Assembly (NCBI RefSeq): GCF_008919445.1 | Contig: NZ_VSLG01000002.1 | Location: 186,001 to 250,000, forward strand | From: Serinicoccus kebangsaanensis | GTDB taxonomy: Bacteria > Actinomycetota > Actinomycetes > Actinomycetales > Dermatophilaceae | Direction: 5' to 3' | Length of the DNA: 64,000 nt | In this document: positions 1 through 64,000 of the stretch, piece by piece | Numbering within the stretch: the stretch's first letter is position 1 | How the letters are laid out: each line of letters opens with the position of its first letter | The notes under the pieces: generated by a model | Database searches by the model: none | What the model saw: only the letters and a program-made list of their open reading frames with translations | Told to the model about the DNA's origin: nothing | Position numbers and translations under genes: made by a program

Positions 1-1096
1 GCTCGTCGGTGCGCTCGTAGCCGTCGTCGGCCCCGGTCGCGGGGAAGATCCCCGTCGGCTCCTCCTGGTATGCCGGTGCCCCGGCGCCCGAGGAGCTCGC
101 CACGGGGACCGCCTGGGTGGCCACGGCGGCGGCTCCACCGGCGGCGGCCGCGCCGGCGCCGGTGCCGAGCACCCGGGCGAAGGTCGCCTGGGCGGCCGAG
201 GAGACCGGCTCGTCGGCGCGCGCGGCGTTGAGGTCGGAGCGGAACTCGCCGGCGTCCTGGTAGCGGTCCTCCGGCTTCTTCTCCAGGGCGTGCAGCGAGA
301 TCGCGTCGAGGGCCTGCGGCAGCCGGGCCGCGTGCGTCGACGGAGCCTTGGGCGCCTCGCCCAGGTGCTGGTAGACCAGGGAGACCGGGTCGCCCTGGAA
401 GGGGGTCCGCCCCACCAGCAGCTCGTAGAGCAGGCAGCCGACGGAGTAGAGGTCGGAACGGCCGTCGACGTCCAGGCCCTGCGCCTGCTCCGGCGACAGG
501 TAGCGCGCGGTGCCCATGACCGCCTGGGTCTGGGTCATCGTCGCCGCCGTGTCGGCGATCGCCCGGGCGATGCCGAAGTCCATCACCTTGACCGCTCCGG
601 CCTCGGTGACCATGACGTTGGCCGGCTTGATGTCCCGGTGCACCAGGCCGCGCTCGTGGGCATACTCCAGCGCGGAGAGGACGGACGCGGTGATCCGGGC
701 CGCCTCGTCCGGCTCCAGGGTCCGGTGCTCGTTGAGCAGCTCGCGCAGCGTCCTGCCCTCGACCAGCTCCATGACGATGTAGGGCACCTGGACGGTGGCC
801 CCGCCGGACTCGGTCACGCTCTGCTCGCCGGAGTCGAAGACGCCGACGATGGCGGGGTGGGACAGGCCGGCCGCGGACTGCGCCTCCCGCCGGAACCGGG
901 CGAGGAAGGAGGAGTCGCGGGCGAGGTCGGTGCGCAGCACCTTGATCGCGACCGAGCGGCCCAGCCGCAGGTCGTGGCCGACGTGGACGTCGGCCATCCC
1001 GCCGCGCCCGATGAGCTCACCGAGCTCGTAGCGGCCGCCCAGCACGCGGGCCTGCGGGTCCGGCGGGGTCGTCGCCTGCGTCGGATCGTCGCTCAT
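1..1096 (-). CDS. pknB: Ser/Thr protein kinase PknB-type, 3' end outside window
   Basis: This is a eukaryotic-like Ser/Thr kinase that controls peptidoglycan synthesis and division in actinomycetes. The 365 codons visible hold a complete kinase domain: a glycine-rich loop near residues 29-34, an invariant Lys52 in VAIKV, HRDIKPAN with catalytic Asp155, DFG at 173-175, and an activation loop with the TMTQT threonines seen in PknB. After about residue 280 comes a low-complexity Ala-rich juxtamembrane linker; the expected membrane segment and PASTA repeats lie beyond base 1. The ATG overlaps the TGA of pbpA by four bases (ATGA), so it is the last visible member of the fhaA-fhaB-pstP-rodA-pbpA operon. 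The activation-loop sequence fits PknB better than PknA, but this cannot be settled without the C-terminus. Confidence 0.93.
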   Translation of the reverse strand, partial: MSDDPTQATTPPDPQARVLGGRYELGELIGRGGMADVHVGHDLRLGRSVAIKVLRTDLARDSSFLARFRREAQSAAGLSHPAIVGVFDSGEQSVTESGGATVQVPYIVMELVEGRTLRELLNEHRTLEPDEAARITASVLSALEYAHERGLVHRDIKPANVMVTEAGAVKVMDFGIARAIADTAATMTQTQAVMGTARYLSPEQAQGLDVDGRSDLYSVGCLLYELLVGRTPFQGDPVSLVYQHLGEAPKAPSTHAARLPQALDAISLHALEKKPEDRYQDAGEFRSDLNAARADEPVSSAAQATFARVLGTGAGAAAAGGAAAVATQAVPVASSSGAGAPAYQEEPTGIFPATGADDGYERTDE

Positions 1097-2550
1097 CGCT
1101 GCACTCCTGCCTCGAGCATGGCCCTGGCCACCGGTGCGGCGACCAGCCCACCCGTCTCGCCGACCCAGTTGTCGGTCGCCGACTCCACGATCACCGCCAC
1201 CGCGATCTGCGGGTCGTCCGCCGGTGCGAAGCCGGTGAACCAGGCGTGCGCCGCGCCGTTCTCGCCGAACTCGGCGGTGCCCGTCTTCCCGGCGACCTGG
1301 ATGCCCGGGAGGGCCGCCGCCTGGCCCGAGCCCTGCTCGACCACCTGGGTCATCATCTCGGTGAGCTGGCTCGCCGACTCCTGCGAGACCGCCCGCGACC
1401 GGGTGCGCGGCTCGGCGGTCTCGATAACCTCGACGTCGGAGCTGCGCACCTCCTCCACCAGGTAGGGGGTCATCGTCACGCCGCCGTTGGCGATCGCGGC
1501 GGAGATCATCGCCACCTGCATGGGGGTCTCGCGGACCTCGAACTGCCCGATCCCGGTCAGAGCCAGCTGGGCGTCGTCCATGGTGTCCGGGTAGATCGAC
1601 GGCGTGACGCTCATCGGCACCTCCAGCGGCTGCCCGAAGCCGAAGGCCTCGGCCTGCTCACGCACCGCGTCCGCCCCGAGCTCCCCGGCCAGCCAGGCGA
1701 AGGAGGTGTTGCAGGAGACCTGCACCGACTCCGCCAGGGTCGGCCGGTCCTCGGGGTCGCAGGCCGCCCCGCCGAAGTTGGGCAGCGTCGTCTCGGTGCC
1801 GGGCAGCGTGTAGGTCAGGCCGCCCTCGAGCTCGGTGTCCGGCTCGTACTCGCCCGACTCCAGGGCCGCCGCGGCCAGCACCAGCTTGAACACCGACCCG
1901 GGCGGGTAGAGGTCGCCGCCGATGGCGCGGTTCACCAGCGGGTCGGTGGGGTCCTCGGTCAGGCTGGTGTATGCCTCGTCCACGGCGCTGAGCTGGTGGC
2001 TGGACAGGGCGTTCGGGTCGAACGTCGGCTGGCTCACCATGGCGAGGATCTCCCCGGTCCGCGGGTCCAGCGCCACGGCGGCGCCGCGCCGGTCCCCGAG
2101 GGCCTGCGCGGCCGCCGCCTGCACCGCGGGGTCGATGGTGAGCTCGATCGAGGCGCCCGAGGTGGGGGTGCCCGTGACCACGTCCGAGAGCCGCTGGTAG
2201 AAGAGGCTGTCGTCGGTGCCGGCCAGGACCGAGTCCTCGGACCGCTCGAGCCCCAGCCCGGCGCCGTAGGTGAAGGAGTAGTAGCCGGTGAGGTGGGCAT
2301 ACCTCCGCGCCTGGTCGTAGCGGCGCAACCACTCGAGCTCGTCGTCGGTGCGCTCGGACGTGGCGATCGGGGTGCCGTCGACGAGGATCGCGCCGCGGTC
2401 GCGGCTGTAGTTCTCGATCAGGGTGCGCCGGTTTCCGGGGCGCTCGCGCAGGTCCTCGGCCTGGACGAACTGGATCCAGGTGGTGGAGAGCAGCAGCGCG
2501 GTGAACATGGCGAAGACCACGAGGGCGAGCCGGCGGATGGGGGTGTTCAT
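1093..2550 (-). CDS. pbpA: Class B penicillin-binding protein (PbpA-type transpeptidase)
   Basis: A 485-residue transpeptidase that cross-links peptidoglycan during elongation or septation, anchored by one N-terminal membrane segment (about residues 9-27). The three active-site motifs are present: SVFK with nucleophile Ser219 inside PPGSVFK, SCN in VSCNTSF, and KTGTAEF near the C-terminus. Length is normal for actinobacterial PbpA. The ATG is embedded in the stop codon of the rodA gene (ATGA) and its own stop overlaps the kinase start in the same way, so translation is coupled on both sides. It is expected to pair with the adjacent SEDS glycosyltransferase. Confidence 0.95.
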   Translation of the reverse strand: MNTPIRRLALVVFAMFTALLLSTTWIQFVQAEDLRERPGNRRTLIENYSRDRGAILVDGTPIATSERTDDELEWLRRYDQARRYAHLTGYYSFTYGAGLGLERSEDSVLAGTDDSLFYQRLSDVVTGTPTSGASIELTIDPAVQAAAAQALGDRRGAAVALDPRTGEILAMVSQPTFDPNALSSHQLSAVDEAYTSLTEDPTDPLVNRAIGGDLYPPGSVFKLVLAAAALESGEYEPDTELEGGLTYTLPGTETTLPNFGGAACDPEDRPTLAESVQVSCNTSFAWLAGELGADAVREQAEAFGFGQPLEVPMSVTPSIYPDTMDDAQLALTGIGQFEVRETPMQVAMISAAIANGGVTMTPYLVEEVRSSDVEVIETAEPRTRSRAVSQESASQLTEMMTQVVEQGSGQAAALPGIQVAGKTGTAEFGENGAAHAWFTGFAPADDPQIAVAVIVESATDNWVGETGGLVAAPVARAMLEAGVQR

Positions 2551-3938
2551 GTGCTCGCCTCCGTCCGCTCGGCGGCGTCGATGCTGGGGTCCTGGCTCCG
2601 CTCGGAGATGGGGCGGCGCGCGTGGTCGCTGATCCGGAGCAGCAGCGCCACGATGATCCAGTTCGCCAGCAGCGAGGACCCGCCGGCGGACAGGAACGGC
2701 GTGGTGAGGCCGGTGAGCGGGATGACCCGGGTGATGCCGCCGACGATGACGAAGACCTGCAGCGCCACGGTGAAGGACAGGCCGACCGCGAGCAGCTTGC
2801 CGAAGCCGTCGCGGGAGCCGATGGCGGTCCGCAGACCGCGCTCGACGAGCAGGGCGTAGAGCATGAGCAGGGCGAACAGCCCGACCATGCCCAGCTCCTC
2901 GCCGAAGCTGCCGACGATGTAGTCGCTGTTGGCGTAGTAGGTGATGTAGGGGAAGCCGTTGCCGAGCCCGGCACCGAAGATGCCGCCGTGGGCCAGCCCC
3001 ATCAACCCCTTGGCCACCTGGTCGGACTGCTCCGGGGCGAAGGGGTCCAGCCAGAGCGTGACCCGCGCCTGGACGTGGTCGAAGAGGCGCCAGGCCAGCA
3101 CGCAGCCGCCGACGAAGAGGCTGAGCCCGATGACGATCCAGCTGGTGCGCTCGGTCGCGACGTAGAGCACCGCCACGAACAGCCCGAAGAACAGCAGCGA
3201 GGAGCCGAGGTCGCGCTGCAGCACCAGGATGAGCACGGACAGCGACCAGGCGACGAGGATCGGCCCCAGGTCCCGGGCCCGCGGCAGCTGCAGCCCGAGC
3301 ACGCGTCGCCCGACGAGCGACAGCGCGTCCCGGGTGGAGACGAGGTAGCCGGCGAAGAAGACGGCGACCGCGATCTTGGCCAGCTCGCCGGGCTGGAAGC
3401 TGAACGGGCCGATCCGGATCCACAGCCGGGAGCCGTTCACCGTCTGCCCGATGACGGGCAGCATCGGCAGCAGCAGCAGCACGAAGCCGAGCGCCATCGC
3501 GATGTAGGTGTAGCGGCGCAGCACCCGGTGGTCCGGGAGCAGCACCAGCACCGCGGCGGCCATCGCCATCGCCAGCCCGGTCCACAACAGCTGCCGGCTG
3601 GCCACCCCGGACGTCCCGCCCGCCACCTGGACCAGGTCGATCCGGTGGATCATCACCAGCCCCAGCCCGTTGAGGAGGGTCGCGAGCGGCAGTAGCAGCG
3701 GGTCGGCATACCGGGCCCGGAGGCGCAGCACGACGTGCAGCCCGAGGGCGAGCGCCCCGAACAGGCCCACGTGCCACCACACGTCGGTGGGGAGCTCGCC
3801 GACCGCGGTGAGGTTGACGGTGACGTAGGCGAGGGTGACGATGCCGACCGCCAGCACGACGAGCAGCAGCTCGACGGTGCGGCCGCTGCGCACCCGCAGG
3901 CTGGTGACGGTGGAGGGGGCGGGGCTGGTGGTGCTCAC
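2547..3938 (-). CDS. rodA: SEDS peptidoglycan glycosyltransferase, FtsW/RodA/SpoVE family
   Basis: A 463-residue polytopic membrane protein of the SEDS family, which polymerises glycan strands from lipid II. Features seen: many hydrophobic segments throughout, the conserved FQPGELAKIA motif in the middle, and the family C-terminal GGSSLLANW signature. The start is a GTG that overlaps the TGA of pstP (GTGA), and the stop overlaps the pbpA ATG. The SEDS-class B PBP pairing in adjacent overlapping genes is the standard arrangement for an elongation glycosyltransferase/transpeptidase complex. In this cluster the protein is usually called RodA rather than FtsW. Confidence 0.94.
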   Translation of the reverse strand: MSTTSPAPSTVTSLRVRSGRTVELLLVVLAVGIVTLAYVTVNLTAVGELPTDVWWHVGLFGALALGLHVVLRLRARYADPLLLPLATLLNGLGLVMIHRIDLVQVAGGTSGVASRQLLWTGLAMAMAAAVLVLLPDHRVLRRYTYIAMALGFVLLLLPMLPVIGQTVNGSRLWIRIGPFSFQPGELAKIAVAVFFAGYLVSTRDALSLVGRRVLGLQLPRARDLGPILVAWSLSVLILVLQRDLGSSLLFFGLFVAVLYVATERTSWIVIGLSLFVGGCVLAWRLFDHVQARVTLWLDPFAPEQSDQVAKGLMGLAHGGIFGAGLGNGFPYITYYANSDYIVGSFGEELGMVGLFALLMLYALLVERGLRTAIGSRDGFGKLLAVGLSFTVALQVFVIVGGITRVIPLTGLTTPFLSAGGSSLLANWIIVALLLRISDHARRPISERSQDPSIDAAERTEAST

Positions 3939-5392
3939 GGGCACCCCTCCGGCCAGACGACCGTGGCGGTCGGCTCGGCGTCGGCCCCGGTGGGCTCGGC
4001 GCCGGAGGTGGGGGCGTCGGACCCGGCCAGGGCACCGCTGCCCAGGTCGAGGGAGTCCTGCAACGACTCCACGGTCGGTGAGCCGGCCTCGTCGAGGCTG
4101 TCGGCGGTGACGGTGGCCATGTCGTCGGGGATCTCGGTCGCCGTCGAGCCGTCCGGCAGCAGCACGGTGGGCACGCAGGCGGCCGCGGTGAGCGCCCGCA
4201 GGTCGTCCACGATGCGGTCCGCGCCGTCGCGGCCGTCGGCCGACAGGGTCCCCTCGACCCGGCGCTGGTAGTAGCGCGGCAGCTCCTCGACCGGCAGGTC
4301 CGTCTGCTCCTCGGCGGTGGACAGGCTGATCGGGCCCAGGTCCTGGGAGATGCCGCGGTAGATCGTGACCATGCCGTCCTGCTCGCCCACGTAGTACTGC
4401 TGCTGGCTCCAGGCCCAGCCGGCCCACCCGCCGGCGACGAGCACCGCGAGCACGGCCACGCCGATGCCGACCGAGCGCAGGGCGCGCACCCACGGCCGGC
4501 TCTGCTCCTCGGCGAGCACCGGGGCCTCGGGGACCGCGGTGACGCCGGACGCCTCCCGGGACAGGGCGGCGGCCTTCTCGGCGGGGCTGAGCTGGCTGAG
4601 CGGGCGGGTGCCCCGGCGCTCGCTGGCGGCGCCGACGACCTGCGGCTTGCTGGTGCCCTCACCGGGGGAGACCGCGTCGGCGACGACCACGGTGACGTTG
4701 TCGCGGGTGGAGGCCCGCAGGGCGGTGTGCACGAGCGCGTCCGCGACCTGGCCGGGGGTGCGGCCGGTCTCGGCGAGGATCTCGGTGACCACCTCGGTGG
4801 AGACGTAGTCGGTCAGGCCGTCGCTGCAGATCAGCACCCGGTCACCGGACCGCAGCTCGCGCAGGGACAGGTCCGGCCGGTCCTCGGGCCGACCGGTGAA
4901 GACCCTGGTCACGAGGGAGCGCTGCGGGTGGTGCTGCGCCTCCTCCTCGCTGATCCGGCCCTCGTCGAGCAGCTTCTGGACGAACGAGTGGTCGGTGGTG
5001 ATCTGGGTGAGGCGGGCGTCCCGCAGCAGGTAGGCCCGGGAGTCGCCGATGTTGGCGACGGCGAGCTTGGTGTCGACCCGCATCATCGCGATGCAGGTGG
5101 TCCCCATCCCGTCGGAGTCGGGGTAGACCTCCATCACCTCGGAGAGCCGGTGGTTGGCCTCGTCCATCGCCCGCTCGAGGATGTCCAGGGCGTCGTCCGC
5201 GCCGTGCGACTCGCCGTCGAGGTGGACCAGCTCGCCGACCACCAGGGAGGAGGCGACGTCGCCGGCGGCGTGCCCGCCCATGCCGTCGCACAGCACGAGG
5301 AGCTCGGGGCCGGCATACGCGGAGTCCTCGTTGCGGGCCTTGCTGCCGAGGCCGATGTTGGTGCGCGCGGCGTAGCGCAGGGCGAGCGCCAT
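3935..5392 (-). CDS. pstP: PP2C-type Ser/Thr protein phosphatase
   Basis: A 485-residue membrane-anchored PPM/PP2C phosphatase that dephosphorylates the operon's kinase and its FHA substrates. The catalytic domain fills about residues 1-240 and contains LCDGMGGHAAGD, NIGDSRAYLL and LICSDGLTD, which carry the metal-binding aspartates. A linker leads to one membrane segment near residues 304-324 and a roughly 160-residue extracytoplasmic tail. The ATG lies two bases after the fhaB stop. Reading further upstream in frame enters fhaB sequence and has no family match, so the chosen start is firm. Confidence 0.95.
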   Translation of the reverse strand: MALALRYAARTNIGLGSKARNEDSAYAGPELLVLCDGMGGHAAGDVASSLVVGELVHLDGESHGADDALDILERAMDEANHRLSEVMEVYPDSDGMGTTCIAMMRVDTKLAVANIGDSRAYLLRDARLTQITTDHSFVQKLLDEGRISEEEAQHHPQRSLVTRVFTGRPEDRPDLSLRELRSGDRVLICSDGLTDYVSTEVVTEILAETGRTPGQVADALVHTALRASTRDNVTVVVADAVSPGEGTSKPQVVGAASERRGTRPLSQLSPAEKAAALSREASGVTAVPEAPVLAEEQSRPWVRALRSVGIGVAVLAVLVAGGWAGWAWSQQQYYVGEQDGMVTIYRGISQDLGPISLSTAEEQTDLPVEELPRYYQRRVEGTLSADGRDGADRIVDDLRALTAAACVPTVLLPDGSTATEIPDDMATVTADSLDEAGSPTVESLQDSLDLGSGALAGSDAPTSGAEPTGADAEPTATVVWPEGCP

Positions 5393-5394
5393 GG

Positions 5395-5862
5395 TCAACG
5401 ACGCAGCTCGAGGACGGTCTGGCCGATCCGGATGTGGGCGCCCGGGTCCAGCCTGGCCCCGGTGCCGATCCGTTCCCCGTTGACCTCGGTGCCGTTGGTG
5501 GAGCCGAGGTCGTCGGCGTACCAGGCGTCCGAGCCCGGGTAGATGCGCAGGTGGCGGCCGGAGGCGTAGTCGTCGGTGAGGACCAGCGAGCACTCCGGGT
5601 TGCGGCCGACGAGCACCCCGGAGTCGTGCAGCGGCACCGAGGTGCCGCGCAGCCGACCCTCGGTCACGACGAGGTGGGTCGGGGTGTTGCGCTTCTGCTT
5701 GCGGTCGGTGCGGGACTCGGGCTTGCGGGACGGTCCGGCGTTGCGGGTCAGGACGCGGGTGCCGTAGAGGTCGCCGCGCAACGCTCCCACGACCGCCACG
5801 ACGAAGGCCCAGAGGAGCACCACCACGCCCAGCCGCAGCAGGTTGAGGGTCAGCTCACCCAT
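5395..5862 (-). CDS. fhaB: FHA-domain protein FhaB (FipA-like)
   Basis: A 155-residue protein with one N-terminal transmembrane helix (about residues 4-27) and a C-terminal forkhead-associated domain (about 80-155) showing GVLVGR, SGRHLRI and the LGSTNGT loop. FHA domains bind phosphothreonine; in mycobacteria the equivalent protein is phosphorylated by the linked kinases and links them to cell-wall and division proteins. Its ATG shares one base with the fhaA stop. It is the second gene of the operon. Confidence 0.94.
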   Translation of the reverse strand: MGELTLNLLRLGVVVLLWAFVVAVVGALRGDLYGTRVLTRNAGPSRKPESRTDRKQKRNTPTHLVVTEGRLRGTSVPLHDSGVLVGRNPECSLVLTDDYASGRHLRIYPGSDAWYADDLGSTNGTEVNGERIGTGARLDPGAHIRIGQTVLELRR

Positions 5863-6731
5863 CAACCCTCCAGCTGGACCGTGATGTGCGTCCGTCCCAG
5901 GGTGATGCGATCGCCGTTGCGCAGCTCCTCGCTGCCGACCTGCTCTCCGTTGAGGTAGGTGCCGTTGGTGGAGCCGAGGTCGCGCAGGATCACCTGCAGG
6001 TGCGGGCCGTCGTGGCTGATGCGGATCTCCGCGTGCTTGCGCGAGGCGCCCGGGTCGGCGACGACGACCGTGCAGCTCTCGTCGCGGCCCAGGGTGGTGA
6101 CGGCCGCGCTCAGGCGCACCTGCCGGCCGTCGATCTCCAGCGCGGGTCCGGAGCGGCGGGGACGACGTGCGGGCTCGCTGGGGCGGCGGTATGCCGACTC
6201 CTCGTAGCCGTCGTCCGTGCCACTGTGCTCGTGGCGGGGGCGGCGCTCGCCCTCCCGCTCGGCCTGCTCGCGCTCGTGGGCCCGTGCCTCGCGGCGCGCG
6301 TCCTGCACCTGTTGCGCCTCGGCGAACTCGCGGGCCCCGCCGCGGTCGCCACCACGGCGGCCGTCCTTGGCGGCCGGGCGCACCCGGAAGATGCCGGTCT
6401 CCAGCTGGTCGCCGGAGACAAGGCGGACCTCGAACGGGCCGGGGGCGACATAGCGCTGGGCGTCGGCGTGGTCCTCGGCCGCGGCCACCAGCTCGTCGGT
6501 GAGGGCGCGGGAGTAGGAGGACAGCCGCTCGTAGTCGCTCTCGGCCAGCTCGACGGTGAAGACGTTGGGGACCATGGTGCGGCCGGGCCCCAGCACGGCG
6601 GCGCGGTCGTCCATCGCGCCCCGCATGGCGGAGGCGATCTCGACCGGCTGCACCTCGGCCTTGAACACCTTGGCGAAGGGTTGCTTCACGGCGCGCTCGA
6701 GCCCCCGCTCGAGCTTGTCGAAGACACCCAC
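5862..6731 (-). CDS. fhaA: FHA-domain protein FhaA with DUF3662 N-terminal domain
   Basis: A 289-residue protein with an N-terminal DUF3662 domain (about residues 1-115, beginning VGVFDKLERGLERAV), a charged low-complexity linker (about 140-205) and a C-terminal FHA domain with TLGRDESC, SRKHAEI and LGSTNGT. In mycobacteria FhaA binds phosphorylated MviN and dampens peptidoglycan synthesis. I chose the GTG start because AGGAGAGG sits about six bases before it and family members begin just there; an ATG ten codons upstream lacks such a site. It heads the minus-strand operon. Confidence 0.92.
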   Translation of the reverse strand: MGVFDKLERGLERAVKQPFAKVFKAEVQPVEIASAMRGAMDDRAAVLGPGRTMVPNVFTVELAESDYERLSSYSRALTDELVAAAEDHADAQRYVAPGPFEVRLVSGDQLETGIFRVRPAAKDGRRGGDRGGAREFAEAQQVQDARREARAHEREQAEREGERRPRHEHSGTDDGYEESAYRRPSEPARRPRRSGPALEIDGRQVRLSAAVTTLGRDESCTVVVADPGASRKHAEIRISHDGPHLQVILRDLGSTNGTYLNGEQVGSEELRNGDRITLGRTHITVQLEG

Positions 6732-6872
6732 GGCCCTCTCCTGACTGATGGCACGGTTCATGGCTGGCGCCCTCGATGGTAGCCGCCACGGGTGGGAGGA
6801 ACCTGGAGGCTGGCCCCGCGCGCGGATGCCGTCCCGGGCCGCCCGGCGGATTAGGGGGCGGGCTGGGCGCAG

Positions 6873-6881
6873 TGATAGTCT
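6873..6881 (+). promoter_or_regulatory. Extended -10 promoter element for tRNA-Leu
   Basis: TGATAGTCT is an extended -10 (TGN plus TAGTCT) ending 12 bases before the mature tRNA 5' end. No convincing -35 is visible, which is usual with an extended -10. Confidence 0.5.
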
Positions 6882-6893
6882 TGCTCGGCACTC

Positions 6894-6977
6894 GCGCGAG
6901 TGGCGGAATAGGCAGACGCGCACGGTTCAGGTCCGTGTGCCCGCAAGGGCGTGGGGGTTCAACTCCCCCCTCGCGCA
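6894..6977 (+). tRNA. tRNA-Leu (anticodon CAG)
   Basis: An 84-base class II tRNA. The acceptor stem pairs GCGCGAG with CTCGCGC, followed by discriminator A at 6977. The anticodon stem CACGG/CCGTG (6921-6925 with 6933-6937) encloses the loop TTCAGGT, giving anticodon CAG at 6928-6930. A long variable arm (TGCCCGCAAGGGCG region) and a T arm GGGGGTTCAACTCCCCC follow. The CCA end is not encoded. It reads Leu CUG, the dominant Leu codon in these genes. Confidence 0.95.
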
Positions 6978-7004
6978 CGCTCGTCCTCATCGCAGGACGC
7001 CGAG

Positions 7005-7034
7005 ACCCCCGGACCCCTGGTCCGGGGGTTTCTT
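7005..7034 (+). terminator. Intrinsic terminator after tRNA-Leu
   Basis: An 11-bp perfect stem, ACCCCCGGACC pairing with GGTCCGGGGGT, separated by a CCT loop and followed by TTTCTT. It lies 27 bases after the tRNA. Confidence 0.85.
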
Positions 7035-7082
7035 CGTGCCCGGGGGCCGCACGCAGGGCACCAGAGACGTCTGACGACGCTC

Positions 7083-7137
7083 TTGACGGAACGCCCAACA
7101 CCCCTTAATCTCGGACTTACTTTAGTCACGAACAAAG
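7083..7137 (+). promoter_or_regulatory. Promoter and candidate operator of the ROK/ABC/GH31 operon
   Basis: TTGACG (7083-7088) and TAATCT (7106-7111) are separated by exactly 17 bases, a good housekeeping promoter. Between the expected transcription start and the ribosome site lies an imperfect 18-bp palindrome at 7120-7137 (CTTTAGTCACGAACAAAG, 12 of 18 symmetric positions). It is a plausible binding site for the ROK repressor encoded just downstream. Confidence 0.55.
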
Positions 7138-7144
7138 GGACGCG

Positions 7145-8350
7145 ATGGACGCTCTCGACCGCCGGGCACCGGCGCTGCTCGCCACGCTCGGCGTGCGCGG
7201 CCCGCAGTCGCGCACCCAGCTCGCGCGGGGCCTCGGGCTCAGCCCGGCGACCGTCACCCAGCTCACCAGGCAGCTCCTGACCGCCGGTGTCATCGGTGAG
7301 GTGGACTCGGTCCCCAGCCGTGGCGGACGCCCGGCCACGCTGCTCGCCCTCACCAACCGCCGGGCGGGGGCGATCGGGGTCAAGGTCAGCCCGAGCCGGA
7401 TCACCGTGGTCCCGGTGCAGATGGACGGCGCGGTCGGGGAGCGCACCGTCGCCGAGTTCGACCCGGGCGCGCCGGAGGCGCTCGAGGTGCTGGCCGACAC
7501 GATCGCCACGCAGGTCCAGGAGTTCGACGGGGTGCTGCTCGGGGTCGGCGTGGGTCTGCCGGGAGCGGTCGACGACCAGGCGCGCGGGGTGGTCGACGCC
7601 CCGACCCTGGGCTGGTCCGGCATGGCTGTCGGCGACTACCTGCGCCGCACCCTGCCCCAGCCGGTGCCGGTGCTGCTGGACAACGACGTCAACACCCTCG
7701 CCGTGGCCGAGCACATGTACGGCGAGGCCGGCCGCCACCCCTCACCGCTCATCGTCACGATCGGGCACGGCATCGGCTGCGCCATCGTCGCCGGCGGGCG
7801 CCTGCACCGCGGGTTCCGCGGCGGGGCCGGCGAGCTGGGCCACGTCCCCGTGGCGCTCGACGGACCGGAGTGCCGGTGCGGCAACCGCGGGTGCCTGGAG
7901 GCCCTCGTCGGCGACGACGCCCTCGCCCAGCGGGCGCGCGAGCGCGGGATCGTGGGGCCGCAGGAGGGTAAGAGCGAGCTCAACGACCGCGCCCTGGGCG
8001 GTCACCCGGGCGCGATCCAGCTCTTCGAGGAGGCCGGGACCCTCCTCGGCCGCACCCTCGCCGGCCTGGCCCAGGTCGTCGACCCCGACGTCCTCGTCAT
8101 CCTGGGTGAGGGCACCGACGTGTGGGAGCTGTGGCGTCCCTCCTTCACCATGGCCCTGCGGCGCCACCTGCTCCCGGACCGCCGCAGCATCCCCATCGTC
8201 ATGGAGGACTGGCCGGACGACCGCTGGGCCGCCGGTGCCGCCTCGCTCGTCCTCTTCAGCCCGTTCGACACCGACGGCCTCGGCGGCGACCAGGGCGAGC
8301 TGGTCCGCACCCGTCTGCACCGCGGGCTCACCGAGGCGGTCGAGGCGTGA
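7145..8350 (+). CDS. ROK-family transcriptional regulator
   Basis: A 401-residue sugar-responsive repressor. The N-terminal winged helix-turn-helix (about residues 15-65, with LGLSPATVTQLTRQLL) is followed by a ROK sugar-kinase-like domain containing LLDNDVNTLA and the zinc-binding CRCGNRGCLE motif. ROK repressors usually bind a mono- or disaccharide and regulate the adjacent transporter. AAGGGA precedes the ATG by four bases. The stop overlaps the GTG of the first permease gene, so it is co-transcribed with the importer and glycosidase and probably autoregulates the operon. It is a regulator rather than a kinase because of the HTH. Confidence 0.9.
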   Translation: MDALDRRAPALLATLGVRGPQSRTQLARGLGLSPATVTQLTRQLLTAGVIGEVDSVPSRGGRPATLLALTNRRAGAIGVKVSPSRITVVPVQMDGAVGERTVAEFDPGAPEALEVLADTIATQVQEFDGVLLGVGVGLPGAVDDQARGVVDAPTLGWSGMAVGDYLRRTLPQPVPVLLDNDVNTLAVAEHMYGEAGRHPSPLIVTIGHGIGCAIVAGGRLHRGFRGGAGELGHVPVALDGPECRCGNRGCLEALVGDDALAQRARERGIVGPQEGKSELNDRALGGHPGAIQLFEEAGTLLGRTLAGLAQVVDPDVLVILGEGTDVWELWRPSFTMALRRHLLPDRRSIPIVMEDWPDDRWAAGAASLVLFSPFDTDGLGGDQGELVRTRLHRGLTEAVEA

Positions 8351-9297
8351 CGACGACCGCGCCGGCGATGGCCTCCACGACGGCGAGTGCCGCCACCGCG
8401 CCGCCGACGCCCTCCCCACGACGTGGAGGGCGCCGACGCCAGCTCGGCTGGGCGGTCCTCTTCCTCGCCCCCAGCGCGGTCCCGCTGCTGCTCTTCTCGC
8501 TGCTGCCGATGGGGGTCTCGCTCTGGGTCAGCCTGCAGCAGTGGAACCTCATCTCCGACCCCACCTTCGTCGGCCTGGACAACTACCGCTCGCTGCTGGC
8601 CGACGAGCGCACCCGGGCGAGCTTCTGGCACACGCTCACCTACATCGGTGGCTACCTGCCGCTCGTGTATGCCGGGGGCCTGGCGCTCGCGGTCGGCCTC
8701 AACCACACCTTTCGCGGGGTGGGTGCGCTCCGGACGGCCTACTTCCTCCCCGTCGTCACCAGCTGGGTGGTGGTCGCCCTCGTCTGGCAGTGGCTGCTCA
8801 ACCCCTCCACCGGCCTGGTCAACCACCTGCTCGGGCTCGTCGGCCTGCCCCAGCCGGGGTGGTGGACCGACCCGGCGTGGGCGATGCCGTCGGTCATCCT
8901 CGCCTCGGCGTGGAAGGACCTGGGCTTCGTCATGGTGATCCTGCTCGCCGGGCTGCAGGCGGTCCCGCAGGAGCTGCTCGACGCGGCCAAGGTCGACGGC
9001 GCGAACGCGTGGCAGCGGTTCCGGCACGTCACCCTGCCGCTGCTGTCGCCCGCCACCTTCTTCGTCGTCGTCATCTCGCTCATCAACGGCTTCCAGGTCT
9101 TCGACCAGGTCGACGTCATGACCGGCGGCGGTCCGGCGGGCGCCAGCCAGGTCGTCGTGGGGCAGGTCTACGACCTCACCTTCCGCTACGGCAGCGCCGG
9201 TGAGGCCTCGGCCCTGTCCTGGCTGCTGTTCCTCGTCATCCTCGCGGTGACCATCGTCCAGGTCCGCGGGCAGCGCCGGTGGGTGACCCATGCCTAG
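8347..9297 (+). CDS. Sugar ABC transporter permease, MalF/UgpA type
   Basis: A 316-residue inner-membrane permease of a carbohydrate ABC importer. After a Pro/Arg-rich cytoplasmic N-terminus there are six predicted membrane helices. The EAA loop that contacts the ATPase reads ELLDAAKVDGANAWQRF. The start is a GTG inside the stop region of the ROK gene (GTGA) and the 3' end overlaps the next permease by eight bases. No ATPase gene is present in the operon, so it probably uses a shared MsiK-like ATPase encoded elsewhere. Confidence 0.92.
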   Translation: MTTTAPAMASTTASAATAPPTPSPRRGGRRRQLGWAVLFLAPSAVPLLLFSLLPMGVSLWVSLQQWNLISDPTFVGLDNYRSLLADERTRASFWHTLTYIGGYLPLVYAGGLALAVGLNHTFRGVGALRTAYFLPVVTSWVVVALVWQWLLNPSTGLVNHLLGLVGLPQPGWWTDPAWAMPSVILASAWKDLGFVMVILLAGLQAVPQELLDAAKVDGANAWQRFRHVTLPLLSPATFFVVVISLINGFQVFDQVDVMTGGGPAGASQVVVGQVYDLTFRYGSAGEASALSWLLFLVILAVTIVQVRGQRRWVTHA

Positions 9298-10102
9298 GCT
9301 GCGCTCCGCCGCGCTCGTGGCGGCCCTCGTCCTCGGGGCCGGGGTCATGCTCTTCCCGTTCCTGTGGACCTTCGTCACCTCGATCACCCCCAGCGGCTCC
9401 CTGGCCGACGGACCCACCCTGCTCGTCGAGGACCCGACGCTGGAGGCATACCGCACCCTCGGCGACTCGCTGCCGATGACCCGGATCGTGGTCAACTCCT
9501 TCTGGATCGCCGCCGTGACCACCCTGCTGCAGCTGTTCACCGGCAGCACCGCGGCGTATGCCTTCTCCCGGATCGCCTTCCCCGGCCGGGGCGTCGTCTT
9601 CGCGATCTACCTCGCGACCCTGATGATCCCGCTGCAGGTGCTCATCGTGCCGCTGTTCATCCAGCTCACCCGGCTGCAGCTGAACGACACCTACTTCGCC
9701 CTGCTCGCCCCGTCGATCGCCTCCGCCTTCGGCGTCTTCCTGCTCCGGCAGGCGATGGACCAGGTGCCGCGCGAGCTGGACGAGGCGGCCACCCTCGACG
9801 GGGCCAATCACCTGCGGATCTACGCCTCCGTCGTGCTCCCGCTGGTCCGGCCGGCACTGGCCACCGTCGCGGTGCTGGCGTTCATGTCCTCGTGGAACAG
9901 CTACCTGTGGCCGCTGGTCGTCATCCGCTCTCCCGAGCTGATGACGCTGCCGCTCGGGCTGGCCACGCTGCAGGGCCGCTACACCACCCAGTGGGACGTC
10001 ATGATGGCCGGCTCGGTCGTCTCCATCGTCCCCATCGCCGTCGTCTACCTCCTCGCCCAGCGCTACGTGATCGCCGGGTTCGCCCACAGCGGTCTGAAAT
10101 GA
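9290..10102 (+). CDS. Sugar ABC transporter permease, MalG/UgpE type
   Basis: A 270-residue second permease of the same importer, with six membrane segments and the EAA motif ELDEAATLDGANHLRIY. It overlaps the preceding permease gene, and the two would form the heterodimeric channel. Length and helix count are normal for the MalG group. Confidence 0.92.
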   Translation: MPRLRSAALVAALVLGAGVMLFPFLWTFVTSITPSGSLADGPTLLVEDPTLEAYRTLGDSLPMTRIVVNSFWIAAVTTLLQLFTGSTAAYAFSRIAFPGRGVVFAIYLATLMIPLQVLIVPLFIQLTRLQLNDTYFALLAPSIASAFGVFLLRQAMDQVPRELDEAATLDGANHLRIYASVVLPLVRPALATVAVLAFMSSWNSYLWPLVVIRSPELMTLPLGLATLQGRYTTQWDVMMAGSVVSIVPIAVVYLLAQRYVIAGFAHSGLK

Positions 10103-10152
10103 CCCCCCACCGACGGGCAACGACGCCCGTCACCCCCAGAAAGGTTCCACCG

Positions 10153-11463
10153 ATGCGCAGCTCCCACCCCTCCCGGACCCTCGTCCTGCTCGCCGGCTCC
10201 ACCCTGCTGCTCAGCGCCTGTGCGCAGGGATCGGCCACCAACCCGCAGGCGGACGAGCCCAGCACCGACACCGAGGCCGCCGCCGATGACACCGCGGACG
10301 AGGCCGCGCAGGAGATGGTGCAGATCACCTACTCCAACTTCAGCGCCAACGGCGGCAACGAGGAGAACCTCGACGCCATCGTCACCGCCTTCGAGGAGGA
10401 GAACCCCTCGGTCGACGTCACCGTCGAGACCCTCCCCTACGACGACTACTTCACCGCGCTGCAGACCGCCGTGGCCGGAGGCTCCGAGGCGGACGTCTTC
10501 GAGCTGAACTACGAGAACTTCGTGACCTACCAGGAGAGCGGGGCGCTCGCCGCGATGGAGGGTGTCGACACCTCCGCCTACGTGCCCTCGCTGGTGGAGG
10601 CCTTCGCCGTCGACGGCACCAGCTACGGCCTGCCCGAGTCCTTCTCCAACGTCGTCCTCTTCTACAACGCCGACCTCTTCGAGGAGGCCGGGGTCGAGCC
10701 CCCGACCTCGGACTGGACCTGGCAGGACGAGCGGGCCGCGGCCGAGCAGCTCACCGACGCCGGCGCGGGCGTCTGGGGCGACTACCAGCCGATCAGCTTC
10801 CACGAGTTCTACAAGGCCCTGGCCCAGAACGGCGGGACGTTCCTCAGCGAGGACGGCTCGGCCGTGGCCTTCGACTCCCCGGAGGGGGTCGAGGCCGCCG
10901 AGTGGCTGGTCGGGAAGTCGGGCACGACCATGCCCTCCGCGGAGGACGGCGCCGGCACCCCCGACTTCGACTCCGGCCTGTTCATGGACGGCGAGCTGGC
11001 CATGTGGCACACCGGGATCTGGATGTTCGGCGCGATGGCCGAGGCCGACTTCGCCTGGGACATCGTCGTCGAGCCGGGCATGCAGGCCCAGGCCTCGGCC
11101 ATGTTCGCCAACACGGTCGTGGTCTCCGAGCGCTCCGAGCAGCAGGAGGCTGCCCAGGCGTTCGCCGCCTACGTCACCGGCTCCGACGTCGCCGCGCAGA
11201 CCCGCATCGAGGCCGGGTGGGAGCTCCCGCCGGTGGACGACGAGAGCCTGAACGCGGCATACCTGGAGCAGACGCCCCCGGCGAACCGCGCCGCGGTCTT
11301 CGAGGCGCTCGACGAGGTCGTCCTGCCGCCGGTCATCGCCAGCCAGCAGGAGATGCAGGACATCGTCACCGAGGAGCTGACCGAGGCGGCCGCCGGCCGC
11401 AAGACCGCCCAGGAGGCCGTCGACTCCGCCGCCGAGCGCGTCGCGCCCCTGCTCGGCGAGTGA
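10153..11463 (+). CDS. Sugar ABC transporter substrate-binding lipoprotein
   Basis: A 436-residue extracellular solute-binding protein (family 1, MalE-like). The N-terminus is a lipoprotein signal peptide with the lipobox LSAC (Cys about residue 23), followed by an acidic Asp/Thr-rich spacer and a bilobed binding domain with FEEENPSVDVTVE and a C-terminal helical region. AGAAAGG stands before the ATG in the 50-base gap after the permease. It would deliver an alpha-linked oligosaccharide to the channel; the GH31 enzyme encoded next suggests the ligand class. Confidence 0.92.
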   Translation: MRSSHPSRTLVLLAGSTLLLSACAQGSATNPQADEPSTDTEAAADDTADEAAQEMVQITYSNFSANGGNEENLDAIVTAFEEENPSVDVTVETLPYDDYFTALQTAVAGGSEADVFELNYENFVTYQESGALAAMEGVDTSAYVPSLVEAFAVDGTSYGLPESFSNVVLFYNADLFEEAGVEPPTSDWTWQDERAAAEQLTDAGAGVWGDYQPISFHEFYKALAQNGGTFLSEDGSAVAFDSPEGVEAAEWLVGKSGTTMPSAEDGAGTPDFDSGLFMDGELAMWHTGIWMFGAMAEADFAWDIVVEPGMQAQASAMFANTVVVSERSEQQEAAQAFAAYVTGSDVAAQTRIEAGWELPPVDDESLNAAYLEQTPPANRAAVFEALDEVVLPPVIASQQEMQDIVTEELTEAAAGRKTAQEAVDSAAERVAPLLGE

Positions 11464-13757
11464 GCGTCGACGCCGGCCGCGAGGTCGATCAGAGCGTCCT
11501 GCTGACGCACCGCCCGGCTGGCTCGGGCCACCCCTACGCCGACTCTCCCGACCAGCGGGTGCCCGTGCGTCCGCTGGTCGGGGAGCCGGTCCGGCTCGGG
11601 CTCGGCGGCCCCGCGTCGCTCGCGGAGGTCACCTGCCACTGGCGGGCGGCCGGTGAGGCGGAGCAGCTCCTCCCGATGCGCTGGGAGGGCGACGACGGCT
11701 CGGGGCTGGCGCACGCCGGCGGCGAGGGACACCTCGCGGCGGCGCAGGCCGGTGCGTCCGGCAGCGGGCCGGGCCGGTGGGTGTGCGACAGCCCTCCGGT
11801 GACCGGGCCGGTGCACTACGCCTTCACCGCGCGCGACGGGGAGGACGGACTGACGACGGGCACGTATGCGGTCGCGCCGCTGGTCGATGCCGCCGGAGCA
11901 GGGGTGCTGCGGCTGGTCCGCCCGGACCGCACCACCCCCCTGCAGGACGCGCTGGCCGAGCCACCGACCTGGCTCGCCGACGCGGACGGGGTGTGGCGGA
12001 CCTCCTTCGCGCTGCGGCTGCGGCCGGGCGACCACGTCGTCGGGTTCGGGGAGCGGTTCGACAGCCTCGACCACCGCGGCTCCCGGCTGGACTCGCGCGT
12101 GTTCGAGCAGTACAAGGCGCAGGGGCGGCACGGACGCACCTACCTGCCGATGCCCTTCGCGCACGTCCTCCCCGACGACCCCGCCGAGGCACCGTGGGCC
12201 TTCCACGTCGACACCAGCACGCGCGTGTGGTTCGACGTCGGTGCCACCCGCCCCGACCTGCTCCGGGTGACCGTGGAGCTGGACGGCGCGCCCGACCCGG
12301 TCCTCGAGGTCGTGATCCACGAGGGTGGCCCCGCCGCGGCGGTGCAGGCCTTCACCGCCGACGTGGGCCGGGCCGAGCCGCTCCCGGACTGGGTGCACCG
12401 GCTCTGGGCCTCGGGCAACGAGTGGAACACCCAGGCCGAGGTGATGCGGCAGCTGGACCAGCACGACCGGCACGGCATACCCGTCGGCGTCGTCGTGATC
12501 GAGGCGTGGAGCGACGAGCGTGGGTTCGTCGCCTTCCGGGACGCCCGCTGTGCCGTCCACCCGGACGGGTCACCGCACGCGCTCGCGGACTTCACCTTCC
12601 CCGCCGACGGAGCATGGCCGGACCCGGCCGCGATGGTGCGCGAGCTGCACGACCGCGGCATCAAGGTGCTGCTCTGGCAGATCCCGCTGCAGAAGACGCG
12701 GCACGAGCTGGGCGAGGAGCTGGTCGACCAGGCCGTCGTCGACGGCGACCTGATGGTGGCCCGCGGGCACGTCGTGCGCGAGGCCGACGGGACGGCATAC
12801 CGCAACCGCGGCTGGTGGTTCCCCCGGTCACTCATGCCGGACCTCACCGACCCGGCGGCCCGCGACTGGTGGTTGGACAAGCGTCGCTACCTCGTCCGCG
12901 ACCTCGGTGTCGACGGCTTCAAGACCGACGGGGGCGAGCACGCCTGGGGCGACGACCTGCGCTACGCCGACGGCCGCACCGGCGCCAGCGGCAACAACCT
13001 CTACCCGGTCCACTACGCGCGTGCCTACGGTGACCTGCTCCGCTACGAGGGCAGGGCGCCGGTCACTTTCTCCCGCGCGGGGTATGCCGGGATCCAGGCG
13101 CACGGGGTCGTGTGGGCCGGGGACGAGGACTCGACCTGGGAGGCCTACCGCTCCTCCATCACCGCGGGCCTGAGCGCCGGCGCGTGCGGCGTCGTCTACT
13201 GGGGCTGGGACCTGGCCGGCTTCTCGGGGCCGGTGCCCGAGCCGGAGCTCTACCTGCGCGCCGCGGGTGCGGCGGCGTTCATGCCGGTGATGCAGTACCA
13301 CTCCGAGTTCAACCACCACCGTCGGCCGGCCCGGGACCGGACCCCCTGGCACGTCGCCCGGACCCACGACGCCCCGCAGGTCGTCGACACCTTCCGCGGC
13401 TTCGCGCGGTTGCGGGAGCGCCTGGTGCCCTACCTCGCCCGGCAGGCCCGGGTGGCGATCGAGACCGGCCGGCCGCTGATGCGGGCGCTCTTCTTCGACC
13501 ACCGGGAGGACCCGGAGATCTGGGCGCACCCGCTGACCTACCAGCTGGGGGACGACCTGCTCGTCGACCCGGTGACCGAGCCGGGAGCCACCACCTGGTC
13601 CACCTACCTGCCGCACGGCGACTGGGTGGACGTGTGGACGGGGGAGGCCGTGGCCGGTGGCTCGCTGCACGAGCGCGACGTGCCCCTCGACGTGGTGCCC
13701 GTCTACTGCCGGGCCGCCGCGTGGGGCGAGATGCGCAGCATCGTCTCGCCCGGCTGA
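11460..13757 (+). CDS. Glycoside hydrolase family 31 (alpha-glucosidase or alpha-xylosidase)
   Basis: A 765-residue enzyme that hydrolyses alpha-linked sugars with retention of configuration. The catalytic barrel carries the nucleophile Asp490 in FKTDGGE and the acid/base Asp555 in WAGDEDSTW, a 65-residue spacing close to that of YicI-type alpha-xylosidases. No signal peptide is present, so it acts in the cytosol on imported sugar. The GTG start overlaps the binding-protein stop (GTGA), making it the last gene of the ROK-permease-permease-binding protein operon. Sequence alone does not separate alpha-glucosidase from alpha-xylosidase; KTDGGE resembles the YicI KTDFGE motif. Confidence 0.9.
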   Translation: MSVDAGREVDQSVLLTHRPAGSGHPYADSPDQRVPVRPLVGEPVRLGLGGPASLAEVTCHWRAAGEAEQLLPMRWEGDDGSGLAHAGGEGHLAAAQAGASGSGPGRWVCDSPPVTGPVHYAFTARDGEDGLTTGTYAVAPLVDAAGAGVLRLVRPDRTTPLQDALAEPPTWLADADGVWRTSFALRLRPGDHVVGFGERFDSLDHRGSRLDSRVFEQYKAQGRHGRTYLPMPFAHVLPDDPAEAPWAFHVDTSTRVWFDVGATRPDLLRVTVELDGAPDPVLEVVIHEGGPAAAVQAFTADVGRAEPLPDWVHRLWASGNEWNTQAEVMRQLDQHDRHGIPVGVVVIEAWSDERGFVAFRDARCAVHPDGSPHALADFTFPADGAWPDPAAMVRELHDRGIKVLLWQIPLQKTRHELGEELVDQAVVDGDLMVARGHVVREADGTAYRNRGWWFPRSLMPDLTDPAARDWWLDKRRYLVRDLGVDGFKTDGGEHAWGDDLRYADGRTGASGNNLYPVHYARAYGDLLRYEGRAPVTFSRAGYAGIQAHGVVWAGDEDSTWEAYRSSITAGLSAGACGVVYWGWDLAGFSGPVPEPELYLRAAGAAAFMPVMQYHSEFNHHRRPARDRTPWHVARTHDAPQVVDTFRGFARLRERLVPYLARQARVAIETGRPLMRALFFDHREDPEIWAHPLTYQLGDDLLVDPVTEPGATTWSTYLPHGDWVDVWTGEAVAGGSLHERDVPLDVVPVYCRAAAWGEMRSIVSPG

Positions 13758-13772
13758 GCCTCGCCGAACCCG

Positions 13773-13849
13773 GCATACCTGTGCAGAACGGTGTGTCACA
13801 CCCGTCGCCCGAGCAACCGATGTGACACACCGTTCTGCACCAGGTATGC
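13773..13849. terminator. Long hairpin between convergent genes, probable bidirectional terminator
   Basis: A perfect 20-bp inverted repeat, GTGCAGAACGGTGTGTCACA at 13781-13800 and its complement at 13821-13840, with a 20-base spacer. One bulged base further out the pairing continues through GCATACCT/AGGTATGC. It fills the gap between the GH31 gene and the converging aldo/keto reductase gene. There is no U-tract. Confidence 0.55.
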
Positions 13850-13853
13850 GCGG

Positions 13854-14864
13854 TCAGGCGTCGATCGTCGACATGTCGCCGTAGCGCTCGCCCTGGACGG
13901 CGTCCCGCGGGACGGCCTGCTCCAGCGCGGCGAGGTCGTCGCTGGTGAGCGCGACGTCGGCGGCGCCGATGTTCTCCTCGAGGTAGGCCACCCGCTTGGT
14001 GCCGGGGATGGGGGCCACGCCGAGCCCGGCGTCGCCCTGCGCCAGCACCCAGGCGAGCGCGAGCTGGCCGGGCGTGCAGCCCTTCGCGGTCGCCAGCTCG
14101 CGGACCTTGTCGACCAGCGCCAGGTTGGCGTCCAGCGCCTCTCCCTGGAAGCGCGGGAAGTAGCCCGAGCGGCGGCTGTCCTGCTCGTCGCCGGCGCCGC
14201 TGCCCGAGGTGATGGAGCCGGTCAGCAGGCCGCGGCCGAGCGGGGAGTAGGGCACCAGGCCGATGCCGAGCTCGCGCAGCACACCGAGGATCTCGTCCTC
14301 CAGGTGCCGGGTGAAGAGCGAGTACTCGGTCTGCAGCGCGGTGATCGGGTGGACCGCGTGCGCCCGGCGGATGGTCGCGGCCGAGGCCTCCGAGAGCCCG
14401 AGGTGGAGGACCTTGCCGGCCTCCACCAGCTCGGCCATCGCGCCCACCGTCTCCTCGATCGGGACCGACCCGTCGACACGGTGCTGGTAGTAGAGGTCGA
14501 CGTGGTCGACGCCGAGCCGCTGCAGCGAGGCGTCGCAGGCCGCGCGGACGTAGTCGGGGCTGCCGTTGACGCCGACCATGGTGCCGTCGGCGAGCCGCTC
14601 GTTGCCGAACTTGGTGGCGAGCTGGACCTCCTCGCGTCGGCCGGCGATCGCCGTGCCGACGAGCTTCTCGTTGGTGAAGGGGCCGTACATGTCCGCGGTG
14701 TCGAGGAAGGTTACGCCGAGGTCGAGCGCGCGGCGGATGGTGTCCGTGCCGCCCTGCTCGTCCGGCGTGCCGTAGAACTCCGACATGCCCATGCAGCCGA
14801 GGCCGAGGGCGCTGACGGTCAGCGGGGAGGTGGTGCCGAGCGTGCGTGTCTGGATCTGTGTCAT
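13854..14864 (-). CDS. Aldo/keto reductase
   Basis: A 336-residue NADPH-dependent oxidoreductase with a TIM-barrel fold. The catalytic tetrad is visible as Asp and Tyr in FLDTADMYG, Lys in LATKFG and His in YYQHR. The sequence [13 protein letters not shown] near the N-terminus is typical of the YghZ/AKR13 type. I chose the ATG at 14864 because a MerR-type promoter places the likely transcript start there; an in-frame GTG three codons upstream follows a GGAG and is the alternative. It lies just downstream of the merR gene and shares its operator type. Confidence 0.9.
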
Positions 14865-14871
14865 GTCACCC

Positions 14872-14902
14872 ACGAAACTCCCTGGAGTGCGCTCGAAGTC
14901 AA
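14872..14902 (-). promoter_or_regulatory. MerR-type promoter/operator before the aldo/keto reductase
   Basis: On the minus strand a -35 TTGACT (14897-14902) is followed by a 19-base spacer holding the dyad GAGCGCACTC and a weak -10 TTTCGT (14872-14877). Seven bases later comes ATG. The over-long 19-base spacer with a central dyad is the hallmark of MerR-activated promoters. Confidence 0.6.
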
Positions 14903-14918
14903 CTCCCGCGGCTGTCGG

Positions 14919-15293
14919 TCAGGAGGCGGGCGCGACCCGGCCCTCGTAGAGCGCGATCTTGTAGTCGATCGCCCGCAGGTGGGAGGTCACCTCGACCAGC
15001 TGCTGCTCGACCACCTCACGGTGGGCGAGCAGCAGCGCCAGTCGATCCGCCTCGTTGCCGTCGCCCTCGCGCACCAGGGCGGCGTAGCGGCGCACGTCGC
15101 GGATCGGCATACCGGTGGAGCGCAACCGGGTGACCATCTCGATCCACCGGAGGTCCTCGTCGGAGTAGCGGCGGTGGCCCGAGGGTGCGCGCTCGACCGA
15201 CTGCAGCAGCAGGCCGTCGCGCTCGTAGTAGCGCAGCGTGTGGGCGGTGAGCCCGGTCTGCTCGGCGGCCTCGGCGATGCTCAGGCTGGTCAT
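14919..15293 (-). CDS. MerR-family transcriptional regulator
   Basis: A 124-residue regulator. The N-terminal HTH (LSIAEAAEQTGLTAHTLRYY, about residues 4-23) is followed by a wing ending SGHRRYS, a dimerisation helix and a short effector region without a Cys cluster, so a metal-sensing role is not supported. It probably activates the adjacent aldo/keto reductase and itself, because both have the same operator type (at 15300-15330 and 14872-14902). The ATG lies six bases after a predicted -10, suggesting a leaderless mRNA. Confidence 0.88.
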   Translation of the reverse strand: MTSLSIAEAAEQTGLTAHTLRYYERDGLLLQSVERAPSGHRRYSDEDLRWIEMVTRLRSTGMPIRDVRRYAALVREGDGNEADRLALLLAHREVVEQQLVEVTSHLRAIDYKIALYEGRVAPAS

Positions 15294-15299
15294 TCCACC

Positions 15300-15330
15300 A
15301 GTCTCTGCCTTCGAGTGCACTCCAGGTCAA
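15300..15330 (-). promoter_or_regulatory. MerR-type promoter/operator before merR
   Basis: On the minus strand: -35 TTGACC (15325-15330), a 19-base spacer containing the perfect dyad GAGTGCACTC, and -10 GAGACT (15300-15305), six bases before the merR ATG. It matches the second operator at 14872-14902 in architecture and core sequence. Confidence 0.65.
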
Positions 15331-15355
15331 GACCCGTGCGCCGGTCGGCGCCCGG

Positions 15356-15844
15356 TCAGGCGGCGAGGAAGGCGTCGATCTGGTTGATCGACTCGGTCGC
15401 GCCCTCCTCCATGCCCATGTCGAGCACCTGCTGCAGCGCGTCCGAGGACTCGTAGACGGAGGTGAAGGTGGCGCGGGTGCCGCCGTCGCTCGGCTCGAAG
15501 GCGTAGGTGTTGCGGGAGACGGGCATACCGTCGGCGGCCTGCCAGGTCTGCGCATCCGCGAACCGGTCCTCGAAGGAGAAGCTGCGGGGCTGGTCGACGG
15601 CGGTGAGGTCCCACATCCCGCCGAACTTCTCGCCCTCCGGGCCGGTCATGTAGTACTTCGACGTGCCGCCCGCGGTCAGCTCGTGCTCGACGAAGGTGGC
15701 GGGGTAGGTGGGCGGGCCGAAGACCTGCTCCAGCTGGCGCGGGTCGGCATACAGCTCCCACACGCGCTCGACCGGGGCGGCGAACTCGGCGGTGATGGTG
15801 ATGGTGCGGGCGTCGATGTCGGTGGTGACGTCGGTGACAGGCAT
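15356..15844 (-). CDS. SRPBCC (AHSA1-like) domain protein
   Basis: A 162-residue START/Bet v1-like protein of the AHSA1/ATPase activator group, with the family N-terminus ITAEFAAPVERVWELYADP and a C-terminal helix TESINQIDAFLA. Such proteins bind hydrophobic ligands in a helix-grip cavity; the true ligand is unknown. It begins one base after the ArsR gene stop and is clearly its operon partner. ArsR-SRPBCC pairs of this type are common in actinomycetes, where the ArsR protein represses both genes. Confidence 0.88.
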   Translation of the reverse strand: MPVTDVTTDIDARTITITAEFAAPVERVWELYADPRQLEQVFGPPTYPATFVEHELTAGGTSKYYMTGPEGEKFGGMWDLTAVDQPRSFSFEDRFADAQTWQAADGMPVSRNTYAFEPSDGGTRATFTSVYESSDALQQVLDMGMEEGATESINQIDAFLAA

Positions 15845-15845
15845 G

Positions 15846-16172
15846 TCAGTTCTCCTTGAGGAAGGTGTCGATGCGGTCGATGCGACCGCGCCAGATGTGC
15901 TCCAGCTCGGCGAGCATGGAAGAGACCGAACGCACGGCCTCCACGTCGCCGCTGGCCAGCTGCTGCCGGCCGCTGCGGCGCTTGGTGAGCAGGCCGGCGC
16001 GCTCCAGCACGGCGACATGCTTCTGGACGGCGGCGAAGCTCATGTCGTAGCGCTCCGCCAGGGCCGAGACCGAGTGCTCACCGGCCAGCACGCGCCGCAG
16101 GATGTCCCGGCGGGTGCGGTCGGAGAGCGCGTGGAACATCGCGTCGGCGCGTTCCTCGTTGGCCTCGTCCAT
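15846..16172 (-). CDS. ArsR-family transcriptional repressor
   Basis: A 108-residue winged-helix repressor with ALSDRTRRDILRRVL, MSFAAVQKHVAVLERAGLL (recognition helix) and the wing GRQQ. It has no metal-binding Cys pair. I chose the ATG at 16172 rather than the one at 16184 because the upstream ATG lies inside the -10/operator region and the protein begins MDEANEER like family members. It would autoregulate through the palindrome immediately upstream and control the SRPBCC gene that follows. Confidence 0.88.
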   Translation of the reverse strand: MDEANEERADAMFHALSDRTRRDILRRVLAGEHSVSALAERYDMSFAAVQKHVAVLERAGLLTKRRSGRQQLASGDVEAVRSVSSMLAELEHIWRGRIDRIDTFLKEN

Positions 16173-16176
16173 GAGA

Positions 16177-16208
16177 GACAACATACAACCAAACGGTTGT
16201 ATGTTGTC
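16177..16208 (-). promoter_or_regulatory. ArsR operator and promoter
   Basis: A perfect 14-bp inverted repeat, GACAACATACAACC and its complement, with a 4-base spacer (16191-16194). On the minus strand TTGACA (16205-16210) and TGTATG (16182-16187) are 17 bases apart, so the operator fills the promoter. The start codon used follows nine bases later. Confidence 0.8.
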
Positions 16209-16341
16209 AAGTGCCGGAGCCGGGGAACCGTCCGATGAGGCTCTCTTCCTCTATCTACGGATTGGCCAAGAAAGACGTAGAGAACGCGAGCATCGCCACG
16301 GGAGTCCGCCCGGGTCGCGCCCGACCGCGGTCGGGAGCACC

Positions 16342-16542
16342 ATGACCGTCATGGCCAGGTATGCCGTCAACGACGTCGGGGTTCAGCGCGTCCGGCGTCT
16401 GATCGAGACTCGGCAGTACATCGCTCGACAGCGAGTGGGGTGAGGTGCAGCCGGACGCGGAGGCCGAGAACGCCTACCTCGACCGGCACTGCTTCGAGGA
16501 CTACGCCGGGTGGCACCTGGGGCTGACCGAGGGCGGCCCCGC
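16342..16542 (+). pseudogene. Frameshifted, truncated remnant of a small conserved actinobacterial gene
   Basis: Frame one reads VRRLIETRQYI and then stops at 16441. One base of insertion near 16423 moves the reading into a second frame that continues as LDSEWGEVQPDAEAENAYLD and on through YAGWHLGLTEG before losing similarity at about 16536. The two pieces together match the start of a small conserved protein I recognise from other actinomycetes, which continues for about 50 more residues there. Here the 3' end is replaced by the converging nitroreductase gene, so the copy is both frameshifted and truncated. Confidence 0.6.
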
Positions 16543-16956
16543 TCAGCGCGGATCCAGCACCATCACCGGGATGATCCGGTCGGTCTTGGTCTCGTAGCCG
16601 GCGAACCGCGGCTGCGCGGCGACGAGCCGGGCATAGATCTCGTCCCGCTCCTGCGGCTCGGCCTCGCGGGCGCGCACCGGGATGGCCTGCTGGTCGACGT
16701 GGATGGTGACGTCCGGGGTGGCCCGCAGGTTGTGGTACCACGCCGGATGACTGTCCGCGCCGTTCGCGGAGGCGGCCACGGCATACCCCTCGCCGTGGCG
16801 CACGAACATGAGCGGCGTCTCGCGGGCCGCCCCGGACCGGGCCCCCACGTGGTCGAGGACGAGCACGGCCCCGTCCTGCTGCCCGCCGCCGAGCCGGCCG
16901 GTGGCCTTGACGAGCTTGGCGTGGAGGGTGGTCACGACGCGCATCAGGGTGGGCAT
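16543..16956 (-). CDS. Deazaflavin (F420)-dependent nitroreductase-family protein
   Basis: A 137-residue split beta-barrel protein of the DDN/nitroreductase family (F420-H2 or other flavin dependent). Features seen are LVLDHVGARSG near residue 32, the family motif SHPAWYHNLRATPDV and a C-terminal TKTDRIIPVMVLDPR. Family members reduce quinones or nitro compounds; the physiological substrate here is unknown. The ATG is followed directly by MRVVTTLHAKLVKATG, the usual amphipathic N-terminus. It stands alone. Confidence 0.85.
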   Translation of the reverse strand: MPTLMRVVTTLHAKLVKATGRLGGGQQDGAVLVLDHVGARSGAARETPLMFVRHGEGYAVAASANGADSHPAWYHNLRATPDVTIHVDQQAIPVRAREAEPQERDEIYARLVAAQPRFAGYETKTDRIIPVMVLDPR

Positions 16957-16980
16957 GCCCGGCAGACTACGCCTGCCGAC

Positions 16981-17697
16981 TCAGCCGAGGAAGTCGCTCA
17001 ACCCGCCGCTGCGTCGCTCGCCGCTGCCTGTGTTGGCGGCGTTCTCCGCCGGCTGCACGAGCACGTGCCCACGCCCGGAGAACGCCATCTGCAGCATCTC
17101 CCCGGTGCCCCCGCGCACCATCGAGCCGATCCCGCCGGTGTCCGTCCGCACGGACATCTGCACCCCCTGGGTCCACAGCACCACCGCCTGGGCGTCGCCG
17201 AAGGTCGGTGCGGACGACACCTCGAGCGCCACCGGCTCGCCCTTGGTGGTGACCGCGACATACCCGCTGCCGCGCAGCGAGACGTTGAACAGCCCACCGG
17301 CCATCATGCCGCCGCGGGCCGAGACCCGGTGGATGTCCCAGTCGATCGAGGCCGAGAAGGCGAGCACGTTGGCTCCGTTGACGGACACCATGTCGTTCTC
17401 GAGATAGAGCACCTGGATGTCCGCCGCGTCCTCGGCGAGGAACAGGTCGCCCTGGCCGGTGCACTCCATCACCGGCACCCCCTCGCCGGTGAGGGAGGAC
17501 TTCACCAGCTTGCTCAGCCCGCCGGAGCCCTTGTTGGCGAAGCGGACGTCGCCCTGGTAGGCGACCATCGAGCCGATGCGGGCCAGCACCGGGCCGTAGT
17601 CCATCCGCACCTTGAGCATCTTGCTGCTCTGGCGAGTGAACTGGTCCCGCCCCTCGGTCTCCTTGAAGTCGTCGAACAGCGATCCATGGATCGGCAT
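16981..17697 (-). CDS. AIM24-family protein
   Basis: A 238-residue protein of the AIM24/TspB family, built of repeated beta-strands and named after a yeast mitochondrial protein. The sequence has typical glycine-rich beta stretches (SARGGMMAGGLFNVSLRGSG, FSGRGHVLVQP) and no signal peptide or membrane helix. Function in bacteria is not established. AAGGG precedes the ATG by about seven bases. It is divergent from the methyltransferase gene across a 78-base gap. Confidence 0.8.
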   Translation of the reverse strand: MPIHGSLFDDFKETEGRDQFTRQSSKMLKVRMDYGPVLARIGSMVAYQGDVRFANKGSGGLSKLVKSSLTGEGVPVMECTGQGDLFLAEDAADIQVLYLENDMVSVNGANVLAFSASIDWDIHRVSARGGMMAGGLFNVSLRGSGYVAVTTKGEPVALEVSSAPTFGDAQAVVLWTQGVQMSVRTDTGGIGSMVRGGTGEMLQMAFSGRGHVLVQPAENAANTGSGERRSGGLSDFLG

Positions 17698-17775
17698 GGT
17701 GCACACCCTTCTCGTCACGGTCCCGTCCGAGTATGGTGCGAACCGGATGCCGCTGTCACCCCCGGAGAAGGGACG

Positions 17776-18372
17776 ATGTTGGGCCTCCGCCACCAGGGTT
17801 CTCGCCACCGGGACCGCCTGGTCGCGCGTGCGATGAGCGCGGTCCCGCGAGGTGACTTCCTGCCGCCCGGGGTGCGTCATCGCGCCTCGGTGGACGCGCC
17901 GCTGGCGATCGGGCACGGTGCCACCAGCTCGCAGCCCAGCACGGTCGCCACCATGCTGAGCGCCCTGGACGCACGCGCGGGTCACCGCGTGCTCGACGTC
18001 GGGGCCGGCTCCGGGTGGACCACCGCTCTGCTCGCGCACCTGGTGGGGGAGTCGGGGCGGGTCGTCGGGGTCGAGCTGGAGCCGGAGCTGGTGGACGCGG
18101 CCCGTGATCGGCTGCGGGCCGCAGGCGTCGGGCGTGCCGACGTCGTGGTCGCCCGGCAGGACGTCCTCGGCTGGCCGGACGAGGGTCCCTACGACCGGAT
18201 CCTGGTCTCGGCGATGGCGGACCGCTGGCCGCGGGAGCTGGTCGAGCAGCTGGCCGACGGGGGCAGGATGGTGCTCCCGCACCGGGGGCGGCTCGTCGTC
18301 GCGGACCGCCGTGGCACCGAGGTGCGGCGCCGCGAGGCCCCCGGGTGGTATCGCTTCGTGCCGCTGCGGTGA
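17776..18372 (+). CDS. Protein-L-isoaspartate O-methyltransferase-like protein
   Basis: A 198-residue SAM-dependent methyltransferase. It shows the PCMT-type substrate loop GHGATSSQPSTVATML (about residues 50-65) and SAM motif I VLDVGAGSGWTTALL, then a post-I acidic ELEPELVDAA. PCMT repairs isoaspartyl residues in aged proteins. GGAGAAGGGA precedes the ATG closely. It is slightly short compared with typical bacterial PCMT (about 210-230 residues) because the N-terminal helices are reduced, so a specialised PCMT-like enzyme remains possible. Confidence 0.82.
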   Translation: MLGLRHQGSRHRDRLVARAMSAVPRGDFLPPGVRHRASVDAPLAIGHGATSSQPSTVATMLSALDARAGHRVLDVGAGSGWTTALLAHLVGESGRVVGVELEPELVDAARDRLRAAGVGRADVVVARQDVLGWPDEGPYDRILVSAMADRWPRELVEQLADGGRMVLPHRGRLVVADRRGTEVRRREAPGWYRFVPLR

Positions 18373-18419
18373 TCCCGTCGTGACGAGCGGCCGCCCGGCC
18401 CGTGTGCCAGGGTGAGGCC

Positions 18420-19457
18420 ATGTCAACGTCGACACGCACCGTCCTGGCCACCCTCTCCGCCACTGCGATCGGCGCCACCCTGGCGCTCACCCCGACCTAC
18501 GCCGCCAGCACCTCCTACGTCGCGCTCGGCGACAGCTTCTCGGCGGGGACCGGGACGTATGCCCGCACCGACAGCTGCTACCGGTCACCGCTCGGCTACC
18601 CGGCCCTCATCGCCCGGCAGAAGGGGTTGGCGCTGGACTACCAGGCCTGCTCCGGCGCGGACACCTCGGACGTGCTCGCCGACCAGGTGGGGGCGCTGGA
18701 CGCCGGCACCGGCCAGGTGTCGATGACGATCGGCGGCAACGACGTCGGCTTCGCCGACGTGCTCACCGAGTGCGCGCTGCCGGGCTGGCTCAGCGACTGC
18801 CACGGGGAGATCGACGACTCGCTGGTGACGCTGCGGACCGAGCTGCCGGGTCGGCTGGACGAGGTCTACGGCGAGATCGCCGACCGCGCGCCGAACGCCA
18901 GCGTCACGATCGCCGGCTACCCCTACCTGTTCAACGGGCGCGACTGCAGCTGGGCGACGTTCTTCTCCGGGTCCGAGATGCGGCGTCTTAACGACGGCAC
19001 CGCGGAGCTGGACGAGCTGATCGAGGCCCGGTCCGCCGCGTCCGGGTTCAGCTACGTGGACGTGCGCGACGACTTCGCCGGGCACGCCGTCTGCGACCGG
19101 CAACCGTGGATCAACAACCTGACGCTGCCGATCGACGAGTCCTTCCACCCCAATCGTGCCGGCAACGTGGGGTATGCCGCGGCGATCGCGCCCTCGCTCG
19201 TGGGCTCGCCGCTGAGCACGAGCCGGATGGCCACCGCCCAGAGCGCTCCGGCGCCGAGCGTCCGGAGCCAGGCGGCTGCCGTGCTCGACCTGGAGCTGGA
19301 CAGCAAGGCCCATCTGCGCCAGGCGAAGCAGGCGGGCATCAGGCCCGGCGAGATCCGCAGTGCCGTCGCCAAGCTGCGCAGCGGCGACGACCGGGTGGTC
19401 CGGGCCGGGCTGGCCGAGCTGCAGGCGCTGGACGCCCGGGTCTCCGACGGCGGCTGA
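18420..19457 (+). CDS. Secreted SGNH/GDSL hydrolase (lipase-like)
   Basis: A 345-residue exported esterase/lipase. A Sec signal peptide ends near residue 29 (TYAAS). The SGNH blocks follow: GDSFSAG with nucleophile Ser39, the Gly after the Cys-bearing loop, GGNDVGF and the C-terminal DESFHPN holding catalytic Asp and His. Six Cys residues probably form three disulfides, as in Streptomyces GDSL lipases. About 80 C-terminal residues after the catalytic core are Ala/Arg-rich and helical (LRQAKQAGIRPGEIRSAV), an extra segment of unknown role. GGTGAGG precedes the ATG. Confidence 0.9.
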   Translation: MSTSTRTVLATLSATAIGATLALTPTYAASTSYVALGDSFSAGTGTYARTDSCYRSPLGYPALIARQKGLALDYQACSGADTSDVLADQVGALDAGTGQVSMTIGGNDVGFADVLTECALPGWLSDCHGEIDDSLVTLRTELPGRLDEVYGEIADRAPNASVTIAGYPYLFNGRDCSWATFFSGSEMRRLNDGTAELDELIEARSAASGFSYVDVRDDFAGHAVCDRQPWINNLTLPIDESFHPNRAGNVGYAAAIAPSLVGSPLSTSRMATAQSAPAPSVRSQAAAVLDLELDSKAHLRQAKQAGIRPGEIRSAVAKLRSGDDRVVRAGLAELQALDARVSDGG

Positions 19458-19531
19458 TCCACGGCCCGATCTACGGCCCGCCCACGGTCCGCCCGAGGAC
19501 AGCCTCGGCGGGTGCGTGGAATGCTGGACGC

Positions 19532-19915
19532 ATGCGCAACGTCCTCGGCACGCCCCTGCAGGAGTGCGGCACGGACCCGGTGACCGGGTTCACCCGCTCC
19601 GGCTGCTGCGAGGTCACCCCGCAGGACGTGGGGGTGCACGGCATCTGCGCCGTGGTGACCGAGGAGTTCCTCGCGCACCAGTTCTCCGTGGGCAACGACC
19701 TGCTCACCCCGCGCCCGAGCTGGGGCTTCCCCGGTCTGCAGCCCGGCGACCGGTGGTGCGTCGTGGCGCTGCGCTGGCTGCAGGCGCACCACGAGGGCGC
19801 CGCGGCTCCGGTGGTGCTGGCCGGCACGCACGAGCAGGTCCTGGAGATCGTGCCCCTCGACCTGCTGCAGCGGTATGCCGTGGACGTGCCGGACGACCCG
19901 TCCGGCCTGGGCTGA
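19532..19915 (+). CDS. DUF2237 family protein
   Basis: A 127-residue conserved protein of unknown function. The family signature is clear: NVLGTPLQECGTDPVTGF, GCCEVTPQDVGVHGICAVV and GFPGLQPGDRWCVVALRW. Conserved Cys residues (CGTD, GCC, GICAV, RWC) suggest metal binding or disulfides but no function has been assigned. It is a single gene with no obvious operon partner, facing the next gene convergently. Confidence 0.85.
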   Translation: MRNVLGTPLQECGTDPVTGFTRSGCCEVTPQDVGVHGICAVVTEEFLAHQFSVGNDLLTPRPSWGFPGLQPGDRWCVVALRWLQAHHEGAAAPVVLAGTHEQVLEIVPLDLLQRYAVDVPDDPSGLG

Positions 19916-19922
19916 GCGGACG

Positions 19923-20636
19923 CTAGGAGTCGTCGGGCACCCGCCGGGAGACAGCGAGCAGGAAGGCCCCTCCGAGCAGGTCGAGCACGCCGATGACCAG
20001 CAGGATGACGGTGAGGGCACCGCTGTCGCCCGAGGTCAGCCGGTTGCCGGCGAAGAGGACGATCGCCAGGCCGAGCACGACGTAGACCCAGCCGCGGCGC
20101 CGCAGGCTCGCCGGGTCCCGCCGGGCGGCCTCGGCCGCCGACCGGCCGGCCGGGTCGGGGGCACCCGCGGGTCCACCGGCCGCGGGGTCCGGGTCGGTCG
20201 CCGGCGCGGTGACGAAGGTCCCGTCGAAGGAGCGCTGCGCCTGGTGGTCGTAGGGCTCGTAGCCCGTCTCCGCCGCCACGACCTCGACCGCACGCGCGGC
20301 CTGCCGCTCGGTGGCCTCGCGGGACTCGTCGTCCCCCGCCTCGGCGTCGGTGATCGTGACCGCCGCGGAGCGGTCGAACAGCTCGACCTGGATGCCGGAG
20401 TCGACGGCGGTGAGCTCGCCGTAGACGTCACCGCCCGTCTCCTCGGCGACCCAGGTCTCCAGCTCGCCGGAGAGCTCGTCGCGCAGGCGCTGCTCGATGC
20501 GGCGGAAGGTCTCGACCCCTGCGGTGAGGGCGTCCGGGTCGTCCTGGACCCCGGTGTCCTCGGCGTCGGCCGCCGCCAGGGCCTGCGTCCAGTCCTGGTC
20601 GGGCTCCCGCGGGCAGAGGGTGATCTCGTAGCTCAT
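19923..20636 (-). CDS. Hypothetical protein with two C-terminal membrane helices
   Basis: A 237-residue protein I do not recognise. The N-terminal 150 residues are acidic and cytosolic, starting MSYEITLCPREPDQDW and including a helical segment and a beta region (ELTAVDSGIQVELFDRSA). A Pro/Ala-rich linker follows, then two membrane helices close to the C-terminus (about residues 181-199 and 207-229). No catalytic motif is visible. It converges on the DUF2237 gene with a seven-base gap. Confidence 0.75.
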   Translation of the reverse strand: MSYEITLCPREPDQDWTQALAAADAEDTGVQDDPDALTAGVETFRRIEQRLRDELSGELETWVAEETGGDVYGELTAVDSGIQVELFDRSAAVTITDAEAGDDESREATERQAARAVEVVAAETGYEPYDHQAQRSFDGTFVTAPATDPDPAAGGPAGAPDPAGRSAAEAARRDPASLRRRGWVYVVLGLAIVLFAGNRLTSGDSGALTVILLVIGVLDLLGGAFLLAVSRRVPDDS

Positions 20637-20880
20637 GTCCCCATCTTGCCTGCTCACGACACGCGGTCGGAGCAGGGCCTGGGTCGGCTGCCGTGAATAT
20701 GCGCCGAGAAAGCGTCCCTAATGCTTGGAGGCGGGCCTTCACGACCTTTTCCCGACATTTGACGAACACCCGGTGCCCTATGTCTGATCAGGCACGATGT
20801 CCTTGTGAGGGGGTCAGCAGCCGCCCTATCGTCGACCATTGTCGACAGCATTCTCGACCGACATGAGAGGAACGACAGAC

Positions 20881-21162
20881 ATGGCCACCATGACCGCGAT
20901 CACGTCCTGCGCCGCGACCACCTGCGCCTACAACAAGGGCGGCTGCAGCGCCGAGGCAGTCACCATCGCCGGTGACGCCGGTGGCGCCGCCTGCGGCACC
21001 TTCGTCGAGCTCGACGTCCGCGGCGGGCTGCCCGTCGCCGAGGGCCACGTGGGCGCCTGCCAGCGTCTCGAGTGCGTGCACAACACGGACCTGATGTGCA
21101 CCGCTGAGGCGATCACCGTCGGCGGCGACACCGCCAACTGCCTGAGCTACACCGCCAGCTGA
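20881..21162 (+). CDS. DUF1540 domain protein (two Cys-rich repeats)
   Basis: A 93-residue protein made of two DUF1540-like repeats, CAATTCAYNKGGCSAEAVTI and CQRLECVHNTDLMCTAEAIT, each with four Cys in a C-x4-C-x5-C-x(n)-C pattern that suggests a small metal-binding fold. Function of the family is unknown. I chose the ATG preceded by GAGAGG; an upstream ATG 14 codons earlier would add a non-conserved leader. The 240 bases before the gene contain no other gene; two GTCGAC sites spaced ten bases apart lie at 20832-20847. The last 16 bases overlap the end of the converging gene. Confidence 0.82.
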   Translation: MATMTAITSCAATTCAYNKGGCSAEAVTIAGDAGGAACGTFVELDVRGGLPVAEGHVGACQRLECVHNTDLMCTAEAITVGGDTANCLSYTAS

Positions 21163-21947
21163 TCCAGCCCGCCGACCGCCGTCTCGAGGGTGTCGAGGCA
21201 GGTGGCCGGCGCGGCGAAGGGCACGAAGACCGTGCGCGTGCGCTCGGCGTCCACCAGCAGCCAGGTGCAGCCGGTGCTGTCGATGTCGGCCAGCACCGTC
21301 TCGCCGGTGAGGGTGCGCACCGACCGGGGGGTGGGGTGCCCCTGACCGACCACGCCGTCGCGGTCGCCGCGGCACACCCCTGAGACGATCCGCGCCGCGG
21401 CGTCCGCACCGAGGCCCTGCACGATCTCGCGGCACTGCCACTCCTGGTCGCGGTGCGGGAAGCGGTCCAGGCCGACGAGTTCGCCGAAGGCCAGGGCGGT
21501 GACCCCGCCCTGGTCGTGGAGCAGCACCTTGTCCAGCGCCAGCAGCGCGACCTGGGCGCCCGCCTCCCTGGCCCAGTCCACCTCGGTCGGCAGCAGCCCC
21601 AGCGACGCCAGCTCCTCCAGCTCCGCCTCCTCCACGAGCCGCAGGTGCGCGAGGGCGTGCACGCTGGCCGTCGACACCCGCAGCCGCGGGTCGGCCCCGT
21701 GCTGGTCGATCCGCATCCGCACCTCGTGGCACGAGGCCGTCGCGTCCAGGCACCCGGGCGGCAGGGCGACCGCCATGACGTCCGCTGCCGTGAGCCCGTG
21801 CGCCAGCACCTGGTGCGAGACGTCGGGCTGCTCCCGGTAGGCGACGAGCGAGGCGCGACCGGTGCCGCCCAGCAACCGCGCGGCCGTCGATCGGGTGGTC
21901 GCCGCGCGCAGCGTGAGCCGGACGTCGGCGGCGGGGGTGCTCGTCAT
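21147..21947 (-). CDS. Putative DUF2470-like protein under an iron box
   Basis: A 266-residue protein with no signal peptide or membrane helix. The C-terminal 60 residues (VLADIDSTGCTWLLVDAE then VFVPFAAPATCLDTLETAV) resemble DUF2470, a domain found in heme/iron-utilisation proteins; the rest is not recognised. A DtxR/IdeR-like palindrome covers the start codon, which supports an iron-related role and iron-dependent repression. The -10-like TATCCT lies six bases before the ATG, suggesting a leaderless transcript. It could also be another small-ligand protein, so the family call is tentative. Confidence 0.55.
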   Translation of the reverse strand: MTSTPAADVRLTLRAATTRSTAARLLGGTGRASLVAYREQPDVSHQVLAHGLTAADVMAVALPPGCLDATASCHEVRMRIDQHGADPRLRVSTASVHALAHLRLVEEAELEELASLGLLPTEVDWAREAGAQVALLALDKVLLHDQGGVTALAFGELVGLDRFPHRDQEWQCREIVQGLGADAAARIVSGVCRGDRDGVVGQGHPTPRSVRTLTGETVLADIDSTGCTWLLVDAERTRTVFVPFAAPATCLDTLETAVGGLDQLAV

Positions 21948-21965
21948 GAGGTAAGGATAACCTCA
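21947..21965 (-). promoter_or_regulatory. DtxR/IdeR-like iron box
   Basis: The 19-mer TGAGGTTATCCTTACCTCA (minus strand) matches the IdeR consensus at about 13 of 19 positions and is nearly palindromic. It overlaps the ATG and the -10-like element, a position that would block transcription when iron is abundant. Confidence 0.6.
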
Positions 21966-21999
21966 CTCCTTTAGCGCACGGCAAGTGCGCGCATACCCC

Positions 22000-23025
22000 T
22001 CAGGCAGGGCTGTGCCGGAAGCGCACCAGCACGATGCCGTGGTCCGCCGTCCCGTCGGCCCGGTGGTCCTCGGTGTTGAGGTGGTCGTTGTAGATCACCA
22101 GCCCGTCGAAGAGCCAGCGCCGCCGGTAGGAGTGGTCGTAGAACTGCTCGGAGACGAGCACGTGGTCCAGCGACTCCCGCAGGTCCTGGTAGACGTGCGT
22201 GTAGTAGACGTCGCGGGTGTCGCGGTACTGCTGCAGCGTCTGCGCGGTGTAGAGCGCGATGTCGCCGCCCCCGCGGGAGTCGCCGACGAGGTAGCGCGGC
22301 TGCTCGGTGAGGATGTTGAGGGTGTTCGAGTGCTGCCCGTCGTTGACGTCGCCGAGCACGATGACCGGGGTGACCGTGCCCTTGGTCTCCGCGGTGAGCA
22401 CGACCCGCAGCGCGGCCGCCTCGGCGGTCCGGCGGATCGTGGACAGCGCGGCCCCGATCGCCGTGGTGTGCGCCTTGTAGCGGTCGCGGTCGGCGGTGTA
22501 CCACCCCTCCCGCCAGATCTGGGTGGGGGCCTTGGACTTGAAGTGGCAGACGTAGACCGCGGTGGCCGGCTCGTCCTCGCGCGGGGCGATCTCGAAGCGC
22601 AGGACCGGGCGGGAGAAGCCGCGGATGCCCACGTCGATCTCCGGCGTCTGCGGGTCCTCACCGGAGGAGGTCAGCCGCAGGTCGTCCGGGAAGTCCTCGA
22701 TCCACCGTGCCGAGTCGGGCACCAGCAGGCCACGGCGCACCAGCGCCCCGCACACGATCTTGGCGCCGGTCGCGGGGGTGGCGAGCAGGTCGTACTCCTC
22801 GTCCATCCCTGCCTGGGTGACGATCTCGGCGAGCGCGTCGGCGTGCCACAGCTCCTGCACCCCCAGGACGTCCGGGGCCAGCTCGCGCAGCATCCGCGCG
22901 GACCAGGCGATCTTGGCGGCATACTCCTCGTCGCTCCAGCCGTCCAGGTCGCGGTACATCGGCCCGCCGGGCAGGTTGAGGTTGTAGAGGTTGAAGGTCG
23001 CCACGGACAGGTCCGGCTGGTTCAT
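22000..23025 (-). CDS. Endonuclease/exonuclease/phosphatase-family protein
   Basis: A 341-residue member of the EEP superfamily (DNase I/exonuclease III fold). The metal and catalytic residues are visible: ATFNLYNLN at the N-terminus, QELWHADAL (Glu), LGDVNDGQHS (Asp and Asn), SLDHVLVS and the C-terminal TADHGIVLV (Asp-His). There is no signal peptide, so it is cytosolic. Substrate cannot be told apart among nucleic acid, phosphoinositide-like or other phosphodiesters. It is a single gene on the minus strand. Confidence 0.85.
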   Translation of the reverse strand: MNQPDLSVATFNLYNLNLPGGPMYRDLDGWSDEEYAAKIAWSARMLRELAPDVLGVQELWHADALAEIVTQAGMDEEYDLLATPATGAKIVCGALVRRGLLVPDSARWIEDFPDDLRLTSSGEDPQTPEIDVGIRGFSRPVLRFEIAPREDEPATAVYVCHFKSKAPTQIWREGWYTADRDRYKAHTTAIGAALSTIRRTAEAAALRVVLTAETKGTVTPVIVLGDVNDGQHSNTLNILTEQPRYLVGDSRGGGDIALYTAQTLQQYRDTRDVYYTHVYQDLRESLDHVLVSEQFYDHSYRRRWLFDGLVIYNDHLNTEDHRADGTADHGIVLVRFRHSPA

Positions 23026-23318
23026 GGGTCGTCTCCTGCGACGCTCTCGACGGGTATGCCTGATCTCACCCTGTCAGAGCCTCCCGGGTGCCGTCCGGAT
23101 ACAGTCCGCCGCCTTAGGAGGGCCACGTCATCGGGTTCTTCTACATGTACCTCCTGCTCACCCAGGGCAGCCTCTTCCTCACCCCAGCCACACCAACCGG
23201 TGGTGGAGCCTCTCGCTGGAGCTGCTCGTCGCAGCGCACGGGCGGCGTCGACACCGGTCGTTCACGCGGGTGGTGGCCAGGCTGAGCAGCCCCAACCAGC
23301 GGCTGGTCCGGGGCGGGC
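23026..23318. other. Gap without a recognisable intact gene
   Basis: No complete gene is visible. A short open frame on the plus strand starting near 23130 after GGAGGG (GFFYMYLLLTQGSLF) has no match I know. Together with the transposase scrap that follows, this looks like decayed accessory DNA. Confidence 0.4.
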
Positions 23319-23372
23319 GGGGTTGTCGGACCAGATCTGGCGCCACACTTCCTTCGGGAAGGCCGTGCCGCC
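23319..23372 (-). pseudogene. Scrap of an IS256-family transposase
   Basis: On the minus strand one frame reads TAFPKEVWRQIWSDNP, which closely fits the conserved C-terminal block of IS256-type mutator transposases (FP..W..IW..NP.ERLN). The reading diverges directly after NP and no other part of the transposase or terminal repeats are seen, so only a fragment of about 18 codons is left. Confidence 0.45.
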
Positions 23373-23392
23373 AGTGTGCCGGGTCGCGTGGC

Positions 23393-24400
23393 TCAGGTGG
23401 TCCCGGAGCCGCGGCGTCCGGGTGCGTTCAACCACCGCAGCAGCCCTCCGATGACGGCGAAGAGCACGGCGATGAGCACTCCGACGATCACGATGGCCGC
23501 GCCTCGGTTGTCGATGCGGTCTCCCAGGTTGGCCATCACCACCGCGATCAGCAGCGGCCCGAGGATCAGCAGCGCGAGGGTGACCAGGATGGTGGCGAGC
23601 GGACCACGCCGCGGGGCACGCTGGTCGGCGTCCTCGGAGGGCCGTGGATCCGCAGCCGGCTCGGTGACCAGGGTCTGGTTGACGTGGTTGGCGAGGGCGG
23701 CGGTGAGGGAGAAGGCCTCGTGGACCCGACCCGGCGTCGTGGGCCCGAGGGGTCGGCTGCCGAAGACGGTCAGCTCGTCGCCCGTGACTTCGACGGTGTA
23801 ACGGCCGGCGAATCGCGCGAGGTCGCCGAGCACCTCCGGCGGCACGACGTCGCGTTCGCTCGTGGTGCGCTTCGCGACGCGGCCTGCGAGACGCGCACGC
23901 AGGAAGACCTCGGCCTGGTGGGGCTCGACCTGGGCACGGCCGCTCGGTTGCATCAGGCGGGCGCGCGGAGCGGTGGCTGGAAGCCGGTCGCCCACCTCGA
24001 GGAAGTGGGGATCGCGGGTGCGGACGCTGCGCAGCACCGACGCCCTGCCTGCACCGAACGTGCTGCCGGCATAGTGCGGCACGAACACGCTGCGCACGAT
24101 GATCAGGTGGTTGGCCCGGCCGAACTCGGCGAGTCGGTCGCCGCCGGAGGACTGCCGCAGCAGGTCGAACCAGACATAGCCGCCGATGGCGAGGAAGAAC
24201 ACGACGACGAAGATCGGGGCGCCGAGCACCCCCTGGCCGACGGCCAGCATGGCCACGAACACCACGACCGGGACCGCGACGAGAAGCCCGGCGACCACAG
24301 ACGCCATCACCAGGCGGTTCTCCTGCCCGATCCCACGAATACGGCTGGCCAGGCCCGGAGAGCTCGTCAGGGGCGCATAGTCGAGACCTCGCGCATCCAC
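23393..24400 (-). CDS. Hypothetical membrane protein
   Basis: A 335-residue protein I do not recognise. It has a short N-terminus, two membrane helices (about residues 32-54 and 61-80), a roughly 150-residue cytosolic region with a small beta domain (RYTVEVTGDELTVFGSRPLG) and two more helices near the C-terminus, then a basic tail. I chose the GTG at 24400 because AAGGA sits eight bases before it; a GTG 19 codons upstream has no such site. It is flanked by decayed genes on both sides. Confidence 0.65.
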   Translation of the reverse strand: MDARGLDYAPLTSSPGLASRIRGIGQENRLVMASVVAGLLVAVPVVVFVAMLAVGQGVLGAPIFVVVFFLAIGGYVWFDLLRQSSGGDRLAEFGRANHLIIVRSVFVPHYAGSTFGAGRASVLRSVRTRDPHFLEVGDRLPATAPRARLMQPSGRAQVEPHQAEVFLRARLAGRVAKRTTSERDVVPPEVLGDLARFAGRYTVEVTGDELTVFGSRPLGPTTPGRVHEAFSLTAALANHVNQTLVTEPAADPRPSEDADQRAPRRGPLATILVTLALLILGPLLIAVVMANLGDRIDNRGAAIVIVGVLIAVLFAVIGGLLRWLNAPGRRGSGTT

Positions 24401-24509
24401 GAGTCCGATCCTTGCACGTCGATCGGACGACGGGCCGGTCGGTGGGGAGGTGGGCACCGGGATGGGCTGACCGTCCGGTCGCTAGCAGGTCCGGTATGCC
24501 GTCGCGCCC

Positions 24510-24707
24510 TCAGGCCGAGTCGCGCGCCACGACCTCGGTGGGGAGCAGGCGGCCCTCCGACCCGACGTTCACCCCGGCGAGCTGGTCCAGCACCAGCTGG
24601 GCGGCAGCCGCACCGAGACCGCGCGCAGGCTGGCGCACCGTGGTGAGTGCGGGCTGGCACCGACGCGCCCAGCTGGAGTCGTCGATGACGCAGGTGTGCA
24701 ACGACGT
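24510..24707 (-). pseudogene. C-terminal remnant of a LacI-family regulator
   Basis: The minus-strand frame reads TSLHTCVIDDSSWARRC, then PALTTVRQPARGLGAAAAQ and ends LLPTEVVARDSA. These are the last blocks of the LacI effector domain (the IDDS, P-LTTV-QP and L-P-lv-R-S signatures). No HTH or N-terminal subdomain is present upstream, so about three quarters of the gene is missing. Confidence 0.65.
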
Positions 24708-24856
24708 CTCCGTCGGCCCCTCCCCTGAATCGGGAGTGTGGTCGGCATAGCACAACCTTCATCGGCGAACTTCCCGATGAGGGTTCTGCTAGGCCGACGT
24801 TGGTCCGGGGTGATCGGTGCACCGTGGCCGGTGACCGGCCGTGGCACGATCAGCCC

Positions 24857-27220
24857 ATGCACCCTGCCGACAGCCACGACGTGATCCGGGTCCGCGGAGC
24901 ACGGGTCAACAACCTCAAGGACGTCGACGTCGACATCCCCAAGCGCCGGATGACCGTCTTCTCCGGGGTCTCCGGGTCCGGCAAGTCGAGCCTGGTCTTC
25001 GGGACCGTGGCGGCCGAGAGCCAGCGGTTGATCAACGAGACCTACTCCGCCTTCCTGCAGTCCTTCATGCCGGTGACCAGCCGGCCCGAGGTGGAGGAGC
25101 TGGACGGCCTGTCCGCCGCCATCGTCGTCGACCAGGAGCGGCTCGGGGCCAACGCCCGGTCCACGGTGGGCACCGCCACCGACGCGTATGCCCTGCTCCG
25201 GATCCTCTTCAGCCGCCTGTCCGAGCCGCACGTCGGCCCCAGCTCGGCCTTCTCCTTCAACCTCGCCTCGGCGAGCGGCAGCGGGCGGCTGCTCGTGGAG
25301 AAGGACGGCAAACCGCCCAAGGGCGAGGTCGCGACGTTCGAGTTCATCGGCGGCATGTGCCCGGTCTGCGAAGGGCTGGGCCACCAGGCTGCGATCGACG
25401 AGGACGTCGTCGTCGACCGGTCCCTGTCGCTCAACGAGGGAGCCATCCTCGTCCCGGGCTACGGCGTCGGCACCTGGGGCTGGAAGATGTACGGCGACGA
25501 GGGGGCCGCGGCGGGGGGCAAGCTCGACATGGACAAGGCGCTCGGGGACTACTCCGAGCGGGAGTGGCACTGGTTGATGTACCAGGAACCCACCAAGGTG
25601 AAGTTCGCCGGGATCAACCTCACCTACGAGGGCCTGGTGGTGCGGATCCGGCGCACCCTCTTCGGCGACCGGGAGCCGAAGCAGAAGCACATGATCGAGT
25701 TCAAGGAGCGGGTCGCGACGACCGGCCCGTGCTCCGAGTGCGGCGGCACCCGGCTGAACGAGGCGGCCCGCACCGCGAAGGTCGCCGGCACGACCATCCC
25801 CGAGTGCACCGCGATGCAGGTCAGCGATCTGGCGGAGTGGGTCCGCGGCATCTCGGACTCCTCGGTGGGGCCGCTGCTGGCCAACCTCGCCGCGATGCTC
25901 GACGCGTTCACCGAGATCGGCCTGGGCTATCTCTCCCTGGACCGGGAGGCAGGGACCCTCTCCGGCGGCGAGGCGCAACGGGTCAAGATGATCCGGCAGC
26001 TGGGCAGCGCGCTCACCGATGTCACCTACGTCTTCGACGAGCCCACCGTGGGCCTGCACCCGCACGACATCCGCCGGATGATCGCGCTGCTGGAGTCGCT
26101 GCGGGACAAGGGCAACACCATCCTCGTGGTCGAGCACAAGCCGGAGGTCATCGAGGCGGCGGACCACGTCATCGACATCGGCCCGGGTGCCGGCAACGAC
26201 GGGGGCGAGATCACCTTCGAGGGCGACGTCGCCGGCCTGCGCGCCTCCGCCACGACGACCGGGCACTACCTGGACCACCGGATGCCGTTGCGCCCGGGCG
26301 AGGAGGTCCGTGAGCCCGCCGGGGTCCTGGAGATCAGGCGGGCCTCCACGCACAACCTCAAGGACGTCGACGTCGACATCCCCACCGGGGTCCTGGTGGC
26401 CATCACCGGGGTGGCGGGGTCGGGCAAGAGCTCCCTCGTCCACGGATCGTTGGGCGGCCGCGAGGACGTCCTCATCGTGGACCAGTCGGCGATCCGTGGG
26501 TCGCGCCGGTCCAACCCGGCCACCTACTCCGGCCTGCTCGACCCGATCCGCACCGTCTTCGCGAAGGAGAACGGCGTCAAGGCCGCGCTGTTCTCCCCCA
26601 ACTCCGAGGGGGCCTGCCCCGCCTGCAACGGGCAGGGCGTCATCTACCCCGAGCAGGGCATGCTGGTGGGCGGTCCGTCCCGGTGCGAGACGTGCGGTGG
26701 TCAGCGGTTCCGCGAGGACGTGCTGGAGCACACGTTGCACGGGCTGAACATCGCCGAGGTCTTCGACCTCTCGATCGCGCAGGCCGCCGAGGTCTTCACC
26801 ACCGGCAAGGCGCAGGGCATCCTCGCCCGGCTGGTCGACGTGGGCCTGGGGTACCTGCGGCTCGGACAACCCCTGACCACTCTGTCCGGCGGTGAGCGGC
26901 AGCGGCTCAAGCTCGCCTCCCAGCTCGGCGGCAAGGGCACCACGATCGTCCTGGACGAGCCGACGGCCGGGCTGCACCTGGCCGACACCGAGCGGCTGGT
27001 GACGATGCTGCACACCCTAGTCGAGCAGGGTCACAGCCTCATCGTCATCGAGCACAACCTGGCGGTGGTCGCGAACGCCGACCACGTGATCGACATCGGC
27101 CCAGGGGCCGGGCACGACGGGGGAGAGGTCGTCTTCCAGGGCACCCCCGCCGAGATGGTCGCGAGCGGCGCCACACTGACCGCCGAGCACCTGCAGGAGT
27201 GGGTGGGCGCCAGCTCCTGA
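24857..27220 (+). CDS. UvrA-like ABC ATPase (UvrA2/drug-resistance subgroup)
   Basis: A 787-residue protein with two ABC ATPase modules and UvrA-type zinc motifs but shorter than UvrA (about 940-1000), lacking the UvrB-binding region. It has Walker A sequences GVSGSGKSSLV and GVAGSGKSSLV, signatures LSGGEAQR and LSGGERQR, Walker B FDEPT and LDEPTAGL, and Cys pairs CPVCEG, CSECGG, CPACNG and CETCGG. UvrA2-type proteins act in auxiliary DNA repair or in self-resistance to DNA-binding drugs. There is no strong ribosome site before the ATG. It is a single gene. Confidence 0.88.
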   Translation: MHPADSHDVIRVRGARVNNLKDVDVDIPKRRMTVFSGVSGSGKSSLVFGTVAAESQRLINETYSAFLQSFMPVTSRPEVEELDGLSAAIVVDQERLGANARSTVGTATDAYALLRILFSRLSEPHVGPSSAFSFNLASASGSGRLLVEKDGKPPKGEVATFEFIGGMCPVCEGLGHQAAIDEDVVVDRSLSLNEGAILVPGYGVGTWGWKMYGDEGAAAGGKLDMDKALGDYSEREWHWLMYQEPTKVKFAGINLTYEGLVVRIRRTLFGDREPKQKHMIEFKERVATTGPCSECGGTRLNEAARTAKVAGTTIPECTAMQVSDLAEWVRGISDSSVGPLLANLAAMLDAFTEIGLGYLSLDREAGTLSGGEAQRVKMIRQLGSALTDVTYVFDEPTVGLHPHDIRRMIALLESLRDKGNTILVVEHKPEVIEAADHVIDIGPGAGNDGGEITFEGDVAGLRASATTTGHYLDHRMPLRPGEEVREPAGVLEIRRASTHNLKDVDVDIPTGVLVAITGVAGSGKSSLVHGSLGGREDVLIVDQSAIRGSRRSNPATYSGLLDPIRTVFAKENGVKAALFSPNSEGACPACNGQGVIYPEQGMLVGGPSRCETCGGQRFREDVLEHTLHGLNIAEVFDLSIAQAAEVFTTGKAQGILARLVDVGLGYLRLGQPLTTLSGGERQRLKLASQLGGKGTTIVLDEPTAGLHLADTERLVTMLHTLVEQGHSLIVIEHNLAVVANADHVIDIGPGAGHDGGEVVFQGTPAEMVASGATLTAEHLQEWVGASS

Positions 27221-27327
27221 TCTCATCCTCGCGGCGGAGCGATGTCGTGCTGCGGACGGAGGCGCGCAGCGCCTCATGGGGGCAGGCTGGCAGGCATCGG
27301 TTCATCCATGACCGGGAGGGATCCACC

Positions 27328-28617
27328 ATGCACCGACGCACCTCGACCATCGCCCTGAGCCTCGTGCTCGCCGGCATACCGGCCGCGACGACCGCGGCAC
27401 CGACCACGGGGGATTCCGACGACCGGGCGACGCCCGCGTCCATGGCCGCCGAGCGGGACGAGGAGCTGCGGTCGGCCATCCGGGACGCCGCCGCCACGGC
27501 CCGGGCGACCCAGGCGCGGCGGTCCGCGTCCGGTGAGCTCCCCGGCCCGGCGCGGGTGCCGCGCAGTCCGCAGCCGACGCTGGAGGCCGGCGTGGAGCAG
27601 CTCGTCGCCGACGGCGCCATCGGCGTCACGGCGAGGGTGGAGACCCCGACGCTGCGGTGGGCCGGGTCCGCCGGAACGCGGAGCCTGGACGGCGACGCGC
27701 CGGCGCTCGAGCGCAGCCCGCTGCGCGTCGCCAGCAACACCAAGACGATGATCGCCACGCTGGTGATGCAGGAGGTGGAGGCCGGGACCTGGACCCTCGA
27801 CACCCCGGCCGACGACGTCATACCCGGGTTGTTCCCCGACCACCCGGAGGTGACGATCCGGCACCTGCTCAGCCACACCTCTGGTATGCCGCGCGGCACC
27901 AACGAGCTGATCCTTCCCTACGTCGAGGACCCGGAGGACTGGGACGACTTCGTGACCGCGATCAGCCGCGACTACGCCGACGCCGAGCACGTCGACGCAG
28001 TCAACGCCGTGCCGTGGGCCTCCGAGCCGGGCGAGGCCTACAGCTACTCCAACACCGGTTACGTCGCCCTCGGCATGCTGCTGGAGGAGGCCACCGGCAC
28101 CGACGTCGGCACGCTGGTCACCGAGCGGATCCGTCGACCGGCGGGGATGGGCCAGAGCCGCTACCCGGAGGAGCCGGGGCTGCAGGGCGCCGCGCTGCAC
28201 GAGGCGATGTTCGTCGACGAGCGCGGCTGGATCGACCTGGACACCTTCGACCCGGATGTCTTCTCGCACAGCGGCGCCGCCGTCGCCACGGTGGAGGACC
28301 TGTCCGACCTGACCACGTCGCTGCTCGGCGGTGACCTGGTCTCCCCGGCGACGGTCGAGCAGATGCTCGCCCCGTCGTCGGCGAACCCGATGAACTACGG
28401 GCTCGGCATGTATGCGCTGCCCGATCCGTGCCGGCCGGGCGAGTTCCTCTACGGCCACGACGGCGCGTCCTTCGGCAGCCTGAGCCTGACCTTCGCCTCG
28501 CGGGACGGGTCACGCCAGCTGGCCCTCGGGGTGACGGGTCGGGACCTGACCGTGGGCCAGGACGCGCTCTACGACATCAACGACGCGCTGATCCCGATGC
28601 TGCTCGCCACCTGCTGA
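27328..28617 (+). CDS. Secreted serine hydrolase, class C beta-lactamase/DD-peptidase fold
   Basis: A 429-residue exported protein with a signal peptide ending near residue 23. The active-site motifs are SNTK (nucleophile Ser in VASNTKTM), YSN in YSYSNTGY and HDG in YGHDGASFG. Such proteins hydrolyse peptides or esters, or act as D-alanyl-D-alanine carboxypeptidases; beta-lactamase activity is not implied. A Cys near the end (CRPG) and the C-terminal ATC may form a disulfide. GGGAGGG precedes the ATG. The stop codon is also the first base triplet of a 22-bp repeat array. Confidence 0.88.
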   Translation: MHRRTSTIALSLVLAGIPAATTAAPTTGDSDDRATPASMAAERDEELRSAIRDAAATARATQARRSASGELPGPARVPRSPQPTLEAGVEQLVADGAIGVTARVETPTLRWAGSAGTRSLDGDAPALERSPLRVASNTKTMIATLVMQEVEAGTWTLDTPADDVIPGLFPDHPEVTIRHLLSHTSGMPRGTNELILPYVEDPEDWDDFVTAISRDYADAEHVDAVNAVPWASEPGEAYSYSNTGYVALGMLLEEATGTDVGTLVTERIRRPAGMGQSRYPEEPGLQGAALHEAMFVDERGWIDLDTFDPDVFSHSGAAVATVEDLSDLTTSLLGGDLVSPATVEQMLAPSSANPMNYGLGMYALPDPCRPGEFLYGHDGASFGSLSLTFASRDGSRQLALGVTGRDLTVGQDALYDINDALIPMLLATC

Positions 28618-28702
28618 CCGGCCGCACGGTTTGCGTCGACCGGCCGCACGGTCTGCGTCGACCGGCCGCACGGTTTGCGTGGACCGGCCGCACGTTCTGC
28701 AG
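28615..28702 (+). repeat. 22-bp tandem array, left copy (four units)
   Basis: Four head-to-tail 22-base units with the core GACCGGCCGCACGGTTTGCG; unit boundaries are 28615-28636, 28637-28658, 28659-28680 and 28681-28702. Units 1 and 3 differ by at most one base; unit 2 has C for T in the middle and unit 4 is most diverged. The array fills the whole gap between two convergent genes. A matching inverted array lies at 29170-29257. Confidence 0.95.
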
Positions 28703-28703
28703 G

Positions 28704-29141
28704 TCAGGGACGGTCCTCGCCCTCGTCGCCCTCGCTGAGGTGCATGGCGGCCTCCTCGGCGGGGTCGCCGGACCTCGCCGCTGGCTGCTCCAGCTCGAGG
28801 TCGGCGTCACCACCGAGCACGTCCTGGTCGGCCGGGATCGCGTCCGGGTCGTCACCGCCGAGCAGCTCCGGCTCGCGGTCGCCGGCGGTGTCCTCGCCAC
28901 CGACCTCCGGGCGGCCGTAGGACGTGCCCTCCTCCGGGACCTCCTGGGAGATCCGCTGGTCGATGGTCTCCTCGGCCGCGTCGTCGTCGGCGAACTCCGA
29001 GCTCACCGGCCGCCGCTCCGGGGGGCTCCACGCCACGTCCGCGGTGGCGTCGGGCTCGTCCAGGTTCACCTCGGCCTCCGCCTCCTGCTCCAGGCTGTAG
29101 TCACGGGTGCCGCTCTCGTCCTCGTAGAGGTGGTCGCTCAT
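28704..29141 (-). CDS. DUF5709 family protein
   Basis: A 145-residue, very acidic, probably disordered cytosolic protein of an actinobacterial family without known function. Family features are the N-terminal acidic DESGTRDYSLEQEAEAEVNL region, SPPERRP, the ETIDQRISQEVPEE block and a C-terminal AEEAAMHLSEGD. It lies between two inverted arrays of the same 22-base repeat, four units on each side, so its promoter region is made of or next to repeat sequence. Confidence 0.8.
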   Translation of the reverse strand: MSDHLYEDESGTRDYSLEQEAEAEVNLDEPDATADVAWSPPERRPVSSEFADDDAAEETIDQRISQEVPEEGTSYGRPEVGGEDTAGDREPELLGGDDPDAIPADQDVLGGDADLELEQPAARSGDPAEEAAMHLSEGDEGEDRP

Positions 29142-29169
29142 GGGTCTACCGTGCGCCCGCAGCGCGGTC

Positions 29170-29257
29170 GGCGCAAACCGTGCGGCCGGTCAGCGCAGAC
29201 CGTGCGGTCGGTCAGCGCAGACCGTGCGGTCGGTCGGCGCAAACCGTGCGGCCGGTC
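29170..29257 (-). repeat. 22-bp tandem array, right copy (four units, inverted)
   Basis: Four units at 29170-29191, 29192-29213, 29214-29235 and 29236-29257, in opposite orientation to the array at 28615-28702. Units 2 and 3 are identical and differ from 1 and 4 at three positions. A more degenerate unit may precede the array at about 29148-29169. It lies immediately upstream of the DUF5709 start codon. Confidence 0.95.
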
Positions 29258-29274
29258 CGTAGCATCGCGACAGC

Positions 29275-29340
29275 GTGCGCGTGTGCCCGACCTGGGCGTG
29301 GATGGCGGTGCGCGTGTGCCCGACCTGGGCGTGGATGGCG
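29275..29340. repeat. 33-bp perfect tandem duplication
   Basis: Two identical adjacent 33-base units (29275-29307 and 29308-29340) beginning GTGCGCGTGTGCCCGACC. They sit between the 22-bp array and the end of the arginine deiminase gene. No gene is seen in 29142-29387. Confidence 0.95.
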
Positions 29341-29387
29341 GCGAGGGTCAACGTGGCACGGGACAGCGTGTCGGTGCACCACCCACG

Positions 29388-32264
29388 TCATGGGGCCGCC
29401 GTGACCGGATCGTCCTCGAAGATCACCGTCCGCGCCCGGAAGCCGGTCCACTCCGGCACGTCCCACACTCGCGGTCGTCCGGCCCTCGTCGGACGCCGCA
29501 GCACGTTGGTGCCGCAGTGGATCTGGCCCATGTGCAGGTGGTAGTACCACGAGTCGATGAAGTGGAGGGTGAGCCCGAGGTCCTCGACGACAGCAGCGAT
29601 GAAGAGCTCGAAGAGGTCAACCATCCCGTCGGCGACGCGGATCCTGGAGAACTCGTCGCGGAGCAGCCCGCGCCCGTCGAGCGCCCCGGCATTGGCCCGT
29701 CGCAACCGCCGCCCAACCTCCTCCGCCGACTGCCCCGGGAAGCTGTCCTTGAAGACGGCGACGAGGTCGTCCACGTCCTGCATCCCGCCGTAGCTGCGCC
29801 GGATGGTGCCGCTCGGTGTCTCGTCATACGCCGGGGACTGCCGCCGCACCCAGGTCGTCTCGCGCGTCATCCGCCGGGCGGAGATGAGACGGCGCCCCAC
29901 CCGGGACCGTGCAGATTCCAGCCCGTCGACACCTTCCATCACTGTGCGCACGACCTGGACCGCGTCGTCGACGAGCATCCGCGGCCCGTAGGGCTTCGGC
30001 ACGAGCAGGTGGCTCCCGAGCACGACGAGGTTGGCGCAGTCCGGGGAGAAGGCGGACGTGGGCGTGCGCAGCGATCCGGGTGGGGGCCAGGGCCGGTATG
30101 CCGTGAGGTCCGGCACCGCGTCCCAGAGGACGGGGAGCGGGAGGACGGGAGCCCCCAGCTCGGAGCGCAGGAGCTGTCGGCTCGGCTCGAGGACCGATGT
30201 GTCGAGGATCTCCTGGGTGCTGTCGCCCCGGCTGTCGGTCTCGCACCACAGGATCTCGGCCGGTGTGATGTCGGCGCGGTAGTAACGCTCGCCCGCCCCG
30301 CGCACCATGCCGATCGGGTGGACGTTGAACGCATCCGAGTCGCCGAACTCGAACGTGAGGTTCTGGAAGATCCGCGGCGGCTGCACGTCAGTGTTCGGTC
30401 CACCGGGGCGAGCGGAGCCGACAAGGTGCTTCCACATCTTGCCCCGGAAGAGGCGCGTCACCGGGTGTGGCCCGCCGTCCATGAGGCGGGGTAGGACGCC
30501 GGACGGTCGACGCAGGCTGCTGTCGGGGTCCTCGATGGGCAGGCCGGTCATCTGGAGGCGACTCGCCTCCCGCAGGAGCGCGAGCGCCATCGCCGACGAG
30601 GCGTGCAGCACGGCGAAGCCGCTGCTGGGGCGGGGCACGACGGCGAACATCTCATCGACGTGACCGACGTCGAGCCAAGTTGTGTCGAGCTCGACGATCG
30701 GTTGGCGTCGCTGCGCGACGAGCAGGCGCAGGACGTCCGGGTCCATGAACTCGGCACCGCCCTGGAGGGAGCGGTTGCCCAGCAGGATCTTGCCGAGGTC
30801 GGCGCCCGGGACCGGAGGGGTCGACTCGATGTTGCCGCCGTAGACGGCCGAGCCCTGCATCTGCTCGGCTCGGGTGACCACCTTGCGAGCGATCTCCTCG
30901 GAGAAGGCCACGGCGGACCCCGACACGGGCAGGGTCACCGTCGCCCGACCCTGTGGACCCGCGACGGTGACGCCGCGCAGGGCCTCCGCGACCTGACGAC
31001 GGACCTCCGCGACGAGGGCGTCGACATCGGCCTCGCGCCGCAGGCTCGGCGCGGCCGACTTGGCCGCAGTGGCGAGGTCGTCGATGGTCCGCAGGTTGTC
31101 GGGGATGGCGCGCACCGTCGCGACCCAGTCCTCGGTGAACGTCACGGACGGCCCGCTCGGCGTCCCCGAGCCCCCCGAGGATCCCGAGCTACTCGAGGCG
31201 GCGCTCGTGAGGACGGACGCCGACTGGAGGAAGAGCCGGGGCAGGTCAGCGACCCTCGCGACGGCGACGAGGACCTCGGCGAGCGTGACCGGCGTGAACC
31301 GCGCGACTCCGCCGGATGCCGTCGACACGGGCAGCTCCCGCCTCCACAGCCCCGCATAGACCCCGAGGTCGGCCGACCGGAAGTGGCTGTCGACGAAGCC
31401 CCTGAGGTTGGCAGCATCCGGCCCGACGGCGCTGTTGCTGGCCATTCGGGGCAGGTGCAGGACGAGTTGGCGGAACCCGCTCGGACCCTCGACGTGCGCG
31501 TGCTGGAACTGGTCCTGCAGCCAGGCATCACCGGAGTTCAGCGACTCGGGGACCTCGACGACGGGGACGCCTGCGGCGCTCGCAGCTCGCCGCAGATCGG
31601 CGAGGGAGGGAGCATTGCCCGGCACCGACGCGGCATACACGCGTGTGGCCGGAGCCAGGCAGTCGTCGAGGATCGCCGGTGCCACCGAGAAGCATCCCCG
31701 ATCCTCCTCGGTGAAGGTCCCGTCCGGCCGCTCGTACCCGATCGCGAGGATGAACCTGTCATCGGCGACGTCGACGGCCCGGTATGCCGTGTCGATACTC
31801 GCGAGTCGCCCGAACGACGCGCCCGCGATGGTCCTCACCTGGAGGGTGAGGTCGAGGACACCCGATGTCGGGACGGACGGAAGGACGTAGGTGTCCGGCC
31901 GGCCGAGCCGGTGCGGCACGATGACACCGGTCGAGTCGGACAGGCGCACCCGGGTGTGCATGAGCATCCCCGGTAGGTGCGCGACGAGTTCCTCGCCCGG
32001 GCCCGGCCCTCCGCCTGCAAGCACCCGGATCTGGATCGGCACCAGCTCGTCGTCGCGGGTGAAGGCGGTGGCCAGGTCGTAGTCCGGCGTCGGGTCGCCG
32101 CCACTCCCACCGCCGACCGAGCCCGAGAGGGCTCGCTGGTCGCGGTCGAGGTTGGGGACCACGATGCACCCCGGGTGGGCGAGCCTCGCCGACCGCTCGT
32201 CCGCGCTGCTCGTGAGGAGCCCGTCCCGGTCGAAGTCGGCATGGAGCTCGAGTCGGCCCGTCAT
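29388..32264 (-). CDS. Protein-arginine deiminase (PAD) family protein
   Basis: A 958-residue homologue of the animal-type peptidylarginine deiminases, which turn peptidyl-arginine into citrulline. Catalytic motifs line up with human PAD4: Asp251 in WLQDQ (Asp350), His535 and Asp537 in DVGHVDE (His471, Asp473) and Cys917 in IHCGTN (Cys645). Other shared blocks are GGNIESTPP, NLVVLGSHLLVPKPYGP and HFIDSWYYHLHMGQ. The N-terminus has a calcium-like DFDRDG turn (Asp10, 12, 14). It is about 300 residues longer than vertebrate PADs, with extra segments around 310-470 and 780-880. There is no signal peptide. It starts 12 bases after the 1035-residue gene and is the second cistron of that operon. Confidence 0.93.
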   Translation of the reverse strand: MTGRLELHADFDRDGLLTSSADERSARLAHPGCIVVPNLDRDQRALSGSVGGGSGGDPTPDYDLATAFTRDDELVPIQIRVLAGGGPGPGEELVAHLPGMLMHTRVRLSDSTGVIVPHRLGRPDTYVLPSVPTSGVLDLTLQVRTIAGASFGRLASIDTAYRAVDVADDRFILAIGYERPDGTFTEEDRGCFSVAPAILDDCLAPATRVYAASVPGNAPSLADLRRAASAAGVPVVEVPESLNSGDAWLQDQFQHAHVEGPSGFRQLVLHLPRMASNSAVGPDAANLRGFVDSHFRSADLGVYAGLWRRELPVSTASGGVARFTPVTLAEVLVAVARVADLPRLFLQSASVLTSAASSSSGSSGGSGTPSGPSVTFTEDWVATVRAIPDNLRTIDDLATAAKSAAPSLRREADVDALVAEVRRQVAEALRGVTVAGPQGRATVTLPVSGSAVAFSEEIARKVVTRAEQMQGSAVYGGNIESTPPVPGADLGKILLGNRSLQGGAEFMDPDVLRLLVAQRRQPIVELDTTWLDVGHVDEMFAVVPRPSSGFAVLHASSAMALALLREASRLQMTGLPIEDPDSSLRRPSGVLPRLMDGGPHPVTRLFRGKMWKHLVGSARPGGPNTDVQPPRIFQNLTFEFGDSDAFNVHPIGMVRGAGERYYRADITPAEILWCETDSRGDSTQEILDTSVLEPSRQLLRSELGAPVLPLPVLWDAVPDLTAYRPWPPPGSLRTPTSAFSPDCANLVVLGSHLLVPKPYGPRMLVDDAVQVVRTVMEGVDGLESARSRVGRRLISARRMTRETTWVRRQSPAYDETPSGTIRRSYGGMQDVDDLVAVFKDSFPGQSAEEVGRRLRRANAGALDGRGLLRDEFSRIRVADGMVDLFELFIAAVVEDLGLTLHFIDSWYYHLHMGQIHCGTNVLRRPTRAGRPRVWDVPEWTGFRARTVIFEDDPVTAAP

Positions 32265-32276
32265 GTCGGCTCTGCC

Positions 32277-35200
32277 TCAGTTCTCGACCCAGGAGCCGTC
32301 CGGCTGCTTGGACCACGTCGGCAGCGAGTCGTCGGCGCGCAGCCGCACGAGCGAGGTCGGCACACGCACCTCCCACGGGTCGCCGACGGGGATCTCGTCA
32401 CCGGGACGGCCGAGCCGTTCGGTGAGCTCGTCCGCGATGGGCAGGTAGGTGTCATCCGAGATCGGCGGCAGCGAGCCGCCCATCCACGGGTCGCCGAAGA
32501 GCCGGAAGTGGTCGACGGCGGCCTCGAAGCCGGGGCGCACGGGCAGCTGGACCCGGACCGCGCCGGCCTTGAGGAAGGCCTCGTAGTCGGCGTCGTCGTC
32601 CTCGATGACGAGCTTGTCGAGCCAACCTTCCTTGCGCCCCCAGAAGTAGGAGTAGGGCACCCACGAGACGTTCTCCCACTCGAAGGCCTGCTCGAAGAAC
32701 CGCGCGTACGCGCCCTCGGTGGTCGCCTCCGCGAAGGCGATCTCCGGCAGCCCCGCACTCCCGGAGTCGATGGCGTCGAACGCGTCGAAGTGCTGGAGGG
32801 TGAGCGTGGAGATCGCGAGCCGCTTGATCTCGTCGAGCATGAGGGCGCGGTTCTTTGCCGACGGCCCGCTCTGGATCTCCGCCGGGGCCGATGCCTGGAG
32901 CTCGGCGAGCCGCGCTTCGTACTCGGACAGCCGTGCCTTGTAGGCCTGGGTGAGCTTGGCGTGGGTGTCGGCCCGCCAGAGGTCGAAGGCGCGGTTCGTC
33001 GCCTCGCAGATGACCTCGACGGCGATGGCGACGTCGCCGACCCGGTCGGTGACCATCGCGAACGGCACGGCTCCGGTCTCCTCGTCGAGCGAGGTCGACC
33101 AGACATTGCCGCCGCCGGAGAACCGGTGCGCGCGCTGACCGATGACGACGTCCACCGCCCAGTCGTCCCAGACCGTGACGACCTGGCCGACGGTGGCGCG
33201 GATCGCTCGGTAGCCGGCCGGTACCTCGACCCGGGTCGAGTTCGTGAACTCCTGGTCCTTGTCCTCACCACCGGTGTTGTAGTCGTAGGCGGACGTCACG
33301 TAGGGCTGCGGGGGCGGGGCGACGTCGGTCGCAAGGTACTCGCGCACGTAGGTCTGGTAGTTGTCCGGCGTGAGCTGACGCGGCGTGATCTCGAACGTGG
33401 CCGGCTTCTCCAGTTCGAGCGAGGCCGAGCGCCGAGTCCTGAACGCCTCCATGAGCATCGCGGCCGGCTCGGGGACCATGAGGTCGTAGATCGTGCGCGG
33501 TCCGTAATTGAAGACCTGCGCTTCGTACACCTTCTCGACCCACTGGTAGACGCCGGACACGTGCCCGGCACCGGTGGTGTTGTCGAAGCCGTGGCGGTCG
33601 ATGTTCTCGACCTCGCGGGTGATCCGCCGGGTCTCGCGCGACAGCACCCGCTCGGTGACCTTCTCCGACGCCTTCTGCGTCACGGTCCGCGCGGTTTCGG
33701 ACGCGGCCTTCTCGGCCTCCTGCGACTTGCGCTGCCACGACGCCTCGACGGACGCGCGGAACTCGACGGTTGGTCCGTAGCTCGCCTTGAGGCTGGCCGA
33801 GCCCTTGACCGAGGTCTCCTCCTGGAGCGCCTTCTCGGACTCGCGACGCATCTCGAACCGGTCGGTCGTCTCGAGCGACCGCTCGGTCGTCGTCTCGACC
33901 TCCCGCTCGGTGAGCGTGATGACCTCGGTCTCGAGCCGGGTGCGATGCGTCCGCTCCTTCTTCTCACCCTTGAGGATGGTGGCGATGTGCGAGACCTCGG
34001 CACCGGCATACCCGGTGAGCTGCTGCTTGACGAGGAGGAGGTCCATGATCCCGGCTGGCTCGATGTCTGCGTGGCTCGTCGGCACCCGCTCGGGCAGAAA
34101 CGGCCGGACCGCGTCGAGGAGCATGCCCGGCGTGAACGACAGGATGTAGGCCATCGGCTTGGACGTCAGCGCGACGGACGTGCCGCCCATCGTCTTGAAC
34201 GACTTCTGGGTGAGCGGCACGAGCGACTGCGCGGCCTCGTGGATCTGCTGCCGCTCGGCGGTGAGGGCCTCGACCGTGCGGGCGATCGGCTGGCTCGGGT
34301 CGTAGCCCAGGTCGCTCAGCGTCCCCTTGGTCTCCTTGCTCAGGCCCTTGACCGTCTCCGGCGTGAGGCGCAGGCCGACCAGGCCGGGCAGGACCGGAGT
34401 CATGGCTGGCGAGCCGGTGATGGCCAGGCGTGCCCCGGAGGGTGCAGCCAGCTTGGGCGCGGTGACGCCGAGCTGGTCGATCGCGAAGTTCTCGAAGGAC
34501 CGTCGCACCACGTCTGCCGGGGCTTCGAGGGCGCCGAGCACGTTGGGGCGGTCCTTGCCGATGTCCTTGCCCGACGCGGCGAAGATGCTGCGCAACGCGG
34601 CCTGGCGGATCGCCACCTCCTCGGCGAAGAGCTGGGTCGGCCGCAGCTTGGGGTCGGGCATGAGTGCTGGGTGCTCGCGCACGCCGACGGTCGCGAAGCC
34701 GTCCGGGCGGATGGCGCGCAGCTCGCCGATGGCGGCGTCGATGGCGGTGTGCCTCGAGACGAGGTCCTTGAGCTTCTCCGACAGGTCGGGTGGTGTCGCG
34801 CGCGGCGGCGTCGGCGGCCGCGTCGGGAGCGCGTGCCCGGGTACGCGAAGTCCGCGGCGGGCCGCGGCGACGAGGTCCTCGCGCGACTCCGGGAAGGCGG
34901 GCTTCGCGGCATACCGACGGAGGAACTCAAGCGCACGCAGGACGGCGCCGAGCCGGCGGATCGGCAGCTTGTGGTGGGCCGCCGAGAGCTTGATCGCGAG
35001 GATGGAGTCCTTGACCCGCACCTCCAGTGCCGGGAGACCGGCGCGGTCGAGGTATGCCGCAGGGTCGCCTCCCAGGGCGTCGGTCAGGGCAGTCTCGACG
35101 TCGCTGCGCGAGGGGGCGTCGTTGTTGGCGAGCAGCTCGTCGATCGCGGTCGACGCGGCGTCGAGACCGGCCGTCGTCGCGTTGCCGGCGATGTCGCCGA

Positions 35201-35384
35201 CGAACTTCGCCGAGGTGGCGTACTTCGCCGCGAGCGCGCGTAACTGGTCGTGCCGAGTGTCGCCGTTGGGGATCGCCGCGCAGGCCGACTGGAACTCGGA
35301 TTCGGCAGTGAGGTCGATCGGGTCGGACTCGTCGGGCGTGCGGTTGGGTTCGCGGACGATGTTGAACCGGAACAGTGTCTCCAC
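32277..35384 (-). CDS. Large protein of unknown function, operon partner of the PAD
   Basis: A 1035-residue protein I cannot assign. There is no signal peptide and no clear membrane helix. Residues about 1-470 are mixed helical with a Pro-rich patch (188-199); residues 470-600 are strongly charged and helical, likely coiled coil (LETEVITLTEREVETTTERS, then KASEKVTERVLSRETRRITR), interrupted by a beta-like KGSASLKASYGPTVEFRASV. Residues 600-650 hold a block that looks conserved (GVYQWVEKVYEAQVFNYGPR). The C-terminal third has beta domains and a second coiled region near 810-840. A GTG start with GGAGG six bases before it is clear. It precedes the PAD gene with a 12-base gap. Confidence 0.85.
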   Translation of the reverse strand: METLFRFNIVREPNRTPDESDPIDLTAESEFQSACAAIPNGDTRHDQLRALAAKYATSAKFVGDIAGNATTAGLDAASTAIDELLANNDAPSRSDVETALTDALGGDPAAYLDRAGLPALEVRVKDSILAIKLSAAHHKLPIRRLGAVLRALEFLRRYAAKPAFPESREDLVAAARRGLRVPGHALPTRPPTPPRATPPDLSEKLKDLVSRHTAIDAAIGELRAIRPDGFATVGVREHPALMPDPKLRPTQLFAEEVAIRQAALRSIFAASGKDIGKDRPNVLGALEAPADVVRRSFENFAIDQLGVTAPKLAAPSGARLAITGSPAMTPVLPGLVGLRLTPETVKGLSKETKGTLSDLGYDPSQPIARTVEALTAERQQIHEAAQSLVPLTQKSFKTMGGTSVALTSKPMAYILSFTPGMLLDAVRPFLPERVPTSHADIEPAGIMDLLLVKQQLTGYAGAEVSHIATILKGEKKERTHRTRLETEVITLTEREVETTTERSLETTDRFEMRRESEKALQEETSVKGSASLKASYGPTVEFRASVEASWQRKSQEAEKAASETARTVTQKASEKVTERVLSRETRRITREVENIDRHGFDNTTGAGHVSGVYQWVEKVYEAQVFNYGPRTIYDLMVPEPAAMLMEAFRTRRSASLELEKPATFEITPRQLTPDNYQTYVREYLATDVAPPPQPYVTSAYDYNTGGEDKDQEFTNSTRVEVPAGYRAIRATVGQVVTVWDDWAVDVVIGQRAHRFSGGGNVWSTSLDEETGAVPFAMVTDRVGDVAIAVEVICEATNRAFDLWRADTHAKLTQAYKARLSEYEARLAELQASAPAEIQSGPSAKNRALMLDEIKRLAISTLTLQHFDAFDAIDSGSAGLPEIAFAEATTEGAYARFFEQAFEWENVSWVPYSYFWGRKEGWLDKLVIEDDDADYEAFLKAGAVRVQLPVRPGFEAAVDHFRLFGDPWMGGSLPPISDDTYLPIADELTERLGRPGDEIPVGDPWEVRVPTSLVRLRADDSLPTWSKQPDGSWVEN

Positions 35385-35509
35385 GGTGGGCCTCCTCAGG
35401 TCGGCGACGCATGAGGAGGAGTGCCGGTGGCTGCCGCCAGATACATCGCGGCGGCCACCATCCGGGCTCCGCGAGGGACCGTGCTGGTCAGCCGCCCGGC
35501 CGGGAAGGC
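35385..35509. other. Leader region of the PAD operon
   Basis: No recognisable gene. On the minus strand a small frame starting MVAAAMYLAAATGTPPHASP stops at a TGA fused to the GGAGG ribosome site of the 1035-residue gene; it could be a leader peptide or chance. Confidence 0.3.
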
Positions 35510-35584
35510 GACCTGGGCCGCGCCTGGCTGGGCGCGCGGCTGAGCGACCACGCGCCCGTGGTCGTCGACGACGACCTGCGATGA
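35510..35584 (+). pseudogene. C-terminal tail of an exonuclease III/EEP-type gene
   Basis: Twenty-four codons ending RLSDHAPVVVDDDLR before a TGA. This is the canonical C-terminus of exonuclease III-type nucleases (SDHAPVVVDL, with the catalytic Asp-His pair). Nothing upstream in this frame continues the family. The piece sits 30 bases before the MFS gene in the same direction, as if a former xth-MFS neighbour pair had been cut by arrival of the PAD operon. Confidence 0.4.
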
Positions 35585-35614
35585 GTCACCGCCCCGGCCG
35601 GGGTCGGAAGGGGT

Positions 35615-37081
35615 ATGAGCGAGAAAACCCCGGAAGGTCCGTCAGGGTCCGGCAGTAACGTTCGCGGTATGGGTCCGACCGAGACGGCCGGGGTCGTCAG
35701 GACCGACCCCGACCGCACCTTCCACCACCTGCTGGTGAACACCGCGCTCGCCGGTCTCACCACGTCCTACCTGTGGTTCGGGCTGACCTTCTGGGCCTAC
35801 CTGCAGACCCGGTCGGTCATGGCGACCGGGATCATCGGCGGCGCCTACATGCTGCTGGTCGCGTTCAGCAGCGTCTTCTTCGGCACCCTGGTCGATCACC
35901 ACCGCAAGCTGCCGGTGATGCGCTTCTCGAGCACCGTGACGCTGGTGGCCTTCACCGTGGCCGGGCTGCTCTACCTCGCGATCCCGGACGAGGACATGAC
36001 CGACCTCACCCAGCCGTGGTTCTGGACCCTGTCGGTCATCATCCTGGCCGGCGCGGTGGTCGAGCACATGCGCAACATCGCGCTCTCGACCTGCGTCACG
36101 ATCCTCATCCCGGACGAGCGGCGCGCCAACGCCAACGGCCTGGTCGGCTCCGTGCACGGCATCGCCTTCATCGCCACCAGCGTGCTCTCCGGGCTGTCCA
36201 TCGGGCTGCTCGGCATGGGCTGGACGATCGTCGTCGCCATCGGCCTCATCGCCGTGGGCCTGGCCCACCTGGCCACGTTGCGGATGCCGCAGGAGGTCGT
36301 GCCGGCCGCGTCGGAGGAGGGGGACGCACCCGGCAGGATCGACCTGGCCGGGTCGCTGGCGGTGATCCGCAGCGCTCCCGGGCTGCTGTCCCTCATCTTC
36401 TTCGCGACCTTCAACAACCTCATCGGGGGCGTCTACATGGCGCTGATGGACCCCTACGGCCTGGAGCTGTTCTCGGTCGAGATGTGGGGGATCGTCTTCG
36501 GGGTGGCCTCGACCGGGTTCATCGTCGGCGGACTGGTCATCGCCAAGACCGGCCTGGGCGCCAACCCGATGCGCACCCTGCTGCTGGCGGTCATGGTGAT
36601 GGGCTTCCTCGGGGCCATCTTCACGATCCGGGAGTGGGCCTGGCTCTACGTCCTCGGCATCTTCGTCTACCTGTGCCTCATCCCCGCCGTCGAGGCGGCG
36701 GAGCAGACGGTCATCCAACGCGTGGTGCCGCTGCGGCGGCAGGGCCGGGTCTTCGGCCTGGCGATGGCGGTGGAGTCCGCGGCGGCACCGGTCACCGCGT
36801 TCCTCATCGCGCCGCTCGCCGAGTTCTGGATCTTCCCGTGGGTGCGCTCGCCGGAGGGCCGGGAGTCCGTCGCCTGGCTCCTCGGCGAGGGCGAGGCACG
36901 GGGCATCGCCCTGGTCTTCCTGGTCGCCGGTCTGATCATGGTCGCCGCGGCCCTGCTGGCGATGGCTTCGCCCGCCTACCGGGCGCTGTCGCGGAGCTAC
37001 ACCTCCGCAGCGCCGCCGGAGGACGGCTCCCTCGAGGACCTCCCCGACGACGGCGTCCCCGCCGCTGTGGTCGGTCGCTGA
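35615..37081 (+). CDS. MFS transporter
   Basis: A 488-residue major facilitator with about twelve membrane helices. The loop between helices 2 and 3 reads FGTLVDHHRKLPVM, matching the family motif G-x-L-a-D-r-x-g-r-k. The central loop is acidic (AASEEGDAPGRIDLAG) and the C-terminal tail is soluble and acidic. It resembles drug/macrolide efflux MFS proteins but the substrate is unknown. GGAAGGGG stands just before the ATG; a second ATG at 35670 also fits the family length. Confidence 0.85.
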   Translation: MSEKTPEGPSGSGSNVRGMGPTETAGVVRTDPDRTFHHLLVNTALAGLTTSYLWFGLTFWAYLQTRSVMATGIIGGAYMLLVAFSSVFFGTLVDHHRKLPVMRFSSTVTLVAFTVAGLLYLAIPDEDMTDLTQPWFWTLSVIILAGAVVEHMRNIALSTCVTILIPDERRANANGLVGSVHGIAFIATSVLSGLSIGLLGMGWTIVVAIGLIAVGLAHLATLRMPQEVVPAASEEGDAPGRIDLAGSLAVIRSAPGLLSLIFFATFNNLIGGVYMALMDPYGLELFSVEMWGIVFGVASTGFIVGGLVIAKTGLGANPMRTLLLAVMVMGFLGAIFTIREWAWLYVLGIFVYLCLIPAVEAAEQTVIQRVVPLRRQGRVFGLAMAVESAAAPVTAFLIAPLAEFWIFPWVRSPEGRESVAWLLGEGEARGIALVFLVAGLIMVAAALLAMASPAYRALSRSYTSAAPPEDGSLEDLPDDGVPAAVVGR

Positions 37082-37100
37082 GCGCGGGAGGCGGCGACCG

Positions 37101-37120
37101 GCGCCGCTCCTCAGCGGCGC
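37101..37120. terminator. Hairpin between convergent MFS and flavoprotein genes
   Basis: An 8-bp perfect stem, GCGCCGCT with AGCGGCGC, and a 4-base loop. The stop codon of the flavoprotein gene starts inside the loop. No U-tract, as is usual here. Confidence 0.45.
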
Positions 37121-38778
37121 TGCTCGTCCAGGTAGCCGTGCACGAGCGACACCACGGACGCGCCCTCACCCGTCGCCGACGCCACCCGCTTCATGCTCCC
37201 GGCGCGGATGTCCCCCGCGGCGAAGACGCCGGGGACGCTGGTCGTCAGCGGTGTGGGCGGCAGCTCCTCCTCCCACCTCTCCTGCGGCACCTGCCGGCCG
37301 GTGAGCACGAAGCCGCGCTCGTCGCGGGCCAGCTCCTGCGGCAGCCAGTCGCAGTGCGGCTCGGCCCCGATGAGCAGGAAGAGGCCGCCCACCTCGAGCC
37401 GCTTGCGGTGCTCCTTGTCCCGGTGCTCGAACTCCAGCCACTCCAGCCGGTCCTCGCCCCCGCCGTCGACCACCTGCGCCCGACCGTAGACGGTGATCCG
37501 GGGGTTGGCGTCCAGCTCCTTGATCAGGTATGCCGACATCGTCGCCGAGAGGTCGTCGCGCCGCACGACGACGGCCACCGACCGGGCGAACCTGGCCAGG
37601 TGGACCGCGGCCTGTCCGGCGGAGTTGCCGCCGCCCACGACGACGACGTCCCGGCCCTCCATCTCCCGGGAGGCCGCCATCGCCGCCCCGTAGTGGACCC
37701 CACGGCCGACCAACTCCTCGAGCGAGTCGATGCCCAGCCGGCGGTACTCCACACCCGTGGCGATGACGACCGTGCGCGCCCTGACGTCACCGCCCTCGGT
37801 GACCACCCGGTGCGGCTGCCCGTCCCGCCCCGGGACGAGCTCCACCGCCGGCCACCCGGTGTAGAACTGGGTGCCGAAGCGGATCGCCTGCAGCCGCGCC
37901 CGCTGGGCCAGGCGCATACCGGAGATGCCACGGGGGAAGCCGAGGTAGTTGCGGATCATCGAGCTGGTCCCGGCCTGCCCCCCGATCGCCTCCGACTCGA
38001 GCACGACCGTGCGCAGCCCCTCGCTCGAGGCGTAGACCGCCGAGGCCAGCCCCGCCGGACCGGCACCGACGACCACGACATCCGCGACCTGCTCGGTCTC
38101 GATCTCGTCGGGGCGGCCGTAGAGCCGGGTCGCGACGTCCCGGACCGACCGGACCGACCCCACGTCGCCGTTGTAGGTCGCGACGACCGGCCACTGCGGG
38201 CTCGCCTCGTCCAGCCGCGCCAGCGCCTGCTGACCCGCCTCGCTCTCCGGGGTGTGCACCCCGGTCGGTGCGCCCACCCGGCCCAGGTAGTCCAGCAGCT
38301 CGCGGGTCAGCGCGTCCTTCTCCGGGTTGATGATCTGGATCGACTCCACCTCGGGCGTGGCGACCGTGGCGTTCCAGTCGTTCAGCAGCTCGCCGACGGC
38401 GACGTGGAACTCCTCGTCCCGCTTGCCGCGCGGCATGAGCATGAAGGCGTCGATGGCGCCGGTGGCGACGGGGGTGCGCATCTCCACCGCGCCCTGCCGG
38501 AAGTGGTCCCAGTGCGAGACGGCCAGCCTGCGCGCGGTCGGCACCAGGTGGCGCAGCTTGGCGAGCACCTGCTCGGTCTCCACGCCCTGCACCGGGTGGT
38601 CGACGACCAGCAGCGCGATCGGGATGCCGTCGGCGACCATGGTCCCGATGAGCTGCTTGGCGGCCAGTGGCGTGCTCGTGGGGATGACGGCGTACTCCCC
38701 GCTGTACCTCGCGAACTGCGTGAGCAGCGTGTCCAGGTGCGAGCCGGAGAGGACCACGATGGCGGGCGTGTGGGTCAC
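37111..38778 (-). CDS. FAD-dependent thioredoxin reductase-like oxidoreductase with N-terminal receiver-like domain
   Basis: A 555-residue flavoprotein. Residues about 1-140 look like a response-regulator-type domain (IVVLSGSHLDTLL, LLVVDHPVQG) and 140-210 like a thioredoxin-fold linker; 217-555 form the two-dinucleotide reductase with VVVGAGPAGLASAVYASSEG (FAD), GGQAGTSSMIRNYLGFPRGI, VVVVGGGNSAGQAAVHLARF (NADPH) and GVFAAGDIR. The redox CxxC of thioredoxin reductase is absent: the equivalent stretch reads HYGAAMAASREMEG. The GTG start is 13 bases after the antiporter stop, so the two are co-transcribed. Confidence 0.88.
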   Translation of the reverse strand: MTHTPAIVVLSGSHLDTLLTQFARYSGEYAVIPTSTPLAAKQLIGTMVADGIPIALLVVDHPVQGVETEQVLAKLRHLVPTARRLAVSHWDHFRQGAVEMRTPVATGAIDAFMLMPRGKRDEEFHVAVGELLNDWNATVATPEVESIQIINPEKDALTRELLDYLGRVGAPTGVHTPESEAGQQALARLDEASPQWPVVATYNGDVGSVRSVRDVATRLYGRPDEIETEQVADVVVVGAGPAGLASAVYASSEGLRTVVLESEAIGGQAGTSSMIRNYLGFPRGISGMRLAQRARLQAIRFGTQFYTGWPAVELVPGRDGQPHRVVTEGGDVRARTVVIATGVEYRRLGIDSLEELVGRGVHYGAAMAASREMEGRDVVVVGGGNSAGQAAVHLARFARSVAVVVRRDDLSATMSAYLIKELDANPRITVYGRAQVVDGGGEDRLEWLEFEHRDKEHRKRLEVGGLFLLIGAEPHCDWLPQELARDERGFVLTGRQVPQERWEEELPPTPLTTSVPGVFAAGDIRAGSMKRVASATGEGASVVSLVHGYLDEQRR

Positions 38779-38791
38779 CGTTGCAGCCTAG

Positions 38792-40642
38792 TCAGGTGGC
38801 AAGGTGGTGGACGTAGCACCAGCGCCAGCTCTCGCCCGGCTCCGCCGACTGCATGACCGGGTGCCCGGTGTCCCGGTGGTGGGCGGAGGCGTGCTGTGCG
38901 GGGGAGGAGTCGCAGCAGGCCACGTGGCCGCACTCCAGGCACTGGCGCAGCGCGACCACCTCGATGCCCTCGCGCTCGCACAGCTCGCACCGGGGGTCGG
39001 ACGCGCGCGCGGCGACGGGGTATGCCCGCAGCTCGGCGCACTGCAGGTGCCCGTCGCTGCCGGTGGCCCGGATGTCCTCCCGGGCGGTCGTGGAGGAGTC
39101 GATCATCGACTCCTCGAGGTCGAGCATGCCGAGCACCTGGCGGACCACGGGGGAGGGCACCTTCCCCTTGGCCCGGATGTGCAGGACCCGCTCCCGCTCG
39201 CGCACGATCATCGTCCGCCGCAGCTCGGCATACGCTTCCGAGGGCGTCTGCCGGCCCTCCGTAGTGGACAGCTGCTCCCACGCGGCGAAGGTCCGCTGGT
39301 CCAGCCGCTGCCGGATGGTGCTGGCCACGGCGGAGTTCTCCGCCGTCTCCAGCTCCTCCAGGCGTGCCAGCCCGGCGCTCGTCGCCTGCTGCAGCAGGGT
39401 GGCCCGGGCCAGGGCGTCGTCGGCGGGGTCCGGCGGCCGCACCCGCAGGGCGCGGGTCAGCGCGGGCAGGGTGAGCCCTTGCAGCAGCAGCGTGCCGGCG
39501 ACCACCGTGAGCGCCACGAGCAGCAGCAGGTCACGGTAGGGCGCGTCCACCGGCAGGATGAGGGCGGCCGCGAGGGTGACCACCCCGCGCATCCCGGCCC
39601 AGCCGATCAGCGTCGTCTCGGCGGCACCGGCCGGCTCGCGCCGGTCGCCCAGCCGGCTGCCGAGCAGCGGCCGGGTCAGGTGCACCCAGGCCAGGCGCAC
39701 GACGACGACGGTCACCAGCACGGCGAGGGGCACCCCGACGATCGTCCCGAGCGCGAGATCGGTGCCTGACAGGTCCTCGACGATCCACCGGGCCTGGAGA
39801 CCGATGAGCAGGAAGACGACGTTCTCCAGCAGGAACGAGATGGTGCGCCAGGTCGTGCTCTCCACGATCCGGCCCTGCGCGGTCTGCAGGGTGGAGGAGC
39901 GGTGGCTGAGCAGCAGCCCCGCGACGACGACGCTGATCACGCCGGAGGCATAGATCGTCTCCGCCAGCAGGTAGGCCGCGAACGGCGTGACGAAGGAGAC
40001 GGCGGTGTCCAGCAGCGGGTCGTGCAGCCGCCGACGCACCCAGGCCACGACCTTGTAGACGACCAGGCCGACGAGCACCCCGCCGCCGGCGGCGACGAGG
40101 AAGTCGCCGAGCACCCCGGAGGCGCTCACCCCGCCGACCATGGCGGCGATCGAGGTGCGCAGCGCCACCAGCGCCGTCGCGTCGTTGAGCAGCGACTCAC
40201 CCTCCAGCACCGAGACCACCCGCCGCGGCAGCCCGATCCGCCGGCCCACCGCGGTCGCGGCCACGGCGTCGGGCGGCGCGACGATCGCCCCGATGGCGAG
40301 CGCGACCGGCCAGCCGATGTCCGGCAGCAGGGCCTTGGTGACGACCGCGACGGCGACCATCGTGACCAGGACCGCCGCGACGGACAGCAGCATGATGGGG
40401 CGCAGGTTGGCCTTGAGGTCCACCAGCGAGGTCGACAGCGAGGCGGTGTAGAGCAGCGGCGGCAGCAGCCCGATCAGCACGATCTCCGGCTGCAGGTGGA
40501 TCTCCGGCACCCCGGGCAGGAAGGACAGGCCGACGCCGATGACGGTGAGCAGCAGCGGGGCGGGTGCGCCGAGGCGCTGCGAGAGGGTCTCGCCGATGAT
40601 GACGACGAGGGCCAGCAGCACCAGCACGAGAGCGATCTCCAC
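38792..40642 (-). CDS. Na+/H+ antiporter with C-terminal UBP-type zinc finger
   Basis: A 616-residue CPA1/NhaP-like cation/proton antiporter. About twelve membrane helices occupy residues 1-410, with VAPPDAVAATAV and GESLLNDATALVA carrying the ion-binding Asp residues. A cytosolic helical region follows (420-530). The last 80 residues form a UBP-type zinc finger with ordered Cys/His ligands in CELCEREG, CLECGHVAC and HRDTGH. Such fingers bind ubiquitin tails in eukaryotes; the bacterial ligand is unknown. The start is a GTG in GTGGAGATC. It is the first gene of an operon with the flavoprotein reductase. Confidence 0.88.
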   Translation of the reverse strand: MEIALVLVLLALVVIIGETLSQRLGAPAPLLLTVIGVGLSFLPGVPEIHLQPEIVLIGLLPPLLYTASLSTSLVDLKANLRPIMLLSVAAVLVTMVAVAVVTKALLPDIGWPVALAIGAIVAPPDAVAATAVGRRIGLPRRVVSVLEGESLLNDATALVALRTSIAAMVGGVSASGVLGDFLVAAGGGVLVGLVVYKVVAWVRRRLHDPLLDTAVSFVTPFAAYLLAETIYASGVISVVVAGLLLSHRSSTLQTAQGRIVESTTWRTISFLLENVVFLLIGLQARWIVEDLSGTDLALGTIVGVPLAVLVTVVVVRLAWVHLTRPLLGSRLGDRREPAGAAETTLIGWAGMRGVVTLAAALILPVDAPYRDLLLLVALTVVAGTLLLQGLTLPALTRALRVRPPDPADDALARATLLQQATSAGLARLEELETAENSAVASTIRQRLDQRTFAAWEQLSTTEGRQTPSEAYAELRRTMIVRERERVLHIRAKGKVPSPVVRQVLGMLDLEESMIDSSTTAREDIRATGSDGHLQCAELRAYPVAARASDPRCELCEREGIEVVALRQCLECGHVACCDSSPAQHASAHHRDTGHPVMQSAEPGESWRWCYVHHLAT

Positions 40643-40659
40643 GGACCCATTCTCCCCCT

Positions 40660-40721
40660 CGCCCGAATTCGACCGCTGGTTCCGTCGCCATGGCGAACAC
40701 TCCAGAGGTCGAATTCGGGCG
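40660..40721. repeat. Palindromic intergenic element, copy 1
   Basis: Arms CGCCCGAATTCGACC (40660-40674) and GGTCGAATTCGGGCG (40707-40721) pair perfectly and extend inward with one mismatch to about 20 bp. The centre is the perfect palindrome TCGCCATGGCGA. A related element lies at 57580-57637. Here it sits between divergent genes, upstream of both the antiporter and prpD. Confidence 0.85.
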
Positions 40722-40869
40722 GGAGGGGCCGGGGAGCACCGGATCCGGGCTTGACCCGGCGGCAGTCCTGGCGGGTGGCTAGCCTGGGGCCAGCCCACCC
40801 CGTCCGTGGCGGCCCACGTCGCTCCGGCGGGTGCGCGCCGCGACCGTTCCCGCCCACCGAGGAGAAGTG

Positions 40870-42375
40870 ATGATCACGCACGACGTGCGCGTCCACCCCA
40901 GCGCCGACGAGCTGGCGCGCGAGGACCAGCTGGCCTGGAAGATCGCCGAGGTCGCCGCGGACCCGGTGGCGGTCGAGGCCGAGGTCGGCGAGATGGTCAT
41001 CAACCGGATCATCGACAACGCGTCGGTGGCCCTGGCCTCGGTCAACCGGCGACCGGTCGTCGTCGCACGGGACCAGGCGCTGGCGCACCGGCATACCCCC
41101 GTCGACGGCGCCCAGGGTGCCGCCGTCCTCGGCGACCCCGACGCGCGCGTGTCACCGGAGTGGGCGGCGTGGGCCAACGGGACCGCGGTGCGCGAGCTGG
41201 ACTACCACGACACCTTCCTGGCGGCGGAGTACTCCCACCCGGGGGACAACATCCCGCCGATCCTGGCCGTGGCCCAGCACGTCGGGGCTGACGGCGCCAG
41301 CCTGCTGCGCGCCCTGGCCACCGGCTACGAGATCCAGGTCGACCTGGTCCGCGCGATCAGCCTGCACGCGCACAAGATCGACCACGTCGCCCACCTCGGT
41401 CCCTCGGCGGCGGCCGGGCTCGGGACGCTGCTGCAGGCGCCGGTCGAGGTGACCTACCAGGCCATCGGGCAGGCGCTGCACACCACCACCGCCACCCGCC
41501 AGTCGCGCAAGGGCGAGATCTCCAGCTGGAAGGCGTATGCCCCGGCGCACGCGGGCAAGGCGGCGATCGAGGCCTTCGACCGGGCGCTGCGCGGCGAGGG
41601 TGCCCCGGCCCCGATCTACGAGGGCGAGGACGGCGTGATCGCCTGGATGCTGGACGGCAAGGACGCGCACTACCAGGTGCCGCTGCCCGGCCCGGGCGAG
41701 GCCAAGCGGGCCATCCTGCGGACCTACACCAAGGAGTACTCCGCGGAGTACCAGAGCCAGGCCCTCATCGACCTGGCGATCCGGCTGCGCGATCAGATCC
41801 CCGACCTGTCCCAGGTGGAGTCGGTGCTCATCCAGACCAGCCACCACACCCACTACGTCATCGGCACCGGGGCGAACGACCCGCAGAAGATGGACCCCAA
41901 GGCCTCCCGGGAGACCCTGGACCACTCGATCATGTACATCTTCGCCGTCGCCCTCGAGGACGGGCGGTGGCACCACGTCGACTCCTACACCCCCGAGCGC
42001 GCCGGACGCGCCTCGACCGTCGAGCTGTGGCACAAGATCAGCACCGTCGAGGACCCGCGCTGGACCGAGGCCTACCACGCCACCGAGCCGGCCTTCGGCG
42101 GCCGGGTCGAGATCACCCTGGCGGACGGCACCGTCGTCGCCGACGAGCTGGCGGTGGCCGACGCGCACCCGGCCGGCGACCGGCCGTTCGCCCGGGACCA
42201 GTACGTCACGAAGTTCCGCACCCTCGCCGAGGGCATCGTCTCCCCCGGCGAGCAGGACCGGTTCCTCGAGACGGTGTCCGCGCTCGCCGAGCTGCCAGCC
42301 GGCCGCCTCCCCGAGCTCAACGTCGTCGCCGACGCCGTGACGCTGGAGACCGGCCCGACGGGGATCTTCCGATGA
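40870..42375 (+). CDS. prpD: 2-Methylcitrate dehydratase
   Basis: A 501-residue MmgE/PrpD-family enzyme that dehydrates 2-methylcitrate to 2-methyl-cis-aconitate in the methylcitrate cycle, which detoxifies propionyl-CoA. Family sequence is clear in [20 protein letters not shown] and [27 protein letters not shown] is just before the ATG. The stop overlaps the prpB ATG (ATGA). The order prpD-prpB-prpC and the tight spacing show one operon. Length is normal. Confidence 0.95.
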
Positions 42376-43286
42376 GCGCCGACGAGAGCGGCGTGCTCGC
42401 GCCCACCCGGCGGCGCCAGGCGTTCCGCGCCGGCCTGTCCTCCGGCCGGATCCAGCGCTACGTCGGGGCCTTCACCCCGCTCTCGGTGCCGCTCATCGAG
42501 CAGGCGGGGTTCGAGGGGGTCTACATCTCCGGCTCGGTCCTGGCCGCGGAGCGCGGGCTGCCCGACATCGGGCTGACCACGGCCAGCGAGGTGATCGGTC
42601 GGGGTCAGGAGATCGCCGGGATGACGACCCTGCCCGCCTTCATCGACGCGGACACCGGCTTCGGCGAGCCCAGCAACGTCGCGCGCACCGTGACCGGGCT
42701 GGAGCGGGCCGGGCTGGCGGGCGCCCACCTGGAGGACCAGGTCAACCCGAAGCGCTGCGGTCACCTGGACGGCAAGCAGGTGGTGAGCACCGAGGAGATG
42801 CTGCGCCGGGTCAGGGCGGCCGTGGTGGCGCGCACCGACCCGGAGTTCGTCATCTGCGCGCGCACCGACGCCCGTGCGGTCGAGGGCTTCGACGCCGCGC
42901 TCGAGCGGGCCAGGGCCTACGCCGACGCCGGCGCGGACCTGATCTTCCCCGAGGCGCTCAGGGACCTCGCCGAGTTCGAGGCCTTCGCGAGCGCGCTGGA
43001 CGTGCCGATCCTGGCCAACATGACCGAGTTCGGGCAGAGCGAGCTGTTCACCACCACCCAGCTGGCGGACGCCGGGGTGTCCATGGTGATCTACCCGGTG
43101 ACCCTGCAGCGCCTCGCGATGGGCGCGATCGAGGCCTCGCTGTCCACGCTGGCCGAGGAGGGCACCCAGGCCGAGCTGGTCCCGCAGATGCAGACCCGCG
43201 CCCGTCTCTACGAGGTGCTGCGGTATGCCGACTACAGCACCTTCGACGCCGACATCTTCGACTTCGCCGTCCCCGGCGAGCACTGA
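42372..43286 (+). CDS. prpB: Methylisocitrate lyase
   Basis: A 304-residue lyase of the isocitrate lyase/PEP mutase superfamily that splits 2-methylisocitrate into pyruvate and succinate. The catalytic loop KRCGHLDGK with its Cys lies near residue 133, and DADTGFGE and ICARTDA bind Mg2+ and substrate. The ATG overlaps the prpD stop. It is the middle gene of the operon. Confidence 0.95.
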
Positions 43287-43299
43287 GAGAGGACTCACC

Positions 43300-44415
43300 A
43301 TGTCTGAGACCACCATCCACCGCGGACTCGCCGGCGTCGTCGTCGACGAGACCTCCGTGTCCAAGGTCGACGCCGAGACCAGCACCCTGATCTACCGCGG
43401 CTACCCGGTGCAGGACCTCGCCGCGAGCTGCTCGTTCGAGGAGGTCGCCTGGCTGCTCTGGCACGGCGAGCTGCCCACCGAGGACGAGCTGGCCACCTTC
43501 GTCGAGACCGAGCGCGGGCTGCGCGCCATCCCCGAGCAGCTGGTCGAGGTGCTGCGCGGGCTGCCGGTGGAGTGCCACCCGATGGACGCGGTGCGCACGG
43601 CGGTGAGCTGGCTCGGGGCGAACGACCCGCGCTCGGAGTCCGACGACCCGGAGGACACCCTCGCGGTCTCGGTCGCGCTCTTCGCCCAGCTGCCGACGAT
43701 CGTCGCCCTGGAGCAGCGTCGTCGACGGGGCCAGGAGCCGGTCGCACCGGACCCCTCGCTCGGCTACGCGGAGAACTTCCTGGCGATGGTCTTCGGCGAG
43801 GCGCCGGACGAGGCCACGGTCACCGCCTTCGAGACCTCGATGACGTTGTATGCCGAGCACTCGTTCAACGCCTCCACCTTCACCGCGCGGGTGGTGACCT
43901 CGACCCTGTCCGACGTCTACAGCGCCGTCACCGCGGCCATCGGGGCGCTCAAGGGCCCGCTGCACGGCGGCGCCAACGAGGCCGTGATGCACATGCTGGC
44001 CGAGGTCGGGGACGCCGACCGGGCCGAGCCGTGGCTGGACACCGCGCTCGCCGAGAAGCGCAAGATCATGGGCTTCGGCCACCGGGTCTACAAGACCGGC
44101 GACTCGCGGGTCCCGACGATGGACGCGGCGCTGCGCGAGTTCGCCGGGGCGGACCACGGCGACCTGCTGGCGACCTACGACCGGCTCAAGGACGCGATGA
44201 TCGACCGCAAGGGCATCCACCCCAACCTGGACTACCCGGCCGGGCCGACCTACCACCTGATGGGCTTCGACATCCCGATGTTCACGCCGCTGTTCGTCAT
44301 GGCGCGGATCACCGGGTGGACGGCGCACATCCGGGAGCAGCAGGCCGCGAACGCCCTGATCCGCCCGCTGAGCGAGTACGTCGGCCCCGAGAAGCGGGAG
44401 CTCCCCCAGCGCTGA
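43300..44415 (+). CDS. prpC: 2-Methylcitrate synthase
   Basis: A 371-residue citrate-synthase-family enzyme condensing propionyl-CoA with oxaloacetate. Catalytic His residues lie in GPLHGGANE and GFGHRVYKTGDSR, the latter also holding the oxaloacetate-binding Arg; the C-terminal NALIRPLSEYVGP is typical. GAGAGGA precedes the ATG 14 bases after prpB. Its place behind prpD and prpB favours methylcitrate over citrate synthase. Confidence 0.94.
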   Translation: MSETTIHRGLAGVVVDETSVSKVDAETSTLIYRGYPVQDLAASCSFEEVAWLLWHGELPTEDELATFVETERGLRAIPEQLVEVLRGLPVECHPMDAVRTAVSWLGANDPRSESDDPEDTLAVSVALFAQLPTIVALEQRRRRGQEPVAPDPSLGYAENFLAMVFGEAPDEATVTAFETSMTLYAEHSFNASTFTARVVTSTLSDVYSAVTAAIGALKGPLHGGANEAVMHMLAEVGDADRAEPWLDTALAEKRKIMGFGHRVYKTGDSRVPTMDAALREFAGADHGDLLATYDRLKDAMIDRKGIHPNLDYPAGPTYHLMGFDIPMFTPLFVMARITGWTAHIREQQAANALIRPLSEYVGPEKRELPQR

Positions 44416-44432
44416 GTCCTGCCCGGGTCGCC

Positions 44433-45422
44433 TCAGCCGCCCGGGGGCGGCCCGCCCCGGCCGCCGGGTCCGCCCCCGCCCGCGGGTCCGCCCGACCCAC
44501 CCGCCTCGACCGCGGTGGTCGTGTCGATCGGGACGGTGAGGCGCACGACATACCCGTTGTCGTTGTCTCCGGTGACGGTGGCGAGCTGGTGCACCCCGCC
44601 GTCGTCGCCGAAGACGGAGTCGCCGGCCAGCGTGAGCTGCCCGAGGTTCTGCGTCGAACCCTCGTAGCCGCTGGTGGCGTAGACCGCCTCCGACATGCCC
44701 TGCGGCAGCGCGACCTGCGAGGTGCAGATGGTGTTGGTGGAGTCGGTGATGCTCGCCTCGTCGGGATAGACCTCGAGGTGGATGTGCGGCCAGCGACCGG
44801 CGTAGCAGCCGGGCACGACGCTGGTGAAGCGCACCAGCCCGTCGGCGTCGCTGACCTGGACGCCGCGCAGGAAGTTCTCCTGCTCCACGCCGGAGGAGTA
44901 CATCGAGTACAGCCCGCTGTCGGTGCAGTGCCACACGTAGACCGCCGCACCGGCCATCGCCCCGCCCCCTCCCGCGATGTCCAGCACGGTCAGCTCCAGC
45001 GTCATCGGTATGCCGGTGGCGGTGCCGCCGTCCGAGTCGCCGAAGCTGCTGGTCAGGTCGGAGCGGACGACGCCGCTCTGCTCCAGCACGTCGGCCCCGT
45101 TGGACCCGTCGCCCGGGTAGGGGCCGGCCGTCTCGTCCGGGATCTCGGTGAGGTCGCCCTGGGTGGTGCCCGCCTGGTCGTCACCGCCGGTGGTGGAGGT
45201 CGCGGTGGAGGCGGACGGGGCCGACGACGTCGACCCCGTGCCCGCCGTGGGGGAGGCGCATGCGGCGAGGGTGCCGGCGGCGCCGATCCCCATGACGTGC
45301 AGCACCCGTCGGCGGCTGAGCAGGGTCCCGATGTCGAAGGCGAGGCCCTGGTCCTCGAGGTCGTCCTCGGGGCGGGGCAGCGCGCGCCCCTGGTAGCTGG
45401 GCCGGGTCCGGTGAGTGGTCAT
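44433..45422 (-). CDS. Exported intradiol ring-cleavage dioxygenase-like protein
   Basis: A 329-residue protein of the protocatechuate/catechol dioxygenase fold. The N-terminus carries a twin-arginine motif SRRRVLHVMG followed by the lipobox LAAC, so it is probably exported folded by Tat and lipid-anchored. The non-heme iron ligands expected for the family are visible as Tyr in GPYPGD and Tyr/His in CYAGRWPHIHLEVY. Extracellular members of this family occur in many actinomycetes but their natural substrates are mostly unknown. The C-terminus is Gly/Pro-rich. GGAGGA precedes the ATG. It converges on prpC with a 17-base gap. Confidence 0.87.
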   Translation of the reverse strand: MTTHRTRPSYQGRALPRPEDDLEDQGLAFDIGTLLSRRRVLHVMGIGAAGTLAACASPTAGTGSTSSAPSASTATSTTGGDDQAGTTQGDLTEIPDETAGPYPGDGSNGADVLEQSGVVRSDLTSSFGDSDGGTATGIPMTLELTVLDIAGGGGAMAGAAVYVWHCTDSGLYSMYSSGVEQENFLRGVQVSDADGLVRFTSVVPGCYAGRWPHIHLEVYPDEASITDSTNTICTSQVALPQGMSEAVYATSGYEGSTQNLGQLTLAGDSVFGDDGGVHQLATVTGDNDNGYVVRLTVPIDTTTAVEAGGSGGPAGGGGPGGRGGPPPGG

Positions 45423-45609
45423 GGTGGCGTCCTCCTGTCGTGGTGGGCACGACGCTAGGCAGGCGCCCCAGCAGCCACCCGTGCCCCGCCTGTGCGCCTG
45501 CTGTGACCCTCGCGGATGCACGTCGAGGACGGGACAAACGTCATACCGCTCCGGGCGCGGGCACCCCTAGCGTGAGACCCGACGACGCGAACGATGGAGA
45601 GGGAACCCC

Positions 45610-46560
45610 GTGACCACGACCACAGCACCGGTGCTCGACGCCGACGGCCTGGCGCGCAGCTTCGGTTCGCTGACCGCCGTCGACGGCGTCACCTTCCAGA
45701 TCCGGCCGGGTGAGACCTACGGCCTGCTGGGCCCCAACGGCGCCGGCAAGACGACGACGATCTCCATGATCGCCGGGCTGCTGCGCCCCGATGCCGGGTC
45801 GGTCACCGTCGCGGGGGTGCCGCTGGGGGATCGCCCCATCGAGGCGAAGCGGCACATCGGGCTGGTCCCGCAGGACCTGGCCATCTACCCCGAGCTGTCC
45901 GCCCGGGACAACCTCACCTACTTCGGCCGGCTGCAGGGGCTGTCCGGCTCCCGGCTGCGCGAGCGCGTCGGCGCCGTCCTGGAGACCGTCGGTCTGACCG
46001 ACCGGGCCAAGGGCGCGAGCAAGAAGTTCTCCGGCGGGATGAAGCGTCGGCTCAACATCGGCATCGGGCTGCTGCACGAGCCGCGGCTGCTCATCCTGGA
46101 CGAGCCGACGGTCGGGGTGGACCCGCAGTCGCGGCACGCCATCCTGGAGTCGGTTGAGGCCCTGTCCACCGAGGGCATGGCGGTGCTCTACACGACCCAC
46201 TACATGGAGGAGGCCGAGCGGCTCTGCGACCGGATCGGCATCATCGACGCCGGGTCGCTGCAGGCGGAGGGCACCCGGGACGAGCTGGTCGACCTGATCG
46301 GCGGCACGGACACCGTCACCCTGGCCGGCACGGGTGACCTGGAGGCGGCCGAGCGGGCGCTCGCGGACCTCGCTGCCGTGGAGCAGGTGCACCGTGACCG
46401 GGGTGCGCTGCGGCTGGCCGTCAAGGGTGCCCCGAGGGCGATCAGCGGCATCGTCAACGCGACCGCCGGGGCGGGGATGACCCTCTCCGACGTGGAGATC
46501 TCCCGGCCCGACCTGGAGGCCGTGTTTCTCCACCTGACCGGCAAGGCGTTGCGGGACTGA
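45610..46560 (+). CDS. ABC-2 type exporter ATP-binding protein
   Basis: A 316-residue ATPase with Walker A GPNGAGKTT, signature FSGGMKRRLN, Walker B LLILDEPTVGVD and an H-loop in TTHYMEEAE. It is of the DrrA/NatA type and would energise the two membrane proteins that follow. The start is GTG with GGAGAGGG eight bases upstream. It begins an operon of three genes whose spacing is one base or an overlap. Confidence 0.92.
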   Translation: MTTTTAPVLDADGLARSFGSLTAVDGVTFQIRPGETYGLLGPNGAGKTTTISMIAGLLRPDAGSVTVAGVPLGDRPIEAKRHIGLVPQDLAIYPELSARDNLTYFGRLQGLSGSRLRERVGAVLETVGLTDRAKGASKKFSGGMKRRLNIGIGLLHEPRLLILDEPTVGVDPQSRHAILESVEALSTEGMAVLYTTHYMEEAERLCDRIGIIDAGSLQAEGTRDELVDLIGGTDTVTLAGTGDLEAAERALADLAAVEQVHRDRGALRLAVKGAPRAISGIVNATAGAGMTLSDVEISRPDLEAVFLHLTGKALRD

Positions 46561-46561
46561 C

Positions 46562-47731
46562 ATGCGCAAGCTCCTGGTCATGATCGCCGCCGACCTGCGT
46601 CAGCAGGTGCTGGACAAGTCGTTCTTCATCTTCGGTCTCGCGGTGCCGTTCGCCCTGATGGCCGTCTTCAACCTGGTTTTCGCGCCGCTCACGGAGGACC
46701 TCGAGCCCATCACCGTCGCGGTCAGCGTGCCCGACGGCGACCAGCTCGGCGCGGTCGTCCCGCAGGTGCTCTCCGGCCTCGACGGCGGGGGTATGCCGGT
46801 CACCGTCCAGCAGGTGGACGCGGCCGACGCCACCTCGCGCGTGGAGGAGGGCGAAGCCGGGGTCGGGGTGGTCGTGCCCGAGGGGTTCACCGCCGGCCTG
46901 ATGGCCGGACGTGCCCCCGAGGTGACGGTCCGGCACGCCGACGGGACCGGCCTGGAGGCGGACGTGGTCACCGGGGTCGTCGACGGGCTGATGACCCAGT
47001 TCACCAGCGGCGCCCGGACCCTCGCCGCGGCCCAGGCGCTGGGGGCCGACCCTGCCCAGCTGGGGCAGCTCGCCCAGGAGGTCTCGGCCGGCGGGTCGGC
47101 GGTGGCCTGGACGCCCGGGGAGAGCGCCGACGAGCAGCTCAGCCCGCAGGGGACCATCGTCGCCGGCCAGGCCGGCTTCTTCCTCCTCTTCACGGTCGGC
47201 TTCGGGGTGCTCGGCCTGGTGGTGGAGCGCGAGTGGGGGACGCTCGCCCGCCTGCTGTCGATGCCGATGCCGAGCTGGCTGGTGGTGCTGTCCAAGGGCC
47301 TGTCCAGCTTCGTCCTCGGCGTGGTGGCCACCGCCGTGCTGCTCACCGCCGGCAGCCTCTTCTTCGACGTGGACTTCGGCTCGCCGCTCGCCGTCGCGGT
47401 GCTGCTGCTCGCGGTGGTCGCGGCGGCCACGTCGATCATGTTCCTCATCGCCAAGGTGGCGCGCACCGCCGAGCAGGCGGGGGTGGCCCAGGCGATCGTC
47501 GCGATCACCCTCGGGATGGCCGGCGGCGCCTTCTTCCAGGTGGGTGGCTCCGGGATGCTCAGCGAGATCATGCAGGTCAACCCGGTCGCCGCGATGAGCC
47601 GCGGCCTCGGCGTCACGTCCGGCGGCGGCGGCGTCGTCGACCTCGGCCCGGTGCTGCTCACCATGCTCATCTTCACGGCGGCGATGCTGACGCTCAGCTG
47701 GCTGCTGCCCGGACGGAAGGACGCGCTGTGA
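46562..47731 (+). CDS. ABC-2 type exporter permease
   Basis: A 389-residue membrane protein with one N-terminal helix (about 20-40), a large extracytoplasmic domain to about residue 200 and five or six C-terminal helices, the standard ABC-2 layout (YhgE/NatB-like). The start lies one base after the ATPase stop. It probably forms a heterodimer with the next gene product. Substrate is unknown; drug or antibiotic export is common for this type. Confidence 0.9.
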   Translation: MRKLLVMIAADLRQQVLDKSFFIFGLAVPFALMAVFNLVFAPLTEDLEPITVAVSVPDGDQLGAVVPQVLSGLDGGGMPVTVQQVDAADATSRVEEGEAGVGVVVPEGFTAGLMAGRAPEVTVRHADGTGLEADVVTGVVDGLMTQFTSGARTLAAAQALGADPAQLGQLAQEVSAGGSAVAWTPGESADEQLSPQGTIVAGQAGFFLLFTVGFGVLGLVVEREWGTLARLLSMPMPSWLVVLSKGLSSFVLGVVATAVLLTAGSLFFDVDFGSPLAVAVLLLAVVAAATSIMFLIAKVARTAEQAGVAQAIVAITLGMAGGAFFQVGGSGMLSEIMQVNPVAAMSRGLGVTSGGGGVVDLGPVLLTMLIFTAAMLTLSWLLPGRKDAL

Positions 47732-48894
47732 GGTCCGTGCTCGCGATCGCCTGGGTGGAGCTCAAGAGGTTCCTCGCCGACCGGTCCAACATCTTCTTCG
47801 TCTTCATCTTCCCGCTCGCCCTGGTCGCGGTCATCGGCTGGCAGTTCGGTGGCGGCGGGCCCGGTGCCCGGGTCTCGGTGGTCGCGCCCGAGGGCGAGGC
47901 CCGCACGGCCCTCGTGCAGTCCTGGGAGGACGCCGTGCTGGCGGTGACGGTCCGTGACTCCGCCGAGCAGCTGCGCGACGACGTGGCCCGCGGCGACGCG
48001 CAGGTCGGCGTGGTGCTGAGCGACGACGCGGCCCGCGCCTTCGAGGACGGGGAGCGGATGGAGGTGCAGATCATCCAGGGCACCGGGTCGCAGGCACCCG
48101 CCGTGGCCCAGGCGGTCCGCAGCCAGACGGAGGCGGTGGCCTCCGAGGCCCGCCAGGTCGGCGCCCTGGCCGGGCTCGCCGACCCCGCGACCGCGCGGGA
48201 CGCGCTCTCCGACGCCTCGTCGGCGGTGCCGGGACCGCGGCTGCTCGTCCAGGAGCCGGAGGACCCCCTCGCGGAGGAGTTCTCCGGGGCCGGACAGTTC
48301 GACGTCGGGGCCTCCGGCCAGCTGCTGCTCTTCATCTTCATGAGTGCCCTGACCGCCTCGGTCGCCATCATCCAGGCCCGCCGGGACGGCGTCATCAGGC
48401 GGACGGTCGCCGCGCCGGTCACGACCGGTCAGACCATGGTGGGTCTGACTCTCGGGCGGCTGGTCATCGCGCTCTTCCAGGGCGTCTACATCATGGTCGC
48501 CAGCGCCGTGCTCTTCGGGGTGGAGTGGGGCAACCTCTGGGTCACCATGGTCGTCGTCCTGACCTTCGCCCTCGTCGCCTCGGGCGCCGCCCTCCTGGTG
48601 GGAGTGCTCGTCGACAACGAGGGAGCGGCGAGCGGGCTCTCGGTGGGCCTCGGGCTGGTCCTGGCGGCCCTCGGGGGCAGCATGCTCCCGCTCGAGCTGT
48701 TCCCCGACCGGCTGCGGACCGTCGCGCACCTCACCCCGCACGCGTGGGGCTACGACGCGCTCGCCGACATCCAGCGCCGCGACGCCGGTCTGCTGGACGT
48801 GCTGCCCGAGGTGGGCGCCCTGCTGGCGATGGCGGTGGTGGTCCTGACGCTCGGGTCGCTCGCGCTGCGCCGCAGCCTGAGCCGGGCCATGTGA
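47728..48894 (+). CDS. ABC-2 type exporter permease
   Basis: A 388-residue second ABC-2 membrane subunit with the same layout as its neighbour: an N-terminal helix (about 18-38), an extracytoplasmic domain and six C-terminal helices with the family sequence MLPLELFPDRLRTVAHLTPH. The GTG start overlaps the preceding stop (GTGA). Confidence 0.9.
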   Translation: MRSVLAIAWVELKRFLADRSNIFFVFIFPLALVAVIGWQFGGGGPGARVSVVAPEGEARTALVQSWEDAVLAVTVRDSAEQLRDDVARGDAQVGVVLSDDAARAFEDGERMEVQIIQGTGSQAPAVAQAVRSQTEAVASEARQVGALAGLADPATARDALSDASSAVPGPRLLVQEPEDPLAEEFSGAGQFDVGASGQLLLFIFMSALTASVAIIQARRDGVIRRTVAAPVTTGQTMVGLTLGRLVIALFQGVYIMVASAVLFGVEWGNLWVTMVVVLTFALVASGAALLVGVLVDNEGAASGLSVGLGLVLAALGGSMLPLELFPDRLRTVAHLTPHAWGYDALADIQRRDAGLLDVLPEVGALLAMAVVVLTLGSLALRRSLSRAM

Positions 48895-48947
48895 GGCGTC
48901 GTCGGCGGAGCCGGGCGGTGCAGGCCTGTGTCTGTAGGCTCGGTGCC

Positions 48948-49775
48948 ATGTCCAGGTCGCGTCACCTGTCCGGATCACTGGCCGCCGGTCTCCTGGTCGT
49001 CGGGCTCGCCGCCTGCAGCCCGGGGGAGGAGCCGGACGCCACCGCCTCCGCCGAGCCGGGCGGAGGGTCCACCGAGACCCCCGCGGCAGGCGGCGAGCCG
49101 GCGGAGCCGGAGGCGACGACCGAGGAGCCCACCGAGGGGGCCTCCGCCGGGGCCGCCGACGGCATACCCCCGCTGGACGAGCTGTGGCCCACCGTCATCG
49201 ACAACGCCGACAGCGCGGAGTCGATGACCACGACGATCACCGGCTCGGACGGGATCGACGCCACGCTCACCGGGCAGCTGGACGACTCCAACTTCCAGGT
49301 GGACGCCAGCGTCCAGGGCGCCGAGGTATCGATCATCGGGGTGGAGGACGTCTACTACATCAACGGTGACGAGGCCTTCTGGACCGCGGCCGGTGGGGAG
49401 AGCCTGGCCGGCACGATGTCGGACCGGTGGATCGAGACACCGCCGGGGATGGACGTCGGGGAGAGCCTGTCGCTGTCCACGCTCTGGGAGGAGTTCTTCG
49501 CCGAGGTGCCGACCGACGTCAGCGACCTGCAGACCTCGAGCGCCGAGCTGACCGAGCTCGACGGCGTCGAGGCCTACCACTACGTCGTCGAGGACGGCCA
49601 GGCCGACATCTGGGTCTCGGCCGACGGCGCGGACCACCTGCTCCGGGTGGTCATCGCCGACGAGAGCGGCGACGAGGACCTGGCGATGAGCATCACCGAC
49701 TGGGACGACGCCCCACCGGTCGAGGCGCCGGACGACGCGGTGCCGATCGAGGACATCATGGGCTCGCGGCGCTGA
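48948..49775 (+). CDS. Lipoprotein, LppX/LprG-like
   Basis: A 275-residue lipoprotein with lipobox LAAC (Cys23) and an acidic Glu/Thr/Ala-rich spacer (24-72), followed by a domain resembling LppX/LprAFG lipid-binding lipoproteins (ESMTTTITGSDGIDATLTGQ, then EAYHYVVEDGQADIWVSADG). That family carries lipids or glycolipids across the periplasm. A TAGGCT lies seven bases before the ATG, suggesting a leaderless mRNA. The last 20 bases overlap the end of the converging ABC gene. Confidence 0.82.
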   Translation: MSRSRHLSGSLAAGLLVVGLAACSPGEEPDATASAEPGGGSTETPAAGGEPAEPEATTEEPTEGASAGAADGIPPLDELWPTVIDNADSAESMTTTITGSDGIDATLTGQLDDSNFQVDASVQGAEVSIIGVEDVYYINGDEAFWTAAGGESLAGTMSDRWIETPPGMDVGESLSLSTLWEEFFAEVPTDVSDLQTSSAELTELDGVEAYHYVVEDGQADIWVSADGADHLLRVVIADESGDEDLAMSITDWDDAPPVEAPDDAVPIEDIMGSRR

Positions 49776-51750
49776 GGTCCTCCGCGTCCACCTGCACGGC
49801 GGCGCCGCTGAACTGCGCGGCGTGCAGGCGGGCATACGCGCCGCCCGCGTCCAGCAGCTCGGTGTGGCTGCCCTGCTCGACGATCCGACCCGCCTCCATG
49901 ACCAGGATGAGGTCGGCGTCGCGGATCGTCGACAGGCGGTGCGCGATGACGAAGCTGGTCCGGTCCGCGCGCAGCCGCGCCATCGCCTCCTGGACCAGCA
50001 GCTCGGTGCGGGTGTCCACCGAGCTGGTCGCCTCGTCCAGGATGAGCAGCGAGGGCTGGGCGATGAACGCCCGCGCGATGGTGATCAGCTGCTTCTCACC
50101 CACGGACACCGCCCCGGCGTCGTCGTCCAGCACGGTGTCGTAGCCGTCCGGCAGGTGCTGCACGAAGCGGTCGACGTAGGCGGCCTCGGCAGCGGCGTGG
50201 ATCTCCTGCTCGCTCGCCCCCGGCCGGCCGTAGCCGATGTTGTCGGCGATGGTGCCCTCGAAGAGCCAGGTGTCCTGCAGGACCATGCCGATCCGTGACC
50301 GGAGGTCCTCCCGCGTCATCGTCGTGATGTCCCGCCCGTCCAGGGTGATCCGGCCACCGTCCAGCTCGTAGAACCGCAGGATGAGGTTGACCAGCGTGGT
50401 CTTGCCGGCGCCCGTCGGCCCGACGATGGCGACCGTCTGGCCGGGTTCGGCCACGAGGGACAGGTCCTCGATGAGCGGCTCGCTGCCGTAGGAGAAGCTG
50501 ACCTCCTCGAACGCGATCCTCCCGCCGCGCCCCCGCGGCACGCTCTCGGCGCCCGCCGGGTCCGGGATCTGGCGCTCGGCGTCGAGCAGCTCGAAGGTGC
50601 GCTCGGCCGAGGCCACCCCGGACTGCAGCAGGTTCGCCATCGAGGCCACCTGGGTGACCGGCTGGGTGAACTGGCGGGAGTACTGGATGAACGCCTGCAC
50701 GCTGCCGAGGGACAGGCTGCCCGAGGTGACCCTCAGCGCACCGACGACCGCGACCAGGACATACCCGAGGTTGCCGATGAGGAACATCGCCGGCATGATC
50801 ACGCCGCTCATGAACTGCGCTCGCCAGGTGACGTCGTAGAGCTGGTCGTTGATCTGGCGCATCCGGTCGGTGACCTGCGCGCGACGGCCGAAGACGGTCA
50901 CCAGCTCGTGCCCGGTGAAGGCCTCCTCGATTTGGCCGTTCAGCGTGCCGGTGTGCGCCCACTGGGCCTTGAACAGCTTCTGGCTGCGCCGGGCGATGAG
51001 CACCGTGACCAGCACCGAGACCGGGACCGTCAGGATCGCGATGATCGTCAGGGTCGGTGAGATCCACAGCATCATGGTGAGGATCGCGACCACGGTGACG
51101 ACCGCGTTGAGCAGCTGCCCGAAGGTCTGCTGCAGCGTCTGCTGCAGGTTGTCCAGGTCGTTCGTGACGCGGGACAGGACCTCGCCGCGCGGCTGCCCGT
51201 CGAAGTAGGCCAGCGGCAGCTCGTGCAGCTGGTCCTCGGCGTCCGCGCGCAGGTCGCGCACCGTGCGCATGGAGATCCGGTTGACCAGCCGGGTGGAGAC
51301 CCACATGAGCAGCGCCGAGGCGACGTAGAGCACGACGACGACGGCGATGGTGCGGCCCACGGCCGCGAAGTCGATGCCCTCCCCCGGCACCAGGTGGGGC
51401 GTGCCGGCCACCAGGTCGGCCTGGGTGTCCTGGCCGGAGGCGCGCAGCCCGCTGACGACCTCCTCGACGCTCGCGCCCGCCGGCAGCCGGGCGCCGAGGA
51501 AGCCGGCGAAGACGTAGTCGGTCGCCCGGCCCAGGACCCGCGGCCCGAGGACGCTGAGGATCACCGCGACCAGGGTGAGCAGGACGGACAGCGCGATGAT
51601 CGGGCGGTAGGGCGCGAGGCGTCCGGCCAGCCGCCGCGCGGAGGCGGCGAAGTTGCTCGGCTTGTCGACGGGCACCGCCGCGCCGTGCGCACCGCCCGGT
51701 CCGCGGCGCGGTCCTCCCGCCGGTGCGCGGTCTCCGGAGCGCTCGCTCAT
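49756..51750 (-). CDS. ABC exporter half-transporter, catalytic partner of a heterodimer
   Basis: A 664-residue protein with a soluble N-terminus (1-40), six membrane helices and a C-terminal nucleotide-binding domain. Walker A is GPTGAGKTTLV, Walker B LLILDEATSSVD with the catalytic Glu kept, and the H-loop IAHRLST keeps His. The signature is degenerate (VSVGEKQ instead of LSGGQ). The ATG overlaps the stop of the preceding exporter gene (ATGA). It is type IV, BmrCD/TmrAB-like; the substrate is unknown. Confidence 0.92.
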   Translation of the reverse strand: MSERSGDRAPAGGPRRGPGGAHGAAVPVDKPSNFAASARRLAGRLAPYRPIIALSVLLTLVAVILSVLGPRVLGRATDYVFAGFLGARLPAGASVEEVVSGLRASGQDTQADLVAGTPHLVPGEGIDFAAVGRTIAVVVVLYVASALLMWVSTRLVNRISMRTVRDLRADAEDQLHELPLAYFDGQPRGEVLSRVTNDLDNLQQTLQQTFGQLLNAVVTVVAILTMMLWISPTLTIIAILTVPVSVLVTVLIARRSQKLFKAQWAHTGTLNGQIEEAFTGHELVTVFGRRAQVTDRMRQINDQLYDVTWRAQFMSGVIMPAMFLIGNLGYVLVAVVGALRVTSGSLSLGSVQAFIQYSRQFTQPVTQVASMANLLQSGVASAERTFELLDAERQIPDPAGAESVPRGRGGRIAFEEVSFSYGSEPLIEDLSLVAEPGQTVAIVGPTGAGKTTLVNLILRFYELDGGRITLDGRDITTMTREDLRSRIGMVLQDTWLFEGTIADNIGYGRPGASEQEIHAAAEAAYVDRFVQHLPDGYDTVLDDDAGAVSVGEKQLITIARAFIAQPSLLILDEATSSVDTRTELLVQEAMARLRADRTSFVIAHRLSTIRDADLILVMEAGRIVEQGSHTELLDAGGAYARLHAAQFSGAAVQVDAEDLSAASP

Positions 51751-53483
51751 GCCGCCACCTCACCGTGCTGCTGCGAGCGGGCGATCTCGGCATACGTCTC
51801 GCAGCTCTCGAGCAGCTCGTCGTGCGTGCCGACCCCCACGACGCGCCCCTGGTCGAGCACCACGATCTGGTCCGCCTCGGCGATGGTCGACACGCGTTGC
51901 GCCACCACGATGACGGTGGCCTCGCGGGTATGCGGTCGCAGCGCCTGCCGCAGCCGCGCGTCGGTCGCGACGTCGAGCGCCGAGAAGGAGTCGTCGAAGA
52001 GGTAGACGGCGGGTCGGGCGACCAGGGCGCGGGCGATGCACAGCCGCTGGCGCTGGCCGCCGGAGACGTTGCCGCCGCCCTGGGACACGGGGTGGTCCAG
52101 CCCCAGCTCGGTGGCCCGGACGAAGTCGTCCGCCTGCGCCACCCGGAGCGCCTCCCACAGCTCGTCGTCCGTGGCGTCGGGACGGCCGAACCGCAGGTTG
52201 GTGGCGACCGTCCCGGAGAAGAGGTAGGGCCGCTGCGGCACCAGGCCCACCATGGACCAGAGCGCCTCCGGAGCCAGCTCCCGGACGTCGGTCCCGTCCA
52301 GCTCGACCGCCCCGTCGCTGACGTCGGCGAGCCGGGGGATCAGCCGCATCAAGGTGGTCTTCCCCGAGCCGGTGGCGCCCACCACGGCGGTGGTCGTGCC
52401 GGGACGGGCGGTGAGGTCGATGTCGCACAGGACCGGCGCCTCGGCGCCGGGGTAGGAGAAGGCGACGTCGCGCAGCGAGACGACTCCCCGCCCGACCCGG
52501 TCCGGCGGCGCGGGATCGCGCGGGGCGACCAGCGTGGTGCTCGTCCCCAGGACGGCCTCGATGCGCTCGGCCGAGACGGTGGCGCGGGGGATCATCGTCG
52601 CCACCATGGTGGCCATCATGATCGACATGAGGATCTGGATGAGATAGCTGATGTAGGCGGTCAGCGCCCCGACCTCCATCGCCCCGGACTCCACGCGGGA
52701 GGCGCCGAACCAGATGACGCCCACGCTGGAGAGGTTCATCACCAGCATGACGAACGGGAACATCAGCGCCATCAGGTCACCCAGCCGCAGCCCGATGCCG
52801 GTGAGCTCGGCGTTGGTGCGGGCGAAGCGCTCGCGCTCCTCCCGCTCGCGGGTGAAGGCCCGGATCACCCGGATCCCGGTGATCTGCTCCCGCATGACCC
52901 GGTTCACGGCGTCCAGCTGCAGCTGGTTGGCCCGGAAGAGCGGGACCATCCGCGCGATGATCAGCCCCATCCCGAGCAGCAGCACGGCGACGCCGACGGC
53001 GATGAGCGGTGACAGGCCGACGTCCTGCCGCATCGCCATCACCACGCCGCCGATCCCGGTAATCGGCGCGGCGACCAGCATCACCAGCGCCATGAAGGTC
53101 ACCTGCTGCACCTGCTGCACGTCGTTGGTGCTCCGGGTGATCAGCGACGGGGCGCCGAACTCCCCGAGCTCACGCGAGGAGAAGCCCAGCACGTGCTCGA
53201 CCAGGCTGGCCCGGACGTCCCTCCCGATGCCCATGGCGGTGCGGGCCGCTCCCCAGGTGGCGCCGATCTGGGCCACCGCCTGCACCGCGCTGACGGCCAA
53301 CATGAGCCCACCGATCCGCCAGATGTAGGGGAGGTCGGTCTGCACGATCCCCCGGTCGATGATGTCGGCGTTGAGGCTCGGCAGGTAGAGGCTGGCCATG
53401 GTGGCCACGAGCTGGAGGACGAGGATGACGGCGACGAGCGAGGCATACGGGCGCACCTGTCGTCGCAGGAGTTGCGTGAGCAC
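51747..53483 (-). CDS. ABC exporter half-transporter, degenerate-site partner
   Basis: A 578-residue half-transporter with six membrane helices and an NBD. Walker A is GATGSGKTTLM and the signature VSGGQRQR is canonical, but Walker B reads YLFDDSFSALD with Asp in place of the catalytic Glu, and the H-loop reads VAQRVST with Gln in place of His. These changes fit the non-hydrolytic subunit of a heterodimeric exporter formed with the next gene. The start is a GTG; no strong ribosome site is seen, so the exact start is uncertain. Confidence 0.92.
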   Translation of the reverse strand: MLTQLLRRQVRPYASLVAVILVLQLVATMASLYLPSLNADIIDRGIVQTDLPYIWRIGGLMLAVSAVQAVAQIGATWGAARTAMGIGRDVRASLVEHVLGFSSRELGEFGAPSLITRSTNDVQQVQQVTFMALVMLVAAPITGIGGVVMAMRQDVGLSPLIAVGVAVLLLGMGLIIARMVPLFRANQLQLDAVNRVMREQITGIRVIRAFTREREERERFARTNAELTGIGLRLGDLMALMFPFVMLVMNLSSVGVIWFGASRVESGAMEVGALTAYISYLIQILMSIMMATMVATMIPRATVSAERIEAVLGTSTTLVAPRDPAPPDRVGRGVVSLRDVAFSYPGAEAPVLCDIDLTARPGTTTAVVGATGSGKTTLMRLIPRLADVSDGAVELDGTDVRELAPEALWSMVGLVPQRPYLFSGTVATNLRFGRPDATDDELWEALRVAQADDFVRATELGLDHPVSQGGGNVSGGQRQRLCIARALVARPAVYLFDDSFSALDVATDARLRQALRPHTREATVIVVAQRVSTIAEADQIVVLDQGRVVGVGTHDELLESCETYAEIARSQQHGEVAA

Positions 53484-53595
53484 TCACTGATTCTGCACCT
53501 TCGCGGTGACAGGGTCACTCGCGTGGGTGAGGTAAAGAAGAAAACCGCTGGTCAGGTGCTATTTCCGCGAGGGAAAGGAATGACATTCCGTCACC

Positions 53596-53617
53596 TGATC
53601 GTGATCTGATCGTGATC
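53596..53617. repeat. 11-bp tandem repeat upstream of the subtilase gene
   Basis: TGATCGTGATC occurs twice head to tail (53596-53606, 53607-53617) in the 227-base gap between divergent genes. Such a direct repeat in a promoter region could be a regulator site. Confidence 0.5.
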
Positions 53618-53710
53618 TCGGGCCAGAGGCTACTCGCGCGTCAGCACGTAGTGTCGCTGGTGGCCCATGCGGATCCCGTGCGTGCGCCGGATCGTCAAAG
53701 GAGATCTTTC

Positions 53711-56700
53711 GTGAGCAGTGCAAGGTTCGGGGGGCGCCCCCGACGCGCTCTCTCGGCGGTGGCCGTCCTGTCCCTCGGTGGTGCCGTGCTGGCACCGCTG
53801 TCGGCAGCGGCGGACGACGCCTACGTCGCGCCGGGTTCACCGGCGCCGGAGAGCAAGATTCAGGACAACCAGGCCACCGGAGCCGATCTGGTGCCCGACG
53901 CGTACTTCATCGAGCTGGGAGGCCCGAGCACCAGCGACGGCGGCACCCTGGCCTCGATCCAGGGACAGCGCGAGCGCTTCCTCGCCGACGCCGCCGACGC
54001 GGGCGTCGAGCTGGAGGTGCGCTCGCAGTTCGACAGCCTGTGGAACGGCCTCTCGGTCACCACCAGCGAGAGCTCGCTGCTGGACCTGGCCGCGTCCGAC
54101 GCGGTCGAGGCGATCTTCCCGGTCGGCGTCATCGACGCGCCGGAGCAGCCCCAGGACACCCAGATCGACCCCGAGCTGTTCACGGCCATCTCGATGACCG
54201 GCGCGGACATCGTGCAGAGCGAGCTGGGCTTCACGGGTGCCGGCGTCAAGGTCGGCATCATCGACACCGGCATCGACTACGACCACCCCGACTTCGGTGG
54301 CAACGGCAGCCCGGAGAGCACCACCTTCCCGACCGAGCGGGTCGCGTTCGGCTACGACTTCGTCGGCGACGACTACAACGCCGACCCCGGGGCGGGCGAC
54401 GCCTACCAGCCCAAGCCGTTCCCTGACGAGGACCCGGACGACTGCCAGGGGCACGGCACGCACGTGGCCGGCATCACCGGCGCCAGCGGTGAGGTCACCG
54501 GTGTCGCACCGGACGTGACGCTGGGTGCATACCGGGTCTTCGGCTGCGAGGGATCCACCGACGCCGACATCATGCTGCACGCGATGGAGCAGACGCTCGA
54601 CGACGACATGGACGTGGTTAACCTGTCCATCGGCTCGGCGTTCTCCGCGTGGAGGGAGTACCCCACCGCGCAGGCCACCGACGCGCTGGCGCGTGAGGGT
54701 GTCGTCGTGGTCGCCTCCATCGGCAACTCCGGGGCCAGCGGCCTGCACTCGGTCGGCGCCCCGGGCGTCGGCGAGGACACCATCGGTGTCGGGTCGGTCG
54801 ACAACACGGAGTACAACGCCAACTTCTTCCTCGACGAGGAGCAGACCGAGGTGCCCTACACCATCGGCACCCCGGCGCCGGAGCCGCCGACCTCGGGCGA
54901 GAGCACCGTGGTCGCGGTGGCCGAGCCGGGTGGTCCCGGTGCGTCGGCCTGCGCGTCCGTGGGTGATGGCCTGACCGAGGAGCAGCAGGCGGAGATCGAG
55001 GGCAACTGGGTCTTCATCCAGCGCGGCGGGTGCACCTTCTACGAGAAGGCGCTGGCCGGGCAGGACGCCGGAGCACTCGGCGTGATCCTCTACAACAACG
55101 AGCCCGGCTCGATCAACCCCAGCGTCTCGGGCGAGGAGGAGATCACCATCCCCGTCACGATGATCGGCCAGGCCGACGGCGAGCGGCTGGTGGCCGACGC
55201 GCTGGCGACCGAGGGGCACACCATCACCTGGACCGACGAGCAGGTCTCGGTCCCGAACCCGACGGGCGGGCTGATCAGCTCGTTCAGCTCGATCGGGACG
55301 ATGGCCGACACCACCTTCAAGCCGGACCTGTCGGCACCGGGTGGTCAGATCTACGCCACCTACCCGCTGGAGATCCAGCCCTACGCGACGCTCTCCGGCA
55401 CGTCGATGGCCGCGCCGCACGTGGCGGGTGCTGCCGCGCTGATGCTCGAGGCCGACCCGAGCCTGGGTGTCGCGGACGTGAAGCTCAAGCTGCAGAACAG
55501 CTCGATCCAGCTGCCGCTGAACATCGCGCCCACCGCCGGCCTGGAGATCGTGCACCGGCAGGGCACGGGCATGATCCAGATCGACGACTCGATCCTGGCG
55601 CAGGCGATGGTCGAGCCCGGCCTGGTGCAGCTGGGTCAGCAGCTCTCCGGTGAGACGAGCACGCAGACGGTGACGCTGACCAACCTCAGCGACACCGAGC
55701 AGGTCTACACCACCGAGCACCTCCCGGCGGTCGCGACCTCCGGCACGGCCAACGACTGGTTCTACGACTTCGCCGACGCCGTCGTCGATGTGGCGCCGAG
55801 CGTGGTCGTGCCAGCCGGTGCCAGCGTGGAGGTCCCGATGACCATCACCTCGCCGGAGCTCCCGGACGCGATGGGCCCCATCTTCGGCGGCTACGTCACC
55901 TTCACCAGCGGTGAGGGCGAGGAGGCGGACACCTACTCGGTGGCCTACGGCGGTCACGCGGCCGACCTGCAGGAGACCGAGGTGCTCGCCGACATGGTCG
56001 ACGAGGACGGCAACGTCACCGTGGAGCTGCCCGCTCTCGGGGTCGTCGCCACCTGCGGCATCTGGCTGGGCTACGACTGCGTCGACCCGGCAGGGACCTA
56101 CGACCTGGTCGACGAGGGCTACACCTACTCGATGGAGCAGGAGGACGCCCCGCAGTTCCTCGTCCACTTCGAGCACCAGGCCCGGCGGATGGAGTGGGAG
56201 GTCTTCGCGGCCACCACCGACGGCGCCAAGGGCGAGTCCGTCGGCACGGTCGCCGAGCTGGACTACCTGGCCCGCTCCTCCAGCCGGAACGGCTTCTCGG
56301 CCTACTCGTGGGACGGGATGATGCTGGACGAGAACGGCGCCAAGGTCCGAGTCCCGGACGGCGACTACATCCTGGAGCTCACCGTCACCAAGGCCAAGGC
56401 GTGGAACGACGACCGCGAGGCGCAGACCGAGACGTGGGACAGCCCCGTCTTCGGGATCGCCTTCGAGGGCTCGGGCTACGGCAACGAGGACCGTCCCGCC
56501 GTGGAGCGGACCCTGGGCCAGACCCGCTACTCCACCGCCTCCGAGCTGGCGCTCGAGGCCTTCCCGGAGGGTGTCGACACGGTCTACGTGTCCAACGGGG
56601 ACAACTTCCCCGACGCGCTCGCGGGTGGTGCCCTCGCCGGCACCGACGAGGCCCCGGTGCTCCTGACCGAGACCGGCACGCTGCCGCCGGCCACGCGGAT

Positions 56701-57397
56701 GGCGCTGCAGCAGCTCGGTCCGGACAGCATCGTGGTGCTCGGTGGTGACGCCGCGGTCAGCGATGACGTGGCGACGGCGCTGGGTGAGTATGCCGACGTC
56801 GAGCGTCTCTCCGGCGCCGACCGGTATGCGACGGCGGTCCAGGTGAGCCAGGCCCACGAGGAGGACGCCGACGTCGTCTTCCTCGCCAGCGGCATGGACT
56901 ACCCGGACGCCCTGGCGGCGGCTGCGGCGGCCGGGATGGAGGGGGCTTCGGTCCTGCTGACCCGGACCACCTCGCTGCCTGCCGCCACGGCGGAGGAGCT
57001 GGAGCGTCTGTCCCCGGACACGGTCTACGTCATCGGTGGTGAGGCTGCGGTCTCGGCCGAGGTCGCGACGGCCGCTGGTGACAGCGCGGGCGAGGTCGTG
57101 CGGCTCTTCGGCGCCGACCGCTACGGCACGGCTGCCGCGGTGGCCGCGGAGTTCTCCCCGACCCCCGGCCCGGGTGCCTTCCTCGCCACCGGCGAGGAGT
57201 TCCCGGACGCCCTCGCGGCGGCACCGGTGGCGGCGATGAACAACATGGCCGTCCTGCTCACCCGTCCGGGCAGCCTCCCGGCCGACACCGTCGACGCCAT
57301 GACGGCGATGCGCGCGCAGAACGTGCACATCGTGGGTGGCTACGGCGCGGTCAGCCTGGAGGTCCAGGAGACCCTGGAGGACGTCGTCTACCCGTGA
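53711..57397 (+). CDS. Secreted subtilase with C-terminal cell-wall-binding repeats
   Basis: A 1228-residue S8 protease. A signal peptide (about 1-34) and an I9-like propeptide region lead to the catalytic domain with Asp185 (IIDTGIDYDHP), His248 (GHGTHVAG) and Ser565 (SGTSMAAPHVAG). A protease-associated domain is inserted at about 400-510 (NWVFIQRGGCTFYEKA). Beta-sandwich domains follow. Residues from about 933 are three cell wall binding repeat 2 units (RYSTASELA, RYATAVQVS, RYGTAAAVA, each ending with VLGGDAAVS-type sequence), which attach proteins to the envelope. GGAG lies seven bases before the GTG start. Confidence 0.93.
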   Translation: MSSARFGGRPRRALSAVAVLSLGGAVLAPLSAAADDAYVAPGSPAPESKIQDNQATGADLVPDAYFIELGGPSTSDGGTLASIQGQRERFLADAADAGVELEVRSQFDSLWNGLSVTTSESSLLDLAASDAVEAIFPVGVIDAPEQPQDTQIDPELFTAISMTGADIVQSELGFTGAGVKVGIIDTGIDYDHPDFGGNGSPESTTFPTERVAFGYDFVGDDYNADPGAGDAYQPKPFPDEDPDDCQGHGTHVAGITGASGEVTGVAPDVTLGAYRVFGCEGSTDADIMLHAMEQTLDDDMDVVNLSIGSAFSAWREYPTAQATDALAREGVVVVASIGNSGASGLHSVGAPGVGEDTIGVGSVDNTEYNANFFLDEEQTEVPYTIGTPAPEPPTSGESTVVAVAEPGGPGASACASVGDGLTEEQQAEIEGNWVFIQRGGCTFYEKALAGQDAGALGVILYNNEPGSINPSVSGEEEITIPVTMIGQADGERLVADALATEGHTITWTDEQVSVPNPTGGLISSFSSIGTMADTTFKPDLSAPGGQIYATYPLEIQPYATLSGTSMAAPHVAGAAALMLEADPSLGVADVKLKLQNSSIQLPLNIAPTAGLEIVHRQGTGMIQIDDSILAQAMVEPGLVQLGQQLSGETSTQTVTLTNLSDTEQVYTTEHLPAVATSGTANDWFYDFADAVVDVAPSVVVPAGASVEVPMTITSPELPDAMGPIFGGYVTFTSGEGEEADTYSVAYGGHAADLQETEVLADMVDEDGNVTVELPALGVVATCGIWLGYDCVDPAGTYDLVDEGYTYSMEQEDAPQFLVHFEHQARRMEWEVFAATTDGAKGESVGTVAELDYLARSSSRNGFSAYSWDGMMLDENGAKVRVPDGDYILELTVTKAKAWNDDREAQTETWDSPVFGIAFEGSGYGNEDRPAVERTLGQTRYSTASELALEAFPEGVDTVYVSNGDNFPDALAGGALAGTDEAPVLLTETGTLPPATRMALQQLGPDSIVVLGGDAAVSDDVATALGEYADVERLSGADRYATAVQVSQAHEEDADVVFLASGMDYPDALAAAAAAGMEGASVLLTRTTSLPAATAEELERLSPDTVYVIGGEAAVSAEVATAAGDSAGEVVRLFGADRYGTAAAVAAEFSPTPGPGAFLATGEEFPDALAAAPVAAMNNMAVLLTRPGSLPADTVDAMTAMRAQNVHIVGGYGAVSLEVQETLEDVVYP

Positions 57398-57427
57398 GGT
57401 CACCGACCTGACGGAGTGACACCGACA

Positions 57428-57460
57428 GGCCCCCGGGACGCGATGTGCGTCCCGGGGGCC
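57428..57460 (+). terminator. Terminator hairpin after the subtilase gene
   Basis: A perfect 14-bp stem, GGCCCCCGGGACGC with its complement, and the loop GATGT, 30 bases after the stop codon. It has no U-tract. Confidence 0.75.
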
Positions 57461-57579
57461 TCGTCATGCGCCGCCGAGCGGATTCGGGATGCGGATGCCG
57501 GCCACGACGTCCGTTGCTCGCCTGCGCGGTTGCTCGCGCAGCGCTGGGCCGGCGGCGGTCATCTGGCCGCTCGGCACTG

Positions 57580-57637
57580 CCGGAATTCGACCTCTCGTTT
57601 GTCTGCCATGGCGCACAAAGCAGAGGTCGAATTCCGG
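57580..57637. repeat. Palindromic intergenic element, copy 2
   Basis: Arms CCGGAATTCGACCTCT (57580-57595) and AGAGGTCGAATTCCGG (57622-57637) are perfectly complementary over 16 bp; inside, TTTGT/ACAAA pair around a CCATGG centre. It shares the GAATTCGACC arms and CCATGG core with the element at 40660-40721. It lies between convergent genes. Confidence 0.85.
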
Positions 57638-57659
57638 TGAGGCGGGGATCTCCGGACGC

Positions 57660-57713
57660 AGCAGCCCCAGCAACCCCAGCAGTCCTAGCAACCCCAGCAG
57701 TCCTCGCAGCCCG
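57660..57713. repeat. 9-bp tandem repeat
   Basis: Six 9-base units alternating AGCAACCCC and AGCAGTCCT-like forms. The rest of the 57461-57763 gap contains no recognisable gene. Confidence 0.8.
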
Positions 57714-57763
57714 AGGAGTGTCAGGAGCCCTGGGAGTGCCACAGGGTCAGAGGCCTCAGGGCC

Positions 57764-58780
57764 TCACAGGTAGGACGCCAGGTGGTGCAGGGCCTGCTCG
57801 CCCACCAGCTCACCGGCGAGCAGCGGCACCTCGACGAGCGGCAGGTCCGGCAGGGCCTCGCGCACCTGGCCCAGGTAGCGCTGCTCGACGGCGTGCCGCT
57901 CGGCGAGCAGAGCCCCGGCGTCGGCCGGTGAGCGCTTGTTGACCACCAGGGCACCCACGCTCATCCCGGCGCGGGTCAGCTGCTCGTGCAGCTCGACGGA
58001 CTCCAGCACCGGCAGCCGCTCCGCGGCGAGCACGATGACGAAGGCGCTGCGTGCGGGGTCCTGCAGCACCGTCCGCAGCTCGGCGAAGCGTGCCTGCCGG
58101 CGGTCCAGGATCTGCCGGATCTCGGCGTCCCGGCGGCCACGGCGGTCGGTGCTGCCGGCCCGGGACCGCTCGCCGGTCCCCAGCACGTCGGCGGCGGCGC
58201 GCTCGCCCGCGTCCCGGTTGCCCTGGACGCCGCGCAGCGCGGCACCGAAGCGGGCCGACCGCTCCTGCCGCCGCAGCAGCCCCTCGGTCCAGGCCTGCAT
58301 CAGCTCGGGGAGCGCCACCAGCCGGGAGGTATGCCCCGAGGGGGCGGTGTCGAAGATGACCAGCTCGTCCGGGTGCCGCTGCTCGATCACCTCGGCGATC
58401 CGCTCCAGCACGGCGGCCTCGTGCGTCCCGGGGGCGTCCCGGGCCAGGTCCAGGTGGTGCCGGATCTCGCCCTGCAGGTGCTCGGGCATGAGGCGCTGCA
58501 TCGTCGACCGCACCGCTGCCAGGTGCTGCTCGGTGGTGCGCGCCGGGTCGATCTCCAGCCCACGCAGCAGCGGCGCGAGCTCCACGGTGTCGTCGCCGAC
58601 CCGCCGGTCCCACAGGTGTCCCAGGTTGTGCGCCGGGTCCGTGGACACCACGAGGACCCGCCGCCCACCGCGGGCCAGCGCCAGCCCGAGCGCGGAGGCG
58701 ACGGCCGTCTTGCCCACGCCGCCCTTGCCTCCGACGAAGAGCACCTCGCGGCCGTGCGCGAGGGTGGTCAGGTCGGGCAT
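57764..58780 (-). CDS. ArsA/GET3-family ATPase
   Basis: A 338-residue P-loop ATPase with the deviant Walker A GGKGGVGKT (about residues 17-25), switch I STDPAHNLG and switch II FDTAPSGHT. ArsA-type ATPases drive arsenite pumps or target membrane proteins; no arsenite permease gene is present here. Residues 200-235 are an Arg-rich insertion (TGERSRAGSTDRRGRRDAEI). It follows the cory-CC-star gene with a 16-base gap, and that pairing rather than arsenic resistance probably reflects its role. Confidence 0.88.
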   Translation of the reverse strand: MPDLTTLAHGREVLFVGGKGGVGKTAVASALGLALARGGRRVLVVSTDPAHNLGHLWDRRVGDDTVELAPLLRGLEIDPARTTEQHLAAVRSTMQRLMPEHLQGEIRHHLDLARDAPGTHEAAVLERIAEVIEQRHPDELVIFDTAPSGHTSRLVALPELMQAWTEGLLRRQERSARFGAALRGVQGNRDAGERAAADVLGTGERSRAGSTDRRGRRDAEIRQILDRRQARFAELRTVLQDPARSAFVIVLAAERLPVLESVELHEQLTRAGMSVGALVVNKRSPADAGALLAERHAVEQRYLGQVREALPDLPLVEVPLLAGELVGEQALHHLASYL

Positions 58781-58796
58781 ACCCACCCCGCACGCC

Positions 58797-59072
58797 CTAG
58801 CAGCACGAGAAGTGGTCCAGCGGGCTCTTGTCCAGGCCCATCCGCCGGTGCCAGTCGTGCACCTGGTCGTAGACGACCGGGAGCAGCTCGACGGTGTAGT
58901 AGCTGGCCGGGTTCGGGACACCGAGCGCCTCGGCCATGACGATCACCAGGAAGAGGTCGTCCTCGTCCTGCTGCGCCCGGGCGAAGGTGCGGGCATACGG
59001 CCCGGCGAAGACGTCCCGCACCACCTGCGCCGCCTCGCGGAGGCGGCGCCGGTGCTGCGGGGCGTCGGTCAT
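58797..59072 (-). CDS. cory-CC-star protein
   Basis: A 91-residue protein ending in Cys-Cys at the very C-terminus (DHFSCC then stop), the feature that names this family. The conserved body reads FAGPYARTFARAQQDEDDLF, then ALGVPNPASYYTVELLP and LDKSPLDHF. Its function is not established. It lies between cstA (38 bases upstream) and the ArsA-like gene (16 bases downstream), an arrangement that suggests a functional unit. The terminal Cys pair could bind metal or be a sorting or redox site. Confidence 0.75.
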   Translation of the reverse strand: MTDAPQHRRRLREAAQVVRDVFAGPYARTFARAQQDEDDLFLVIVMAEALGVPNPASYYTVELLPVVYDQVHDWHRRMGLDKSPLDHFSCC

Positions 59073-59111
59073 CGGCCCAGGGTATGCCGTGCGGGCACGG
59101 CACGCCCACGC

Positions 59112-60854
59112 TCAGCTGTCGCCGCGCTCGGCCGGGTCGGTGTCCTTGCCCGCCGCGGCCACCTCGGCGGCCGACACCTGCTCCAGCTCGGCGTCGTCGT
59201 CGCCGGTGTAGTCCTTCGCCCGGCGCATGGCACCGAGCGCCTCGACCATCACCCACAGCGACGCGACGAGGATGACGATGTCCAGGACCAGCAGCAGCCA
59301 GTTGCCCTCGCTGTAGAACGTGCCGAGCTGGATGAACAGCGCGTACAACGTCATCAGGCCGACGAAGACGAGCGGGACGAGCGCCGGCAGCGCCGTCCGG
59401 CCGCGCCGCAGCAGCATGATCGCGACGATCGACAGGGTGAGCCCGGCCAGGAGCTGGTTGGTGGTGCCGAAGAGCGGCCAGATGAGCATACCGCCGGAGC
59501 CGTCCGCACCGGCACCGAAGGTCAGTGCGAGCGCGACGCCCACCGCGATGACGGTGGCGACACCCTTGCCCAGCCGGACCCCGCCGATCTCGCCGATCTC
59601 CTGCACGACGAAGCGCTGCAGCCGGACCCCGGTGTCCATCGTGGTGGCGGCGAAGAGGATGGCGGTGGTCGCCAGGATCGTCGCCGACAACGACTCCGGC
59701 AGGCCCAGCCCGCTCTCCACGATCGCGCCACCACCGGAGACGAAGGCGCCGACGCTGCCCTGGCCGAAGGCCGAGTAGGTGGCCTCCCAGTCCGCCAGCG
59801 TCGCGAACCCGGCGGTGGCGGCGATGATCGCGCCCAGCGCGAGCAGGCCCTCGCCGACGGCCCCGAAGTAGCCGACGAAGCGGGCGTCGCTCTCCTTGTC
59901 CAGCTGCTTGGAGCTGGTGCCGGAGCTGACCATGCCGTGGAAGCCGGAGATCGCGCCGCAGGCGATCGTCACGAACAGCAGCGGGACGATCGAGGGCGTG
60001 CCCTCGGGCACGTTGCCGTTGACGGCGGGCGCCACCACCTCGGGCCGCGCCAGGAGCACCGAGCCGTAGAGGATCCCCAGGGCGATGAACAGCTGCAGCC
60101 CGTTGATGTAGTCGCGCGGCTGCAGCAGCATCCACACCGGCAGCATCGAGGCGATCCCGGCGTAGACGAAGAGCAGGATGATCCACACGGCGTTGGCGGG
60201 CAGCCCGGCGACGGTCTCCGGCAGGGCGACCGGCACCTGGTCGCCGATCCAGATGAGGGCGTAGAGCGCGACCACACCCACGACCGAGACCAGCGGCAGC
60301 CTCCAGCGCAGCCGGTAGATCGCCTGGCCGACGAGCAGCGCCACCAGCAGCGCTCCCCAGGTGGGGATGACCGCGGTCGGGGTGCTCACCAGCAGCCCCG
60401 CGATGACCACGGCGAAGGCGGCGTTGACCATGAGGAGCAGCAGGAAGATGACGACGAGGAAGAGGTTGCGCCCGCGGGAGCCGATGTAGCGCCCGGACAG
60501 GGCGCCCATCGACTGGCCCTTGTTGCGCACCGACGCCCACAGGGCCCCGAGGTCGTGCATACCGGCGAAGAAGACGGTGCCGATGGTCACCCAGAGGAAG
60601 GCCGGCAGCCAGCCCCAGATGACCGCGATGGCCGGGCCGACGATCGGCGCGGCCCCGGCGACCGAGGTGAAGTGGTGGCCCCACAGGACGTACTTGTTGG
60701 TGGGGACGTAGTCGACGCCGTCCTCCAGCTCGTGCGCCGGGGTGGGACGGCTGTCGTCGAGGGCGTAGATCTTGGTGGCCAGGAACTTCGAGTACAAGGC
60801 GTACCCGGCCAGGATCATGGTCACCCCGATGAGGGCGAGGACGAGCGAGTTCAT
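59112..60854 (-). CDS. cstA: Carbon starvation protein CstA (pyruvate/peptide transporter family)
   Basis: A 580-residue membrane protein with about sixteen helices. Family blocks include YVPTNKYVLWGHHFTSVAGA, APIVGPAIAVIWGWLPAFLW, FFAGMHDLGALWASVRNKGQ and GFHGMVSSGTSSKQ. CstA and BtsT proteins import pyruvate or peptides under carbon limitation. The cytosolic C-terminus is acidic. The gene is transcribed ahead of the cory-CC-star and arsA-like genes with short gaps and no terminator between them. Confidence 0.93.
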   Translation of the reverse strand: MNSLVLALIGVTMILAGYALYSKFLATKIYALDDSRPTPAHELEDGVDYVPTNKYVLWGHHFTSVAGAAPIVGPAIAVIWGWLPAFLWVTIGTVFFAGMHDLGALWASVRNKGQSMGALSGRYIGSRGRNLFLVVIFLLLLMVNAAFAVVIAGLLVSTPTAVIPTWGALLVALLVGQAIYRLRWRLPLVSVVGVVALYALIWIGDQVPVALPETVAGLPANAVWIILLFVYAGIASMLPVWMLLQPRDYINGLQLFIALGILYGSVLLARPEVVAPAVNGNVPEGTPSIVPLLFVTIACGAISGFHGMVSSGTSSKQLDKESDARFVGYFGAVGEGLLALGAIIAATAGFATLADWEATYSAFGQGSVGAFVSGGGAIVESGLGLPESLSATILATTAILFAATTMDTGVRLQRFVVQEIGEIGGVRLGKGVATVIAVGVALALTFGAGADGSGGMLIWPLFGTTNQLLAGLTLSIVAIMLLRRGRTALPALVPLVFVGLMTLYALFIQLGTFYSEGNWLLLVLDIVILVASLWVMVEALGAMRRAKDYTGDDDAELEQVSAAEVAAAGKDTDPAERGDS

Positions 60855-60960
60855 GGTGTCTCCGTTGACGATGAGCGCCGGACGGCAGGGTCCGTCGGTC
60901 TGAGCCTAGCCCTCTCCGGCCAGTCACACCAGCATCACGCGCCACACCTGCGGGTATGCC

Positions 60961-60983
60961 GTCCGCCGGCGCCGCGGGCGGAC
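60961..60983 (-). terminator. Possible terminator after the DUF4097 gene
   Basis: A 7-bp stem, GTCCGCC with GGCGGAC, and a 9-base loop, six bases past the end of the DUF4097 gene. No U-tract. Confidence 0.35.
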
Positions 60984-60988
60984 CGGGG

Positions 60989-61777
60989 TCAGCCGCCGCT
61001 CGCCGGCGTCGGGTTGGCCACGTCGATGCTCCCCATCGTGGTCTCGATGTCGACGACGTAGGGCGAGCCGCGGTCCCGCGCGACCGAGACCTGGGGGTCG
61101 TCTCCGAGATCGGTCTGGGTGGAGACGGCGTAGGCGATCCGCGGGGGAAGGGTGACGGTCACGTCGCCCATCGTGCTGTTCACCCGGATCAGCTCCGGTG
61201 GGGGCGCACCCAGGCCCTCGATGGTGACGTCGCCCATCGTGGAGTTGAGCTCGATCCACGTGGGTTCGCCGCTGACCCTGAGGTCGCCGCCGGTGCCGCG
61301 GGCCTCCACCGTGCCGGTCGTGTCGATGTCGATGTCGCCGAACCCACCCACCACCTCCACGTCGGTCCCCGGCGGGACGACGAGGGAGAAGCTCGCCGAG
61401 CACTGGCCCATGTTGCCGCCGTTGCAGGGCGCCTGCACGACGACGGACCCGTCGTCCGGCCCGTCGAGCAGGCCCAGCTCGGGCCGGGCCATCGACCAGT
61501 GCAGCTCGGCGTCGACCCTGGCCTGCTCGCCGTCGCGGAGCTCGCGCAGCTCGACGTCGCCCCGGGGGGACTGGACGACCACCCGGTCGACGTCGTCCGG
61601 CAGGTCCAGCACGGCGGTGTCGGACTGGCGGAGCATGCCGGGCACCGAGCTGATCCCCGCACCCGCGACCAGCACGGCGGTGACGACGCCGCCCACCACG
61701 CGCAGGCCGGTGTAGGACCCGTGCCGGTGCCGGATCCCCCGCGCCTGTGCCTGGTCGGACTGCGGGCCGCCGGTCAT
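60989..61777 (-). CDS. DUF4097 family protein (putative adhesin/beta-helix)
   Basis: A 262-residue protein with a cytosolic N-terminus (1-22), one membrane helix (about 27-46) and an extracytoplasmic right-handed beta-type domain of the DUF4097 family with repeating strands (VVVQSPRGDVELREL, IELNSTMGDVTIEGL, IRVNSTMGDVTVTL, VDIETTMGSIDVA). Such proteins often accompany two-component systems; the function is unknown. The ATG overlaps the response-regulator stop (ATGA). Confidence 0.82.
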   Translation of the reverse strand: MTGGPQSDQAQARGIRHRHGSYTGLRVVGGVVTAVLVAGAGISSVPGMLRQSDTAVLDLPDDVDRVVVQSPRGDVELRELRDGEQARVDAELHWSMARPELGLLDGPDDGSVVVQAPCNGGNMGQCSASFSLVVPPGTDVEVVGGFGDIDIDTTGTVEARGTGGDLRVSGEPTWIELNSTMGDVTIEGLGAPPPELIRVNSTMGDVTVTLPPRIAYAVSTQTDLGDDPQVSVARDRGSPYVVDIETTMGSIDVANPTPASGG

Positions 61778-62460
61778 CCCGCCTCCTCCCCGTGCTCGAG
61801 CCACTGCAGGACGGCGAGCACCCTGCGGTGGTCGTCGTCGGTGGGGGGCAGGTCCAGCTTGCCGAAGATCGAGGACACGTTCTTCTCCACCGCGCCCTCG
61901 CCGATGAACAGCTCACGGCTGATCGCGCTGTTGGTGCGGCCCTGCGCCATGAGTCGCATGACGTCACGCTCGCGCGCCGTGAGGCGCTCCAACGGGTCGA
62001 TGTTGCGGGCGCGGGACATCAGCTGCGAGACGACCTCGGGGTCGAGGGCCGTCCCACCGCCGGCCACGGTGTGCAGCGCGGCCACGAAGTCGCTGGTGTC
62101 GGCGACCCGGTCCTTGAGCAGGTAGCCCACCCCGCGCGGACGGCCGGCGAGCAGCTCGGTGGCGTAGCGCTCCTCGACGTACTGGCTCAGCACCACCACC
62201 GCCACCTCGGGCAGCTCGGAGCGCACCTCCAGCGCGGCCATGAGGCCCTCGGCGGTGAAGGTGGGGGGCATCCGCACGTCCACGACGACGAGGTCCGGCC
62301 GGTGCTCCCGGACCGAGGCGAGGAAGGTCTGCGCGTCCGGGCAGGCGTCGACCACCTCGAAGCCGGTGGCGACCAGGAGCCGGACGATGCCGTCGCGGAG
62401 CAGCACCGAGTCCTCGGCGAGGATGACCCGCAGGGGTGCGTCCGGTGCGCTCGTGCTCAT
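61774..62460 (-). CDS. LuxR/NarL-family response regulator
   Basis: A 228-residue response regulator. The receiver domain has the acidic pocket AEDS and phosphoacceptor Asp61 in LVVVDVRMPP; the C-terminal HTH (about 160-225) reads LTARERDVMRLMAQGRTNSA. The ATG overlaps the kinase stop (ATGA). It forms a two-component pair with the upstream kinase and probably regulates the operon or envelope genes. Confidence 0.93.
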   Translation of the reverse strand: MSTSAPDAPLRVILAEDSVLLRDGIVRLLVATGFEVVDACPDAQTFLASVREHRPDLVVVDVRMPPTFTAEGLMAALEVRSELPEVAVVVLSQYVEERYATELLAGRPRGVGYLLKDRVADTSDFVAALHTVAGGGTALDPEVVSQLMSRARNIDPLERLTARERDVMRLMAQGRTNSAISRELFIGEGAVEKNVSSIFGKLDLPPTDDDHRRVLAVLQWLEHGEEAG

Positions 62461-63899
62461 CGGGTGGTCCTCTCGCGCAGGGGCAGGGTGATCGCGACGG
62501 TGGTGCCCGCGCCCACCGGCGAGTGGACGTGCAGCTGACCGTCGACCGCGCCGACGCGCTGCCGCAGGCCGGTGAGGCCGGAGCCGGCGCCGACGAGCGC
62601 GCCGCCCGCCCCGTCGTCCGTCACCGAGACGGTGAGCAGGTCGCCGGTCAGGCCCCGGGCGGTGCCCAGCTCGACGCCGGCGCGGTCGGCCTGCGCGTGC
62701 TTGGCGATGTTGGTCAGCGCCTCGGAGACGGAGAAGTAGGCGATGGCCTCGACCGTCGGGTCCAGCCGCCCGGCGGGCAGCCGGTTGGTCACCGTGACCG
62801 GCACCGGGCTCCGGGCGGCCAGCGCGGACACCGCGGCGTCGAGCCCGCGGTCCGTGAGGATCGGGGGCACGATCCCGCGCGCGACCTGACGCATCTCGGT
62901 GATCGCCTCCTTGCTGGAGGAGTGGGCCTCGTCGAGCAGCTGGCGGACGTGTCTGGAGGTCTCCGGGTCGGCGCTGCCGCCGTCCCGGTCGAGCGCGTCC
63001 CGGGCCAGCCCCAGGCTCATGGCGATCGAGACCAGGCGCTGCTGCGGCCCGTCGTGCAGGTCCCGCTCGATCCGCCGACGCTCGGCCTCGACCGAGTCCA
63101 GGGTGTCCTCGCGGGTGGTCGTCAGGGTGTCGACCCGCTCGCTCATCCGGCGGAGCTGGGCCTGGGCGTCCTCGCCGATGAGCCACCGGGCCAGGACGAC
63201 GTCCACGCTGGCCAGACCGCGGGCGATCCACGGCATACCGAGCACCACCGCGACACCCACCAGCCAGGCCACCGTCATGCCCAGCGTCGAGCCGACCCGG
63301 AACAGGCCCATGACCGAGACGCCGTCCCCGAGCCAGGCCCACAGCGGCATCGTCGCGAGCAGGGCGCCGTTGACGAGCAGCGCGAGGCCGAGCGCGCCGG
63401 AGATCAACCCCCACAGTCCGTGCAGGCCGGCCCAGCCGAGCGCCCGGAGCCGGACCTCGTCCAGACCCAGCACCCGTCGCCAGGTGGGGGCGGAGGAGGG
63501 CGGGCGCTCCCCGACGTCGACGCCGAGGAACGCGGCGATGCGGTGCCGCTCGACCAGGGACAGCACGAAGGATCCCCAGATCGCCGGCACCAGGATGAGC
63601 ACCCCGGCCCCCATGCCGAGCAGTGCCGCCATGCCACCCACGGCCACGCCGGCCAGGGCCAGCGCGAAGACCGCGGTGAAGAGTCCGGTGACGACGTAGC
63701 AGACGGTCCACCAGGCATCCAGCAGCCAGCCGAGGACGGCGCCCGGGATCCCGGATGTGGGCCTCGCGGGCGCCGTCGACCCTCCCGCGTCGTCGACGGG
63801 ACCACCCTGCTGCCCGGACGTGGGGCCGGGCACCAGTCGGGCCATGCCGGCCGACTCGAGGTCGGGCGACCCGTCAGCCCGTGCCGTGTCTCCGCTCAT
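62457..63899 (-). CDS. Sensor histidine kinase (NarL-type, HisKA_3)
   Basis: A 480-residue membrane kinase. After a 50-residue cytosolic N-terminus, four or more membrane helices lie at about 53-240. The dimerisation/phosphoacceptor helix reads RRRIERDLHDGPQQRLVS with His282, and the HATPase domain has FSVSEALTNIAKHAQAD and DDGAGG. It has no large extracellular sensor domain, so it may sense membrane stress, like LiaS/DesK-type kinases. Its stop overlaps the response-regulator start. Up to 63999 no further gene starts; an inverted repeat GGGGGATAACCCCC lies at 63960-63973. Confidence 0.92.
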   Translation of the reverse strand: MSGDTARADGSPDLESAGMARLVPGPTSGQQGGPVDDAGGSTAPARPTSGIPGAVLGWLLDAWWTVCYVVTGLFTAVFALALAGVAVGGMAALLGMGAGVLILVPAIWGSFVLSLVERHRIAAFLGVDVGERPPSSAPTWRRVLGLDEVRLRALGWAGLHGLWGLISGALGLALLVNGALLATMPLWAWLGDGVSVMGLFRVGSTLGMTVAWLVGVAVVLGMPWIARGLASVDVVLARWLIGEDAQAQLRRMSERVDTLTTTREDTLDSVEAERRRIERDLHDGPQQRLVSIAMSLGLARDALDRDGGSADPETSRHVRQLLDEAHSSSKEAITEMRQVARGIVPPILTDRGLDAAVSALAARSPVPVTVTNRLPAGRLDPTVEAIAYFSVSEALTNIAKHAQADRAGVELGTARGLTGDLLTVSVTDDGAGGALVGAGSGLTGLRQRVGAVDGQLHVHSPVGAGTTVAITLPLRERTTR

Positions 63900-64000
63900 A
63901 CGACCTCAACGTAGTCATGCAGGGGCGTGCGGTGCAGGGTGTGCACCCCCGAGCGCTCTGGGGGATAACCCCCGGCAGGTGCCCCCGCAACCCCTGTCCG

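What the first reader, a model, noticed from the sequence alone, without database searches (positions are those of the whole stretch)
29388..32264. Animal/cyanobacterial-type protein-arginine deiminase in an actinomycete
Seen: catalytic Asp251, His535/Asp537 and Cys917 sit in blocks that align with human PAD4 (VGHVDE, HCGTNVLRRP, LGSHLLVPKPYGP, GGNIESTPP). Known: this enzyme family makes citrulline from protein arginine and is unrelated in primary sequence to the Porphyromonas-type deiminase; a bacterial origin of the animal enzymes has been proposed. Unusual here: no signal peptide, two large extra segments (about 310-470 and 780-880), an N-terminal DxDxDG calcium-like turn and a dedicated operon partner. 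Inference: it may citrullinate a cellular or foreign protein, possibly the partner, as a defence, competition or regulatory system.
Basis: partly seen in the sequence, partly recalled or inferred. Interest (0 to 1): 0.88.

Follow-up and report, generated by a model that had tools for sequence, protein, structure and literature searches.

The report
Deiminase in widespread two-gene effector cassette
A bacterium carries a protein-citrullinating enzyme of a separate branch, encoded directly behind a large uncharacterised partner protein; relatives of that partner occur in many bacteria and some archaea in front of many different enzymes, which suggests an unstudied plug-in system for putting enzymes to work, perhaps on other cells.

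Summary
The gene is real: minus strand 29388-32264, 958 aa, PAD family PF03068 (E 1.9e-38), four catalytic residues present. Its label is wrong: it groups neither with the cyanobacterial PADs nor with the secreted PADs of its own phylum that I could compare, but in a third, fully supported clade. That clade has no visible signal peptide, long extra segments, and Gln in place of two acidic calcium ligands of PAD4. The main finding is the partner, 12 bp upstream (32277-35384, 1035 aa). It matches nothing in Pfam, PHROGs, NCBIfam, PADLOC or PDB sequences, yet one scan of 84,980 species' genomes found 407 stretches encoding relatives, bacterial and archaeal. In 73 of the 80 loci kept, a large second gene starts within 60 bp of the partner's end, and second genes fall into many unrelated families: PAD, patatin, phospholipase D, pre-toxin TG proteins, M23 peptidase, lysine oxidase, unknowns. 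Families are reshuffled among partners; PAD sits in two distant partner clades. Same-genus genomes lack the pair between collinear flanks. Best reading: a mobile two-gene polymorphic effector cassette in which PAD is one enzyme and the partner its carrier, perhaps a pore-forming translocator. Delivery and target are inferred, not shown.

The parts
29388..32264 (-). Second gene of the cassette: protein-arginine deiminase, 958 aa, no visible signal peptide
   Evidence: PF03068 E 1.9e-38; PDB PADs; clade of five cassette PADs
32277..35384 (-). First gene of the cassette: carrier/partner, 1035 aa, undescribed family
   Evidence: No Pfam/PHROG/NCBIfam/PDB-sequence match of note; 407 stretches encoding relatives in genome contigs
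35391..35396 (-). AGGAGG, candidate ribosome-binding site 6 nt before the GTG start of the carrier
   Evidence: Sequence; the start also fits the METLFRF-like N-terminus of relatives
35352..35384 (-). Carrier residues 1-11, motif MExLFRFxxxRP
   Evidence: F5 and R11 conserved in 90% or more of 59 rows; N-termini listed
33732..33818 (-). Carrier residues 523-551: amphipathic beta-hairpin with YGP turn (candidate membrane hairpin)
   Evidence: 11-residue windows at 523 and 525 rank 1 and 2 of 1024 for period-2 hydropathy alternation averaged over 59 sequences; windows at 784 and 944, in other predicted strands, rank 3 and 4; profile
32997..33308 (-). Carrier residues 693-796: beta-sandwich
   Evidence: AF2 model; VIA-align Z about 7-8 to many unrelated jelly-rolls and sandwiches
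31512..31514 (-). Asp251, equivalent of PAD4 Asp350
31503..31511 (-). Gln252 and Gln254, at the positions of the PAD4 calcium ligands Glu351 and Glu353
   Evidence: ligands as printed in PMC13023937
30654..30662 (-). His535 and Asp537, equivalents of PAD4 His471 and Asp473
29514..29516 (-). Cys917, equivalent of PAD4 Cys645
30840..31352 (-). Extra segment 1 (residues about 305-475; block spacing alone allows 275-475)
   Evidence: Spacing of aligned blocks against human PAD3
30069..30560 (-). Longer linker (residues 569-732, about 92 extra residues)
29604..29978 (-). Extra segment 2 (residues about 763-887)

Best explanation
The PAD is the interchangeable enzyme gene of a mobile two-gene cassette. 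The first gene encodes a large conserved carrier; the second encodes one of many unrelated enzymes or toxin-like proteins. Shown here: the pairing, its spread across phyla, the reshuffling of second genes among carriers, and collinear sites without the pair in the same genus. Inferred: the carrier acts on the enzyme's behalf at a membrane. Its conserved N-terminal motif, its fast-evolving helical N-terminal half and a conserved amphipathic beta-hairpin suggest an oligomeric beta-pore or translocator that brings the enzyme to or into another cell, where the PAD would turn arginines of target proteins into citrulline. The Gln residues at two calcium-ligand positions predict altered or lost calcium dependence.
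For: 407 stretches encoding carrier relatives among 493 pattern matches. An ORF of at least 300 aa on the same strand starts within -60 to +60 bp of the carrier stop in 73 of 80 loci; median gap over the 80 is 16 bp. 88 second-gene products form 14 families of two or more and 14 singletons. Pfam hits over cut-off include patatin, PLD, PT-TG, M23, LodA, amidase and PAD. 24 changes of second-gene family on the carrier tree for 12 families, against a minimum of 31 and mean of 35.4 in 200 shuffles; PAD needs two changes, and PAD carriers as one clade are rejected (p-AU 3.7e-91, quick tree). No widely recurrent third gene. Four of four same-genus stretches examined lack the pair, G022 most cleanly. 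Hairpin windows rank 1 and 2 of 1024 for alternation. Cassette PADs form a 100/100 clade; Gln at the Glu353 position in 5 of 5, Glu in 10 of 10 others in which the motif was found.
Against: No signal peptide seen and no known export route for either protein. Foldseek and VIA-align gave only a generic beta-sandwich; the one binary-toxin pore hit (iota Ib, rank 47, E 0.018) is weak. The stem region of the model has pLDDT about 30-50, and residues 550-600 look helical by hydropathy. Windows in ordinary predicted strands (784, 944) alternate almost as strongly as the hairpin (2.12 and 2.11 against 2.28 and 2.18), so alternation alone does not prove a membrane hairpin. The carrier's N-terminal half does not co-vary with the second gene at 40-55% C-terminal identity; at higher identity same-family pairs are somewhat more alike in every region tested (with the earlier family labels), so no docking domain is shown. 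No neighbour recurs that could be a common immunity gene. Four of the five PAD cassettes were found through the carrier, so their linkage is partly by selection, and those four are MAGs.
Confidence: 0.5

Rival explanations
1. The carrier is a chaperone, scaffold or inhibitor that stores the enzyme inside the producer and releases it on lysis; it has no membrane role.
For: No signal peptides seen; tight gene pairing; generic sandwich domain and helical N-terminal half; no recurrent export genes nearby.
Against: One conserved partner for many unrelated second genes needs a general property rather than a specific fit; the conserved amphipathic hairpin has no obvious role in a soluble chaperone.
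Confidence: 0.22
2. The pair is an intracellular conflict module such as anti-phage defence: the carrier senses infection and switches on a toxic enzyme.
For: Interchangeable effectors behind a conserved protein; patatin and PLD domains occur as effectors in known defence systems (recalled); patchy distribution.
Against: No PADLOC match for carrier, PAD or six other second genes; no recurrent neighbours of any kind beyond a few loci; M23 peptidase and amidase act on cell wall and LodA on amino acids (family names), which do not suit a cytosolic suicide switch.
Confidence: 0.13
3. The second genes are cargo of extracellular contractile injection systems (eCIS), and the carrier is a loading adaptor.
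For: eCIS also occur in environmental bacteria and archaea (PMC8213781, start of abstract seen in the listing); the marker Pvc16_N is present in 12 of 51 cassette genomes.
Against: The marker is absent from 39 of 51, including the window's own genome (completeness 100 in its table row). Two eCIS toxin papers hold no mention of deiminase or patatin in their main text (term searches).
Confidence: 0.07
4. An ordinary bacterial PAD with a substrate or regulatory partner, such as a structural protein that the PAD citrullinates.
For: Close spacing and apparent co-transcription.
Against: Carrier relatives pair with several enzyme families not known to act on arginine and with many unknown ones; cassette PADs are a separate clade from the ordinary PADs compared.
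Confidence: 0.08

Closest known systems
Two-domain PADs of actinobacteria and fungi (Cummings et al., PMC8826395, passages read)
   Same: PAD catalytic domain and residues; NRDG-like turn and PN[IVL]DDD-like N-terminal motifs; no PAD_N match
   Different: The four from the window's own phylum compared here begin with a signal-peptide-like stretch (by eye), lack the large extra segments, keep Glu at the Glu353 position, and form a separate 100/100 group; no carrier found in the roughly 4-kb loci of those tested (L014-L018)
Three-domain PADs of cyanobacteria and animals (PMC8826395, passages read)
   Same: Catalytic domain and residues
   Different: Window PAD has no PAD_N match and lies outside the cyanobacterial groups
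Polymorphic toxin systems (PMC3482391, passages read)
   Same: One conserved module with highly variable toxic domains; a PT-TG pre-toxin domain in one large second-gene family
   Different: Carrier and enzyme are separate genes; no known trafficking domain; no recurrent immunity gene; also in archaea
Binary toxins with separate pore and enzyme components (recalled; iota Ib appears as a weak Foldseek hit)
   Same: Two adjacent genes, one with a candidate membrane hairpin and one an enzyme
   Different: No sequence relationship found, no signal peptide seen, far more varied enzymes; fold relationship not established
Porphyromonas peptidylarginine deiminase (PPAD)
   Same: Protein citrullination by a bacterium
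   Different: Described in PMC8826395 (passage) as having a distant PAD_C and no PAD_N or PAD_M; not compared by calculation here

Membership tests
PAD family (PF03068) | PAD catalytic-domain profile match | tested here: met
   E 1.9e-38, 132.9 bits, cut-off 25
PAD family (PF03068) | Catalytic Asp, His, Asp, Cys | tested here: met
   Asp251, His535, Asp537, Cys917 aligned to human PADs and invariant in five
PAD family (PF03068) | Acidic ligands of calcium sites 1 and 2 near the active site (Glu353, Glu351 in PAD4); site 1 is called conserved in all groups by PMC8826395 | tested here: not met
   Both are Gln in all five cassette PADs; ligand list read in PMC13023937. This bears on calcium control, not on membership of the fold family
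PAD family (PF03068) | Predicted PAD fold with the catalytic residues in one pocket | tested here: inconclusive
   AF2 model from 5 sequences: pLDDT 46.7, pTM 0.32
PAD family (PF03068) | Deiminase activity on peptidyl-arginine | not testable with these tools
   Needs an assay
Animal/cyanobacterial three-domain PAD | N-terminal PAD_N domain | tested here: not met
   No PAD_N match at E<=1; the DFDRDG turn already stands at residues 10-15. PAD_N is described as degenerate in cyanobacteria, and I scanned no cyanobacterial PAD as a positive control
Animal/cyanobacterial three-domain PAD | Groups with those PADs in a tree | tested here: not met
   Separate 100/100 clade from seven cyanobacterial PADs; no animal sequence was in the tree
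Secreted PADs of the window's phylum | Signal peptide and grouping with those PADs | tested here: not met
   (signal peptides judged by eye)
Polymorphic toxin system | Conserved module combined with highly variable toxin domains | tested here: met
   At the level of two genes: 14 families of two or more and 14 singletons among 88, reshuffled among carriers
Polymorphic toxin system | Known trafficking or secretion domain | tested here: not met
   No family match of note for the carrier
Polymorphic toxin system | Immunity gene next to the toxin | tested here: not met
   No widely recurrent third gene; none shared among PAD loci beyond low-complexity matches. Immunity proteins specific to single toxins would escape this test
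Binary (pore plus enzyme) toxin | Pore component with the known fold | tested here: inconclusive
   Only weak or generic hits
eCIS effector | Contractile injection system in the same genome | tested here: not met
   Marker Pvc16_N absent from the own genome; present in 12 of 51; one marker only
Known anti-phage defence system | Match to a PADLOC model | tested here: not met
   0 of 8 proteins at E<=0.01

The most novel reading that the evidence does not exclude
The carrier family is a new class of self-contained, membrane-inserting protein-delivery device shared by bacteria and archaea. It is loaded with interchangeable enzymes by simple gene exchange, and the PAD version uses protein citrullination, without the usual calcium control, as a weapon or a means of manipulating other cells.
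Probability: 0.35. Interest if true: 0.93.

Novelty: new variant of a known kind. Interest (0 to 1): 0.8.

Why it matters
It shows a branch of PAD enzymes apart from the types compared here, with altered calcium-ligand positions, and gives citrullination a testable role in microbes. More broadly, it points to a family without a Pfam match whose relatives turned up in 407 stretches of genome by one narrow sequence pattern, and which stands next to many different enzymes in bacteria and archaea. If the carrier is a translocator, this is an unrecognised delivery system with a ready catalogue of enzymes, including families of unknown function.

Tried and rejected
PAD or carrier on phages or viral contigs: no match in 50,697 phage records at E 1e-5; no PAD relative in IMG/VR; three carrier loci in IMG/VR, not pursued. 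No PAD match in plasmids; carrier in 14 plasmid records, six of which were opened.

Carrier homology by profile: nothing credible in PDB sequences (best E 0.053, a low-complexity helical match). VIA-align listed no binary-toxin pore among its 50 rows, which does not exclude one. Viral fold library: generic sandwiches and tail fibres.

Effector-specific docking region in the carrier: tested by region, not supported. A shared tag at the ends of 44 second-gene products printed: none seen by eye. The only profile link above 70% probability between second-gene families was F1 with F3 over about 63 residues at the PT-TG position; Pfam did not confirm PT-TG in any of the six F3 proteins.

The first clustering used some wrong-frame ORFs; eight were corrected by codon GC, and the corrected set replaced it. 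The tree and the region test used the earlier labels; the count reported is that. Near-duplicate genomes were not removed from the counts (for example L026 and L047, or the four Micromonospora loci that make up the M23 family). Rows left out: L021 duplicates L020; the carrier alignment A2 holds the window and 58 of the 80 loci, after leaving out frameshifted, truncated, overextended and near-duplicate ones; L016, L017, L141 and L145-L148 gave no single PAD frame under the script's motif test and are not in the PAD tree. The amidase of L089 (gap 46 bp, with a SPOR domain) may be an ordinary neighbour. L030 and L079 have no clear second gene.

Not in print, as far as searched: searches listed no paper that, by title or abstract start, describes this pair or a PAD in a toxin-type cassette. 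The library lacks most subscription papers and all bioRxiv preprints.
Full report
OBSERVATION. The reported ORF is on the minus strand at 29388..32264 and encodes 958 aa. Its GC by codon position is 0.72/0.52/0.90, like other genes called here. Pfam PAD matches at E 1.9e-38 in four pieces, and human PADs match by sequence with E as low as 1.7e-26. Asp251, His535, Asp537 and Cys917 line up with the catalytic Asp, His, Asp and Cys. Block spacing against human PAD3 shows about 168, 92 and 116 extra residues in 275-475, 569-732 and 763-887. The AF2 model from five sequences was poor (pLDDT 46.7), so membership rests on sequence.

WHICH PAD. A tree of 16 PADs holds five from cassettes, four from genomes of the window's phylum, and seven from the phylum of L031, titled Pseudanabaena and so cyanobacterial. 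The five cassette PADs form a clade at 100/100, apart from the four same-phylum PADs and from two cyanobacterial groups. No animal sequence was included. The DFDRDG turn and following PNLDRD have counterparts in ordinary PADs: an NRDG or DRNG turn in three of four and PN[IVL]DDD in four of four. One consistent difference sits beside the catalytic Asp: WxQDQ[FY]Q in five of five cassette PADs. The second Gln takes the place of PAD4 Glu353, which is Glu in ten of ten other sequences where the motif was found (the motif was not found in L140). The first Gln stands at Glu351, which also varies in other bacterial PADs and is Gln in L018 too. PMC13023937 lists these residues as ligands of calcium 1 and 2 (figure-legend passage). 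Altered calcium dependence is an inference.

THE PARTNER. The gene 12 bp upstream (32277..35384, minus; GTG start behind AGGAGG) encodes 1035 aa with no match of note in Pfam, PHROGs, NCBIfam, PADLOC or PDB sequences. It has relatives on 14 plasmid records, including an archaeal one. One scan of genome contigs with a 7-row alignment, by a single peptide pattern, matched 493 stretches, 407 of which encode relatives; the best 80 were kept. By record title they include Actinomycetota, Pseudomonadota, Cyanobacteria, Acidobacteria, Bacteroidota, Chloroflexi, Bacillota, Verrucomicrobia and the archaea Methanosaeta and Methanoperedens. The gene is rare within groups: 2 of 58 relatives and 2 of 396 genomes of the phylum, own genome included in both. 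PAD is in 4 of those 396, own included.

A TWO-GENE CASSETTE. In 73 of the 80 loci an ORF of at least 300 aa on the same strand starts within -60 to +60 bp of the carrier's stop; the median gap over all 80 is 16 bp. My ORF choice favours long frames, and near-duplicate genomes were not removed. Still, 88 second-gene products (87 loci plus the window) cluster into 14 families of two or more and 14 singletons, and similarity across genomes does not come from the choice of frame. Pfam names some of them above cut-off: patatin (three of three scanned of a family of 7), PT-TG pre-toxin (five of five scanned of 11), LodA lysine oxidase (two of two scanned of 3, with a FAD-dependent protein next to one), M23 peptidase (one scanned of 4, all Micromonospora), PLD (L067), amidase plus SPOR (L089) and PAD (five of five). 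Rv2525c-like glycosidase (L070) and PhoD (L033) lie just below cut-off. The largest family (15 members, 339-371 aa) matched nothing in the six members scanned, and many other families matched nothing either.

MODULARITY. On a tree of 59 carriers (residues 440-1035), 49 rows in 12 second-gene families need 24 changes. Perfect inheritance would need 11, and 200 shuffles gave a minimum of 31 and mean of 35.4. So second genes are partly inherited and often exchanged. PAD carriers occur in two places (window, L022, L023; and L091, L096), and a single clade is rejected (p-AU 3.7e-91, quick tree). Within each of the two groups the carrier and PAD relationships agree. Four of the five PAD loci were found through the carrier, and those four are MAGs, so binning errors and selection must be kept in mind.

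MOBILITY. Same-genus genome G022 aligns to window 24840-29213 and then 35711-36067 and 37109-43571, with about 1.15 kb where the window has the pair; its copy of the MFS gene next door is itself shortened. G007, G011 and G012 also lack the pair, together with the MFS gene: G007 aligns to 24836-29269 and then 37111-44415. The pair is thus a gain or a loss at a variable spot; the direction was not tested. No tRNA gene lies near, no integrase was seen among the neighbouring genes scanned, and the repeats found do not frame the pair. Its GC (0.704) is close to the surroundings (0.720).

NO FIXED THIRD GENE. Clustering of 3054 flank ORFs found no neighbour shared by more than 9 loci, and that cluster lies at varied distances and strands; the LodA loci share a third gene. 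PAD loci share only short low-identity matches. That argues against a common immunity protein or export machine, though enzyme-specific immunity would be missed. The eCIS marker Pvc16_N is in 12 of 51 cassette genomes and not in the window's own.

HOW IT MAY WORK. The carrier model (59 sequences, pLDDT 73, pTM 0.49) shows a short N-terminal strand carrying the motif MExLFRFxxxRP (F5 and R11 in 90% or more of rows), a helical half to about 430, long strands around 445-498 and 576-638, a beta-sandwich at 693-796, and a conserved mixed C-terminus. Between the long strands, residues 523-551 alternate hydrophobic and polar across a YGP turn in the averaged profile of 59 sequences; windows 523 and 525 rank first and second of 1024 for such alternation. 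Windows at 784 and 944, in other predicted strands, come third and fourth with nearly the same score, so the pattern marks a conserved amphipathic hairpin but does not prove a membrane one. A hairpin of that kind, poorly placed in a monomer model, is what an oligomeric beta-pore would have. The flank 550-600 looks helical instead, and fold searches show only the generic sandwich. I put the cassette itself near 0.9, a membrane or translocation role near 0.4, and target cells other than the producer near 0.5. Which cells are targeted is unknown.

VERDICT. The larger result is a widespread two-gene polymorphic effector cassette with an undescribed carrier, of which this PAD is one version.

Noticed in passing
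29165-29257 and 29275-29341: Two short tandem arrays (22-bp unit x4.2; 33-bp unit x2) just beyond the 3' end of the PAD gene, at the edge of the segment missing in G022.
   Followed up: partly
28704-29141 (-): Very acidic 145-aa protein with a full or partial match in 30 of 31 same-genus genomes, own included; it marks one side of the variable spot.
   Followed up: partly
L008, L037, L057, L062 and 11 other loci: The most frequent second gene is a family of 339-371 aa (15 members) with no Pfam match in the six scanned; several members begin like VLVAGVDYEFKGVDF.
   Followed up: partly
L027, L036, L041, L044, L078, L087: Second-gene family whose N-terminus resembles fungal Het-C proteins (YLELGNYLTDVSQFRDP in L044; resemblance recalled, no Pfam match for L036 beyond a chance-level one).
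   Followed up: no
L049:9834-12774: Lysine-oxidase version has a third gene, a FAD-dependent protein of the LodB kind (name recalled), about 45 bp downstream.
   Followed up: partly
L058, L069, L083: Records titled Cellulomonas carry the cassette with other second genes.
   Followed up: no
G454 (genome of L026, Vibrio penaeicida): Two carrier matches in one genome, the second at C6:131058-133028.
   Followed up: no
38792-40798 (-): Sodium/proton exchanger with a C-terminal zf-UBP zinc finger.
   Followed up: no
53612-57397 (+): Large subtilase with PA, fn3_5 and three CW_binding_2 cell-wall stretches.
   Followed up: no
24800-27220 (+): UvrA-like ABC protein with a UvrA DNA-binding domain match (PF17755, below cut-off), next to a beta-lactamase-family protein.
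   Followed up: no
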